Positions 1 through 64,000 of a stretch of 64,000 nucleotides of DNA are shown here, piece after piece. This DNA comes from Plumapathes pennacea (taxonomy: Eukaryota; Cnidaria; Anthozoa; Antipatharia; Myriopathidae), in contig OZ038468.1 in NCBI GenBank assembly GCA_964036295.1, forward strand, positions 18,627,183-18,691,182, given 5' to 3'. How positions within the stretch are numbered: the first letter of the stretch is position 1; each line of letters begins with the position of its first letter. The notes beneath the pieces were generated by a model. The model had not been told where the DNA came from and made no database searches. It worked only from the letters and a program-made list of their open reading frames with translations. The translations under genes were made by a program, and so were the position numbers.

Positions 1-153
1 CAATTCCAAACTAGCATGTTTTTTTTTTTAGCTACATCCCTGGCAAAGGGGCCCTACAGTAGGCTTTTGTAAGCATTGAAAACGTCCCTGCACATTTTCT
101 TTCTAATAAAACACTAGTAATAGAATAATTTGTTATTCTCTGATCTTCACCAG

Positions 154-780
154 GTGTGACCACTAGCAAGCCAGAGATCTGGTACCTTGACAGGTGTTTG
201 GATTGGTGGTTTATTGCCGACAGCTTCACAGATTTCTTCAGGATTATGATCATGCATCTTGGTCTTCCGCAGTGGCAGTATGTATTCACAGATGCTGGTA
301 TCAGCCCAGAAACCAAGGTACATGGTATACACACTAACAGCACTCAGTACAGAACTAAACAAAACTAACCTCAGAAAAACGGCAGATATGATTTATTGTC
401 AAGCGAGTGAGAAGGGGAGAGAAAAATTTAAGTACATGTACTTGTAAAAGTTCAACTCTTCCAGTGCACTATTTGAATTGGCATGCCTGATGATACTATC
501 ATTATAATAACAATATTAATTCTTCTTGTTTTCCCAGCAATGGTTCAACATGTACGCACCTGTTAGACTTGAAGTGGACTCCGACATCCAGTCGATGGAA
601 AATAACCCACGAACCTCAGGCATGCCTGTCAACTCTCTCGACATCAACAGACTTTTCAGAGGTAAATCCGACAAAAACAGAAGCAAGCAAACACAGGCAA
701 AGCGTCCTGCCGCAGCAAAACACCCCCAGAATGCCCCCCAAAGCCGTGGTAGTCTTGGCACACGGGTCTCTCAAAGATGA
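154..780 (+). CDS. TPGS2: Tubulin polyglutamylase complex subunit 2, last two exons
   Basis: Exons 154-317 and 538-780 join in phase 0 and end at TGA 778-780; earlier exons lie off the left edge. The first exon encodes a stretch containing EIWYLDRCLDWWFIADSF and HLGLPQWQYVFTDAGISPE; the second opens with QWFNMYAPV. This run (a W-rich segment, LGLPQWQY, then QWF-MY) is the conserved C-terminal part of TPGS2 (C18orf10) as I know it from vertebrates. TPGS2 is a non-catalytic subunit of the complex that adds glutamate chains to tubulin in neurons and cilia. The tail after the conserved part is basic, low-complexity and short. Splice sites are cag/154, aag/gtacat and cag/538. The start codon is not in the window. 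Family assignment is from recognised motifs, not a search. Confidence 0.85.
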
Positions 781-1326
781 TGAGTTATATCAAACAAAAG
801 CTGATGAACACACGCTGGACTGTCCAATGGACATGCATAACATGGTGATGGATGCACTGGACAGTACTGTAGTGAGCCCTCCTTCACTTCCTCAGCACTT
901 GGCTGTTAATTTCTGCCACATAACTGAGTGACATGCTATTGTTCGGAATACACTGCAGACTGTGGCTGGAAGATCAACACGAAGTTTTGTTGACAAGCAC
1001 CCAGAGGATCACTGTAACTCACTCATAATGAACAGCAACAGCTTACAATACAATGAAATGACTATATTTATTTGATAATATATTTACTGTACAAAGCACA
1101 GCCTAAAAAAAAAATATTTACAGAGCTACTCGCATCTCTAAGTAGTACTCAGTTGTTGGTGTTTAAATAGTGTGTGTAGCGGCTCTCCCAGGGAAGGGAA
1201 GGTGTCTGGTCTGAGCGCGAATGCAAACCTGAGGAGGGGGAATGACATGTCCGCGCTCGGACCAGATCCTCTCACCTTCCGTTCCCCAGGAGAGCTGCTG
1301 CGTAGGCCAAATGACCTCTGATCTAA
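781..1326. other. Convergent 3' ends of TPGS2 and the charged-protein gene
   Basis: This stretch separates the stop codon of the plus-strand gene (780) from that of the minus-strand gene (1327-1329). It should hold both 3' untranslated regions. I see no other gene. Confidence 0.6.
1067..1072 (-). terminator. Possible polyadenylation signal of the minus-strand charged-protein gene
   Basis: Read on the minus strand this is AATAAA, about 255 bases downstream of the stop codon at 1327-1329. A short A/T-rich tract follows. It is a consensus match only. Confidence 0.35.
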
Positions 1327-4300
1327 CTACATTACTACTGAATTGTCACTGAGACTTGAACTATCGCTGTCACTTTCATCGCTTGAAGAATCCCTACACA
1401 TTCTGGCAACCCTTTTCCTTGAGATGTCAGATCTTTTCCTAAGTGGCATCTTTCTCTTCCGAAAATCCCACCTGCAGATAAAGTGAATACAGTATGATGC
1501 AGCAATAATATCTTTTCATGACAAATAACTTTAATAAAAAAAGTAGAACTCTATTGTAAGAAATTTTATCTCTGGAGTTGGAAACTGGATCAAACAAGTG
1601 TTTGATCCACCTGACCAAACAAGATGCTCAACAGTGCGCAGTCATTTACCTCGGGTCCACTTTAGGGCACCAAGTCAAGTTGCCATCTTCTTCCTCCAGC
1701 TCTGAGTTGCCACTACTCTCACTGTTTGTGCTACTCATCACCTGAACCATCCTTGGCCTCAACTTGTCTGAAATGGAGCTCCCTGTGTCACTTGCACTGT
1801 AGCTCACTCTGTCCGAATCACTCTCTGATGCCTCACTGAAAATATATTCAAAACTAAGACAGGTATAACCTCTGAAGAGCTTGTTCTGGTAAACTCGAAG
1901 TACAATAAATAGATCTAGATAACAAAGTACAGTATTGGATTTTTTTATGATTAGCTTTTCAAACTCTTTCACTCAGGAAACAACTCTATAATTTCCCAAC
2001 CATTCAAGAAGAAAATTAAATATAATGGTGTACTGGCTCAAGCAATCAAATATTAAGTTCTCTATGTTGTATGATGTCTGATGAGACGCTGTAAGAAAAA
2101 ACTGAAGTTATCACTCCCAGGAGCAAGATGGCTTACCTTTCCTCTGTACTACTGGTTTCATCAGATGAAATGCTGCTTGCTAATCCCTTCGACTTTCCCC
2201 GACTTCTTTTGGGAGTCACCACTTCCTCATCACTGTCCAAGTCTTGGTTAAAATCAGCGACCTTCCTCTGAGATTTCCTTGTCAAACGTTGTTTTGCCTC
2301 ACCTCTCTTACTGCTTGTTGTTCCCTTTGACTTTCTTGGACTTCTTTTGGGAGTCACCACCTCCTCATCACTGTCCAAGACTTGGTCAGAATCAGTAACC
2401 TTCCTCTGAGAGTTCCTTGTCAAACGCTGTTTCACCTCACCTCTCTTGCTGCTTGTTGTTCCCTTTGACTTTCTTGGACTTCTTTTGGGAGTCACCACCT
2501 CCTCATCACTTTCCGAGTCTTGGTCAGAATCAGTAACCTTCCTCTGAGAGTTCCTTGTCAAACGTTGTTTCACCTCACCTCTCTTGCTGCTTGCTGTTCC
2601 CTTTGACTTTCTTGGACTTCTTTTGGGAGTCATCACCTCCTCATCACTTTCCGAGTCTTGGTCAGAATCAGTAACCTTCCTCTGAGAGTTCCTTGTCAAA
2701 CGCTGTTTTACCTCACCTCTCTTGCTGCTTGTTGTTCCCTTTGACTTTCTTGGACTTCTTTTGGGAGTCACCACCTCCTCGTCACTTTCCGAGTCTTGAA
2801 GAGAGTCATCATCATTTGTCACACTCACTACCTCTGCATCGCTGTTTGAGTCTTGGTCAGAATCAGTAACCTTCCTCAGAGACTTCCTCGTCAAACGTTG
2901 CTGCCCCTCATCACTCTTGCTGTCTTCATCACTAGTTTCCTTCACAGACAGTTCCGATGTTCTTTTCCTGGTTTTCTTAGCAATCTTCATACCATTACCA
3001 TCCTCAGCTTGAGTAGTAAGGCTTTCTCTAATTCTGGACTTCCTTGTTTGGTGGTTCTCCTCTATCACAGAAGATAGAGAGGCATAACTCTCATCATCAG
3101 AGGTAGTTTGTTTACTCCTCCATTCCTGAGTTCTCTTCTCGACAACTGTGGTGGCACCACAACCTTTTCTTGATCTCCTAACTTTCTTGTTCTTCTCCAA
3201 ATCACTGTCAATTCCTTCATCTGAAGAAGTTCCCTTTTTCCGCCCATCATCATTTCCCTTCTCGCTGTCATCAGGTGCAGAATCCTTTGTCCTGACCATC
3301 TCCTTTCCCGTCTCCTGCAAGAAATACAAAAACTTGATTGCTGATGGATTTGTTGCTCACAGAAATTAATTTGGCATCTGTGATAGGTAGAGTACTAACT
3401 TGGGTTTTGGTTTCATGAAAAAAAACCCAAAAGTCCTCTAATATTATGAATTTTAGAAAACTAACTCAGCTGCTAGTTTTCTGACCTTCATATCAAACAA
3501 TCCAACAAGGTTTCTTCTGTCCAGTTCAAGTAGTTCACCATCAGCGTACATACAACCCCCTTCATAAACGTCTCTCAGCTTCTCTGTGATGTCCAATAGC
3601 ATGATTATCACTTCACACACATCCCTGCCTTCATGAACAAAGCATAATTTCTTTTTGAACTCCACCTGACCCTCTTCGATATCATCTCGTGGTTCAGGAG
3701 TTTTATCTATGGACTGTGGACTACCATTTTCCTTTTTGTCTCCGGTTTCATGGTCCACGTTTTCGCTGTTATCTTCCCAATTGTTATTAACTTCGCTTCC
3801 GACTTCGCTGGTTTCCCTGCTTTTAACGCGAGTGGGTGACTGTTCGAATTCATCACATGTTCCTTTGTTTGCAAGTTCAGGAAACATGTCTACAGATGTA
3901 CCGCTTCCGTGTGAAGCGTCAGATCTATCGTCTTCATTCGAATTGGCCACTTTCGGGTCATTTTTCTGGCGGGACTGTATCGTTGGTGTTTTAGATTCGT
4001 CTAGAGATTTTAACATACTTTCGCTACCATCTGTGTCAGAACCGCTTACCTCCTGGTTATCACTGAAGTCTTCAATTTTATCGCTCTCGTGATCTGCAAT
4101 TCTGACAGGTTGCTGTTGGCGTCGAGCTCGAGAAAAACGCGGGCTTCGCTTCTCTGCACCTTTGGCTGGTAGTGGTGCTGCTTTCCCAGTAGTTTCACTG
4201 TCTTGGGCAGGACTTGGATCATCAGAATTGTTTCTTATTTCCTCGGCGTCGTCGAGAAGTTGTACTCCCAGTTCATTGTCTTCTTTGTTTACACTAACCT

Positions 4301-4430
4301 CAGCGACAGCGACTTTAGAATTATTCACGCGTTTAGATTTTTTCACAGGAGATTTCCGAGTTTTTCTTTGTACCTCTTGGGTCATTTTGCGCCCTGAGCG
4401 CAAGCGACTGGAGCTTTTCTTGCCCTTCAT
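1327..4430 (-). CDS. Charged, probably nuclear protein with a 46-residue tandem repeat (817 aa)
   Basis: Four exons: 3486-4430, 2137-3314, 1650-1835 and 1327-1471, joined in phases 0, 2 and 2. The ATG is at 4428-4430 and TAG at 1327-1329. The N-terminus is very basic (MKGKKSSSRLRSGRK, then SPVKKSKR), like a nuclear targeting or DNA-contacting tail. A long acidic/serine-rich region follows, then a short more hydrophobic segment just before the first intron (HEGRDVCEVIIMLLDI) that may be the only folded part. Exon 2 carries the repeat block with PKRSPRKSKG and SDSDQDSESDEE motifs. These look like proline-directed and casein-kinase-2 type phosphorylation sites. The last exons are again basic then serine/aspartate-rich. 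I do not recognise the family. A chromatin-associated disordered protein is inference from composition. Confidence 0.8.
2199..2880 (-). repeat. In-frame 138-bp tandem repeat coding 46-residue units
   Basis: The segment coding RKVTDSD recurs at about 2261, 2399, 2537 and 2675, exactly 138 bases apart. A more divergent copy lies near 2871. Each unit reads roughly RLTRNSQRKVTDSDQDSESD, then EEVVTPKRSPRKSKG and SSKRGEVK. Copies are nearly identical at DNA level, which suggests recent expansion or homogenisation. Confidence 0.9.
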
Positions 4431-4543
4431 TCTGTAGCTCAGCGTCCTTTCATCTCTGCTCTCCTCGCCATGTTGAGTAGGAAAAGGAAGAAACTGGGAA
4501 CGAGCTGTATATCTGGTCGTAAATGGAGTTCATCTGAACTTTC
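4431..4543. promoter_or_regulatory. Probable short bidirectional promoter
   Basis: This gap lies between the minus-strand ATG at 4430 and a plus-strand ATG at 4544 that opens a possible first exon of the C15orf40-type gene. Divergent starts 113 bases apart would need a shared promoter. No TATA box is evident. It depends on the tentative exon at 4544 being real. Confidence 0.35.
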
Positions 4544-4774
4544 ATGTCTTCCGTGTGGAAAGTTCTGTCGTGTCGTTCACTTGTCTTAGACGTTCTGAGG
4601 AGACCACGAAAAGTCCAAATCGGTTCTCGTTGTTGTAAATTGTTTGTTTCCTCCCATATATTGACCTTGTATAGTAAGATTTTATCTGCGAGCCGGAGCG
4701 GCTTCAGATACAACAGCGACAGTTATGTAGTTGGTTCCGGGAGACCGATGCCAAAGAAAGAGCGAATATTTAAG
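4544..4774 (+). CDS. Possible first exon of the UPF0235/C15orf40-type gene
   Basis: An ATG-started frame of 77 codons ends at aag/gttctg. The peptide is rich in Arg, Ser and Leu with few acidic residues (MSSVWKVLSCRSLVLDVLRR at the start), like a mitochondrial presequence, and ends near MPKKERIFK. It could be the N-terminus of the UPF0235 protein encoded at 6697. The two do not join directly: this exon ends in phase 0 and the 6697 exon needs one base, so at least one unseen exon must lie between. The donor is weak and coincides with the start of the 190-bp repeat array. Chance ORF is the alternative. Confidence 0.35.
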
Positions 4775-5545
4775 GTTCTGGAGGGTTTTTAGTGGGATTA
4801 GTGCACCAAATTAAACATCCAATGGCGATGACTAGGTAGATATCAAACTTGTAATGCATATTACAGCAACAGCAGCGTAAGATTTGTTTATATTAGAAAA
4901 ATTCTGTCGCCGTTCTTAGCAGGATCCCGTCCCATCCTTAGCTGGATCCCGAACATTGGACTTAAAAATACTTAAGGTTCTGGAGGGTTTTTAGTGCACC
5001 AAATTAAACATCCAATGGCGATGACTAGGTAGATATCAAACTTGTAATGTATATTACAGCAACAGCAGCGTCAAATGTGTTATATTAGAAAAATTCTGTC
5101 GCCGTTCTTAGCAGGATCCCGTCCCATCCTTAGCTGGATCCCGAACATTGGACTTAAAAATACTTAAGGTTCTGGAGGGTTTTTAGTGCACCAAGTTAAA
5201 CATCCAATGGCGATGACTAGGTAGATATCAAACTTGTAATGCATATTACAGCAACAGCAGCATCAACTTTGTTATATTAAAAAATTCTGTCGCCGTTCTA
5301 GCAGGATCCCGTCCCATCCTTAGCTGGATCCCGAACATTGGACTTAAAAATACTTAAGGTTCTGGAGGGTTTTTAGTGCACCAAATTAAACATCCAATGG
5401 CGATGACTAGGTAGATATCAAACTTGTAATGCATATTACAGCAACAGCAGCGTCAAATGTGTTATATTAGAAAAATTCTGTCGCCGTTCTCAGCAGGATC
5501 CCGACCATCCTTAGCTGGATCCCGAACATTAGACTTAGAAATATT
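4772..5545. repeat. Tandem array, about four copies of a 190-202 bp unit
   Basis: Units start with aaggttctggagggttttt at 4772, 4974, 5166 and 5356, giving spacings of 202, 192 and 190. Each contains a paired ctggatcccgaacatt / caggatcccgtcc block and a run of CAG-like triplets. The first copy has a small internal duplication around 4793-4805. The last copy decays at about 5545. No coding capacity is shared between copies. Confidence 0.95.
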
Positions 5546-6696
5546 GAGGAGCACCCATCGGACCTGTTCCAGAAAATATGTGTTCCGCACTGCAACCTGT
5601 CCTGGCTGGCATGAGATCTATCTGTTTTTTTGCTGGCTAGGAAAAAATAAATAAATCGGACTGCTGGGAGAGAGATGGCCGTTTTCAGCCTCGCTGGAGG
5701 TATGGGAACAAGCAAGACTGCAATCGAGGCTACATTTTTGTTTGAAATGCTAACATTTTCTGACAAAGTGGTACACCATCAAGTTGCCTGCTGGGAGATT
5801 TTCTGGGACCGCTCTGCTGGGAAACGGATATTCTGAATTGCCTTCCTGGGAGTGTGGAACACCTCTGTGTTTGCCAGCAACGTAAAAAAAGCAGAAAATA
5901 AACTATATTTTGGACAAATAACCATACATTTGTGCAAACTAACGTATTTTGAGAAATATCTTCGTTGGGTGCTCTCGAAGAAAGACAAAAATAACCGAGA
6001 TAAAGCAAGAACTGAACCTCCCGAAGCGGCTGCATCAAGATAACGGACACAAGAAGCTGTATCTGTCGCATCGGCCTAGATTAAAATTAAGGACCATGAC
6101 ACTTAACAGTAAACCCCATCTAGGCCCTCTTGTCTTGTTTTATTAAATATCTAGTTTTGTAACACTTAACTGTAATTTTTTACATAACACTTATTACATT
6201 AATTTTTTTGGCATCATAACACTTAACAGTAAAAAATCCAGGCCCATAATATTTAATAGTAAACCCCATCTAGGCCCTCTCTTTAGAGGCAAATGGAAAT
6301 TAGCAAAGAAAGAGATCTGTATATAATACAGATGCAAAGTTTAGCAGTTAATTAACGGCGAAATATTCACTCTGTAAAGACGGCGGACGGCAACCCCAGG
6401 AACCAGGAAAAAAAAATCTCCGTATTCCTTGTCTTTGTAACGTTCCAGCATTCTTAGGTCGCTCAATTTGTTCCGTTTCTGGCCCACGTTCTAACAACCT
6501 CGTTGGAAAGAAGCATTTGAAGTCGCTCGAGAAAGCACCACAGCCCCGAGAACAGGTCAATTTCACACTCAATATTCACGTGCGCTTTTTGTCTTCTGCG
6601 ATTAGTTTTGTTTCACAGAGGTTGCCGTAGTCCTCTCCCGTCTTGGTTCTTAACGTCTCTAATGACATCGTTTCATTTGTCTGCTTGATAATACAG
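5546..6696. other. Unresolved stretch upstream of the UPF0235 exon
   Basis: Probably intron of the plus-strand UPF0235 gene; the missing exon with the KPGSK-type motif should lie here but I could not place it with confidence. A short plus-strand frame near 6551-6590 (QVNFTLNIHV) is vaguely like the expected strand. A 26-bp sequence ending ccccatctaggccctct occurs twice (6105-6130 and 6255-6280, one mismatch). Confidence 0.4.
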
Positions 6697-6926
6697 ATAT
6701 ATCTGCCGAAACTGTTGGAGTTCAGATTAGCGCACCACCCAAGGACGGACAAGCCAATGAAGAATTGGTTCGATATCTGGCGTCGATTCTTGGGATCCGA
6801 AAAAGTGGCATCAGCCTCGACAAGGGCTCCAAATCAAGAGAGAAAACTGTGACAATACATGCCGCTGGGTTTACTGTGGATGACATTAGACAGGCTTTAG
6901 AAAAGGACATAAAATCATCTGGGTAA
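6697..6926 (+). CDS. UPF0235 (DUF167) family protein, C15orf40-type, 3' terminal exon
   Basis: The exon starts after cag at 6694-6696 with two bases completing a codon from the previous exon, and ends at TAA 6924-6926. It encodes about 75 residues. [20 protein letters not shown], then [20 protein letters not shown], then [12 protein letters not shown] is the DUF167 fold signature: APP-GxAN-EL, a helix, LDKGxKSREK and a final strand. In the human C15orf40 protein these elements occupy the C-terminal half, so the N-terminal half is upstream. The molecular function of the family is not established. Family confidence is high; the 5' structure is not solved. Confidence 0.85.
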
Positions 6927-8336
6927 AGATGTCAGTCACTGTATTTTTCTTATGTGGGATTTTTAGCATGGCAGTGACAGGAAGGTCGGGGAAGGAGTAA
7001 AAGTGGGAGGGAAGAACAAGAAGTTACAGTACTCTTAGTCAAATTTTCATTTTATTTCCGCAAGAAAAATGGCACTTTTAACGTGACAGCAACCAAAATG
7101 TACAAACAAGTTATTTTGAAGACAATATTACAAAAATATTTTGTAATCTCAAATGGTTGTAAAAAAATGTCCATCGAAGCGACAGTACTTAAAAAATAAC
7201 CCTACTTCTTTGTTCTATGTATTGCAAGGCTTACAAAACCAGCTGTGCTTGCTTACAAGATATTTAATGCAAACAAACCATAGCATTTAGGTTAAAATTA
7301 ATAGCATTTTTCACTTACCTAATTATACAACAACAAATGCGTTTAGAAAGATAACAAAACTATTCACAGTCAGAAACTTCTTGTTCCACATATTTTAACT
7401 GAAGCTTTCAAAAAACATCACCGACAATATCAACACGTTTCTTTCCTAAAAAAATGAGAGAAACCTAACAAGGCAACACTGGAGTACACAATCAGACATT
7501 CTTCCCTGAACTGGCACAATAGTGTACCACTTCAAGAAAACTTGTAACACGTATATCCCTAAAACAATTTGGTTTCTCCTTTCTAAATGACCCATTTTTA
7601 AAAGGTTTTTAAACGAAATAAAACGTGTACAACGAGTAAACCATACCAAAATAAAGTAAACTTTGATCTCTCCAAAAAAAGTAAATAGATAAAATAGAAA
7701 ACAGAAAATTCCCGCAATGCCAAAAGTTATCCTGCGCAGACCAGACGAAACTATTGTCACAGTAAAAAAATTCTCACTGTATCACTAGTACGTGCTTTTT
7801 TTTTTCCCTGAATGGTTGGAATGAGCTTGGGAGTGGATGCTAGGTCGCAAAAGGTCTTTGTGGCATGCTTCAAATTAACCATTATCGCTGAATTATCTGG
7901 TACATTTCCTGGACTGGTGTTCAACTAGGATGTTGGGATGTGTCGTCTGATTGTGTACAAGTCCATGATCTGTTTACTGCCTGTAAAACACACAAACAAA
8001 AAATGTGAGTAAACCGTCTGCATACCAAAAGACATCACGTGAGACAATAAAAGGCACCTTGGTAATAACTTTAGGTATAGTTACATATTGCGACATTCTA
8101 TTTAAGATCGTTCCTTCGTAAAACAAGGACCCGTTCTCTCTCTCTCTTCCTTTTGTCTTCCTGGTAAGAAAAAAGAAACTGCTCACCTTTTCGTTAAATA
8201 ATGATCCATGGCCGCATGTTGTGATTGCGTCATCATTGCTGATACAAGAAATAATAAATCCAGTTAACCAAAACCAAAACCAAAGCAATTACACAATTGC
8301 AACTGTAGTTTCGAGGGTCATCCGAAAACGACTTCT
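6927..8336. other. Gene-free stretch, probably 3' UTRs
   Basis: AT-rich sequence between the stop codons of the plus-strand UPF0235 gene and the minus-strand ZNF608/609-type gene. AATAAA occurs on the minus strand at 7051-7056 and might end the latter's transcript. No convincing ORF. Confidence 0.5.
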
Positions 8337-8708
8337 AAGTACGTGAATGGCTCCTAAATATGTGAACGGGGCGCTTGAGTACGTGAACGGCTCCTAAGTA
8401 CGTGAACGGAGCCTGAGCACGTGAACGGCTCCCGAGTACGTGAATGACTCCTAAGTACGTGAACGGCTCCAAGGTACGTGAATGACTCCTAAGTACGTGA
8501 ATGACTCCTAAGTACGTGAACGGCTCCAAGGTACGTGAATGACTCCTAAGTACGTGAACGGCTCCAAGGTACGTGAATGACTCCTAAGTACGTGAATGGC
8601 TCCTATGTACGTGAATGACTCCTAAGTACGCGAACGGCTCCAAGGTACGTGAATGACTCCTAAGTACGTGAATGACTCCTAAGTACGTGAACGGCTCCTA
8701 GGTACGTG
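8337..8708. repeat. 19-bp minisatellite, about 19-20 copies
   Basis: Variants of gtacgtgaacggctcctaa repeat with a strict 19-base period (for example 8474 to 8493). Two main variants, gaacggctcc and gaatgactcc, alternate irregularly. Some units carry cacgtg instead of tacgtg. The array lies about 80 bases downstream of the stop codon of the ZNF608/609-type gene. Confidence 0.95.
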
Positions 8709-8786
8709 ACGGTCCGTATAATAGAGGTGTCCTTAACGAGAGAGAAGACTGTATAATTATTTAAATGGCAAAACAGTTAGAACTAA

Positions 8787-11700
8787 CTAACCATAAGCCG
8801 GATCAAACTGAGGATATCTCATGTGTCCATGTGCCATGTGCATTGGCATGTGTCCACCGTGTTCAGCCATGATTCTTTGTCTCCGGAGCATTTCTTCCTC
8901 GGCGTGACCATCCGATCTTGGACGTTTGCTTTCCTCTTCCCTCTGCGGTGAACCTCTACTGCTCCCATGAGTACCTACGTCACCTCGCCTGGTCATCGCC
9001 AGATTGCTGGAGATTATACTCGCCCGGGAATGTGCAGGAGTATCTCTCCAGCCACTGTCTGTAGACCCAGCTGTGCTTTCTCGCCCGCTTCCTAACTGTC
9101 TTCCCGAAGTGTGCTGCCCCTTCGGACTGCCTCGATCTTGAGGTATCCCTGTTGCTGATGAAGGCCTTTCGGAGGCATCTTCTTTTAATCTGAGCAGCTT
9201 TTCGTAACTAAGCTGCGTGTCTGCATCGCCGTGTGAGCGAGGACGTGTCAAGGTGGCGTATTCTCGGGAGTGTTCGGCTCTCTGATGAGGGTTCCTTGTG
9301 ACTCTATCTCTTGATGCAGACGCAGTTGATGTCATAGTGTTGGTCTCGCTGTTGCTTGATGTCGGCATTCTCATCATTAAACCTGGTGGAAGGCTTGACA
9401 TGTGCTGGGCCATCAGCATCGCTGTTGGTGGGTACAACAGATGTGCACCTACAAGACAACAACATAGGTTAACTGTGTTTCACTTGCTACTCAGAATAAT
9501 GTAAGTAACGTTATGTCTAAACTTACATTTAATTCTGTACACAATGTACAACTGCGAGAAAAAGGAGAGTGGTAGCAAAACACCATCCAACATCCAATTC
9601 AACCTCGTTCCCAGGCTCTTTCATCTACCGGCCCCAAAGAGCCTGGAAACGAGGTTGCATCCAATTCTGGTTCCGTATGCTTGCAAGTGTTGTCTTACGT
9701 TGATTAGTCTGACCATTTTTGTCATTCTTAAGCCTGAAAACGGGACTTTTCAGTAAAAACACAACCTCCTTAGTATGCTTTGACTCAGGAGAATTTTTTT
9801 AGTTGTTCTTTGATCAAAACTCTGCAATTTGTTGACGATGAAGTTGAGAGAAAGAACTTGGTTAATCATGGATTAGTCGGGACCCGGCTTCTAGGTTAAA
9901 TTACCTGCTTGTGCGGGGTTAAAATCCAAATACTGACCAGGAGGTTGAAGATGTTGAGACTGCAGATACGCTTGAAACTGATTGGGCATAAATTGGGAAT
10001 ACATCATCCGACCGTCCGGGTTGGCTTCAGAATGCCTCGGCAGATTGGGAGATCTTGATGCATGTGGCGAGTGAGCGACAGGTGGACGAGGTGAATGAGC
10101 CGCAGATAACGGCTTGTGTGAGGATTCTTGTGACGTCGTCAAGCCTGAGAAATCCGAGTGAGACTTGCCAGGTTCAACAGAAGGAGAAGGCTTGGATGCA
10201 CTTTTGGAGCTTGGATCCTGATTCCTTGATTCCTGCCACGGAAAACAAGATCAATCACAAACTCCTAAACAGTAAAGGATCGACAGTAATTAGATACTTT
10301 TGATCGCTATTACAGGCACTGGCAGTAAATAAGATAAAATGACAGATTGATGAGAGGGGTATATAGAGAATAGTAGAGTAACAGTAAACTCAATCCTGTC
10401 CCCTGACACTTGAGATTATATGTAACTGTAATCTCCTCAATAAACTCTGCAGTGATCAACTTCAATTTTCTCCTTCAGTCTCTCACCAGACATATATTAC
10501 ACAGTAGGGAGAAGTTGGCTTTTGATAGCTGATCAAATTATGAGTTCTCACTACATCACTCATACATTTTCTTTCTAAAAGGTAGGGAGAATCTGCATTT
10601 TGAGCTTTCTTTTGTTTCAGACTCACTTGTTTGATGTGAGGTGCATCTCTGTGGGCCCCAAAACCCTTGAAATCCTCTTCTCTCTCTTTTGACTGCTTCT
10701 TCAATGGGCTTCCTCCAAGTCGTTTTTGCGCCCTCTCTAGTTTACTGGAGTTAAAAAAAAAAGTGTTCAGCAGCATGAAGGCGAAAGGAATGTATAGACA
10801 ACGAGACCAAACAAGGTTGGGTAAAAAATGGAAGAGAGACAAGACAAAGACGATAATTTAATCTCCACAAATTTTCAGGCGGGACGAGTGCAGTGCTCTG
10901 GGGGTGGGGGTGAGGGTAGACTGGTAGCAGTATAGCAAGGAAAACGTTCTGAAAGAGATAGATGTGATTTTACGGGTAGGGTTTTGCCGTTCAATTTGAC
11001 GTGAGTTCATGTTCATGTACGGCGGTGGGGGAGGGGTGGAGGTCTTTGCTTTGAGTTCGGAGATTGGCGTGAGTTAACTTAGGTGGTGGTGGTGGGGGGG
11101 GGGGAGACTCCCGCTGGGCGAGTTGCTTACCTGTACATCAATATCCTCTGTTCCATTATTTGTTCCTGCAAGAACTTTTCTTCTTGTATATAATTTTGCC
11201 TTTGCTCGTACTGTTCGTTTTTAGTCTGTTCTGACCTGACCCTCTTCTCTGGCGGCTCACCGCTGGAGGGCTTGGGTGGCGCCTTGGAGCGTGCCTGGTG
11301 CGAGCCACTGCTTTCGCTGGAGAATTGTCCCCTGTATTCCCGCCCGGACTCATACAAGTACGGTCTTTCTTGCTCGGCCGTCTTAGAGTTCAACACATCT
11401 TTTTCCTGATCATGTTTTTTCTCTGATGATCTGGGTGGTGCTTCTGGTCTGTCCACAGTTCTGATGCGTGAGTGTTCCTTGTCCAGCTTACTGCTCTTCT
11501 GTGCATACAAACATAAACTCAGCATCCAGCTAACCGAGAATGAGGACACATTTTCGTTCTCTATTAGTTATTTATTTCTTTAGCTTCGCCATTTTCGTAT
11601 GGCAGCCCTGCTAGCACCGAGGATGGTCATAACCACAGATTTGGTTGCGTCCTCAATAGCTCTTTTATGTCGCCGTGTCTTGTTTTGTTTTGTTTTGTTT

Positions 11701-14700
11701 TGTTTTTGTTTTTTTTTGTTTTTCACCTAAAGACGGGTCCGCCATTTACGTAGTCATCTGAGTCACGAGTACAGCGAAGTTTTTACACCTCAAATTTCAC
11801 TATCTCGAGTGGGGATCGAGTCCGCGCCCTTGCAAGCAAGGCGACCATACTGTGTAATTAAACTCTGGCGAGAGAATGTAAAGAGAAAATTGAACCTGAT
11901 GGCACCCACCTCTTGCTCCTGCTTCATAAGCATGGCACGTCTCTGCTGTTGCTGTATCAGCTGCACCTCCTCTGGCGATAAAAGCTGCGCTGGGGCTGCT
12001 CCAGCCATTACCTGGTCATACGGGATACCCTGTAGATAGGCCATGTGAGCCATGTCCATTGGCATGGCCCCCGACGCAAGCTGTGCCTGATACAACTGAA
12101 GATGGAGCTGTTGCTGGAGTTGCAGCTTGCGCAACTCTTCTGATGAACGACTTTCAGCTTGACTCTTGTATGATTCAGACCTGCTCTCCCGCCCACTCTC
12201 GCCCTCCCTCACTCTCTCCTTTTCCACTTTAACCTTGGCCTTATTGTCCATTAAGCCCGCGTCTTCTTTAACTACGACAACGTCTGACTCTTCCAGGCTT
12301 ACCTCCACATCTGGACTTTTTGAGGGTGAGGCAGTTGATGTTTGGTGAAGAGCGCTGATCTCCCGGCCTTTTGACAGAGTTCCCGTCTGTGCTGCACCGC
12401 TGCCTGCTGATGAACTGACGGTGTCTGGGTGCTTATGGCCAGGATCCTGTCTAGATTCTTGTTTGCTCTGTTCCGAGGAATAACTGGAGGCCTTGACGCC
12501 TAGAGGAACAGAAAAATGCAACAAAGGTGAGTTCCAGACAATCAGTTTAGCAATTCTCCTTGGGAGAACTAGACTTAGATCTTGGGGCTCAAATACACCG
12601 TACCTCTAACAGCACTGTGCACAAGCCTTTGCACCGCAACAGACGGCAGCCCAGCATGCATTGCTGGCCCAGGGCTCCTTTTAAGGGCAACAGGAGAAAC
12701 TTCTCCCACTGGAATCTCCTGAGTCTTTTCGGTTCGTACCGACTTCAACTGCTTAGACTTTAACGCCAGATCAGGAACTTGCAAGTCGGTGTCAATGGAG
12801 GCCACTGCTTGTATTCTTCCAGATGAGCTAGCATACGGAACTGTTCACGTGACAGGACAAAAAATAAAGATTTAATTATTAACTGGCCGGTTACGACAGT
12901 GGGTGGAGGAGAGGGGAAGTCAAATGCTGCCAGGAGTTACATTGTATTGACAGACACTGCGGAATACGTTTTTCGGCCGTCCGATTATTGGTCAGAGGTC
13001 ATTGCACAAAACTGGAAATTCAATACAGATTTTGTAGTTCATTGTAACGCTCGAAAATTCTTAAGATTTGGCCAAGAAACTCAATACTAGGACTTGATAG
13101 TAAAAAAAAAAAGAGGTTGCTTTGCACATAACGTGAAATTTAACCTTGAGTTACTTCAGACCGAGTTACATAGAAATGGCGACAAACGCTGACCAACAGA
13201 AGCGACGTCGCAAACGTATTTCCGCGGTGGCGTAACTAAGTGACAGCTCCAACGAATATATGAAAGAATCCCGAAAAGAGATGGATCTTGTAAAGAGGTG
13301 GCACACGTGGAGGTTAAATCAATGCTTGTCAAAAGAGATGTACATGCCGATTACAAGTTTAGCGAAACCAAAACAGACTCGTAAGACAGTGGAGAGAAAC
13401 CACGCCTCACCTGGTGAGACAACTGAAGGCGTGGCTGTGACAGCAACATCTTGTGCCTTCCCCAGTGCCGTGCCCCAGTCTGCTGCTCTGGGGTAAGGGT
13501 GAGCCACGCCCACAGGCAGAGTCGGCGCCACGGCTCTCGCACTTTTCTGCATCAGTGCAGGAGGTGCACGTGAAAAAACAGGCTTCTGCATTTGATCGTC
13601 AACATAGGATGCTTTAGAAGCAGCCACATCTTGATGTTCACTGCTATCAGTTGCTGATGATTTCTGCTTGCCTGGACTTGTCTCTTTAGGCTCTTCAATT
13701 TTAATGACTGGATTTTCTGCAGGAAAACCTCTCTCCGCGGCACGATGAAATGAATTTGAAGAAGTATCGACGCTACTTGGCTCACCACGTGAATGCTGTC
13801 TGGCTGAAAGAGGACTCGCATTTGAACTAATAGTAGAATTATTACCAGAATGTTTGGATTCTGAAAACTCAGGATTGTTTCTTTCTTGCTTGATTGGTTT
13901 TTGCACAGGGCCAATCTCACCAGCTCCAGTTTTCTGACAATCCTGTTCAGATTTAGATAAATCACTTTCCCTTTTTACATTTGCTTCTCTTTTCACCTTC
14001 CCTTTCCCGGGCTCTTGTACTGAACTTGAGTTCTCGATGCTTCCATCATTCAACAAACCAGGATTTCTGATCGGAGCCAGTGCAACCGAAGGGTCTCTGT
14101 GGCTTCTCATCAAATCAGTCGCATTCATATCGTAGCTTTCATCGCCATAGTTACGACACCTAAATGACTTGTACCTATTGGAAGGTGTGTCAGTATTTGT
14201 CAGCGGTGGTTCGACTGCACTGTGTGAGATGCTTTTGGCTTGAAGGGACATCAGGCTTTTGAACAGCGAGTTGTCTCTCTTACTTGCTTCATCATTAACT
14301 TTGCTATCACCCAGTCCTTGTGATTTTCCAGGTTGTTTGGTTTTTTCAACGCCCACCTTAGAATTACTTGGGTTGCACTCAGGATGAGAAGGAGCCCGAA
14401 AACCCTTCAAGAATGTTTGAGCATCTTCCTCCATAATTTTGCTGTGTATCTCAGTTAATTTTGCTTTTTGCACACACGCTGAACCTTGTGGCCAGTCATG
14501 CCTCGAGCTTGATGAAAATGCTTTCCCACCAATTCCAGAGCTTTCGGTCTCATTTCCTTTTGTGTTACCCTTAGTTTCCATTTCACCCAGCTGAGCTGCT
14601 CCCTGTTTGCTGTTTGAAAATCTTGCAGAAAACTCCTTTGAACTCCAGCTTTCGTACTTTTTCCGGAAATCAATATTTTTTATTGGTTCCGTCTCTGTGC

Positions 14701-17700
14701 AAGTACCAAGTTTTCTTTGGTAATCTGCGTCTGTAATAAAATCAGAAACCGTGGCATAATCAGAGGTGAGACATATCTGAGGCTGCGTGACAGAAATGGC
14801 CAACCACAAAACATTTTCAGGGAGAATCGCCGCGTGGGTAGGGGTGGGGGCTGTTAGTGTTAAAGCAGAAAATTAGCTTTCGTCAAAAAAAAAAAAAACT
14901 GAGTTGAAATTCTTTCTAGTCCTTTATGTCATTGTCTGAAATGAAAGGTTCTGACAGCTCTTCAAAGTAGGAGATTGATGTGCGTTCGTGGGTAAAAAAA
15001 AACAATTGTTTTGATGTGGTTTCACCCCCCACCCCACCCCACCCCACCCCCAGGAGTGATCAACATCAATTTTCAAATATACAACACAGTATGGAGAACT
15101 TGGCTTTTGGTAACTTGCTCAGAAGGCACCTGATTAAAATAAACTTTCAATTCTCACCACATGGCTCATACATTTTCCTCTTGAGTGGTTAGAATATTCT
15201 GCATTTATGAACTTGAGAGCAAAAGGACTAAAGCTGTTTACCTTGTCCTGGGTCAATCTCTTCTTCAGTTTCACTGATGTCCTCAACGTCAAATCCAAGT
15301 TCACTTAAACTACGAGCATTGGTGGTGTCCTCCGGCTTTGATCCAACCCGGCTCTCAAACTGAGCATCCTTGCCATTATTAGAACTATTAATGTTGTCCT
15401 CACAAGCTGCTTCACATGTCAGAGCAGCGTGACTTTGAAAACCTAACCCTTCAGGATTAACCTGGCTGCTACATCCACTGTCAATAACTGTTTCCCAAAC
15501 CTCCTGGCTCCCTTGTGTAGTGTCAGCAAGACTGCCAGCCTTGCCAACCTGAGCTGTCACCACGGCACTTACCCCTCCTACAGACTGAGTATCTGCTACT
15601 GTAGGAATGGTGAACACAGCCTGCTCCAGTTCCTTCGACACTGTGTCCAGAGTGCTGGTTAGCAGGTTTGACAATGAGTCAGTTACAAGATCGTGTTTAG
15701 AACTCTCTTTGTTTTCTACCTCTTCTTGACCTGCAGGGAATTTGACAGCATTTGAAGGTCCTGAATTGGAAGTGATACTTTCCTGATCATCAGTTCTGTC
15801 TTGATCACGCCCAGGAACTTTGCTCTTCTTAGTCTTTAACAGTAGCCCATCTTTACTCATACCACCAGGCTCTGCGTCACTTGTCTTTTCTTGAGATGTC
15901 GCCGACAGGGAGTTGCTCATGCTGCCTGTAGGGGAGACACTTTGACTGCGCAAGCCCATCCTAGATGTCCTGGACTTACCACTGGGTTTTGTGCTGGGTT
16001 CCTTGAACTCTTCCCCAGGAGAGGGACTGGTACTGGTGGATATGTCATCTGACTGGTTTGTCTAAAAAAATACAACATATAAACAAAAAATGACTTACCA
16101 CTAAATTATTCAAAAATCGCTGCCAAGTGGATTTGTCTGGGTCGAGTTACGTGGAAACGAGGTCATGAGGGCCACTGTTTAACTGTTGGAAATCTTAGAA
16201 TAGCTGTTTAGTTTGCATGCTTGTTTCAGAATGCCTCAAAACTGTTGTGTTCCACATTGTACAAATACACACATGTACAAAAACACACCAAAACAATGTG
16301 GCTCTCATGACCTCGTTTCCATGTAGCTTGACCCAGGTTTTATCAGTGTGGCGGCCATTTTGGAGTAAGGTGTATTATAAAGTGTAACTAACCATTTCAA
16401 TCCCAAAAATGATCAATTTTAATTTTCTCCTGAAATCTCTCACTATAGAGATATACCATAGAGTATGGAGAAACTGGTTTTTGATAACTCGCTCAGATCA
16501 TACCACATTACTCATACATTTTCTGACGTTCGCAGAATCTGCATTTTGTGCTTGGGAATTAATGTGGTAAGAATGGGGAAGGAGTGTCTGCATGTGTGTG
16601 TGTGTTGAGGGGGGGAGGGGGGGAGGAACAGAAGGGGCAGTTATAACTAGAAAATGTTCTGTTACCAAACTTTGGAGGCAGGGGATTTACAGTATTAAAC
16701 CACAATATTATGGCATGCTAACCAACCTCTTCTGGTGGACTTTTTGGTTCCAGATGAGCATGAGCTTGGTGATAACGTAAGCCATTAATGTGTTTATATT
16801 TCTTGTCGCAGCCTGGCTCAGGGCAGGGGATCAGTGTTGGTGACGGCTGAGGAGATGTACTGGTCTTCAAAGTACAGCTGCGTTTCCCATGACGCATGTT
16901 GTCATCACTATCATCATCAGCGTTCCTTGTCTTTCTCTTCTTCCCCAGCATCTTGTGTGATGGATTCTTCTTTGCTCCTGCTCCAGCACCCCCCTTTTTT
17001 CTGCCCCGTAGCTTGTGCTTCAGGGGGGTGGCTGTGAATAAATCAGTTGGAAAAACAAGATTGAGGGGTGATTGGGCAAAAAGGGAGGAACGAGGAGGGC
17101 AAAAAGGGCAAAAAGGAAGGAACGAGGAGGGAGGGGGGGGGGGGAGATGGAAACAGGGTAACCTTAGGTTTCATTTGACAGTTTAGGAGTTGTTGAGGGT
17201 TGTTTAGAATGTTGTAAGACTGTTTTACACACCTTCTTTGCTAGGACTGCCTGAGGATGTCATGGAGGTACTTCTGGGTCTCTTTCCTTTCCCTCCTTTC
17301 CGGCCGCCACCTTTATCTTCACACTGAGGTTCGTCTTCGGTTTGAAACCTGTGACAGAGCCAGAAAAAATAAATAGAATGAAAAAACTGAGACTTCTGCA
17401 AAGACTAATAAAACATATGTCCACACAGATGCACTGTACCTTGGAGTGGCCCATGCATGACGAGAGCAGTCAAGCAGTGATCCTGAGTATATCTTATTCC
17501 TCCATTTAATGTTGAGAACCAACACACCTAGGGCAGGAAAAACTGGTGTTGAAAAATATACACATGTTGGGTTGCATTTTGTGTAGTCTCCCTCACAGGT
17601 GCATTGCATGGCAAGCTAATAATGACTGGGAGATAGATTACATTTATTCTTGTCTAATTATGATGGTGTTTAGTTCCTATTTACCTCCCATGGTTTCATG

Positions 17701-18809
17701 GCAGATTACACCATGAAGCGAAATCGGTGTTCCTGGGGGTGCTGGAGCAAGACTCTGTTCCACTTCTGACAGCGAGTTGGGCAGCTTATCCAATAGCTCC
17801 GCAGCAGGAACAGAAAAGCCAAGATCCATCAAACTGAACTGATTTTTTATGTCACCAGTGGAGTTCTGCTAAAGTGGAGGAGAATAATCAAGGCAGAACT
17901 AATTACCAGTAAGTCTACACTGTAGGATGGTTCATGCTACCTGATAAAATAAAAACTCCAAGAGGAAAGGTGGGGTGTAGTAATTCAATATTATTTCAAC
18001 AGAACTTGGTTATTGATAGCTTGCTCAAATGAGAGCTCATGATAGCCACTTTTCTCATTCAGTTATCAACAGAACTTGGCTATTGATAGCTGGTTCAAAT
18101 GACAGCTCATGATAGCCAGACATCTTTGCCAACAATGTTGTCCTCATACCTCTCCCTGCTTGGTTTTCTGTTTACAATTCCTCTGTCTTGCACTGTCACC
18201 ATCCTTCTTGCCCACATCAACACCATTGCTACTTTTCTCAGCCTTACTACTGCAGCCTGATTCCTCTTCCTCGTCATCATCATTTTTGCTTTCTTCTTCA
18301 TCATCATCCTCTTCCTCCTCCTCTTCATCATCATCATCTTCCATGTATTCCTCATCGTCATCGTCATCGCTCCCATCATTGTCCTCTCCATTTCCATCAG
18401 CTCCTGAATTCCCGCCATTACTTGAACTGTTATCATTATCTCTCAACCCCTTAGAAGAACCTTTCTGCCTACTGCTGTTTCCCTCGTTTCCAAAGCCTCT
18501 TGATTTGTAGGTCTTGTCTTCATTTTTCTGTCTGCCACGTGTATGTGTTCTAGCATTGTCTACGACAGCTTTGTTGCAGAGCAAGTCTTTATTATGTGTA
18601 AGCTGGTTTGTTGATGCACAGCGATCTGAGGTGTTTGATTGTTGATTGGATGATGCTGCAGATAAAATCCTTCTTGTGTTGCATCTTGTGGTTTCTACAT
18701 CAACTTCTGCAAGAGAGCCATCTTGGCTTGAACATTTCTTACTGTCACCCAAGTTGTCTTCCTTTGTGTTACAAGGCAAATTTGGTGTAACATTGACTGT
18801 TACTGTCAT
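8787..18809 (-). CDS. ZNF608/ZNF609/scribbler-type zinc-finger regulator (about 1,930 aa)
   Basis: Thirteen exons: 18150-18809, 17685-17865, 17440-17527, 17233-17348, 16727-17031, 15242-16061, 13411-14730, 12604-12840, 11910-12499, 11131-11498, 10627-10744, 9905-10232 and 8787-9448; all junction phases agree. A domain with [28 protein letters not shown] and [10 protein letters not shown] (about residues 270-310) matches the conserved block of ZNF609. It is followed by a single C2H2 finger [20 protein letters not shown] (about residues 417-440). These two elements in this order define the ZNF608/ZNF609/scribbler family of nuclear transcriptional regulators. The N-terminal exon has a long Asp/Glu tract. 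The rest is low-complexity with Gln-rich stretches near 12100-11950 ([12 protein letters not shown]) and a Met/His-rich C-terminus. The start chosen is the first ATG in the open frame, 18807-18809. The finger exon uses a weak donor (gttggt). Confidence 0.9.
9599..9657. repeat. Hairpin-forming repeat fragment in an intron
   Basis: The arms caacctcgttcccaggctct and agagcctggaaacgaggttg are inverted with one mismatch around a 17-base loop. It lies in the last intron of the ZNF608/609-type gene. Confidence 0.8.
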
Positions 18810-18895
18810 GTTAAATGGTAAACAGAAGCACAATGTGAGGCCCGTAGATGCCACACCCTGTGGTAAACATTCACCGAGTCACTGGATGTAAGGCC

Positions 18896-21800
18896 CTGTC
18901 AAAACAAACAGTTCAGTTACTACAAGTTCAATGGTAATATACACCAAGGTGTACATTAGTACAAGTTTTATACACCACTAACCATAATTTATGCATACAG
19001 TCAACTCTCTCTTAGCAGACACCTCTCTAAGGTGGACAGCATGCAGATTTGGTCCCTGCCGGTTTTCACTCGTTTCTCTGTAACTGAACTCTCTCTAAGA
19101 CAGACTCCTCTCTAAGGCAGACACTAAATCTAGTCCCAATCTGCTTTAGAGAGAGTTGACTGTATAAACAAACAAAACAACTAAAATCTTACAACAGTCA
19201 CATCACTTGCATTGTCTACAAACAGTGTTCTGGTTTAGACTTTCACAAAAATTCAGGATTGACTTCTACACCAAGTATAGCAAAAATTGGACAAAAATAA
19301 TCAGGGTTGACTAGTACACTGAGTCGACTTATACACAGGAAAATATGATATTTTTCAACTGAGTGAAAAACTATCAATTTACACTATGCATTTTCATTAT
19401 CAGAAAAATATACTTCATGCAGAACTGCCACTGAGAAATGTCATAATACTGCACCGCACACAAAATGAAATTATGACGATCAATATAACAAAAATGTGTG
19501 TACATATTTTATGATCCATAAAAATTATTATAATGGATCAACATGAAAACAGATTTCAAATGATCCACAGCCAATCTGGAGGGCAGACCAATGTTTATTA
19601 TATAGACATGAGTGTTTTACTGGAAAATATACCGTGCGTAAAATCCATACAAAACTACATCCGGGACCCAAGTAGCGTATTTTCCATATCCTCACTAGTG
19701 AGAATATTGTTGGCATCATTTCCTGCTTTTGCACGGTTGTTTGTGCAATTTCTCATATAAACACTCGTGTCTAATATAATAAAGAGAAAATTACATGGGG
19801 GATTTTATTTTCTCATGGTAAAAACAACATTTTACTCACTCGCAAAGCGCTCATTCGTAAAATATTGTTCTTACCACTCGAAAATTAAATTCATATCTTC
19901 GCGCCACCGTGTAATATCCTCTATATATTATTATTTTTTTACATTAGAATAGATCTCAATTTCTAAAAAAAGAATGAAGTAATAACCATGCAGTGCAGAC
20001 TCTAAAATACTCAGCCAGTAATTATTTTATCATAATATGACCTCTTCATTGCTAATTTTGAAATGTTAAAACTGAAAAATTATATATAAAATTGGACAGG
20101 CAGAGACCATTTCCTTGACAGTTTTTGGCCTTGCACAGGTCACTGTCAACTCTGCTTGTATCAGCCCATGAAGCAATTTGAGCAGGAATGTAAAGATAAT
20201 TGAAGTTAACTGCATTTTATGAGACATATGATCTATAGAAAGCCAATATATTACTTATATTGTAGCTCCAGCTTATATATTCAAATTTCCATTTCCATGA
20301 AATATTGTACGTAAAAATTAACAGCTACATGTATGTTACCCTTTAAAGAAACAATACAAGTTTTAACAAGTTGAACGATGCCTGGGTATGACTATGTCCA
20401 AAGAAAGTGCTAAGCTGTGGCTAATTAACAATTAAAGGCAATTACATGTGAGAACAAAAAAAAATTGTGTTGTAAAAACCAAAATTCTAACACAATTTCA
20501 TTTTTTATATATCAATATACAAAAGCCAGTACATAAGCAACATACATTATCATATATGTTATTTCCTTAATTCCAATCACATCAAGGGAAAAATTCAACT
20601 AACAAAGAAGTACCTCACAAAGTGTCCTCCTGCTACCATGTAAAACCAATAATCTTTATCAGAGATGGAGATTTGTATCAATATAAACTTCTTAAAAGGT
20701 AAAGTTCAACATTCATTTTATCATGTAATCCAGTCTCAGTGATGAGGCATTGTGTCAACAGAAGGAATTCTTATGCAAATTATGGCAATGAACATATGCA
20801 CTTGCAGTACAAACAATAGCACATGCAGCTGACCTAAACTTGTCTTGCCTTATACATACACATTTTCTAGTCTTTTGTGGACTTGAATAAAATGTACATG
20901 CATTGCAGGTACAAGTAGATCTTGCAAACGTCAATACGTGATCTACCATATTGTGATCACTAGAAATTAGTTTAAGCCATTTGTCAGAGTATCTAAACAA
21001 AGCCAAGCAGATCACAGCAAGAAAATTTAAAAGTCTGTCTGTAAACAACTCCATATACGTTTCGGTGAGTGATATTGCTTCGAGGGTTTTGTGTGAAAAA
21101 CACTTGAAACTGGCACCAAGCCAAGGAAGTGCTTGGATATAGTCCCCAGGGAGTACACACCTCAATTTAAAAGTTGTCATAGTAATTTACATCTTCTAAT
21201 GCGCCACAGATAAAGTTTCAACCCTGGGGCGGCTTTTTGCGACACAGTTTTTGGTTGGGTAACTTGTCAGCACTTGGGACTACATCCATATTAAATACCC
21301 ACAGGTGACTAACGGTAATTGGACGAAATGATATTACCGCCCACATAAAATTATACGCCCAGGTCAACTTGGATTTTGTTTTACGCGAGACTTTTTTTTC
21401 CTCCTCTATATATTACTCAGGTTTAAACAGTGATCAACACTGTGAACAATAATAGCTCGTGTATTTGGAGCCATGTGGCGGCCATTTTTATTTATTTACT
21501 CGTCTAGTATTTATCTAGACAGGATTGACATAATTCTAAAATGCATATTTATGAGATAAAAATAGTCCACTCGCCAAGTTTACACGGTGAGAGTCTGAAC
21601 TGCTCGACAAGATTCCGCGTTTGACATATTTTACATGCCGCGCGAAGGCTCTCGATAACCAAGGCGTGACGAAAACAGAAAGCACATTAAAGCACTCAAG
21701 GAAAACGATCGCTTTCGAGTCAGAGGTTAATGCTGTGGTACACAATGAATTCAGCACCGAGAAAGGCGACGACAAAGCGAGAATTAATAACAAAAAGCTA

Positions 21801-23855
21801 AGCTGCGTCGCGCGAGACCAACGATGGTCCAAACAGCATCCACCCACCAAAGCAAGGACTAAGATTAATACACGAAAAAGCTGCGAGGTGATCATAAAAT
21901 GATCACAGAAAAAAAAAATCATCTGTATTCAAGTCCCAGCGGAAATTTCTCGGCGCGCAATGCTGGTTGCAGTCGTTTCTCATTTGCTTCCTGGAGTTGT
22001 TGTTTTTTTTTTTTTTTTTTTTTTATCACTCAAAAATAAACGCTTTCAGCAAAGATTGACAGCTAAAAGGTAAAATAAAGCTCATTCTTTCAAATCACTT
22101 CCGCCAACGACGTTTGTGCACATCACATCGCTCACCAGTCAAACTGCAGGAGCGGACGCGCGCGTGTGATGACCAGACGAGACTGGCAGCACATCTCGAT
22201 GTAAAACAGAGATCGCGGTAATTCTTGACTGGGAAGAAAAAATAAAATATGCCTTCTTCGTCACCACGGTGCGTAAAAGCTTTAACCTCAAAGGCTAATT
22301 CGGAAATAACAAAGAAACAGTACCAGAAAAACGGACCAGAAGACTGAAAGTCTGGGAGAATATAGAAATACGCACAATGGGAAAAACATATTCCCCTTCA
22401 CATGTGCTTTAGCGATAAGCACCAGACGAGACTTCAGGCGGACATGACAAAATTAGAAATTCAAATCGTTGTAGCTATGTTTGTTATTCATCAACAATAT
22501 ATTCAGAGATCATTCGCGTAAAATTGCCGATTTCAGCAAAGTTTCGGCACAAAACTGAACCGAAACTACACCAACGGCAGCCTTGTGTACTCGTGAACCA
22601 AACGCGCTAAAATCTGAACCAAGTGTAAAAGCTTTTATCGAAATATCGAGAATTTTACTGGCTACACGAGAGCGTTCGAGCATGCTTCAAATACCTATCA
22701 AGCACGACAAAGCGATAAAAGAACGTAAAATGTGCGCTCACCTCCCTCGAAATCCTCCTGCGAGCGCCAAGGTGGTCTCGTTCATTCATATAATCCGCTG
22801 CGAAACGTTGCTCCTCCTCCTTGTGGGTACAAAACGAGTTTATATGAGTATAAAAGCAGGCCAACTCGCGACATAACCAGCTATAAATGGATCGGGCGGG
22901 TTTGTGAACTGAGCTTGGCACCCACACACCAATCAGCAAGCTCGACGATCAAGCAGATTGCATAATTAGTTGTCACGCTTGACACGCAAGTCTTTGTAGC
23001 GCGGTCAACAGAATTTCACATGAAATGTTTACCCGATAAAAAAAGTTCCCTCCTCCGTAAAACGACAGTGAAAGAGCACTAGGGGCTAAAATGAAAGCAC
23101 CGAAAAACGCCAGGCAAACTTGAACCATCAATCACGAATTAATTGTGAAAATGTTCAGAAATGAAACAGAAAATGGACGAATACGCTGTGTTTTCCTTAC
23201 GTTAGACAAAACCGATGGGCGTGCAAACTGAAACGAGTAAAAAATTAAACAAAACGGCAGCTTCTCTGGTGTTTGTTAGTGACATTAAAATATTCCGTTC
23301 GTGAAACTCCGAGGTGTCACCCTTGTACGTCACTCGCGCTCGCCCCGGGCTTTTGGCCAGTAATCTGGCTTTATTTTTTAATCACTCGAGCGTGACGTCG
23401 CTAAACAATCAAGAAGGGAACCTGCGGTAATTGTTCTGCTGTTTTTTAAGTAGACAACACATGCAGGTTGATCTAAAAATCATCGCTTATGAATATTGCT
23501 TCTGCTAAGGGCCAATCTTTCCCACTTTATGTTATCATGAAACCCTCATAACTGTAAATGAGATTGGACAAGCGTGCGATCGATTGCAGTTTTGATCGTT
23601 TTTATACAGGAAAAAAATTGAATGAGCTAGAGACAGCGAAAGATAGAGGTTAAAAGAGAGAGGAAGAGGTTAAAAATGTGGCTTTAGAGGAGAGAAAAAC
23701 TGCTTCAGAGTGGAAAATGTCGACATCTCGACGCTTTGTCAATCATAAAGTTGTAAAGCGTTTTATAAGCAACTTTTAATGGAACTGACCGGTGATAGAT
23801 ATGTGGTAGCGACAAATAATGCATTACATAAACATTAATCGAAACAAAATCTTAC
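18896..23855 (-). other. Presumed 5' intron of the ZNF608/609-type gene
   Basis: Bounded by a donor at 23851-23855 (gtaag on the minus strand) and an acceptor at 18896-18898. It contains the 18996 element, a 24-base T run near 22000 and long AT-rich tracts. No convincing coding exon was seen. Confidence 0.5.
18996..19165. mobile_element. Short non-autonomous element with 17-bp terminal inverted repeats
   Basis: The ends tacagtcaactctctct and agagagagttgactgta are perfect inverted repeats, 170 bases end to end. The inside has aaggtggacagcatgcagatttgg, the same internal unit as the element at 60087-60405. No coding capacity, so MITE-like. Confidence 0.85.
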
Positions 23856-23970
23856 CTTGAAACTTTGGTGGATTAAAATCGACACGAGACGCGCTGAAAA
23901 CGTTCTCCAGTGAATTTTCAGGCCGCTTTTCTGGCCGTCTCGTTGGAGGAGTTGAGCGACCCAAGTTCAT
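23856..23970 (-). CDS. Candidate leader exon with a short upstream ORF
   Basis: On the minus strand an ATG at 23968-23970 opens a clean frame of 38 codons (MNLGRSTPPTRRPEKRPENS at the start) ending at a strong donor, caag/gtaag. Joined to the acceptor at 18896 (which opens the leader of the ZNF608/609-type gene) the frame stops after about 43 codons, and the main ATG at 18809 follows some 70 bases later. It is therefore either a spliced upstream ORF in the leader, or the N-terminal exon of an isoform whose next exon I did not find. No sequence similarity to a known N-terminus was recognised. Confidence 0.5.
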
Positions 23971-26900
23971 GAACAATAGTAAACACACTGCACGTGTACA
24001 CGAAGGCCACTGATTGGCTTATCTATCGCAGCGTGAAGAATTGATTGTTTTCAAGGGAACATCAATTATTAACTCGTGTCTGACAGCTCTTTTCTCGGTT
24101 TTAAAGACTTTGTTAAACTGTGGACTGCTATTGGTCAATTTTATGCTTGTTTAGTGAAATAAATCTCTTCGACAAGTTGAAACTCTATTATGGCCTGACA
24201 AATGACACACCCGTAAAGAGCAGAATTTATCGGCGCACGTGTGAGAGAAAACCAAACGGTTTGTTCAAGCAATTCTAAACTAATCCTTTTGTGCCTAAGC
24301 GGCTTTATACAAGAGAATAGCTGGGCTTATAAACTGCATATCCAGTAACTCTTGGACCACCCGAAGCAAACTGATCGCAAAAAATAAACAGAAAAGATAA
24401 CCGCCGTAAAAACGAAATCGTAAGCTGGGCGCGCATTTTTCAAAGGACACAGTGGAGACAGACGGCGAAGCGGCGAGAACAAACGGCACAAAAACTGCAA
24501 GAAATCGTATTTTAAAGAGTCAGTTGCCGAGTTTGTCGTGTGCAGTTTCTAGCGACGCCCCGACCAGATTTTCAACCCCTCGCTAACCCGCCTCTCGCGT
24601 ACAAAATTTATTCAAGTGCCTTTCCCCCCCTCCCGTGCCTCCGTCTCCTGGATCCTCACAATCTTCCTAACACGCACACATGGCACGCGAACGGAACGCT
24701 CTCCCTTCTCCCTCTTGCTCTCTCAGAAACATTTCTTTCTTTTTTCCTTCGATAAATAACTATCCATCTATAATGATTATATACGCGCACTTGTTCCGTG
24801 TCAGTGTGGTGCAATCTCTCAGGTTGCGACTCACACGACGGACCAGGAACTGACAAAAAGGGCCGGAAGCTCTAGTGTATCCATTTACTGTATTCATGTA
24901 CTAAAGAAGCCGTTCAAACTGGCGGCTTTTGATCACATTTCTTCGGCACGTGCGACATCGGTAGGCAATGCATTCAAATTGTAAATCAAACGGTAACACC
25001 GGATCATTAAACGCTGAAAATGTCGAAAAAGAAAGCAACAACTTTCCTGAGCGCCAGCCCCGGAATTTCCTGGAGAGAACAGTGCCCATAATGCTTTGCG
25101 CGTTTGTTTGTTTTATTTTTTGTTGTTTCGGAGCCAAAGCTAAATAAATCCTGTTTAGATAACTCCATAAAGAATGGGGTAATGTGAGGAAGCTGTGGTT
25201 TGCGGTGAACCGACTCCTCGATGAAGGCGACTGAGGGTGCAAAGAATCATGTTTATACCGGTTATATAGTAGCATGACCGCTCCCACCAGCTTTTGTTTG
25301 AGCGCACAGCCTCGCAGCTGTGCCGATATGGAGCCTTTTAAGCCAAACAAACTTTATACTTTTCATAATACAACCCCGCTGTCAAAAGTTTCTGAGGTCC
25401 GTAATTTACTGAATTGCTTTGTTAAACGCCGGGTTTTTCGGCCCAGTTTTCGACAGGTTTTTCTGCGATTTCGCCTTGTTGAGTCAGGACGAAAAAGAAC
25501 TATAAGCGCACACGTGAAAACTTTCAAAGAATGTTGCGGATATTCGAATGCCAATTGAAGTGTTAATTTAGGAACAGTTTTATTTACGGTTTTGAGTCCC
25601 AGAATGCAGCAACTTGACGCTATAGGCTCTTATTGAAATATCCGTTGTCATCAACAATTTAAAGGACCTTTCAAAGGTCACTTGAATCGGAATAAACCGC
25701 GCAGTCAAAGTTGGCTGCTATCAGTAGCAAGTGGGGTGAACGAAACGACATTCAATGTCTAAACGATTGTTCTATATACTCGATTTTTCTAGTCAGGCCG
25801 AAATTATAGTAAGAGTGATAAACTAGACTATCGCAACACGGCTATATGCGACCTGGTTTCTGCACTTGGGCTAGAGCCAATACGGTCCACATTTGGCTTG
25901 ACTATATTATAATTTGGTCAGTGCGTCAACGTATTAAAGGCATTCTTTTAGAACTAATTTATTTTCGTTTCACTTGCCTGACCACTTGCTGAGAAGCTGG
26001 CAGAGATATCTGTTGATTCTGTAACAGTCTGCGTGAGTCTGAAATAGCACATTCCTTGTATAAATTGCAAAACATTTTTAATACTGGACTCAAATTAACT
26101 ATACTGCTAAGCAAAGAAGGCCGGCGAGAAAGATAGAATAGCCTTCGCCTTTCTCTTAACTCGGATCGGCCATGTTCTCGGGCTTGAGTTTATCTCTTAA
26201 AACTCATCTGATATGATTTACACTTCAAAGGAATGCAAATGGAACACGACCTCTCACGAGGAATGACGTAAAACGATTCGAAAGGAAAACTAGAAACAAT
26301 CAAACGGAAACCGCATTCCGTGAACCAAAATCCAGCTCCACATGAACCTCACAAAAGCCTTGCGAAATGAAGAGCGTACGATTCATTTTTGCCTGCGGTC
26401 TCTGAACTAATTTTCTGGTTCCAAGGTGACACAAGGACAGATTAAGTATGGCTCTTATATTACTTTTGTAACCTCTAGTTCTTAAAACAAAGTGACTTCG
26501 CTGAGGGCCCTTATCTTTGTGTCCTACTCACTTTTGGCTGCTTTCGCGCGTGACGTAGCCCAAGAAAGTCACGTGTCTATGATACACTTGAGCTCAAGGA
26601 ACTCGGACCCTTCGTTGAGCAACAAATTCCCGACTTTTCGGCATCGAACGCGACTTTCCGCACTGATGTCGCGCGGCTATACGCGAATACTTTTTTCGGT
26701 TCATTTTGGCTTTTTATCAGCCAAATTGACTATTCTTCTCAAGTACTTAAAATGCTGATCGTAAAGAAGAGAGAATATTGAGACAAAGCTATACTTCAGG
26801 GAAGAAGAAATAAGCAAGCCTGTAGGAAAGGCAGAGCCAACTCTCACAGAATCGGCCTAACTGTGAGATACTTACTTTATACGTTGTAAAAAGACAATTC

Positions 26901-28211
26901 TCGGGGTCAAAAGTCCGTTGGCTGGCGAGGCACAATTAAGCCTTTCACTATCAATTTCTTAGATCAGTATCCGGAAATAGCTGCAGCACGTAGAGCGTTG
27001 AATTATCAGTATTCATGATATGCGTTCATTGTTTTCGGTCGCGACCATGCGGTTGTAAAAAAAATACAGTCAGTTTGTGAACTGAATATTGGTTACTCGG
27101 CTGTTTCCTGGTGAACGTCTGAAGAATGTTCATCCGCATTACAGTGAAAGAAGGGACAGAGAGATAACTTAGACTACATGAATACCGTAACAATCTAACC
27201 TGCGATTAGGCCCTCCTCTCCCTCCCTCACGTGAGAATCGTGTTAATACTTTATGCTGGTGGCGAAAAAACACGACTATTTTATACAATCCCATCCCCAG
27301 GCTCTCACGGCCATTTATATTTTTCGCGTTTTTCGCCAACGAGAGAAAGGAGGGCCTGGTTGCAATCATGCCCACATGAGCCTGCCCACGGCAAATGCTC
27401 CGTATCCATGGCATTAAAAAGACAAATATTATCCACCATAAACAGCTATGAAAACTACGGACGGCACAAAACTCTCGTTATACGCTGAGCCTTGAGTGTT
27501 TCTCTGTGCTGAAACAAGTTCTGTTGAGTGGTATCACGTGGGTTTCCTTTGACAGTTTCCGCAATTTTTTAGTAGAGAAAAGCACAGCTTGATAGAAAAA
27601 GTAGATCATACGACTGATACAGGTCATAGTAAAAAATAGATCAATCCGCAAAGCCGGATCTGCAAGTTGCAGTTGGAAATGCATGACACGTTATGATTTT
27701 GATAAATGTTTCACAGCCCCAGGGCTGACATGGCAAAAAATAAAAATAATGGCCGAGCCGCTTTTCTTGTAAGTCACGGAAACTGTTAAATATTAGCTAT
27801 AAGAGTTTGTCAGGCAATTAACACATGACCAAGCAATGAGCACGCAAAGCGGAAAAAACTATAGAGTAACGGATAAAATAAGATTTGCTCATTGTTGGTC
27901 TCCATGACAAGACAAAAAGTTTGGCTCTATCTCACCTGTATCTCGTGTTGCATTAACAGCGTTTTATTCCCTGATAAATAACATACTAGGAACACAAACG
28001 CTTCAATAGAGACATACACATGTATACATACGTGTTACATCATGTGCCGCTGGAGAGGACATGATCATGAATGCTAAAGTCTGGCACACTGTTGTTGAGT
28101 GTGAAGGGGTGAACAGTGTGCTCGTCTTCTAAAATTAATTGTAACATTGTCAGGGTTGTTTTCTATTGTTATCACACTATACTTGAGGCCCATGCATTTC
28201 ACTAACTTAAA
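23971..28211. other. Gene-free stretch
   Basis: About 4 kb upstream of the ZNF608/609-type leader. Frames are short, lack ATG starts or splice context, and none resembles a known family. The proximal few hundred bases presumably hold its promoter, but no TATA box or recognisable operator stands out. Confidence 0.5.
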
Positions 28212-28472
28212 GGAGGCAGCGTGGCCGAGTGGTTAGGGCGCCGGACTTGAAATCCGGAGGTCCCAGGTTCAAGTCCCGCTCTGAGCACTAACTGAATTTG
28301 TAACATGGCAGCCCCGTGTTCAAATCCTCGGCCACGTTATGTAAATAGCCAACTGTCAAACCTTCGACCAGTTGGGATCTTTAACAGATTTACGTTGAGT
28401 TTAAAACACGGCTCCATCAGCTCCGCTGAATTTTTACCGTGTATAAATAAAGACACTTTACTTTTTTTTTTT
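28212..28472 (+). mobile_element. tRNA-derived SINE with tRNA-Ser/Leu-like head
   Basis: The head has an A box (tggccgagtgg, 28222-28232) and a B box (ggttcaagtcc). An anticodon-like stem-loop ccgga-cttgaaa-tccgg would read TGA (Ser). The acceptor and T stems are imperfect and there is no long variable arm, so it is not a sound tRNA gene. A body follows with cctcggccacg, aaatagccaactg and agttgggatctttaacag, then an A/T-rich tail ending in a T run at 28462-28472. Confidence 0.8.
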
Positions 28473-29609
28473 ACTAACAACTTTATTCATCTACAAAGCA
28501 TCGCAAAGGTAGATGGCAACATTAAAGTGCACCTTAACCCTCAAACTACACTATTTCAACGAAATCTACATACAATTCTAAGGAACTCTGCGAAAAAATG
28601 AGGTGATTTGATCGAAGCCTCTATTTTTCGCGATCTCTCAAAGTCCCACTAAATCAGCGTAAACTCCGCCCGTCATCTTTGAAACCGCGCGATAAAGTAC
28701 ACTTGGGAGAATGGGTCGGGAACTAGCGTGTGACGTCACGCAGGGAAACTTAAACCTGATGGATTAGCAGATTTGTTTAACCAATGTGAAGATTCAACAA
28801 CTACAATGCACGACTGGAAAGAGCACTTTTTTTTTGACAGGTTTGTCGCAACTTACCAGCTGCAAGCGCGTAGAACGTCAACTGAAAAAAACTTGAAACG
28901 ATGGAAGACGGCAACCTTTGCCGTCTACACTTAATCCCAACTGTCAAGTGAATGTCTCAAACATTGAAATCTTCACGTTTTGAGGAACTCTTTCAAGTCA
29001 TTATAAGCTATTCTTCGTTTTAAGTTCCTTTAAGTAACTTCAAAAACTGAGCCTTAACCTAGTCATACGAGTGTAAGGTTTTGTTCCAAGCACGATTGAG
29101 CTAATCTAGAAGGTATGAACTCTCTTAAATACAACAGCTTGAAAAATAAAATTTAACCCAAAGAATCATACTAAGCTCCGAATCTCGGGCTTTTTTGCTA
29201 AATTATATTCTCTTGAGTGTAAGCTTTCTACGACCGTACTCGGGTCTAACAACAACCTTACGTTTCTTAAACGGCAAGTGCTACATCCGCAAGACGTAGC
29301 AAACGATATCTCCCTAAGAACTACCAAGAATACTCAACTAATTTGCAACAATCTACGCAGTGTTCATGGTTACCTAAACGAGCCTTGCATACGTCTGTTG
29401 TCTTCAAACTATCAGCTTGTCTGCTTCGTTCACGGTCGATTCTGAAGAGTGAGTCCCGCCAACTACATCAAAGTTCCTGTGAAGAGATGTAAAGACATAT
29501 TACATGGAACTATCATGGAACCATATCTAGTAGTTTGGAATTTATTAGAAATTCCAAAGTAACTTGCTAACGGTACAAAGCGTAACGTCACCTAGCAACA
29601 ACGAAAAGC
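28473..29609. other. Gene-free stretch
   Basis: Lies downstream of the contactin-associated-protein-like stop codon at 29610, so it probably includes its 3' UTR. Nothing else recognisable. Confidence 0.4.
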
Positions 29610-32600
29610 CTAATCAGCGGAAACGAACCTTGAAGCATGTGCACAATGAGCCTTGACATGCGAGCCACGATGCAACGTATGGAACACGCCTTGACCATTC
29701 AGGCTGTACGCTTCAATTTCCATCATCCAGGAGTAGTTATGAATGTCATCCAACTGAAGAACATCCGGCAATTCGGACTGGATGGAGTGGCGATACACCT
29801 CAATATCCGGGATATTTCGTTTCTTCTTGCACGACCAGCATGCTGTGCAGCATATGAAGCTGCAAGAACGTCCCGTTCGTTTCAGGTGAATGGTGATGAC
29901 CACTGCAATCAGCAGAATGAACGCCAGGATGGACGTCGTGACCAAAATGATGAACTTCTCATCGTAATCCCACGCTTTGACTCGGGTGATATGCTCCACC
30001 GTGGCGTTACGGTAAATTGTCACGCCAGGCTTCTTGGACGGGGCAATCTCTTCTTCCGTCTTGATAGTCGAATGTACTGCCACGCCACTGTCGTCTGACG
30101 TGATGGAAGATTCGACCGTCGCGCCTTCCTTCGAACCATTTTTGGTGTTCTGGCTGATCTCGGATGTCACCAAGGTGGAATTGCTGTCTGTGCCGATGGT
30201 TGTCGTGACAGTCACGCGAGCACCATGTTCAGTTGTTTTAGAAGTAGTAGGCCTCTGTGCCTCTCCCTGAGTAGTGCGTACCAAGGATGACGTGGTCTGC
30301 ATAACTGGTTCGGTCGGAGTCGAGGGAGGGTTCACCGATCTGCAGGCGGACGATATGAAGCTGCGGCTACTGCCAACAGCGCTGGGTGCTGACCCAGAGC
30401 ATTCCAACGGTCCGAGCGTGAAATAGGAGTGTTCTGCTGCGTTTGAAAACTGTAGAACTGTCACTGGGAGCGTGGTCTTGTTTAACAGATACCCTGTTTA
30501 GTTAAATAAAGAATATAACCGCAAATTCGCTTTTCTCTAGCTTAGCTTGGACCGTGAGATTAATTGTCAGTGGCATTTACGTTCAGTTTACGATATTTGG
30601 TTTCTGCATTTCAAGTCTCCCCAATTAGCACGGCAAGTGCTAAATACATTGAGACTTAAATAAAGTGATTTAGTTTTTAGTTTTTTAGTTTATTTGGCAA
30701 AGCCCGGAGATGAAGTTGTAGCTAGTTTTGAATTTGGCAAATATCTAACATGACTCAGATCGTGGCGTTTAAAACTCGCTACTCTATCATCAGAGGGAAA
30801 ATGGGGACTGCTCGTAGTCCCTCAGTTTATCATCTACTTCAATTCGAACAGGAAAGATGCGCCGAATACAAACTTTTAACTTTAGCCCTTTCTTCCACCC
30901 CACCCACCATCCACGACCATAACCCCCCCAACACACACCAAACCATATCGCACTGGATGCTGCACCGTCAACAGTAAAAATATGGGACGGGCATGATAAC
31001 TTATTCTGATGAGTTTCTGGATCATTTTGCACTGGAGTGTACCACATTTTGAATTTTGGTTTTGGGACTGTTCCACGCGTGAGTTCTTTATGACAAGTCA
31101 CCTAGTTTTGTGTGCAACTGTGAGAGACAACGACAAAAAGGAGAACAGAAGGCAAATCTGGTTACCTGAATCTTCGTGCCACTTGTCATCCTTGATGTCG
31201 CAGTTACAGTACTTGGTTACGTCCACACAGGAACCCGTCATCCCACATGCGCATTTTTTCACTCCCGTGGGAGCCCCTCCCCAGTTGTTTTGTATCCTGG
31301 ACTGGCTCGACATCCACTGCACATCTGCCGTCCCTCCAGGCGCATTCAGTAGCCCCGATTTGAAGCATTTAAAACTTACAAACTGACGACAGCTAGCGCT
31401 TCGTCCAATCAAAGCTCGAATGTTGTCTAGACTAGTTTGATACTCGATTCCTTGAAAGAAATACCCGCCGATTTTGATGGCATCGGAGCTGACTTTCTGT
31501 TGCTTCGGTTTGTTGTGATTTATGACTGTTGTAGCTGAGTTGGGAGTACTCATGTTGCAAAGAACTTCGAAAGCCTTCAGGGGTCCTACGTCATCAGGAT
31601 CCACCTAAAGCAAGGAACAAAAGCCGATAAGGGATCTTTGTTTACATATTTTCCTCATTAGCATCAATCATGTTTGAAGCTAAAGACAAACAGGCTCCAT
31701 AAATCGGAAGAAAAAGTCGAAATTACAAAGACTGGGTCTTCTGCCGCCTGGCCATACATTCCTACAATTTTTTTTTTTTTTTTTTTTTTTTTGCAGTTTT
31801 GATGTCGTTTCTCCGTATAAATCTGTATCTTTGCAGATTTTCAGACAATAAGTGAAACCAAAAATAATCCCATGATCAAACTTGTATGAACTTTCATTTG
31901 AAACTCATGAATTTCTTTCACTCATGTAACAAGTACTGTAAAACATAGCACACCCCTAAAATAGACACGCGTACCTTACAGTATGCGTCCTGACTCATGC
32001 CCAGTCTCCTGTACTGCTCACACGTGGCTTGGTAAAAAGGAACTTCGCATTTCGGTCCAGTGTAGAAGGTGTGCTGACAATCACACCGATGTTCACTCCA
32101 GGTCTGCAAACACCTGCCCCCGTTCAAGCACGGATTGGGGAAACACCGGCTGGAGATCCCGCACCTATTCACCACTGCGCCATTGAGTGAAGAACTGCCG
32201 AGCTTCTGGAGGTCAATCGTCACGCCGTTGATGCTGATATTGTACATGCAGCCGACAAACCCAGGTTTTCGGGTATCATATGCAATGTGCAGCGCGCTCC
32301 AAAAGTTTCCTATGCCCACGAGATCGGGGTTTGAGTGACGCACTTCCGGCTTGTCATCCAACTGCAGCCAGATCTCGCGCTCGTTAACGCCGGCTGTGAC
32401 GTCATGCCACATGCCATCGTGTAGGTTTTCGCCGACGGAGATTACAATGAGTTTATCGGAGTGAATATCAACACTGAGCTGTAGCTTCCCAGCGGAAAGC
32501 TTGGCGTCCACGCGTGCGTTTGTAGTCAGTCTAGACACCAAGACCCCGTCACCATCGTAAGAACGGAAACTCAAATGCACACTAAAGTTTGTGAGCGAAC

Positions 32601-35116
32601 CGTCGCTGAGCATCAGGCGAGAGCTGGGTGTGGGAAAACTGACGGGAACGTAGTTTGACTTCGGACAGGAGTATTCGAGGTAACCTTGCGTCTTGTACTG
32701 TGGCTGGCAATGTTTTGCTCCGTAAAGAAGGTTTATTGAATCGAACACCACGTCTCTGAGGCAACCTACGAATCCTGGAGCGGACTTCACCCCGTGGTGT
32801 TCGTCAGACGAACTTCTGTCAATGCCACCGAGAAAGATTAAGCGGTCGAGGTCAAGCTGGACAAACATTCCTGGGATTGTGCTCGCGTTCCTCGTGGTCG
32901 TATCCAAGGCAACGGTCAGGTCGTGTTGTTTGCGGGCCATGCTCACAGTGTGCCAGTTGTCGTCAGACAATTTTACTCCGAGCAGTGTCGTGTGCTTGGC
33001 ATTTCCCATGTTAAGCGTCAGCCTGTCAGATAAAGTTAGTGTCCGTTACTGACGTGTCAATTTTATACTTAAAGCGCGTTTTCATGGGACTATTCTTTCT
33101 ATTCCTATTCCGGAAAGACGGTAATCGTTGCACTTTTGTGACCTACAGTAGAACCCCGCTATCTCGCGTACGACCTCAAGGCGCGGTTACTCGGCATAAG
33201 CAACAACAAAGTAAATCGCCATTTTGTTTGGTGACATTCTGTGATAGAGTACGAACGGATCGGAAGTAATTTTGTACAACAAGGTGCAGATACAAGGCCA
33301 AGCAGTTCGACGGACGGCTGTAAACTGCCCGGATATTTTGCCAGTGTATCGGAGGCAAGCTTGCTAGCCGTGAAACGAATTCTTTAAGGCATCGACTGGC
33401 TGACCTGAACACAATCCCAGACGCCAATAGCGTTAAAACGCAGACACTTCTTCAGAAAGGAATAGCAAAATACAGTCGGTTGAAATCGAACAATCACCGT
33501 GGTAAATTTCATCTTTTACAATAACAGGATTGTAGTTTTCAGAATCCAAGTTTTGACAAGATGACGACGCACAATACAATGGAAAGTGGAATTTTCCCAC
33601 TGTTTGAGGACTGCTCTATACAGTGTATTTTGAAATCACTGAAGGCGTAAACAATAGTGTTTTGGGTTTTGTTTCCTTTGCTGGAAAAGAGCTAAAGCTA
33701 TGACTTTCAGGAACCGGTGAGTTTTGAAAAATTACATCAATTAACGAACAGTACGCGTATGCTATAAAGTAGTGTTATCATTATGGTATTTCAACAGTCG
33801 CTGTATATTTTGTTGTTTAATGCCCCGGGAGCTGTGATGAAGGCCAAGTAGGATTATATTGTAATCTTTTCGCTAGTTTTCGAAGCTATTTCAGAGTGCC
33901 TTCGTGCAAGATTGTGTCATCCGATTCCTGACATGTTTGCATAATTTCACTGACAGTCTGACATATGGGAATGCTGTAAAGTTTTCTCGCCGTGTTTGTT
34001 GGCACACTGTATTCAAGGATAACATGTAACCGGGTTGAAGTGTTCTTGCTTTTTAAAGGCTACTAAAGTAGAAAATACCCGGCCAGGGGCCACTGCTTCC
34101 AAATTAAACAATTACAGTCTTTATGGGTGGCCGAATTTGCTCCCTCAACACAATCGACCTCGTACTCTTTAATGACCGGGTTGGCTCGCTCAGTACAATC
34201 GGACCTTGTATTATTTAGTGATTTAATTTCTTTTTTCTGTCAAAGATTTTAAATTCGTCAAACGCGGTTTGAAAAGTTGTTATGTTTAAAATTGAATCCT
34301 TGCCATAGTTCACACATTTTGGCGAGACTTCGAAAGCGTGTAAACAAGCGACTCTCGCTTTGACAGTTCTAAATTTGTTACACTCGAAGACTGCGTATCA
34401 GATTTATGAAGTAAAAAAACAACACACACCTGGGTATAGATACACAGGTGACATAATAAACATGGTTTCAGTGGTTCGACAGATTTTCTTTGTCCGTCGG
34501 GAAGTATGTTTATCTGCAACGCCATGATGTACACAAAAGTCTACAGCGGAAGTGGGGTTTTGTTTGGCTGCGTGTTGCGTATGATAAGTATCGTCAACAC
34601 GCCAAATATTTCTGCCAAAAGAAAAAGAAAATCGATGAATTTGTGAGTTCGCATTGAGCCGAACTCTTATGAAAGAACGCACTCTTGCGTAATGCTTCAG
34701 GAATACAAAGGAACTTATATTTCACAAAAGTAATCATTCTGATTGTGGTGTTTTGCTGGTCTTCATTCAGTCCTTACGTTTGTGAGTGGGATCAAACGCA
34801 AAAAGATTTAAGCGAGTTTCGCCGCGGAGACATCGTGACGCACAATGGCATTTATGGAGTAAATACGCCTCACTTACCTCAATTGTCCATACACGAGTTC
34901 GATCTTAACAAAATCGCCTTGCGTTCCGCTGCTGTATAAGATAAGTCCTGATGGATGGAATGTCTTAAACCCGAAGGAGATGTTATTAGCCTCAGCTGCA
35001 ACTGGACGGGAGTGCAGATCATAGCTGATATACTCGCTTCCACGCAGATGCACCTTGATTCCTGAACAATGCTCGCAAAACAGGATAAGTAAGAAGACAG
35101 CTTTCAAATAAGTCAT
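29610..35116 (-). CDS. Contactin-associated-protein-like (CASPR/neurexin-IV type) membrane protein, 869 aa
   Basis: Four exons: 34878-35116, 31975-33022, 31166-31604 and 29610-30493, junction phases 2, 0 and 1. The ATG at 35114-35116 opens a signal peptide (MTYLKAVFLLILFCEHCSG). Two laminin-G domains follow (APGFVGCLRDVVF and KPGFVGCMYNISING are their ends), then an EGF module (CFPNPCLNGGRCLQTWSEHR). Next is a fibrinogen-like module with DPDDVGPLKAFEVLCNM, NNWGGAPTGVKKCACG and CNCDIKDDKWHEDSG, then GYLLNKTTLPVT. That fibrinogen-like signature is specific to the CASPR family. A Thr/Ser-rich stalk, one membrane helix (about residues 756-778, FIILVTTSILAFILLIAVVI) and a Cys-rich juxtamembrane tail complete it. 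Compared with bilaterian CASPRs it lacks the N-terminal discoidin domain, the C-terminal laminin-G/EGF units and an obvious protein-4.1 or PDZ motif. It probably acts in cell adhesion. Confidence 0.88.
33404..33780. repeat. Copy A of a dispersed direct duplication
   Basis: Shares gacctgaacacaatcccaga, then the segment from ttttgacaagatgacgac to acgcgtatgct, with 35607-35880 at high identity. Copy A carries about 125 extra bases (33425-33550) between the two shared blocks. It lies in the first intron of the CASPR-like gene. Confidence 0.9.
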
Positions 35117-35316
35117 GCTATTTTTGACACTTGTCACACCGTGACAGCAGTTCGAGAAGATATCAGCTGAATGTCGGCCCAACGGAAGGAGCGATACTTC
35201 CCCGTAACTATCAACCACGTGGCAGCGACACAATGCCAATTAAACCTGATTGGCTGTCTGTTAAGTGCCACTGAAACGAAAATGAAGCCCCTGTTTTTTC
35301 CCTTTGTATAACTTCT

Positions 35317-35742
35317 TCAACACCTATAGGACGATAAAAAAGCTGAAAGGAGATATTTTTCTTTGAAAAGATCACTCGTATGGGTTTTGGAAAACAAGCG
35401 TTGTTGGCGACACTTTTGAATTCTGAGCCTGCAATTCTCAGCGGTGTCTGACGTCACAAGGTTGACTTGTCTTTGTGGCTTCATTGATTCTTCTTGCGCA
35501 GCGAAGTTTCGATGGTAAATTGCTATGCTAAGGATATCTGAATCCGATGAATATTTATCTTCCACTACCTCTGAAAGTGAGGAAGAGACTGGGCTAGAAC
35601 TCTTAGGCTGGCCGACCTGAACACAATCCCAGACGCCTTTTGACAAGATGACGACGCACAATACAATGGAAAGTGGAATTTTCCCACGGTATGAGGACTG
35701 CTCTATCATAGTGTATTTTGAAATCATTGAAGACGTAAACAA
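35317..35742 (-). CDS. Uncertain ORF with a signal-peptide-like start
   Basis: An open frame runs through duplication copy B. From an internal Met the product has a charged start then a hydrophobic run (KIPLSIVLCVVILSKG) like a signal peptide, then a Ser-rich segment, and ends with a Cys and stop; about 130 residues. No family recognised. In copy A the frame is interrupted. It may be a short secreted-protein gene or a chance frame. Confidence 0.25.
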   Translation of the reverse strand: MFTSSMISKYTMIEQSSYRGKIPLSIVLCVVILSKGVWDCVQVGQPKSSSPVSSSLSEVVEDKYSSDSDILSIAIYHRNFAAQEESMKPQRQVNLVTSDTAENCRLRIQKCRQQRLFSKTHTSDLFKEKYLLSAFLSSYRC

Positions 35743-35880
35743 TAGTGTTTTGGGTTTTGTTTCCTTTGCTGGAAAAGAGCTAAAGCTGTGGCTTTCAGGA
35801 ACCGGTGAGTTTTGAAAAATTACATCAATTAACGTACAGTACGCGTATGCTCTTTTAAAGTAAAGTTATCATTATAGTAT
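35607..35880. repeat. Copy B of the dispersed direct duplication
   Basis: The same blocks as copy A but contiguous, without the 125-base interruption. It lies about 500 bases upstream of the CASPR-like ATG. The junction in copy A lacks GT/AG, so copy B is not simply a spliced copy. Confidence 0.9.
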
Positions 35881-37153
35881 TTCAACAATTGCGGGCTGTT
35901 GCCAAAATGGGGACGGGGACGTGGGGACGTGACCTTCAAAACAAAACCCCTTCTAACTAACTCCCTTAGTTTTTCTCCTATCGGCTTGAAACATTCACAC
36001 GCTCCATATTGGCCAATCGCGATGCGGTCGAGCTTATGGCATTGATCAAAATTATTTGGAGTAACATAAAACTTTGGAAAACTACGGTCAGGAGGTGTGA
36101 AAAAACCGTCGAATATATATCGTGGCTGGTAAAATTACAAGGAAATGTCTCCCTTTTATTCGGTGAATTGACAATGAAATTGTAACTGGTCGCGTTTTAG
36201 CAATGACCAAATTAATGCCGTATCAACCGGAATAAGGCATGACACTTCCCTTGAGTGCACTCACCTGCAATAGATACACTCGTCCCCACCATATGATTAT
36301 ATGAAGGGCTATAAAATGTTTTAACATATTAAAATAGCTTTGTTCGACAGGGAATATTCTTTTAACGGAAGTAACTGACTGATTCCTTTGGGAACAAAAC
36401 GATGAATGAAGAAGATCAACTGTTTGATAGCGAAAACTGAAATATTTGCTCGAGTTTTCTTTCTGTCATGTCAACCGCACAGTTTGCATCGTCATTTTTG
36501 TACTTTAATAGTAAGAAATTTAACTGGTATTAACAAAAACACTACGTGACTATCCATTTAGTCATTGCCAAGTACTTTTAGCGGCTAATGAAATAGAGAA
36601 TTACAACCTTACGTTAGATATGTATGTTTGGGTATTTGCACAAAAAACATATCCAGGAATATGATCTGTAGGCAACGAGATAGCACTACCTTAGGGTCCT
36701 GTAATGATGAGTAAATTTCCGAGCATGTTTAACGTACTTATCACCACGAAATAAAGATAGATGAATCACACAGTTGATTGACAAAACCTGATATTTTTAG
36801 AATCAAAAGAAAACTGAGACACGTTTTAGACCTCCATGAGCCCTTTCATATGCCGTTAGTTTCATTTCAATCGGTTAAATACTGAGCGATATTAATTACA
36901 GACATTTAGCATCGCGTTTTTCCTGGAAAACGGCAAACTGCAGTTTGAGGTTCGCCGTTTCCCTGAGCAGCCTGGAACCTGATTCATGGGCCGGACTTAC
37001 CCCGGGATTTCCCGGAATTTTATCTTGCTTGTCTTGGCACGGTAATTTTCATGCTTGCCCTGTCACATAACCTATCTTTATGCAAACCCTGTCACGCAAT
37101 CTTTCTTCATGGTTGCACACAAGTTGTTTGTAGGCCATCATGTCACGCTTTTG
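35881..37153. other. Gene-free stretch
   Basis: Between duplication copy B and the stop codon of the large GPCR gene; probably the GPCR 3' UTR plus intergenic DNA. No ORF of note. Confidence 0.4.
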
Positions 37154-39835
37154 TCAAAGCCAGGTGTCCCACACGCCCTCGCTCTTCGACACTTTTTCCA
37201 GGAGGAACTTCACACGGTCCGGCGAGGCCCTCTTTCCTTGAGTGTTTTCAAAACACAAGTTCATGATTTCGTGAAGCTAAAAAATAAAATAAAACAAAAC
37301 AAAACAAAAGAGCAGGAAATAGTCAGTTTTTTTTTTTTTTTTTTTTTTCAAGTGTGTACCAGTAGGGCCAGTTCCCATCCCGTTGGGTGTTTCGGCGCAT
37401 GAACGAGCGACTTTTCAACTTCACAAGGCATGCAGTATGTTTACAACTGCTCATCGAAATCTCTAGCATGTGCCATCTTGATAATAGCAAGTATTAGTAT
37501 ATACCACACAAGTGAATAGTGCTTTCCGCGCGCTCTGATTGGCTCCTCAATCTCGGAATATCAAGTACTATTCACCTCCCGGCGGCTTCCGGTAAAACAA
37601 AATGGTGCGCGAATCCAAAATTTGCCCACTTTCGTCGGAAATAAAATAGCTATTTGGGAGTTGGCTATTAAACTTGTGTGGTATATACTAAAACAATTAT
37701 TCGCCTCAGTGTCGGTGAAACGGCTCGGTAAATATCCACCGCTATTCACCTCCACTTCGGCAAATAATTGTTAAATAAAGTTGATCCCTACGCCCCCCCC
37801 CCCCCCCCCCCCCCCTTCCTTCAAATCACTGCTGATCGTTTCAGCTGAAGAAAGAGCGCGCACGTGCTTAGCGGTCAGGTGCGGAGGATCGCGGGCGTCG
37901 AAATATAAAACGGCTGAGGACTGAGGCGAGTGTATTGGTTTAGTGTCTTTTTGTTATCAAGCATCTCGGTTCTAGTGTACAAAGTGACATCATGTCATTA
38001 CCTCGGTGTATTCACTTGAGCCGTTACAGTGACCAAGCAGTGTGGCCAGCAGTTGCCCAAACTGCTCCAGATCGCTTCCGCCAAAACTTTGCTCTGCGCA
38101 TGCCCAGTTGGAGTACGTTCCTTCTCCGTCCGCCACGCGATGTGCACGCGTGAAGCCACCGAGCACAGCTCTGATTGGAGGAACCTGTCAAGGACACGCG
38201 AATAAGTCGGGTGCACTATGTTCAGCTCACACTGACAATTGGCATGATCGGCGCATGAAAACGGCTCGGTTTGGTTAGGAAAATTCTTAAAAAGTCTTAC
38301 CCTGGCACAGTAGCCAATCAGGATGCTCCTTGTGCTGATGTTATTATGGCATATCCCGTGAGCCTGCAGGTGCGCAATAGCACTGATGACGTCAATAGCC
38401 ACAGCGCATACTGCATCGGAGTTCATTGTCGTGGCACCTTCACTCAAGAAATCTTCCAAAGTTGTACTGGACACAAATTCATAACAGATGAGGCTGGAAA
38501 AAGCAGAACGATCGAACTTTGTGAAACTCACGAGGTGTTCAGGAGTGGCTTTAAGTTTTTCATTTAAGTTGCTAATCAGAGACTTTTCTCGAAGTGAAAC
38601 ATACAATACATTGGTACTACTACAAAAACTACTAATCCATTACTATTACAACGTAGGTTTGTGTAGTCATGATGCACACAGACGAAAGACTAACAGATCG
38701 AAACGTCAAATGGAGAGGGGAGGGGGGATGCCTATACGGCATTTAGCAAATCCACATCAAGCCAACGTTGGTAATTATGTTGTGGTGTTGTGGTACATAC
38801 AAGCTTGTGTCTTTAAGGGCAGACAATTTTATCTTGCCACTGTCGATGTCATGGTAACTTGCTGCAAAACAAATAGTTTAGGATTGAGGAGAAAATTATA
38901 TGATACCAATAAAGACAATACAATGCGGCGAGACGAGACTTGGAGATAGCACAAGACGAGAGAAGACGATGCGAGAGAAAACTCAGAAAGAGAGACAAAA
39001 CAAGACAAAAAGCGAGACAAGACTGCACGATACGATACGGCGACACGATACGGTACGGTGGTACGATACAATACGATACGGTACGGTACAGTACGATACG
39101 ATACGAGACAATGCAATAAGAAAAGCGAGATAAGGCGGTACGATACCATACGTTACTGTACGATACGATACGGTACTACGAGACAAGACAAAACAAATCC
39201 CGCGAGAAAACGATACGATACAAGACAAGCAAAAAGTCCGGAGAAAACGAGACGGGACAAGAGGAAACATAGCATTTTGATGCAAGATATGAAGCTGATG
39301 AACACCTTCAGAATGCCAGCAGTAGTTCATCAAGTTTGGATGTTCTCTAAGGTCGCGCAACTGCAGCATAAGGTCTGTTTCTCGTTTCCAGGTCCCCTCG
39401 GCATCTTTTTCGAAGAACTTCAACAGATTCATACTGAGACTTTTGGATCTTTCCAGCCATGCAATCACGTATCCCTGTGGTAAATAAGTAAAGAAATATA
39501 CAGTGACTAATAAGCATCACGAAAGTATTCTTGTAGACATAAGAAGTCATTAACCAATAAGAGCGGTGCTTCTTTGTGGCTTCCTCGCGGTTTTTAAAGG
39601 TTACTATTACACGCGTATTTCCGCGGTGTCGCTGTACCTACCACAGAACTTGATGCTTCGTCCTGAAAAATGGCGGGAACTTCTATCAAGCGAATTTTTA
39701 TCCTCTCTGGTTCCCGTATAACTGTTTGTTCGTTACCCTCCCGCGTCATCAGCTGTGGACTGGGGTTGATAGAACTGACCATTGTGGCGTCATCAACGAC
39801 GCTCTTCAATCTGTCCATGGTTTGATTGTCTCCAG
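37154..39835 (-). CDS. C-terminal tail exons: degenerate protein-kinase domain
   Basis: Exons 39642-39835, 39306-39474, 38801-38861, 38301-38619, 38002 or 38028 to 38231, and 37154-37276 (TGA 37154-37156). The first is a disordered tail. The second looks like a kinase N-lobe: NLLKFFEKD (beta-3), then ETDLMLQLRDLREHPNLMNY (helix C to beta-4). The fourth has ATPEHLVSFTKFDR, SSLICYEF, then DVISAIAHLQAHGICHNNIS and TRSILI, which is helix E and the catalytic loop with HNN in place of HRD. The fifth has VHIAWRTEKE at the APE position and AEAIWSSLG at the DVWSFG position. The last has EIMNLCFENTQGKRASPDRV, the helix H/I end of kinase folds. No DFG is visible. Catalysis is unlikely. About 20 residues between the last two exons are unaccounted for, and the fifth exon's donor is uncertain. 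Confidence 0.7.
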
Positions 39836-42800
39836 CTGAAGAAACATAAATCTAATTAACACCAAGTTCAAAATGCAGATTCTCCCAACCTATTAAGAGG
39901 AAATTCTGTAAGTGATGTAGTGAGAATTGATAGTTTAGTCAGCCTTCATCCGAGCAAGGTATCAAAAACCAAGTTCTCCTTACTGTATGATATATTTGTG
40001 CTGCCGAAACTAAAGGAGAAAATTGAACTTGATCACTCTTGGTAACAAAAGGGTTAACTTTTGTCAAAAATTTGTCAAGGTCTAGTTATATAACTCACCT
40101 GCTGTTGTCATCCGCCGGATGTTACGCAGTATAAAACTACCGGCAGTCTTCTTCTTGCGTTCTAACTGATTTTTGACTCGAGTAGTGGAAAACGTGTATA
40201 GAATTGGATTGATGGAAGAGTTGAGCGGCAGGACGAACACCGCTATCCACACATAGGCCTGCTTCTTGGGATCGTAGAATTTTCCAAGCAATGACAAGAT
40301 ACTGATGATGATGATTGGCATCCAGCAAAAGAAGTCTGTCATGACAATGAACAAGAGCCGTCTGGCCATGGCGGATTCTTTGCTCATACTCGTAGACCTT
40401 ACAGCTTTGGAAGCGTTATGGACTGTCCAAAACATGGCTACGTAAGCAATAAAGATAAACACGAAAGAGATCGCGTTCAGTCCGATAAAGAACGCAATTG
40501 CATACTCCCAGCCCACGGGTCGGTCTGCTGATAGTTGGAGAGGCAAACAGACTGCAGAACGGCTGTAGAATCCAAAATCCTTATCCTTGTCGTAGAAGTA
40601 GCTTATTTCAGCGACTGGGAGCACTGAAATCAAAAGCCCAAAGAGCCACGAACAGGAACAGACCAGGAACGCCTTCTTGTAGCGCAGTCGGTTAAATCTG
40701 AACGGGAACACGATACAAACGAGCCTGTCAGCTGTGATAATTGTCAGTATCAGCACCGAAACTTCGCTGGAGAGCATGGACAAGATCCCCGCTAGCTTGC
40801 AGCCGACTCCAGACCTCCAGGCAATGTCGTGCTTAAAATACTCGCCTTGCCAACGCGCATCCATTATCGCTATGAGCAGTAAATAGACTCCCATAAGGAG
40901 ATCGGCTATCGCCAAGTTGGTGAGTAGGAACGAGTGCACCCGCCTTTCTTCCTTGTCAATTAGTCGCCAAATGATCACAAAGAAGTTTCCCAAGAACGCA
41001 CTGATTCCCAGTATCCAGATACAGACTTGAAGAGCTTTGTTCTTCATCAAGTCGTCACAGCTTGAGAATTCGTCCACTGGCGAGTCGCATTCTAATCCCG
41101 CGATGGATTTCCTGGCGTAGCAGCACAGAATAAAGCGGTCCAGTTTCCTGAGGTTAGACGCAGAGAAACATTTTTGAAGATGGACGTGGAGAATATTTTC
41201 ACATTACAGTGAACTCCCTCCAACACGGACACCGGCCCTCGGGACCTGGTCTAGGTGTCCGCTTTATGGAGGTGTCCGTCTTGAAAAAGTTGATTGTATT
41301 AATGGGTTTCTAATTTATCTAATTTCATTAACTACTTCACACAGGCTTGTTTAACTTTGCACAGTCGTAGGACATTAATATAAATGACAAGATTTATCTT
41401 CTAACAGTTGACTGGCTGACTGACTGATGCACAAACTGATTAACAGACGGACAGGTGACAAAAAGCAACGTGACGTAAAACATCCCAAGTACTTACAGGT
41501 ATTTCAAGTTTGATAGCTCGCTAAATGCATCTGGCGACACGTCACTGAGTTTGTTGTTGTGAAGGTACCTGGTATATTTATAAGTAAAATGCGTGATGTG
41601 CAATACAAACGCACGTTACATTCATAATTAACACAACTAAACCACAAGTGTACATGACTAAGCGTTTGACAGCCCTGAACACTTACACCCTAAGAACCGT
41701 GGGTTTAAAAGTTGGTGAGAGTTCAGTTTTCGCGGGGTTTAGTTTCTGTGACCGAAGTTGGCCATTTATACATAGAGACAGTCTGGAACCTAATGCCCAG
41801 TTCCTCGTGGACGAACACGAGCGCAATACTTACAGGCGTCTCAGTGAATGGAGACCACGAAGGGAGCCCTTTGTGAGTTTGGTGAGCTTATTTGTACTGA
41901 GGTCTCTGCAAAAAAAAATAATAATAATAAATAAATAATAATAATAATAAAAATAATAAAAAAGAAAATAAAACAAAGACATCGCAGATGAACGGGATGA
42001 TAAAATATACTCACAGAATTTCCAGCTTTGATAGGAAGCTAAAGATGCCATCAGGAAGATTGTTGATCTCATTGTCTTGAAGATAACTGCAGGACGAAAA
42101 GGGAACCGAGGAATGATGAAGATAACGAAAAGACTCAGTAGAAACAAGAAGCGGTCGATGGAAGTGGTTGATAGTAGTAGTTGTAGCTGTAGTAGTTACT
42201 AGAAGTAGTAATAGTAGTATAGTAAATCAAAGGTTTCAGTTGTAGTAGTATTGGTGATAGACGAAGTAGAAAAGTTGGTGTATCAACTAGGTGTTGATGA
42301 GGGTAATGGAACGCCGTAAGAGAGACAATAGCTGACGTTTCGAGCGCTAGCCCTTCGTCATTCGCTCTGACGAAGGGCTAGCGCTCGAAACGTCAGCTAA
42401 TGTCTCTTTTACGGCGTTCCATTACCCTCATCAACACCTAGTTGATACACCAGTTTGTCTTCCGCCACGCCGACGCAGTCAACCTAGTTCTCTTAAGAGC
42501 TGGTATTACGAAGTAGAAAAGTATCTGACAGTGTTAAATCGTGAATTGTTCACGGAAAAAACTTACAGAAACGTCAGATTTCCTGTGCTGTTGAAGACAC
42601 CATTCTCCAGTTCACCGATACGGTTTGAATGCAAGCTCCTTCGAGAAATTAACAACCAGTAGGAACACAAAATGTGCCAAGCTTTTAAATAAGGGTTCTT
42701 ATTACGTAAACAGAGCGGCCGTCAGCTGCTGAATATCTATCCGTTAATGTGTGTCATATGTAAAAAGTATGTCTAACGTTTTGTAGAGTCTTGATTGAAT

Positions 42801-45800
42801 CAATATTGTCCCACTTACTACATAAAACAAACATAACTTACAATACATGAAGACGTGAAAGCCCGTCAAAAATGCCCTCCGCTGCACGGCCAAGTAGATT
42901 ACGGGAAAGATCTCTGGGAAGGGAAAGAAAGAAGAAGCAGTCGATGCTGCAGCAGTCAAACAATGGACTGCGAAAAGGATCACGGGAATTGTCTTGGTCT
43001 ATACCCAGAAGTCAATGGGATCAGGTTACTTCTGCGCACTTACAGAACTCGAAGGCTGTCTATTCTTTGAAAAACATCGGCGGGGAGATTTCTGATGAAG
43101 TTAGAGTTAAGCCGCCTGGAGAAGGGAAAGATGAATAGAGATGAACCAAAATACTAGTATTAGTTCTACTGGGAATTACTGCAAACGAAAACGGACAGAA
43201 ATGACAGTTGGCACAATAACAACTACAGCTGTTCCAGTCTTGATTGCTTTAAATACCAAGAGCATGATTAATGGAGCAAACAGCTCCTTTCAATACACTT
43301 TATATTCAACATAGTGACAAACAAGCGTCTGTAGTTACTTACATCGTAGTCAGTGAAGAGAGGTTTTGAAAGGCGTCTACATCCACGTATAAAACGATGT
43401 TGTTGCTGATGTCGCTAAAGAGAAATTTAGTGTTATAAAACATTAGCTTGTTTTAGCATGTAGAAGACTAAGGCGTGCATTAGTTAACACAATCAGATTC
43501 TGACTACGGTCCAAACTATCAGTCGAAAATCGGAACTGTTCGTTAGCTTTTACTTCATGTCGTCATCGGTTGCCAGAACAATTTTTGGGGTTGTTTAAGT
43601 CTCGTCCGATAGCAAAAAATGTGTTGTGTCCTGAAATTACGGTAACTTTGCTGGTGAACACTGAACAGACCAATGCGTTTTGTTCTCCAAAGGAGTCAAA
43701 GCAATTCCAAGTCCAAGGCCATTTGACGCCAAAATCCACTCTATTTTCGACAATTACTCTCGCAATTCTCAGGGTAGTAGTGAGTTGCTGACTTACATAT
43801 ATTGAAGCTTTAGCAAATTATGGAACGATCCTTCTCGTAAGTGTGATATGCGGTTCTTCTGAAACATCCTGAAATGTGAAAGGCAGAGATTCATTACACA
43901 GGAGAGCCAGATGAAGATATTTTACAATATTTGTTTTCGGCTCTTGGCTTGTTTTTTGATTTTTGTTTTTGTTTCTTTTTTTTTACCTACCAGTAAAACT
44001 ACCAGTAAAAATACTCGTACACCTCTCTAGAGCACCAAGATGACGCTCCCCATCCCTACCCCCATCTCTACCCCCCCCCCCCCCCCTCACCCCCACCTCT
44101 ATTACACTTACAGAGCTGCCGTGTCAGATGGAAAGTTGCTGGGGACCATCAGAAGCTCCTGTCCTTCAACCAACAGCGCCGAGTGGAGCTGAGTTGGACT
44201 GTTGCTTAGGAACGTGCACTTGCAATTCGTTGGACACCCTATCGATGATGTGCGTCAAGCAAAACATACAGTGTATCAACGTGAGATTGATGTAGATATC
44301 ATGAACGCCCGGATGTAAACAGACGCCAAAGTAGCGTACGAGCCATACTCGCCCCATTTTCCGCGCGCCATACTCTCCCGCGCTAGCTACTGGACTCACA
44401 CTTGCTACACCATTCTTTCTTGTGTGACTGTTCTGGTTCTTACTGAACATTTCTTACCTTGGTGTCGTGAGCAAGATAGACTGTCCTCTTCATAGTCTGG
44501 TTGATAGTGAGATAGATAAGAAGTTCAGTATAGAAGTTCAATGATAAATTTTATTGATGATTTTTTGACACTGGCACATATTTTATTCTATTTCATCATG
44601 AGTTTCCAAAAGCACATAGCGACGAAGAAGCTCACGTTTCAAACAAATCAATAATGAAAGTGCAAAATCCAAAAACAAAATGATCACTCATCGATGGAGA
44701 ATAAACTTTGTGATTGTTCCCTACCTGGTCCTATGGTAACCACCAATCATTTGTCCACACATATAAATGTCTAGATTCCATGAGTGCCTTTAATAGAACC
44801 AGACTGCTACGCACAAATCAATATGCATCAATCATTAACATACCTTTTACAGGCTGGTAATATGCCTTAAAGCCAGTTCTGTAATGCTCGTTATTGGACT
44901 TGAAGATCACCATTAAATGGTTCGAGGAGGACTGAAACACAGGTGGATACGTGAAGCCACAGAACTTTCCGAGCATGCGCGCGCTACCGCTGAGCCCATC
45001 TATGACTTTAACGAAATCGTGGTCGCACATTGGATGATCCTCCAAGACGAATTCTTTAAATTCCAGACGGATGACGTAGCCTCTAGGTACCGAGATTCGC
45101 CAGGTGCAGGTAGTATCGTCCGGGTAGTAGGATGGATAAGAAGGAGAGAAGATAAAGCCAGAAGTGTTGATCAAACTCTCACTGCACGCTGCATAAAAAA
45201 ATGAAAATGAAAATGAAATATTTATCCGGGCTGTAACTCGCTCTGAGTTAATAGGCCATTTCTGAGACGTCGTTGCCTCAAAATGGGAGTCTGGTGCAGT
45301 ATCGTTGTAATGAAATGTTTATAATTTCACGCACATCAAACTTATTTTAACACGAAAGGTCTTGCACTGGACCTCGCTTTGAAGTAGAGGCAATAGACAT
45401 CTCGGTGATGGCCTATTGGTTACTATCAGTGACGTCATTTTTATGAAGGCGCACGCAGGATTATGGATGAGGGAGGGTCTTAAAAATAAAACAGAAGCAA
45501 ATCGCCTTTATTACCATTTATGGCGCGAGGTGGCTCATGCTTGCAGGGACCAAAGTCTGCAATATGCACACCAGCTATGGCTATGTAACCAGGCTCGCTG
45601 CTGACCTCTCCTTTTATTAGCACCTGTGCAAATGATAAGCACGAGTCATGGCGGAGAAGATATTTAAATGGATGAGATATGTAGACACAAGAATCGTAGG
45701 AAGACACCAATGTTATTTGTTATCACTTCTTATTTGACTCCCTTGCACAATCTCCACTCAAACCAGTTTGGTAGAGACCCCTGTACACGCCAAAACCAGA

Positions 45801-48800
45801 TTTTTACTTTGCAGCACGTGCGAACTTGATACAGTGAAAACATTTAGACTACTGGGATAGCAGAACAACAAGTGCCGCTTTTACGCTCAAACAAACGCTG
45901 TCATGACAATCACGGGTCCGGTAGAAATCCCCAAGTCCCCTTATCCCTATTTAAGGCAACGTCTACCTTGTATTTGGAGACGGCCGCAAGCGGGACCTGA
46001 CCATATGTCCATGTGCTGTGCGTGTTATCGCTGTCCTCCCAAACTGGTCTCTCTGGGAAAGTGTCGACCTTCTGGTAAATTCTCAGTTTTCTTGCCCCAG
46101 GACCAAACATCGTGTAGCGAAACCTCAAACACTGGGTGTACCAGTCCTTTGATCGCGCGTATTGTGGGCTCATCAGTACAGCGGTGATGTTAATTGCAGT
46201 GGAATTTGCTTTGACTATGAGTCGAGTGGCTGTTGAGGAAATGGGAAGACGGTGCGAAATTGTAATCAGCATGTCAGGACCTTGCGCCAGAGCCCAAGTT
46301 AACTTAACCTCATAGAGAAATGGACGAAAATAATTCTGCCCGCTCATAAAGCCTGTAAAACGTGCCCGCCATACATTGACCAGCATATGCCTTGTTCCCA
46401 GGGCCTTACCGTTGCGGTCTTTGCACGACGCGGGTTTTCGATTTATCTTTCCCGAGATGCCTTTCGGGACCGCTGCCCAGGACTTCACGTTGCCAGATTC
46501 CTCGCCACAGCCAAATGACATGCGCAGTACCTCCTCCTTACTGAAATAATAGTCCCACAAGTTCAGGCCGGCGAGAACTCCATGAACTGTTGAGTCGTTA
46601 CCAGTAGCAGCCATGTAGCCAATCGAAAGCGATCCTCCGCCTTTTGTAACAAAATCAGTATCGCAAACGTTTTTAAAATTGGTGAGTTAAGAGAAGTGGG
46701 AATACAGCAACTCCGTGCCTCACTATGATGACAAATCTTCTCAACCATGATCCTTCAGGCGTGTATATTATTGTTAGCCATATGGCGTGTGACGTCAAAA
46801 CGTATTGATCTTAGTGCAAGGGATTTTGATCGGATTGTAATCAAGTATTTACCCTAAAGTCGAAAATGGCGTCAGGGCGCGCAAAGGATCATGGTAAAGT
46901 GTGTTCATTTAAGGCGTCATTTCTTAAACAAGCGGAGGTTCCCTAAAAACACATACTATGACTATGACTCAGTGAAGAATATTTCTTATACCTGAAATTT
47001 TAAGATTACGAAAGCCAGTAAATTGCTCCACGCGTTGTCCGTCTTTGTAGATTTCCACCAATCCGCCGTAGGAATCCCATGTTTCGCACACGTGGTGCCA
47101 CAAGCCGTCAAGAAGAGTCACGGACGTGATCCTAAAAATAGATTCAGCGTAGAACTCTCTGTTTCTTCAATGTAGCGATAAATATCATGTTCCGATTGAC
47201 GTAATTCAAAACCTGCTAACTGGTTATTCAAAGCAAGCCTAACCTGGCACAAGAGTTTCCTTTCGCTCTAAAGCACCAAGGCGTCCTCAGAGGAGATGGA
47301 CATGTTTCATTTGGGGAGTTACATGCACAAATCAAGGTAACCTTCTCAGTTATGCCAGGACAGCCTCGTTTTGAAGCTTAAGTCAGCTTCCGTGCAAGGA
47401 GCGCTCATTGGGGAATACTTTGCGGTTTAAAAAGGTTACATAAAACTACAAAATCTGCATTTTACCACAACACACTAGTTTCTCGCTCTCTGATTGGTCG
47501 ATTTATCGTGGTAAATAAGAGTCCAGACAACGATGCTGACGCCAGCATGTCACGTTTTGCAGTGAAATACAACGAAAGTTTCCTATATATTTCTAAATGT
47601 AAAAAACAAATTTCCACTGGTTTGCCGTGGTGTGGACTCTTATTTACCACGATTTACGTCACCACATGGTCAAAATTAGTTGCGGACTCACTCGGCGAAG
47701 CGCCTCGTGAGTCCACAACATTTGCCATGTGATGACGTAAATCGTGGTAAATAAGAGTCCACACCACGGCAAACCAGTGGAAATTTATTAACTTGACTCC
47801 CACAGTTTTGTGCAATCACCGCTGACCGCATGGCCGTAAAACGTTGAATCACAAAGTAGCGTGGTTTAGTGAAACTTTGATCAACAACATGACAAATGAC
47901 AAATATACTCACTTGACGATTCCATCAATCTGTACGACAAGAACCTGGGAATGAAACAACCCAAAGGCCAACTTTTCTTTCTCCTCAACTGCGATGTTAT
48001 ATGCCACGAAGAAACCTTCAGTTTTTGTGCGAAGCCAAAAACACAGCGTAAAGCCGTACTTCAACGGTGAAATCTCTTGCAATGTCACGTGACCGGTACT
48101 CATGTTACCCATGTGAAGCTCGAAATCAAAGAGCAGACGTTGCGCTTCTGGTAAGATGAAAATATGAAACTTTATATTTTAGCTGACGTTTCGAGTGTTA
48201 GCCAATCGTCGGACTTGCTCCGACAAGGGCGCTAACTAAAACGACTCAACCACCGCCAGTTTTCACACATTGACACTTGGTCGGTTTATCATACCCATAC
48301 GGCCCGCTCTTGTTAGTAAAGTATGCTATAGAATGGGCAAATTTTGACGCATCTACGTAAAATCAGAGTTTGATTTGTCGGTTGGAAGGCTGACTCGTCC
48401 CCAGTCGTCTCAGCTCTTCTTATGCGCCCGTGCGGGACGACGGGAAGGATAAATGTAGCTCCTTCTTTCCTTCCCGTCACTCCCCTTGAGCCCCGCGCAA
48501 ATAAGAGAGACGACTGAGGACAAGTCAGGGTTGGAAGAACAAGGCGGATGTCCTCAGAGCAAATTACAAAGTATTGGCCAATCTCAAGAAGTAAATTTTC
48601 AGCTAAATATATCCGTGTTTTCCAAACAGGCGTTTCCAAACTGAGTAAGTTCCTTTGACTTACTTGGTGAGAGTGTAGACTCGTTTACTTGCTTGATATA
48701 TTGTTGAATTTCTGCATTCATGTTTTCTACTTCGTCATAATCCGCTGATTGCCATTGACTCATGTTATTCTGGTTATACCATCCGCAAAAAGATTTCTTG

Positions 48801-51800
48801 GAAATATCACATGCCTGAGATTCTGGGAAAAAAGGACAAAAAGTCGATAATTTAGTTTTAAGACATACACCTTTGAGCTGCCCTAATTGACCATATATTT
48901 TGCTTCTGTTATATCGGATGTTATATCCCTTAGACATTCCAAATGTTTAGCATCTGCTTACCTAAACACTCGTAATCTCCTCTGAGGTCGTCAAAGTTAA
49001 TGTGGCCCCACACGCTTCTGGACAAGTCTTGCAAGCGTAGCTGTGCAATCCGCCCCTTATACCTGCCAACATTAATAACTATACGCCGCATTTCGTCACT
49101 ACAGTTTCCTGTAAATATCCACCTAGGTAACTGATCAACAACTATGTCCAAACCCACTTTTGAAATGTCACAGCCTCCACCAATCAAAAAGCTCAACACG
49201 GATCCAGTTAATCGTATTAGCGGGGACATCAGAAATCCAACAGGAGTCTCGCCTTGAACTCCTCCCGGTTTCAACAAGGAAGAGGGACGGTTTTCATAGG
49301 ATCCTATCCACCACATGCCCTGCTGATTAGCGGATTGACTTCCAAATGTTCGCGCTTTTACGTTATCGCCGAACGTGGGTTGATTGTTGAAAGCTGTCCC
49401 TTGTCGCTTCCAGCCTTCCAGTGTTTGTTTCTCGAAGTCAAAGTTTCCACATGATTGTCCTGTAAAAACAATCCATGTATATGATCGGATATTTGGATTC
49501 AGTGATCACATTTATATCCGGCTGTATGTAAAGCCTGGTTCTCACTGGCGCATAAGCATATGCACAAGCACAAGAGAACGACAGTGGCGACATAAGCATA
49601 AGCAAAGGATCAAATTTAAACGTCATGCTTATGTCGCCACTGTCGCTCTCTTGTGCTTATGCTTATGAGCTGGTGAGGCCCAGGCTTAACTACTTAAAAC
49701 ACTAAAAACCACGCAGAAATGGCGTGGGACTGTTATGCAAACCTGGCAGCACGGATCCTGATGGTATGTCTTTGCAAGTTTCCGTAGAGAAAGACACATC
49801 GTCAATTCCCACATTGGCACCGAAAAAGTGTGAGTTGTAGCCGCTATAAACAATCTGCGGGATAATAAGACAAGACGAAAGGTGTTAGGCTGTCCCAGCA
49901 ACAGGTACCTAACATTATTAAACAATTTTCTAAGACGGCTGTTCCTAAAGTAACTTCGGTAAGAATTTAAATTACCTGAGCGTCAGTTTGCCATGAATAT
50001 ATTGGCCTTTGCACGTATTGCCATCTACCCGTGGCCTTCGTAGCGTGAAATATTATCACAGGACGAGATTTCCTGTACACTAAGCTTACTATCAGACGTG
50101 GCCGTTGGCCTCCAAGGTTTCTTCCGATGTAGTACGAGAATCGAACGCACTTCCACTTGTACGAGTCTGTGTTGAAGTGCGGTGTGGTGATATTTCTGTA
50201 TTTTTCGTTATCATCTTTTGTTAGGTGCACAAACCCGCCTGAAATATTGAGAGAATTGTGAACTCGAATCCACATAGCCGCAGACCACCAGTTACACGTC
50301 AAGGGTCATATACCACGAGTCTTAAGTCACATGTCAAGGGTCACACACCATGAAGTTACAAATCTCATTCCAAGGGTCATAGGCCATGAGAAACAAGTCA
50401 CATGTAAATGGTAGTACGCCACAAGTGACAAATCACATGTTAAGGGTCATACGTCATAATTCACATGTCAAGGGTCACAAGTCATTAGCATAATTCAATA
50501 CTGACCATTTGTTTGCAGGTCAGACAAATAGAAAGCCAAAGACCAGCCGTCATGGGTTTCCCAGCCACACAAATCTTCTTCAAAGTAACAGTCCGGACTC
50601 TCTGTGGAGGTCAAGGAGAATGGATTGCGTTCTACTCCTTAAAACATTTCTGTTCCTAATACTTTATATATTCACGTGTGTATGTGGTTCGTTAGAACGT
50701 CAACGTGCGTTGACCAATGGGTCGGAAGAGGACAATATCACTACACCGTTGATTCGTACCTTGGTTAGTCACCTTGTCACAACTTCCCTCCAGTATGGCT
50801 AGGTCATCCACGGCAATATCACCCTCATTTCCACGCAAAGTAACACCTTCGAAAACAAACTATGGAGCAAACATAAAGTGCAATTACAAATGGATCAAAT
50901 GGCTCCTGCGTTTGTCAGAAGGAGCTGTAAAGAGGTATATAATGGCCAGTTTTCACTTGCAAAATAACAAAGTTAACCTTGTATCGTTGTTCGTGCCGCA
51001 AAGCTGTCTGGGCAAATCTCCAGCGGTTGCCGTGCTTTGCAGTTTGTCTCCACACAAGAGTTTCTGATTGGTTAGTTCTGATGTAGACACTGAGGTTTCC
51101 TATGTCCTTGCCGTACATGTGGTACCAAAACTGAAGGCAAACCGTTTCATTCCGATCCATCTCGCCGCTCAAGAGTCGCGCTTTATCTCCATGGTTACGT
51201 TGGGAGGCTTCGATGAATATGTACGTCCCTGGAATATCGAAAACCTCACATGATCAGTAGAATATTGAATTTCTCGGCCGATTCAGTCGTAGTTAGACAT
51301 ACTGACCTTTTCTTGTGAAGGTTGTATGATCATAGCTTGGTCCAGTGTCGTCTGTGGGTGTTGCAGCTGAGCCCAAGGACCAGAAAAACGTAGAATTTCT
51401 GTCATGGCTCATGCCGCAAAGACCATTCTCAAAGCCGCACAGACCTGAGTAGGTGCAACACATCCAAAGAGATTTTAACCTATCACAATCCTTCTTCTTT
51501 TAATACCGAACAAGGATATGTGGAAATATATTATAGATAATTCATTATCTTATCTCTTGCCCAGCAGACAGTTGGTTTATATTGGTTGTAATTGTTCCGC
51601 AATTGGTATTTTTGCTTAAATCTAACCAACAGTAGTTAAACGGATGGACACATTCTATTTACGTACCTCGAAAGGATCTGCAGTGGTCTTGATCGGCACT
51701 GGAGCTGGAAGAGTTAGCAGCAGGGCATCCAAGATCATCAAGGCTGCAGCTCCCCATTTCTGAAAAGAAGAACATTCAACTTTTTCAGCCATCAAAGGCA

Positions 51801-54800
51801 AGAAAGATAAGAAAATTAAAGGATTGAAGAGACGTTTGACGAAGTAAAACAATATCTAACTTTTTGGCAATGTTACATCTGAGGTACATACATTTCACTC
51901 CTGAGAGCGATCGACTTCAAGGTTCAAGGTTCGGGGGTTCAAGGTTTAAGGTTTAAGGTTCAAAGTTCAAGGTTGAAGGTCCTTACCACAGATGCTGGGG
52001 TTTTGTGTGTTGTCCACGCAGGCGCCAGTGTCCATACTACACGTCTTTGACCAGGGCACGCAATTCCCATCTGCACACTGGAACTCCTCCTTGCATTCTA
52101 CGCCTAAGAAGACACGGATATGCGAGAGAGCGCAAATTGTGAAGTTAAGTTCATTAGTAGAGATTGTGAGAGACGAGATTTAGCCTGTATACATGTGAAT
52201 ATTAGGCGAGAGAACATGAAGCAAAGTAACAAACTTAGTCCACGTGTATCCTTTTCGATTAAAAACGCACATTTTCCTATGTGGTTCGGCCTCCCGTCCA
52301 CACGTAAATGATGTGAACGGTGATCGAAAACAGAATATTTCGAAAACGCCCCTAAACTGGACATTTTTAAAACGTTGACGTCACGATGATAGCGTGATTC
52401 GAACACGCTGTCGTGTGGACGGAGAAATTTTTGAAACGGAAAAAGTTCTGTGTTTTCAAACGAAAACGAATTAGTGTGGTCGGGCAAAAACAAATCGAAA
52501 GCGCTATCGTGTGGACGGAGAAATTTTTGAGAACGGAGACTGAAAAAAATTGTGTGGACGGGGTTTTAGTAGCTAATTGCAAATTAGTTGGTAGCTAATT
52601 AGAGAAGAGATAATGATAAACTCACGGCAGTTTTCCTCGTCTGATCTGTCTGTGCAATCTTTTATTCCATCACACAACGACGTCGCAGGGACGCACTCTC
52701 CACTTAGACAAGAAAATTTATTGGACGGGCATGCGCAGTTCTTCTCGTCTGACTTGTCTTGGCACGCGAAGTCCCCGTCACACAGGAGGTTCTTTTTGAC
52801 ACATTCCTTGTTGTCGCACTGAAACTGCTCAGCCGTGCAGCGGAAATCTAAGGATGAAATCAAATGAGTAATTAATGAACAGACGACAAATGTGTTTTTT
52901 CACTACAAACTATTGGGCTCGTGCAAATTACGTCATAAATCAAATGACTTATGCCGTCAACTTGCACAAACTCAATACAAACCTGGTATCTTCTTAAGTT
53001 GCGTGTGTGAGTTTATGTGGAGCGGTTCGCAAGAATTTGAAACTAGAAGACGATAAAGTGTGATCATGTGAAGTCGTTTTACCTGGTGTGGCGTAGTGGG
53101 GCATCAGCGAACACGCTTCTGTTGTGATCTCGATATCATCAATGGCCACATTGATACCGTTCTTCAGAATACCGACTCCCTCAAAAATGACCTAAAGGTG
53201 CAGAGATAAGCAATTTCTGCAGTTAAATTCTTATACGATCAAAAAAAGCATAGTTTTGCACACCTATCACGAGGGCTCTGATTTCACTTCAATGTTCATT
53301 GATAACTGACTTACTTTAGTTCCTTTCTGAGCGGCCCATGAAACCTGGGCACGTGACCATTCGTTTCCATGGTAACCGATTAGGTGCCATATCACCGTTT
53401 CGTTTAATTGTGAGCTCAGCAAAACCTTCAAGTGCGACGCGGTTGTATTTGGCATCAGGTAGGAGAACCGCAGACACAACCCTATGTTTTGGTATACTTT
53501 TTGCCATGGTAATGGTTGGCTCATAAGAAATGCCCTGTAGTTGCCATCAAGGTAAGCAAAATAACCTGGAACCGGAAGTAAAACAACTCAGTTACAGCTG
53601 CAGCACAACTGGCCAAGGAAGAGTGTTCTTGCTCGTAAAATTTAGTCTTTGCAAAACTGTGCTTGTGAACCCAGTGAAATCATATTTTCTGACATTACAG
53701 TCATTTTACAAGTCAAGAAGCTTGTTACGCAGAAAGAATTCTACTGGGGCTCTACAGTCGCTTCGAAGCTGTTATACTTGATCTGCGGCAAAACCTAACT
53801 TTGTCATGTCTTACTTTGATTCTATTTTTGGGTTCATCGAATGCTTGCATCGAGAACTTACCTGGGAGTGTCGTGGCTTGTGCGTGTGAACTTTTCCATA
53901 TTTGGTCGTTGCTCTCGCCGTACGTGATCCAGTCACAAAGTCCAGACGGAAATCTACACTCCTTCAGAATGACCGCTGAAATAATAAAGAGACATGGGAG
54001 TAACTCATCTGTTATGCATGGTTTGTGTGTGTAAGAATGTAGAAATGCGGTAGTGGTATTTATGAACAGATGTATATGTATTACTAGATGTGCGGTTTCA
54101 GCTATCGCTTAAAAAACTGGCGACGCGTTTGTCACGCTAATTTGCATTAATTATCGTTTGTGCTTCATGTGAGTTTGTATGTATAGCGTTTAGAGATTGA
54201 AACATTTACTGTTACTATAAAGGTCTTTGTTGGCCAAAGATGTAGTATTATTTTACAGCAGATACAGTCTCACAGAACCTTTAACTTCCAGGTTTCCGAT
54301 TTCCCGTTGACGTTCGGCTTGTTCTGAGTCGTTAACAAAGGAATGGTGAATCTGTGTAATTGTGAAAAGCCAAATAACAGGTATTTTAGAAAGGAAAATC
54401 TAAGAACCTCAGCTCATAAGCGTAAGGTCTTTCAGGTGAGAGAAAAAAAATAGCAGTTACTTGTCAGCGGTTTTCCCATAAAGGGCGTCAAACGCAAGTT
54501 CGTTTAAGCGTCGATCCCAAACGCCTCACTAGTTACGTCTGTTTCGAGAGAAAAAAATAGTAGTTACTTGTCAGCGGTTTTCTTACCTTTATGCTGTAGT
54601 TTCCAGGCTGTGTTTCAATATTAAATCGGATTGAGAAAGAGGAATTGAGACAGTCCATGCGGGCATTTGCGTCGAGTAACAGTCTCTTGTTCATCAGAGA
54701 AAAGTACAACTGAAGAGAGCAGTCTGGACAGTAGACACCGTGACAGCAGTAACTGTAATTCCCTATAACATCACGTGATAAATCAGTGGTCACGAAATAA

Positions 54801-57800
54801 TTTAGTAGCCATGTGGCAAATTGGTAAGTCACGTGACAATCGGTGACACAAAATAGACAATCGTATCTATCAGTTCATTGATTCATTTTTACCTGAAATT
54901 TGTAGATCTGATCCAACTAAAGTAGAAATCCATTTTTCGTCATTTTTGAGGACAAATGAGAGACTTCGCTTTCCTGCAACGAGTGAAATACGTCTTAAGT
55001 GTACTTAATGTCGTATCTACTCTTCTTAAACCCCAAAACAACAAAATTATCTAAACCAGTACCTGGAAGTAGCCAATAAAGCCTTCGGTTTTCAATTGGT
55101 CCTTCGAAGTCGCCATTCGGCGCGCGCATCGCTAAAGACACGTGATCCTCGACACCACTCTCTCTCATGAACACCTGCAGCTTGTACATGTAGCATCTGC
55201 TCATGCGCACGTGTTTAGACGTCTGAAGATCTGGGTAACTGAAACAGGGTTCAAAAATTTTGAAACGAACTTAAGTGGTGGAGAATCCTGCGAAAATGTC
55301 ATCAATGTGTGTTTGAGTGTAACGTGATTATCGAAACGTATATTGCGGACATTTTTTCAAAATTAAAATGCCAAAGCAACAAAGGGTTTTCTAAGAAACG
55401 AGAACACCGAAATGAAAATATTGCTGAGGGATAGCAAACTGTTTAAATACCAGTAAAAGTATACACTCATAGTATACAAGTATAGAGAGTTTACAAGCAT
55501 GTTGGATGGAGGGAACAATGAAATATTTTTGCCCAACAAAAGTTTTTCTTTCCAAGATAATTTTTAAAATTCTATTGTTCCCGCCATCCAACATGGCCGC
55601 CACGCAAACCCTTAATTACCGATTCCACTCTTGATGTCCAGTGAAACTGTTTAGATTTATCAAACGATTCGATTCCTCTTCGACGTTGTTATCATTGTCG
55701 ATCTTGTCGTCCATCCCGTCTTCGTGAACGTCAAACTTCCACAACTCGCATTTGTCGTCACACGCCAGATAAAAGGTGTAGTTACCAGTTTCTTCAACCT
55801 AGAAGATAAAACTACGTTTAAAGGGAAACTCGAAGCTCCAAGTGGTTTTCGCTTGCATTCGACTCAAGGTCGTTCACTCCATTGCTAAATTCATCAAGTG
55901 GAAAGTTTACTTTCCTTATAGAGATACAAGATAGCAATTGGACTTCATGAGGAATTCAGGAACTGTATAGCGTCGTGCTTTCCCGCAATACGCCAATGCT
56001 TGCTATTTCGTTACTCACAAACATGGCACGGTAAAAATAATGTTAAAATGACCAAAAATAGGCGGATGGATTACCTGAATATGTGCTGCAAGACGCTGTA
56101 TATAAAAATTAGCGAAATCCTTGGGAGAGTCGAAATGTTGTATTACATTTTGTCCCTGGGGAGTGTTCTTGAACGCAGGATTAGTCTTCATGTTAGGCGC
56201 CAGCTTTTCGTTGTACTTTACATTGTACCAGCCTTCTCTCAAAACTCCTTTGGCATTCACAGAAGAATCTGTTTCGTGCAAAATCATATGAGAACTATTA
56301 GACTGTTATGCTATCTATTCATTGTATTTCAGTGTCGTTTCATCCTAAACACTAGGCATGTTAGGCACTAGGATTTAGACACCGGGGCCCAGTTTTTCAA
56401 AGCACGATTAGGCTAATCCTGGATTAGGTCTAAACCTTCTTGTCATTTTTTAGCCTGAAAACGTGAACGTTTCGTCCACAACGACTTTCTTGATAACGTT
56501 TTAAGCCAACTAGCTTACTAATCCATCTTCGAACAAAACTCTGCAGTTTATTAGGAGAGAGGTCGAGAGAAAGAATGTCGTTAATCCTGGATTAGCTTAA
56601 TCGACTTTCGAAAAACCGGGCCTGGAAGAACTACTAAACTTACCAAACGCATAAACAGCCACGTGACAAACAGCGAGAGGTGTCGTTGCCTTAAAAACGC
56701 TTAGTCTTACATATTGGGCCAGTATTGGCGGCCGACACTGCAGATCTTCAGACAAACCCGAGTTATATTTTGCCCAATTCTTGCAGCTGTACAAATTTCC
56801 TGGATGTTTGTCAACGACTTCTATGATAAACGTTCCTTCTTTCTGTGTACAGCAATCTTGGGGAAATCTCACGGCCACTTGATACACGAGTACGGGTGCA
56901 TCTAGTTGAATCTCCAGCCAAGGATCTGATTCCTAAAACAACAGGCAAAAGACGAAGATGCAGCGATCGGGTTTGTTCACTTGGCCCACAACTGGGGGAG
57001 TACTCCCATATATGAGCCATATAGGTATGTGCCGCCCCAAAGGATATTATTGTCAGCATTTTAGTCTAAAATAGGGTATCGAATTTGAACCTTTGGTCTG
57101 GAATAGGGTCGGAGATTTTAATATTTGGTCTGCAATAGGGTCGAAATTGCTCATTTTGGTCTGAAATAAGGTCAAAAATTGCAAATCTTGGTCTGAAAAC
57201 GGTCAAAAATTGCAAATTCTCACCTTTTTACTTCTGAAACACGAAGTGTAACTACCATCAACAGCAAGCGAGGGATCGTAGCTGTGACGTGCACTCGAGC
57301 TGGTAACGGGACGTCTGTGGGCAACGTTTACTACAAAGAGACAAAACAAGCTGTGAGATTGAGTGTATTGATAGTTGATGAACAGAAGTTGGCTATTGCA
57401 GAGCACGCTATTCTCAGTAGGTTCTTCGTCCGTGGAGTGCGACAGGAGAAACTGGGCACGAATGAAGCTTGATGGGAAGGGGAGAAAGTCGCGTTCTTAT
57501 TTTTCCGCGGGTCCAGCTCCGCGCACCCCACGAGGAAGTAATGGATTGGGGCGAGGCAGATTCAAGTTGGAAGGTTAAAAAGGCAAAAGGACTGAACAAC
57601 ACGAGAAACAGATGCACAAGACAATAAGATATAAAATCAGGAGTAAAATTCATAAACAAAGGATTAAGAACGGGAAAAAAATAGGTTTTGAAAGGCTAAG
57701 TTAACAACGAGAGAAAAATAAACACATAAACGGCATGCGGGTTAACGAGAAAATTATGAAATGTTTACGCACAAATATAAATTTATTTAACAATAATCCC

Positions 57801-60800
57801 TTACTTTTGTTGGACTGACAAACGTAGTTGCTGAGGGATGCACAGTTGACATTAGCTAGTTTTGAAGCGGCTCGGGACAAAATTGCACAGGATGTGGCAG
57901 AGGTGCTCCTTGGATAGCTTGGCATCCATACGCTAGAGTTTACGAAGCTGCCATCAACCCAGCTCCATGCTTCATGTACGACCAATCCAATGTAAATGGT
58001 GTCAGGTGTGGGTCGCAGTTTGTACAGCACTTGTGTCATGGCACTCCTGAGTCCGGGACGGTCAACAATTGCCAAACGTGCACCCTTTTCCCGGCATGCA
58101 GTAGAAGCTTGATGCCACGTGGTTAGCGCTGTGGCGTTGAAGAGGAAGCAACCCCCATGGATGGGACGGAAGCCAGTTCGACACTGAATGGTTTCTGTGT
58201 GAACCGTGATCAATTAATCTTTGTCAGTGACAAGTAGATTCGGCCAGAAATGCATTCAAATACAAAACTACACGATTAATCTCCACAGAAAACCGCTCTA
58301 ATGTTCCCACGGTTTCATTCCAGCAAGCAAACAAAATAATGAGTACGACTCGTATACTATAAACACCCGTTTACCAAGAGTAACATAGGAACGAGGCACC
58401 TTACCATTTATGTTGTTACATCTGTCTTTGGCAACCATGATTTGCTCATTGGAAAGAGCTTCCGCGTAGACTTGCAGGCACGCCACCTTTCCTCGGAAAT
58501 ACCGCTTGTCGCCAATTCTTGCACCCATCCGAACATTCGCGTTTGTTGCCAGCTCCCGTTTTCCAATATTTTTTGTTGTCACTGTTCTATTTCCAATCCA
58601 CAGCGTTGCCTCCCCAGTGTCGCCATTGTAGGTAGTTCCAACGTATTGCCATTCATTTTTTCTTAATTCTCTGCTCATCAAAGGACCCGGCCAGCTATTA
58701 TCCCTGAACACGAAACGCGCAAACAACATGAAGGGAGCGTTAACCCACAGATGTACTCCCCAAGCATTTCTGCGATAATTGAAAATTGGCCCGTCTTTCT
58801 CAGGGTTTATCCAAGCAAGGATGCTGATGGAATATCTGGTGTCTAGAGTTTCGGAGCTCGGAAATTCCACGTAGCTGTTTTCAGTTCCATTAAAATAGAA
58901 GGAGCCATTAGGGTTTCCAAAAGGTCCTGGTGTAAGATAGACACCGACTTCTTGGCCACGTCGTTGCTGTTGACGACCAATGTCTGCTGACTTATAGCGA
59001 CCATTGAGGGGGAAAAAGGCCACGGGGTTTAAAGGAGCTGTAAACAGATAACTATATTTTTCATATACAGCCGCTTTACGTCTGGCAGCTTTTTAGTTCT
59101 CTTTAAAGTTCAAAAGCCGCCCGACTTGAGGCGGCTGTATTTCTAGGCGGGCTAGCGCCTCAAGAACTATGCTTCCAGATATAAAGCTAAACATGACAAG
59201 CGAAGCGTATCGTTTTTAAAGCTGGTACACACGAGTAAAGCAAGCAACAAGCGAAAACGCAAACGCAAGTGTAAGCGACCGGTTCACACGGTAAAATTGG
59301 TGAAGCAAGCGCAAACGCAGACGCTAGAGAATGGAAAAGTTTGCATTATCTTGTGCTTGCTTTACTGTGTGAACCAGCGAGAGGGATTCTCTAGACAACT
59401 AAATGTTGTTACCATTGTAGTCCTCGCAAATATATCCATGCTGCTGATGACAAGGTAGGTCGTTCCAGCGCCAACCCAAACCGACCCATTGGGAGTTCCA
59501 CTTGATGGCATTCAGTAACGCTCCACATCTACCATCGCCACTCGGCTCTTTCGGTCCCCAGAGATTAGAGCTGGGGGTTTTTCCTGTGTCCTGCCAAATC
59601 CAATTAAATTGCCCATAGAGTCCAAGATAGAGCGATGCCTGGGGATGCCCCAGACTTGTGGCAATTCTTGATAGTTCCTTGAGTTCGTGATGGTGCGGTA
59701 ATATTGCGAGATCGCCGCCTTTCTTGTGACAGTCAACTCGCGCATCGTTCCACGTCACAACATTTTCCAAAAACAAAAGATGGCAGTAGTTCCCAATTTG
59801 GTGCCAACCCGGCAAACAGGCAGAGCTTCTGTTTGAGCCTGTTGGTAGAAGAAGCAAATAAAATGGCAGCGGTATCTGGGAAATGCGTTCTTGATGTCAC
59901 TTCCGCTGGTCAGCATTTATCACCATTGCTACTCGCCTAACTTGAGATAAATTTTCACACGTGTGCAAGCCCCATTTTTGTTGCGTACAGCTTAAACTAT
60001 GGAAAGTGTATCAAACTAACATATGCATTAATTCGTTCACTAAGCAAAGCCGCAAAGAATGCACATGTAAGTAAGTTTTAAAATAAAGTCAACTCTCTCT
60101 ATACGGAAACCTCTCTAAAGCGGACAGCATGCAGATTTGGTCTTTGTCGATTTTCACTTGTTTCTCTGTAACTGAACTCTCTCTAAGGCGGACACCTCTC
60201 TAAAGCGGACAGCATGCAGATTTGGTCTTTGTCGATTTTCACTTGTTTCTCTGTAACTAAACTCTCTCCAGGGCAGACACCTCTCTAAAGCGGACAGCAT
60301 GCAGATTTGGTCCTTGCCGATTTTCACTTGTTTCTCTGTAACTGAACTCTCTCTAAGGCGGACACTAAATGCTAGTAGTGTCTGCCTTAGAGCGAGCTGA
60401 CTGTAGTGTTGTATCTTGCCAAAACAACAAGGCACAACTTGGTACACGTTTAATAGCCATTCCATCAACTAAATCGTATTGATTGATAAAAAAGAGCAAC
60501 TATCGCAGACAACAAGACAACCAACAAGAAGAAAAGACAACAACATATAATTCAAGTAACAACGACAACAACAACAACAACAACAACAACAACACTAGAA
60601 CAAAACGAAATAACAAAAAACGAAAACAAGACAACCAACCTTGTTCTGTGACGTTGTACACACGAAACTGGGATACGTCTTCGTCGCTGCAACACCCCAC
60701 CTGTGTGTAATTATCTAAGCTGATCATTTGTGTCAGCGGTTGTCCTCTATTGACAAAGTATACTGCCGCGGATGAGTTATGTCGCCCTTCAATAATATAA

Positions 60801-63411
60801 TCCAGTGGCAGGATGGCATAGGCCTTGAAATCGAGCTTTCTTGTAATAAAGTTCTGTCCTAATTTCGTTACTTTTGGGTAGATAAAGTATCCTTCTTCAT
60901 CAGGAAACCCCAAGGATTGTTCCAGGTCAAACTTGAAGTATTCAGAATATCCGGAGGGACCAAAAGGCTGATGGGTAATTTGGTATTGGCGTCCACGACC
61001 CGACGAGACATAGAATGTACTTTTATCTGAAAAAAATGAGACTTTGTCAATGTCAGTGAGGTATATATAGCTTTAAACTGAAAGCCAGCCTGTGCTCGTA
61101 TCAAATGGTTCCTTAGAAATTCAAGTGACTGATTGTCTTTCAACTTTTCTCTCGCTGAGATTTTCTCCTCTGCCTTTGCAGTATGTAAACTGCCCAGTCG
61201 ATCGATCGATTTTAAACTCGACGAGGATTTCGATCATTCCGCCAGAATTTTAGTTCATTTTCCCTTTCCAAACTCAGTTCAAAACGCTTGTCGATGGAAA
61301 TACAAAACTTTCGATCTCGTTCTCTGCGTCTCTTGGCCGCCATTTTGGATTATTTATGAGAGAGCCTGGGAAAGAGCATTACACACGGACACATGAGCCG
61401 GGCCAGCGGATTGCATATTATTATAAAACGTTCGTACCTCTTTCACCACACGACCCGCTCCGGAAAGACAAATCGTCGATAGCAGCATCGCCCTGCCACG
61501 AGGTTCCCCGTGTACCTTCAATGATGATCTGACGAAGAGAGTTCCTCCTTTAGTTTCTCACCAGAAATGTATCACACAGAAAGGAAAAGTTGGCTTCTGC
61601 TGCTCAGATGAAACCTGATTGGATTATCAATTCACCCTACATATAACTCATATTCTTCTTAAAAACGTTGCGAGAATCTGTATCTTGACCTTGGGAGTAA
61701 ACTACAGTGGAATCCCAATTTTTGGAACCCTCGATTTTTGAAACTTTCCGATTTTTCGAATGAATTTTCGTTTCCCTTGGGTTTCTGGTACTTACTTGGT
61801 ATTTTCCTTGTTCTCGTACATCGACAAGTCCTCGGTGCCAACGGTTTCCTCGGTCCCCGGACTTGAGCCACAAAACCTTGTCGGCGGCGCCATTGCTTGC
61901 ATTCTTCACGTACACCGTGATGCAACTCATGGTCAAACCATACATGTGGTAATAGAACATCATGCATTGCGGCCCTTCCATCATGGGACTAAGAAGCCTG
62001 GCTTGGTGACCGAATACTCGAGGGCTGGATGCTTCGATGTAAATGTACCTTCCTTTTCCTATAAAACGAATTGAAGTGACCGTCAATTTTAATCACGTAA
62101 TAATAATTGCGATGGTAGTGATGGCTGTAGTAATACCTAAACTACCTAAACTTTTTTTTAGTAATACCTAAACTCGTCTTTAGAGCGTTTTTCAGATGAC
62201 TGACGAAAACCAAAACAAAAGCAATCACAGAGCCAATCAATGAGGCCAGCAAAAACACATCAGACCAATTAGAAGTACGAGCAAAACCAAAACCAAAACC
62301 AAGTAAATGCGATTGGTTTTACAAACCAATCAGCAGTGCGAGAACACGCCATCGCGACTTGCTTTCGTTTCTTGCGTGAGAATATCGCAACCAGGTTTTG
62401 CTTTTGGTCTTGATTGGCCAAGAATGTTGCTAAAGTTGTTAGGGCCAATCGGAAAGCGTAGCAAACGCAATACCAAAGTAATCACACGATTACTTTCGAC
62501 GTCATCCGAAAACGGCTCTATAGTAGTGAGTGTATATGTTATATAGTCAGCGGTACAAAATAGGACCACACATAGTCTCCCTGACCAGTTGTGTGATCAG
62601 CTGACGGCCCGGTTCCCTGGCTGGGCGTTGGTCCCTGACGCAAGGTCCAGTCAAAATCATCATCTAGATAGTGATTTTGCCAAAAACATAATCCACTGTT
62701 GTCAAAGTCACAGTTTCCTAAGGAAGAACAATTAAATGGCTTATACCACTGTTTATGAAAGTCTTGCTCGCAGAAGACCGAGTGTGGTCAGCGGATTTAC
62801 CATAGACTTTACCACTACAGGTTCAAGACGTCACTCAGAACGTTTCTCAAGCTTTAAATGGGTACATTACTTGGTATTTTCCCATTATTCAGTGGTCAAG
62901 ACCCTTGTTGAATAAAAAATAACATTCACTAACACACTACGTAAATTACATTCTTTAGACATTCTTCGATCATCGAGTAAGTCAAAGGATTGGAAGAATG
63001 GAATCAATTCAGTGCTAGATCCTTGTTTGGCTGAATAGCTGAATTTGAACTAATTCTGCTGATTTCTGTAACGAGTTGGCTTGTAAATAGGTATATTAAG
63101 GAAATTGAAGGTAGCAGAGGGAAAAGTATGCAAAGGGAAGTGAATGAGTATAAGAAAGCAAGTGGGTATGTGAAGAAACAACTGGAAGAGCAAGCCGGCA
63201 AAAAAATGAGTGTGTGAGTAAATGAATGAATTAATGACTGTAATAAAGCGAGCTACAATAGAAGTGAAAGCATTAAAGGATTGCACAGTCAACGCATTGT
63301 ACCTGAGGATTGCCCACTGGACGAAGGACTACATGCCACTTTAGTGAAAGACACGTCATCGATAGCTACATCGCTCATATAAGATGTGCCCACGGTAGCT
63401 TTGAAGCTAAC
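37154..63411 (-). CDS. Giant mosaic LGR-type GPCR with lectin/MAM ectodomain and C-terminal pseudokinase (3' part of gene)
   Basis: Fifty-one exons, about 3,500 residues, continue past the right edge. From N to C: MAM, MAM, an unknown module, C-type lectin, laminin-G-like, C-type lectin, F5/8C, PA14-like, an unknown Cys module, MAM, three LDLa, a linker, MAM, MAM, a beta-sandwich module, a MAM fragment, pentraxin, a MAM second half, CUB, leucine-rich repeats, seven-transmembrane domain, degenerate kinase. Every junction from 63303 to 38301 is phase-compatible, and there is no signal peptide, stop or start between modules, so I read it as one gene. LDLa plus LRR plus an LGR-type 7TM recalls relaxin receptors and mollusc GRL101. 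The kinase tail is not part of those. The ectodomain would bind glycans and matrix. The ligand is unknown. The one gap is between 38002/38028 and 37276 in the kinase C-lobe. Sub-entries give details. Confidence 0.8.
37495..37690. mobile_element. 196-bp MITE-like element with 19-bp perfect inverted ends
   Basis: Ends tagtatataccacacaagt and acttgtgtggtatatacta are exact inverted repeats. The interior is non-coding. It sits between the last two kinase exons, so presumably in an intron. A related sequence (ctattcacctcc) recurs just outside, near 37743. Confidence 0.85.
37795..37815 (+). repeat. Poly-C tract
   Basis: About 21 consecutive C residues on the plus strand in a presumed intron. Another C run lies near 44072-44086. 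Confidence 0.9.
38900..39270. repeat. Degenerate five-base repeat in a kinase intron
   Basis: Runs of gatac/ggtac/gagac-type pentamers dominate the intron between exons 39306-39474 and 38801-38861. Tyr/Ser/Arg-rich frames across it on both strands are by-products. Confidence 0.85.
40099..41147 (-). CDS. LGR-type seven-transmembrane domain exon
   Basis: One 1,049-nt exon, phase 2 in and phase 1 out. It begins with the Cys-rich cap after the LRRs (KLDRFILCCYARKSIAGLEC) and a hinge, then seven helices. TM1 has LGISAFLGNFFVII, TM2 LLTNLAIADLLMGVYLLLIA, and a loop HDIAWRSGVGCKLAG with the conserved extracellular Cys. TM3 ends TADRL at the DRY/ERW position, TM6 has CWMP, TM7 SSINPILYTFS (NPxxY type). 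The TM2-TM3 stretch is the hallmark of glycoprotein-hormone/relaxin-type receptors. A single exon for the 7TM is common in this class. Confidence 0.95.
41205..41298. mobile_element. Short relative of the acagtcaactctc inverted-repeat element
   Basis: Ends tacagtgaactccctc and gttgattgta and an internal acggacacc / ggtgtccgc inverted pair match the family at 18996 and 60087 in design, with more divergence. Confidence 0.55.
41497..44238 (-). CDS. Leucine-rich repeat exons of the LGR-type receptor
   Basis: An N-cap exon (44112-44238, GCPTNCKCTFL) is followed by eight exons of exactly 72 nt, all phase 2: 43797-43868, 43343-43414, 43044-43115, 42842-42913, 42567-42638, 42015-42086, 41834-41905 and 41497-41568. 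Each encodes one 24-residue repeat of the form xLxxNxIxxLxxGxFxxLxxL (for example YLQDNEINNLPDGIFSFLSK). One repeat per 72-nt exon is the classical LGR gene structure. The repeats run directly into the 7TM exon. Confidence 0.95.
41915..41970 (+). repeat. ATAA microsatellite
   Basis: aataataaataaataataat-type low-complexity run in an LRR intron. A TAG-rich run follows at about 42172-42250. Confidence 0.8.
42276..42452. repeat. Foldback element, 85-bp arms
   Basis: Arms 42276-42360 and 42368-42452 are inverted copies with only a few mismatches around a 7-base loop (ttcgctc). The inner arm reads tgacgaagggctagcgctcg. It lies in an intron between two LRR exons. A degraded relative (agctgacgtttcgagtgtta) occurs at about 48181-48232. 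Confidence 0.95.
44844..45188 (-). CDS. CUB domain exon
   Basis: Single exon, phase 1 on both sides, encoding a full CUB module: CSESLINTSGFIFSPSYPSY, CTWRISVPRGYVIRLEF, CDHDFVKVIDG, LGKFCGFTYPP and HLMVIFKSNNEHYRTGFKA. It sits directly before the LRR cap. Confidence 0.92.
45515..48822 (-). CDS. MAM fragment, pentraxin and MAM second half
   Basis: Exon 48664-48822 starts like a MAM domain (CDISKKSFCGWYNQNNMSQW) but stops after about 50 residues. Exons 47913-48147, 46992-47131 and the start of 45967-46640 form a pentraxin-like concanavalin fold (FTLCFWLRT, GLWHHVCETWDS, GVLAGLNLWDYY). Without an intron, exon 45967-46640 continues into a region ending as a MAM second half (QCLRFRYTMFGPG, then WTYGQVPL). 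Exon 45515-45623 finishes it (VLIKGEVSSEPGYIAIAGVH). All phases agree (1, 2, 1, 0, 1). Confidence 0.85.
47608..47786. repeat. Inverted repeat, about 62-bp arms
   Basis: Arms 47608-47669 and 47725-47786 are near-perfect inverted copies (outer end aaatttccactggtttgccg). The spacer contains a smaller hairpin around gactcac/gtgagtc. It lies in a pentraxin intron. A partial extra copy of the arm (cgtggtaaataagagtcca) lies at 47507-47525. Confidence 0.93.
48962..51444 (-). CDS. Beta-sandwich module and two MAM domains
   Basis: Exon 48962-49459 encodes about 165 residues with CGNFDFEKQTLEGW at the start, then ETPVGFLMSPLIRLTGSVLS, FLIGGGCD, and YKGRIAQLRLQDLSRSVWGH. This pattern (FE..L.GW, S..I.L.GS.LSF.IGGG, WGHI) resembles the accessory beta-sandwich found with GH32-type and sialidase-like enzymes; the name is tentative. 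Before it lie two MAM domains: exons 51307-51444, 50978-51228 and 50773-50859 (FENGLCGMSHD, FIEASQRNHGDKARLLS), and exons 50506-50599, 49976-50238 and 49743-49854 (PDCYFEEDLCGWETHDGWS, GIDDVSFSTETC). Exon 50506-50599 needs the acceptor cagag rather than cag to keep phase. Confidence 0.85.
49531..49688. repeat. Foldback MITE-like element
   Basis: The left end aagcctggttctcactggcg and the right end ctggtgaggcccaggctta are imperfect inverted copies. The interior is another inverted pair around cataagca and gcgacagtgg. Intronic. Confidence 0.8.
50290..50490. repeat. Degenerate tandem repeat, unit about 40-45 bp
   Basis: Repeated core caagtcacatgtcaagggtca with drift, at least four copies, in the intron between two MAM exons. 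Confidence 0.8.
51667..52847 (-). CDS. Three LDLa repeats and a Cys-rich linker
   Basis: Exon 52626-52847 encodes two standard LDL-receptor class A repeats (FQCDNKECVKKNLLCDGDFA, then CQDKSDEKNC; FSCLSGECVPATSLCDGIKD, then CTDRSDEENC) with the acidic calcium-binding DxSDE motif. Exon 51987-52103 encodes a third, atypical one lacking SDE (FQCADGNCVPWSKTCSMD). Exon 51667-51759 is a short linker (CSLDDLGCPAANSSSS). All phase 1. LDLa is the module essential for signalling in relaxin receptors, although there it sits next to the LRRs. Confidence 0.92.
51915..51980 (+). repeat. AAGGTTC-type short repeat
   Basis: Tandem seven-base units of ggttcaa/ggtttaa just downstream of the third LDLa exon, in an intron. 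Confidence 0.85.
52285..52565. repeat. Fragment of a ccgtccacac-ended element
   Basis: Contains several copies of gtgtggacggagaaattttt and an opposing ccgtccacacg at 52295. Suggests a decayed non-autonomous inverted-repeat element in an LDLa intron. Confidence 0.6.
53083..53975 (-). CDS. MAM domain (three exons)
   Basis: Exons 53862-53975, 53315-53565 and 53083-53191, phases 1, 0 and 1. Start ECRFPSGLCDWITYGE, middle GLCLRFSYLMPNTTASH, end VIFEGVGILKNGINVAIDDI. The same three-exon plan as the other MAM domains of this gene. Confidence 0.9.
54279..56268 (-). CDS. PA14-like module and an unknown Cys-containing module
   Basis: Exons 56075-56268, 55620-55798 and 55063-55238 make a PA14-like beta-barrel: VLREGWYNVKYNEKL, then ETGNYTFYLACDDKCELW, then YMYKLQVFMRES. 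Exons 54893-54973, 54587-54762 and 54279-54351 follow with NYSYCCHGVYCPDCSLQLYF and a short helix-like segment (SEQAERQREIGNLEV). I cannot name that module. Phases 0, 2, 1, 1, 0, 1 all fit. Confidence 0.75.
56644..57330 (-). CDS. F5/8 type C (discoidin/fucolectin-like) domain
   Basis: Exons 57224-57330 and 56644-56932 join in phase 0. NVAHRRPVTSSSARHSYDPS and LAVDGSY, then DPWLEIQLDAP, then QYVRLSVF give the usual start, the aromatic WLEIQL strand and the closing strand of discoidin-type lectins. Likely binds sugars or lipids outside the cell. Confidence 0.9.
57064..57222. repeat. Degenerate tandem repeat abutting a splice donor
   Basis: Repeated ttggtctgaaatagggtc and gtcaaaaattgcaaat units, about 30-45 bases, run up to the donor of exon 57224-57330. 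Confidence 0.8.
57805..58194 (-). CDS. C-type lectin-like domain
   Basis: One exon, phase 1 both sides. CRTGFRPIHGGCFLF, TTWHQASTACREKGARLAIV, YIGLVVHEAWSWVDGSFVN and CASLSNYVCQ give the C-type lectin frame with its Cys pairs. The calcium/sugar EPN or QPD triplet and WND are not evident, so classical sugar binding is doubtful. Confidence 0.9.
58405..59037 (-). CDS. Laminin-G-like (concanavalin-type) domain
   Basis: One 633-nt exon, phase 1 both sides. NPVAFFPLNGRY, SFYFNGTENSYVEFP, SISILAWINPEKDGPIFNY, NEWQYVGTTYNGDTGEATLW and YFRGKVACLQVYAEALSNEQ match the laminin-G-3 type fold. Sits between two C-type lectins. Confidence 0.9.
59221..59378. mobile_element. MITE-like inverted-repeat element
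   Basis: The ends gctggtacacacgagtaaag and ctttactgtgtgaaccagc are imperfect inverted copies, 158 bases overall; the interior is rich in caagcgcaaacgc units. Intronic. Confidence 0.75.
59413..59838 (-). CDS. C-type lectin-like domain with EPSG motif
   Basis: One exon, phase 1 both sides. CLPGWHQIGNYCHLLF, TWNDARVDCHKKGGDLAIL, LYLGLYGQFNWIWQDTG, GPKEPSGDGRCGALL and WNDLPCHQQHGYICE give all four expected Cys. EPS replaces EPN, and the calcium-site WND is intact, so sugar binding is plausible. Confidence 0.92.
60087..60405. mobile_element. Inverted-repeat element with an internal triplication
   Basis: The ends agtcaactctctct and agctgact match the 18996 element. The internal unit (acctctctaaagcggacagc plus atgcagatttggtc) is repeated three times about 85 bases apart. 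Confidence 0.85.
60555..60595 (+). repeat. AAC microsatellite
   Basis: Run of caacaacaac units next to the donor of exon 60640-61026, in an intron. Confidence 0.9.
60640..61026 (-). CDS. Unrecognised extracellular module
   Basis: A 387-nt exon, phase 1 both sides, coding about 129 residues: STFYVSSGRGRQYQITHQPF, FGPSGYSEYFKFDL, YFIYPKVTKLGQNFI, RHNSSAAVYFVNRGQPLTQM, CCSDEDVSQFRVYNV. The alternating pattern suggests a beta fold. I do not recognise the family. Placed between a MAM and a C-type lectin, so extracellular. Confidence 0.7.
61438..63411 (-). CDS. Complete MAM domain and the end of another at the window edge
   Basis: Exon 63303-63411 is the last third of a MAM (SDVAIDDVSFTKVAC), whose earlier exons are off the edge. 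Exons 62585-62717, 61796-62058 and 61438-61528 make a full MAM: CDFDNSGLCFWQN, then YIYIEASSPRVFGHQARLLS, then GDAAIDDLSFRSGSCG. The three-exon plan with phases 1, 1, 0, 1 is shared with the other MAM domains. Confidence 0.9.
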
Positions 63412-64000
63412 CTGAGGAAGAACGCATAAATGAGGAAGATTTAACAACATCAAGTTTCTCTCAACTATAGTGAAGTCAGCTCTGTATTTGTTTCTATCTG
63501 CGGGGGAAAAACATATACACGGCAAAACACAATACTATTCATACTGTGAACACACAGACAAACAAGTCTCTGTATCCAGGAAAAAATTTGACTGGATCCC
63601 AAAAGGTGCGAGTTTCTAGGTGATTCGGGGGCATGTTTCCCTGAAAACGAAATTCATATTTGGCTCTCCATTTCCGGAAGCGGAGAACTAAGTTTAAAAG
63701 TCTGACCGGTTTCCGTAAATCGGTATAACCGGTCTGGACCCACCCCTGCCAAGCTGATATATAATTCTTGATTGGATAGCAGTTGATTGGATAGCGGTCG
63801 TCCAATATGGTTTTTAATCACATCCGGGAGCTCGTAAAACGTTGAAAGCTGGTTTTAGTTCTCGTTCGAATTTCTGTCCACTCTTTCTTTTTATTAAAGA
63901 AGCTTCTTAAAACACTCACAGGAGAATTGCACCAGGAAACGTATTCACTCAAAGATTAATGGCTGCTTTTCTAGATTCCACTTACATATGTGAGATATTT
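63412..64000. other. Intron at the right edge
   Basis: Presumed intron upstream of the MAM exon at 63303-63411. The preceding MAM exon must end in phase 0 and was not seen before 64000. Confidence 0.5.

Follow-up and report, generated by a model that had tools for sequence, protein, structure and literature searches.

The question raised by this locus is whether a GPCR of the LGR type carries a kinase-like domain as its cytoplasmic tail, or whether a receptor gene and a separate kinase-like gene lie side by side on the minus strand of the window, the 64,000-nt stretch of DNA analyzed here. We favor a single gene, which would encode a relaxin-receptor-like GPCR of the LGR type with a catalytically dead, kinase-fold cytoplasmic tail that has a PDZ-ligand-like end and acts as a docking module. 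To this reading as a whole we assign a probability of about 0.62.

Gene model and receptor class

Sixteen exons on the minus strand, from 44238 to 37154, join into one open frame comprising an LRR cap, eight LRR exons, a hinge/7TM exon and six tail exons (Table 1). The model begins at the LRR cap exon, and the gene probably extends farther 5′. The tail, encoded 3′ of the 1049-nt hinge/7TM exon, consists of 307 residues and a stop codon. The first-pass annotation had proposed that kinase-like exons splice in phase after the 7TM exon, and this held, coordinates included: all six tail exons have GT-AG borders and carry on the open reading frame of the 7TM exon. The donor of that exon at 40099 reads GCAG^GTGAGT, and the intron leading to exon B, which is entered in phase 1 and left in phase 0, is 263 nt long.

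Table 1. Positions in the window of the receptor exons, the tail exons and the upstream ectodomain frames
Feature	Position	Strand	Evidence
Ectodomain frames: MAM, LDLa, F5/8C, two C-type lectins, laminin-G	45910..62787	-	Domain matches
CUB domain	44857..45186	-	CUB 2.2e-32
LRR N-terminal cap exon	44112..44238	-	AG/GT borders; frame continuous with 15 later exons
Eight 72-nt LRR exons	41497..43868	-	AG/GT borders, equal phase, one open frame
LRR exons 1-4	43868-43797, 43414-43343, 43115-43044, 42913-42842	-	72 nt each
LRR exons 5-8	42638-42567, 42086-42015, 41905-41834, 41568-41497	-	72 nt each
Hinge + seven-transmembrane exon, relaxin-receptor-like (LGR type C)	40099..41147	-	7tm_1 1.1e-34
Tail exon B: post-helix 8 linker + N-lobe start	39642..39835	-	AG acceptor, GTAGGT donor
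Tail exon C: N-lobe, beta3 Lys (K84), alphaC Glu (E97)	39306..39474	-	In phase
Tail exon D: insert 5′ of beta5	38801..38861	-	61 nt, GTATGT donor, phase 1 to 2
Tail exon E: beta5, helices D/E, degenerate catalytic loop (HNN for HRD)	38301..38493	-	Pfam kinase match core
Tail exon F: degenerate DFG (GFT), APE-like WACAEQ, alphaF SDLEQFG	38002..38184	-	In phase
Tail exon G: last helices, C-terminus GVWDTWL, stop TGA 37156-37154	37154..37276	-	In phase

The spliced product contains both an LRR ectodomain and a rhodopsin-class 7TM domain, the combination that marks an LGR. In Pfam, the 890-residue product read from the LRR cap onward matches LRR_8 (8e-67, eight stretches), 7tm_1 (2.1e-34) and PK_Tyr_Ser-Thr (1.8e-6), and the 656-residue product read from the 7TM exon onward matches 7tm_1 (1.1e-34) and PK_Tyr_Ser-Thr (8.5e-7). 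The top PDB match of the 7TM domain is relaxin receptor 1 (RXFP1, 5.8e-59), followed by TSHR (1.5e-46), LHCGR (3.3e-42) and FSHR, and the best non-LGR receptor among the PDB matches listed reaches 2.6e-12. These matches confirm the original assignment of the 7TM exon to the relaxin/glycoprotein-hormone type of receptor.

Extra exons for extracellular domains lie upstream on the same strand as the receptor, which amends the first description of the locus. The CUB domain probably belongs to the receptor gene, and the ectodomain frames beyond it are possibly part of it as well. Besides the CUB frame, 16 open frames were scanned, 12 of which give a match with an E of 0.01 or less (10 of the 12 pass a curated cut-off). 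The LDLa match lies in the frame at 52573-52899, on the strand of the receptor exons, and a pentraxin-like piece among the upstream frames falls below the cut-off.

Paralogous loci and the case for one gene

The same genome has eight close 7TM loci, the window included, and a tail lies just downstream at four of them: the window, C7:13.996, C7:13.88 and C1:4.80 (three lineages, two contigs). Each has all six tail exons, counterparts of exon B among them, open and with intact splice borders, and the intron phases are 1,0,1,2,0,0 throughout; phase was one of the criteria by which exon D of C7:13.996 and of C1, and the C1 acceptor of exon B, were picked. The modeled tails end 2.9 to 4.7 kb past their 7TM exons. 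Because six such exons also follow a 7TM exon at three other loci, with a tail identity among loci of 29-35%, the tail is more than a chance assembly of open frames. Exon E of the window is 42-46% identical to its C7 counterparts.

At the other four close loci (C9:15.07, C7:18.70, C10:2.36 and C4:13.65), tblastn over about 6 kb of downstream sequence found no tail, the best match being E 0.19 and the matches short, isolated pieces. The search around three distant 7TM relatives (32-35% identity) covered about 1.5 kb per side. Whole-genome searches with three tail proteins, in which only the best candidates were scored, returned the four loci and, at no better than E 0.004, places on C5 and C3; two of these places overlap with Pfam kinase matches. 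In a 7TM tree of 11 rows, where four of the eight inner branches are poorly resolved, the tail carriers are not united, which implies at least two changes, and the window gene stands beside tail-less C7:18.70 with support of 95/93. Both the four tail-less loci and this pairing were counted against the fusion reading. If the fusion is real, paralogs with and without a tail in one genome offer ready-made controls for what it does.

The C-termini also bear on gene structure. The tail of the window gene shares a DT[R/W]L ending with the three paralogous tails (GVWDTRL, GVWDTRL and GIFDTRL), and tail-less C7:18.70 ends in VDTRL. PDZ class I ligands are defined by a C-terminal S/T-x-hydrophobic motif, and the DTWL and DTRL ends of all four tails fit it. 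We therefore regard the tail C-terminus as a putative PDZ-ligand-like element.

These observations can be weighed against an arrangement of two adjacent genes, a short-tailed LGR and a separate downstream pseudokinase that only looks spliceable. Read-through past the 40099 donor meets a stop after five codons (GELYN), so that a short form of the receptor is possible; exon B contains in-frame Met codons; and in the close paralogs C7:18.70 and C4 the 7TM frame itself runs to a stop. However, four loci on two contigs agree in the 7TM-then-kinase order, the strand and the phases; their kinase exons share the DT[R/W]L ending with one another and with a tail-less receptor paralog; and the intron before exon B is short enough to count against a gene boundary. 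From the 7TM donor to the tail stop, the sense strand has 0 copies of AATAAA or ATTAAA, compared with 1.07 and 1.23 expected, which argues weakly in the same direction. Overall, we consider two separate genes very unlikely, and the receptor and tail are predicted to share a single mRNA.

Kinase-fold signal and catalytic residues

In a Pfam search with the tail alone, PK_Tyr_Ser-Thr is matched at 9.2e-8, above its cut-off, and Pkinase at 2.6e-4, below its own. The best HMMER kinase stretch is confined to tail residues 138-202, in the middle of the domain, and the kinase assignment outside of this stretch is based instead on profile-profile alignment. With hhalign, a profile of the four tails aligns with six kinases from the same genome at a probability of 96.4%, whereas the four controls (one reversed, three shuffled) reach 0.4, 0.1, 0.1 and 0.0%. 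In global mode, the alignment spans the entire kinase domain, including the N- and C-lobes. Individually, all four tails match PK_Tyr_Ser-Thr and three match Pkinase. Thus, the profile searches bear out the kinase signal first noticed in the tail.

This signal is weak relative to that of ordinary kinases, and the window tail exons are absent among the 154 matches listed from a whole-genome PF07714 search in which only the best candidates were scored. No consistent kinase group emerges for the tail: the top match is PAK4 with the single sequence, but TYK2 and KSR1 lead with the profile. The best PDB matches of the profile are TYK2 (3.4e-6, mainly the second kinase domain), KSR1 (5.5e-6), IRE1 (1.8e-5) and JAK3 (2.9e-5), yet these are weak and partial, and some are active kinases. 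Therefore, the tail is placed in no kinase family.

The four tails carry HNN, HNW, HNW and HNN in place of HRD, and GFT, GFG, GFG and NFS in place of DFG. The HRD Asp is replaced by Asn or Trp and the DFG Asp by Gly or Asn, so that both are missing in every tail. Because of these losses, the tail is best described, judging from sequence, as a pseudokinase. Of the proposed kinase-like domain after the seventh helix, the fold signal stands and the catalytic residues are missing. Four residues (K84, E97, H191 and D244) are invariant among the tails; K84, the beta3 Lys, aligns with the Lys of the kinase VAVK motif and E97 with the alphaC Glu, and the alphaF Asp is likewise retained.

The retained Lys-Glu pair might be taken as a sign of a kinase that is active despite its unusual catalytic residues, through which the receptor would phosphorylate targets directly. 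This is very unlikely given the substitution of both Asp residues in all four tails, the failure to see a GxGxxG Gly-rich loop by eye in the four-row tail alignment, and the absence of the helix G region relative to the six kinases. Least probable is a decaying relic of an old fusion whose translation has been lost, which would fit the degenerate motifs and the four loci with no detectable tail, but not the fact that at four loci the exons are open and their splice borders intact, the structural residues and C-terminus kept at 29-35% identity, or the Ka/Ks of about 0.24 for the youngest pair of tails, which differ by few changes. This pair, C7:13.88 and C7:13.996, shows 6 changes over 201.8 synonymous sites (Ks 0.030) and 5 over 695.2 non-synonymous sites (Ka 0.0072), and the one-sided binomial P of 0.021 rests on these 11 changes.

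Proposed function and known receptor-kinase fusions

If the receptor and pseudokinase form one protein, the LRR ectodomain would bind a ligand and the 7TM domain would couple to a G protein, as in other LGRs. Beneath the receptor, the pseudokinase would provide a platform for docking or allosteric regulation, perhaps still binding a nucleotide through its Lys-Glu pair, and the terminal DT[R/W]L would hold the complex on a PDZ scaffold. The KSR and JAK JH2 pseudokinases act as platforms of this kind. More tentatively, and at somewhat less than even odds, the gene may represent an anthozoan LGR-pseudokinase lineage that arose independently of the protist and sponge fusions, wherein a ligand at the LRR domain drives both a G protein and a PDZ-tethered allosteric pseudokinase scaffold.

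RXFP1/2, GRL101 and the type C LGRs share with the window gene an LRR ectodomain, a cysteine hinge and a 7TM domain closest to RXFP1, but the pseudokinase tail sets the window gene apart. LDL and CUB domains have been described in cnidarian type C LGRs, in an article whose main text has the word “kinase” 0 times (PMC9545775). In the titles, listings and passages of the open-licence PMC literature searched, we found neither an LGR fused to a kinase nor a GPCR-kinase fusion in a cnidarian, and the combination of an LGR with a dead-kinase tail appears not to have been met there. This agrees with the initial statement that GPCR-kinase fusions are known from protists and not from LGRs, which needs correction in one respect, because sponges have them too (PMC12716839). 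If our reading is true, the GPCR-kinase arrangement extends into a well-studied class of hormone receptors and into a coral-like animal, and provides a natural case in which the job of the tail cannot be catalysis.

According to the same source (PMC12716839), the fusions reported include GPCR-TKL/K and GPCR-TK proteins in choanoflagellates, GPCR-TK proteins in sponges, and GPCR-kinases in oomycetes and amoebozoans. As described there, these proteins have a 7TM domain followed by a C-terminal kinase-fold domain, as the window gene would on our reading; it differs from them in its LGR-type 7TM domain, its coral-like host and the catalytic degeneracy of its kinase-fold domain.

Domain architecture and the kinase-like tail

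In the spliced model, 16 exons join through GT-AG borders into a single open frame. The borders agree with the first-pass annotation, which had described an LGR-type GPCR with a kinase-like domain fused after the seventh helix at 37154..41147. The 890-residue product matches the Pfam families LRR_8 (8e-67), 7tm_1 (2.1e-34), and PK_Tyr_Ser-Thr (1.8e-6). Among solved structures, relaxin receptor 1 is nearest to the exon encoding the seven helices (7TM exon) at 5.8e-59, followed by the TSH, LH, and FSH receptors; the top non-LGR receptor in the best 60 matches listed scores 2.6e-12. The upstream CUB, MAM, LDLa, F5/8C, lectin, and laminin-G frames are probably part of the same predicted ectodomain. 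If these frames form one gene, the receptor ectodomain would be unusually large and lectin-rich.

Features of the receptor gene and its surroundings
Feature	Position	Strand	Description
Spliced model	44238 to stop 37156-37154	minus	16 exons
LRR cap exon, then eight LRR exons		minus	each of the eight 72 nt, equal phase
Hinge and seven-helix exon	40099-41147	minus	1049 nt
Tail		minus	six exons, 307 residues
CUB frame	5' of LRR exons	minus	2.2e-32
MAM, LDLa, F5/8C, C-type lectin, laminin-G frames	45910-62787	minus	dense run 5' of CUB and LRR exons
Pentraxin-like piece	upstream	minus	below cut-off
Inverted repeat, LRR intron	42268-42460		pair of 93-nt arms with 95% complementarity and a 7-nt spacer; foldback-element look
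Tandem repeats, intron separating tail exons C and D	39026-39273		degenerate, ACGAT-like, periods 5 to 37
Inverted repeat, last intron	37491-37694		23-nt arms, 96% complementary, 158 nt apart; MITE-like by eye
Downstream gene	29610-35116	minus	laminin-G-like, signal-peptide-like start, membrane-spanning stretch; neurexin-like by eye
C7:18.70, neighboring receptor	C7:18699670-18703668		63% 7TM identity, tail not found; stop, then near repeat of last coding bases

Searched alone against Pfam, the tail (the six exons following the 7TM exon) matches PK_Tyr_Ser-Thr above the cut-off (9.2e-8), which bears out the suspected kinase signal. This match is confined to residues 138-202, and Pkinase falls below the cut-off (2.6e-4). 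All four tails found in the genome match PK_Tyr_Ser-Thr, and three match Pkinase. A profile built from the four tails, three of which were left after filtering, matched six kinase frames from the same genome with a probability of 96.4% (E 1.3e-9); at identical settings the reversed profile gave 0.4% and three shuffles gave 0.1, 0.1, and 0.0%. The signal is weak beside that of ordinary kinases, because the window exons are not among the 154 matches listed by a whole-genome PF07714 search that scored best candidates only.

Global-mode alignment with the six kinases spans the whole domain, with an insert in the tail before beta5 and the stretch around helix G missing. K84 aligns to the beta3 lysine, E97 to the alphaC glutamate, H191 to the HRD histidine, and D244 to the alphaF aspartate, and all are identical in the four tails. 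N193 aligns to the catalytic aspartate and G216 to the DFG aspartate; both catalytic aspartates are missing from every tail (HNN, HNW, HNW, HNN; GFT, GFG, GFG, NFS), and no GxGxxG motif was seen by eye in the four-tail alignment. Judged by its sequence, the tail is a predicted pseudokinase.

Recurrence and a probable single transcript

A search of the whole genome (290 Mb, 24 contigs, coral-like by its genes) for the 7TM exon, with a threshold of E 1e-15, gave 11 loci: the window itself, another seven with 48-65% identity, and three more distant ones with 32-35%. Whole-genome searches with three tail proteins placed tail exons at four loci, namely the window at C7:18627183-18691182, C7:13.88 and C7:13.996 on the same contig, and C1:4.80, each set directly downstream from a 7TM exon on the same strand. 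No tail was found within ~6 kb at four of the eight close 7TM loci. In the models of the other three tail loci (35, 35, and 29% tail identity to the window, respectively), all six tail exons are open with GT-AG borders and share the window phases 1,0,1,2,0,0; phase was among the criteria for choosing the acceptor of exon B at C1, and exon D at both C1 and C7:13.996. The least certain exon is D of C1, and C7:13.88 was modelled by mapping from C7:13.996.

The receptor-pseudokinase loci at C7:13865001-13895000 and C7:13975001-14005000, ~113 kb apart, are near copies (seven modelled exons 97-100% alike; aligned stretches of the 30-kb pieces 85-98% alike), and the tails therefore represent three independent lineages on two contigs. 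It is possible that this pair is an assembly doublet. Of the 11 changes that separate the two tails, 6 are synonymous and 5 non-synonymous (Ks 0.030, Ka 0.0072; one-sided binomial P 0.021, with 22.5% synonymous sites); the two 7TM exons differ by 12 changes of each kind (Ks 0.051, Ka 0.0151; P 0.0039). These few changes provide modest evidence that the tail is translated.

Fusion of receptor and tail in a single transcript is favored, with a probability of about 0.9, because the arrangement recurs, the intron between the 7TM exon and the tail measures 263 nt, and the C-terminus is shared. Neither AATAAA nor ATTAAA occurs on the sense strand of 40098-37156 (1.07 and 1.23 expected), which adds weak support. 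The nearest further signals are at 36509 and 36160, and by eye the next same-strand gene appears to begin near 35116. A short receptor form could possibly arise by intron retention, since read-through of the 40099 donor meets a stop after five codons.

C-terminus and history of the tail

The fused product would end in GVWDTWL; the other tails end in GVWDTRL, GVWDTRL, and GIFDTRL, and the tail-less paralog C7:18.70, ~10 kb past the window, ends in GAVDTRL. This ending, common to the tail exons and the tail-less paralog, suggests that the true C-terminus of the receptor is at 37157. Because the motif is so short, convergence is possible. The class I PDZ-ligand pattern is S/T-x-hydrophobic at the extreme C-terminal end, and DTRL is the C-terminus of CFTR.

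The tail carriers do not form one group in the 7TM tree, which requires at least two label changes and places the window gene beside C7:18.70 (support 95/93); resolution is poor at half of its inner branches. Repeated gain of the tail is possible. An ancient tail lost later in some lineages fits best, because C7:18.70 ends in VDTRL.

Proposed function and known systems

The sequence analysis shows how the domains are ordered, that the catalytic site is degenerate and the structural core kept, and that the C-terminus is conserved. By analogy with known LGRs, the LRR ectodomain would bind a ligand and the 7TM domain would couple to a G protein. Because catalysis is unlikely, the tail may act in docking or allosteric control, changing conformation with the state of the 7TM domain. 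Nucleotide would perhaps tune the tail via the kept Lys-Glu pair, and the C-terminus could sit on a PDZ scaffold.

A full-text search of open-licence papers found no LGR-kinase fusion; an automatically annotated protein from this genome build may exist. According to a 2022 review, Nematostella has thirteen LGRs, nine of them outside types A to C, and a type C LGR bears CUB and LDL domains; the word kinase is absent from the main text of that review (PMC9545775). A 2025 survey describes 7TM-kinase fusions in oomycetes, amoebozoans, choanoflagellates, and sponges, those of sponges having tyrosine kinase domains; it recovered GPCR-TKs from no other metazoan lineage and knew of none functionally characterized (PMC12716839). 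Relative to known GPCR-kinase fusions, what is new here is the LGR receptor and the predicted pseudokinase domain.
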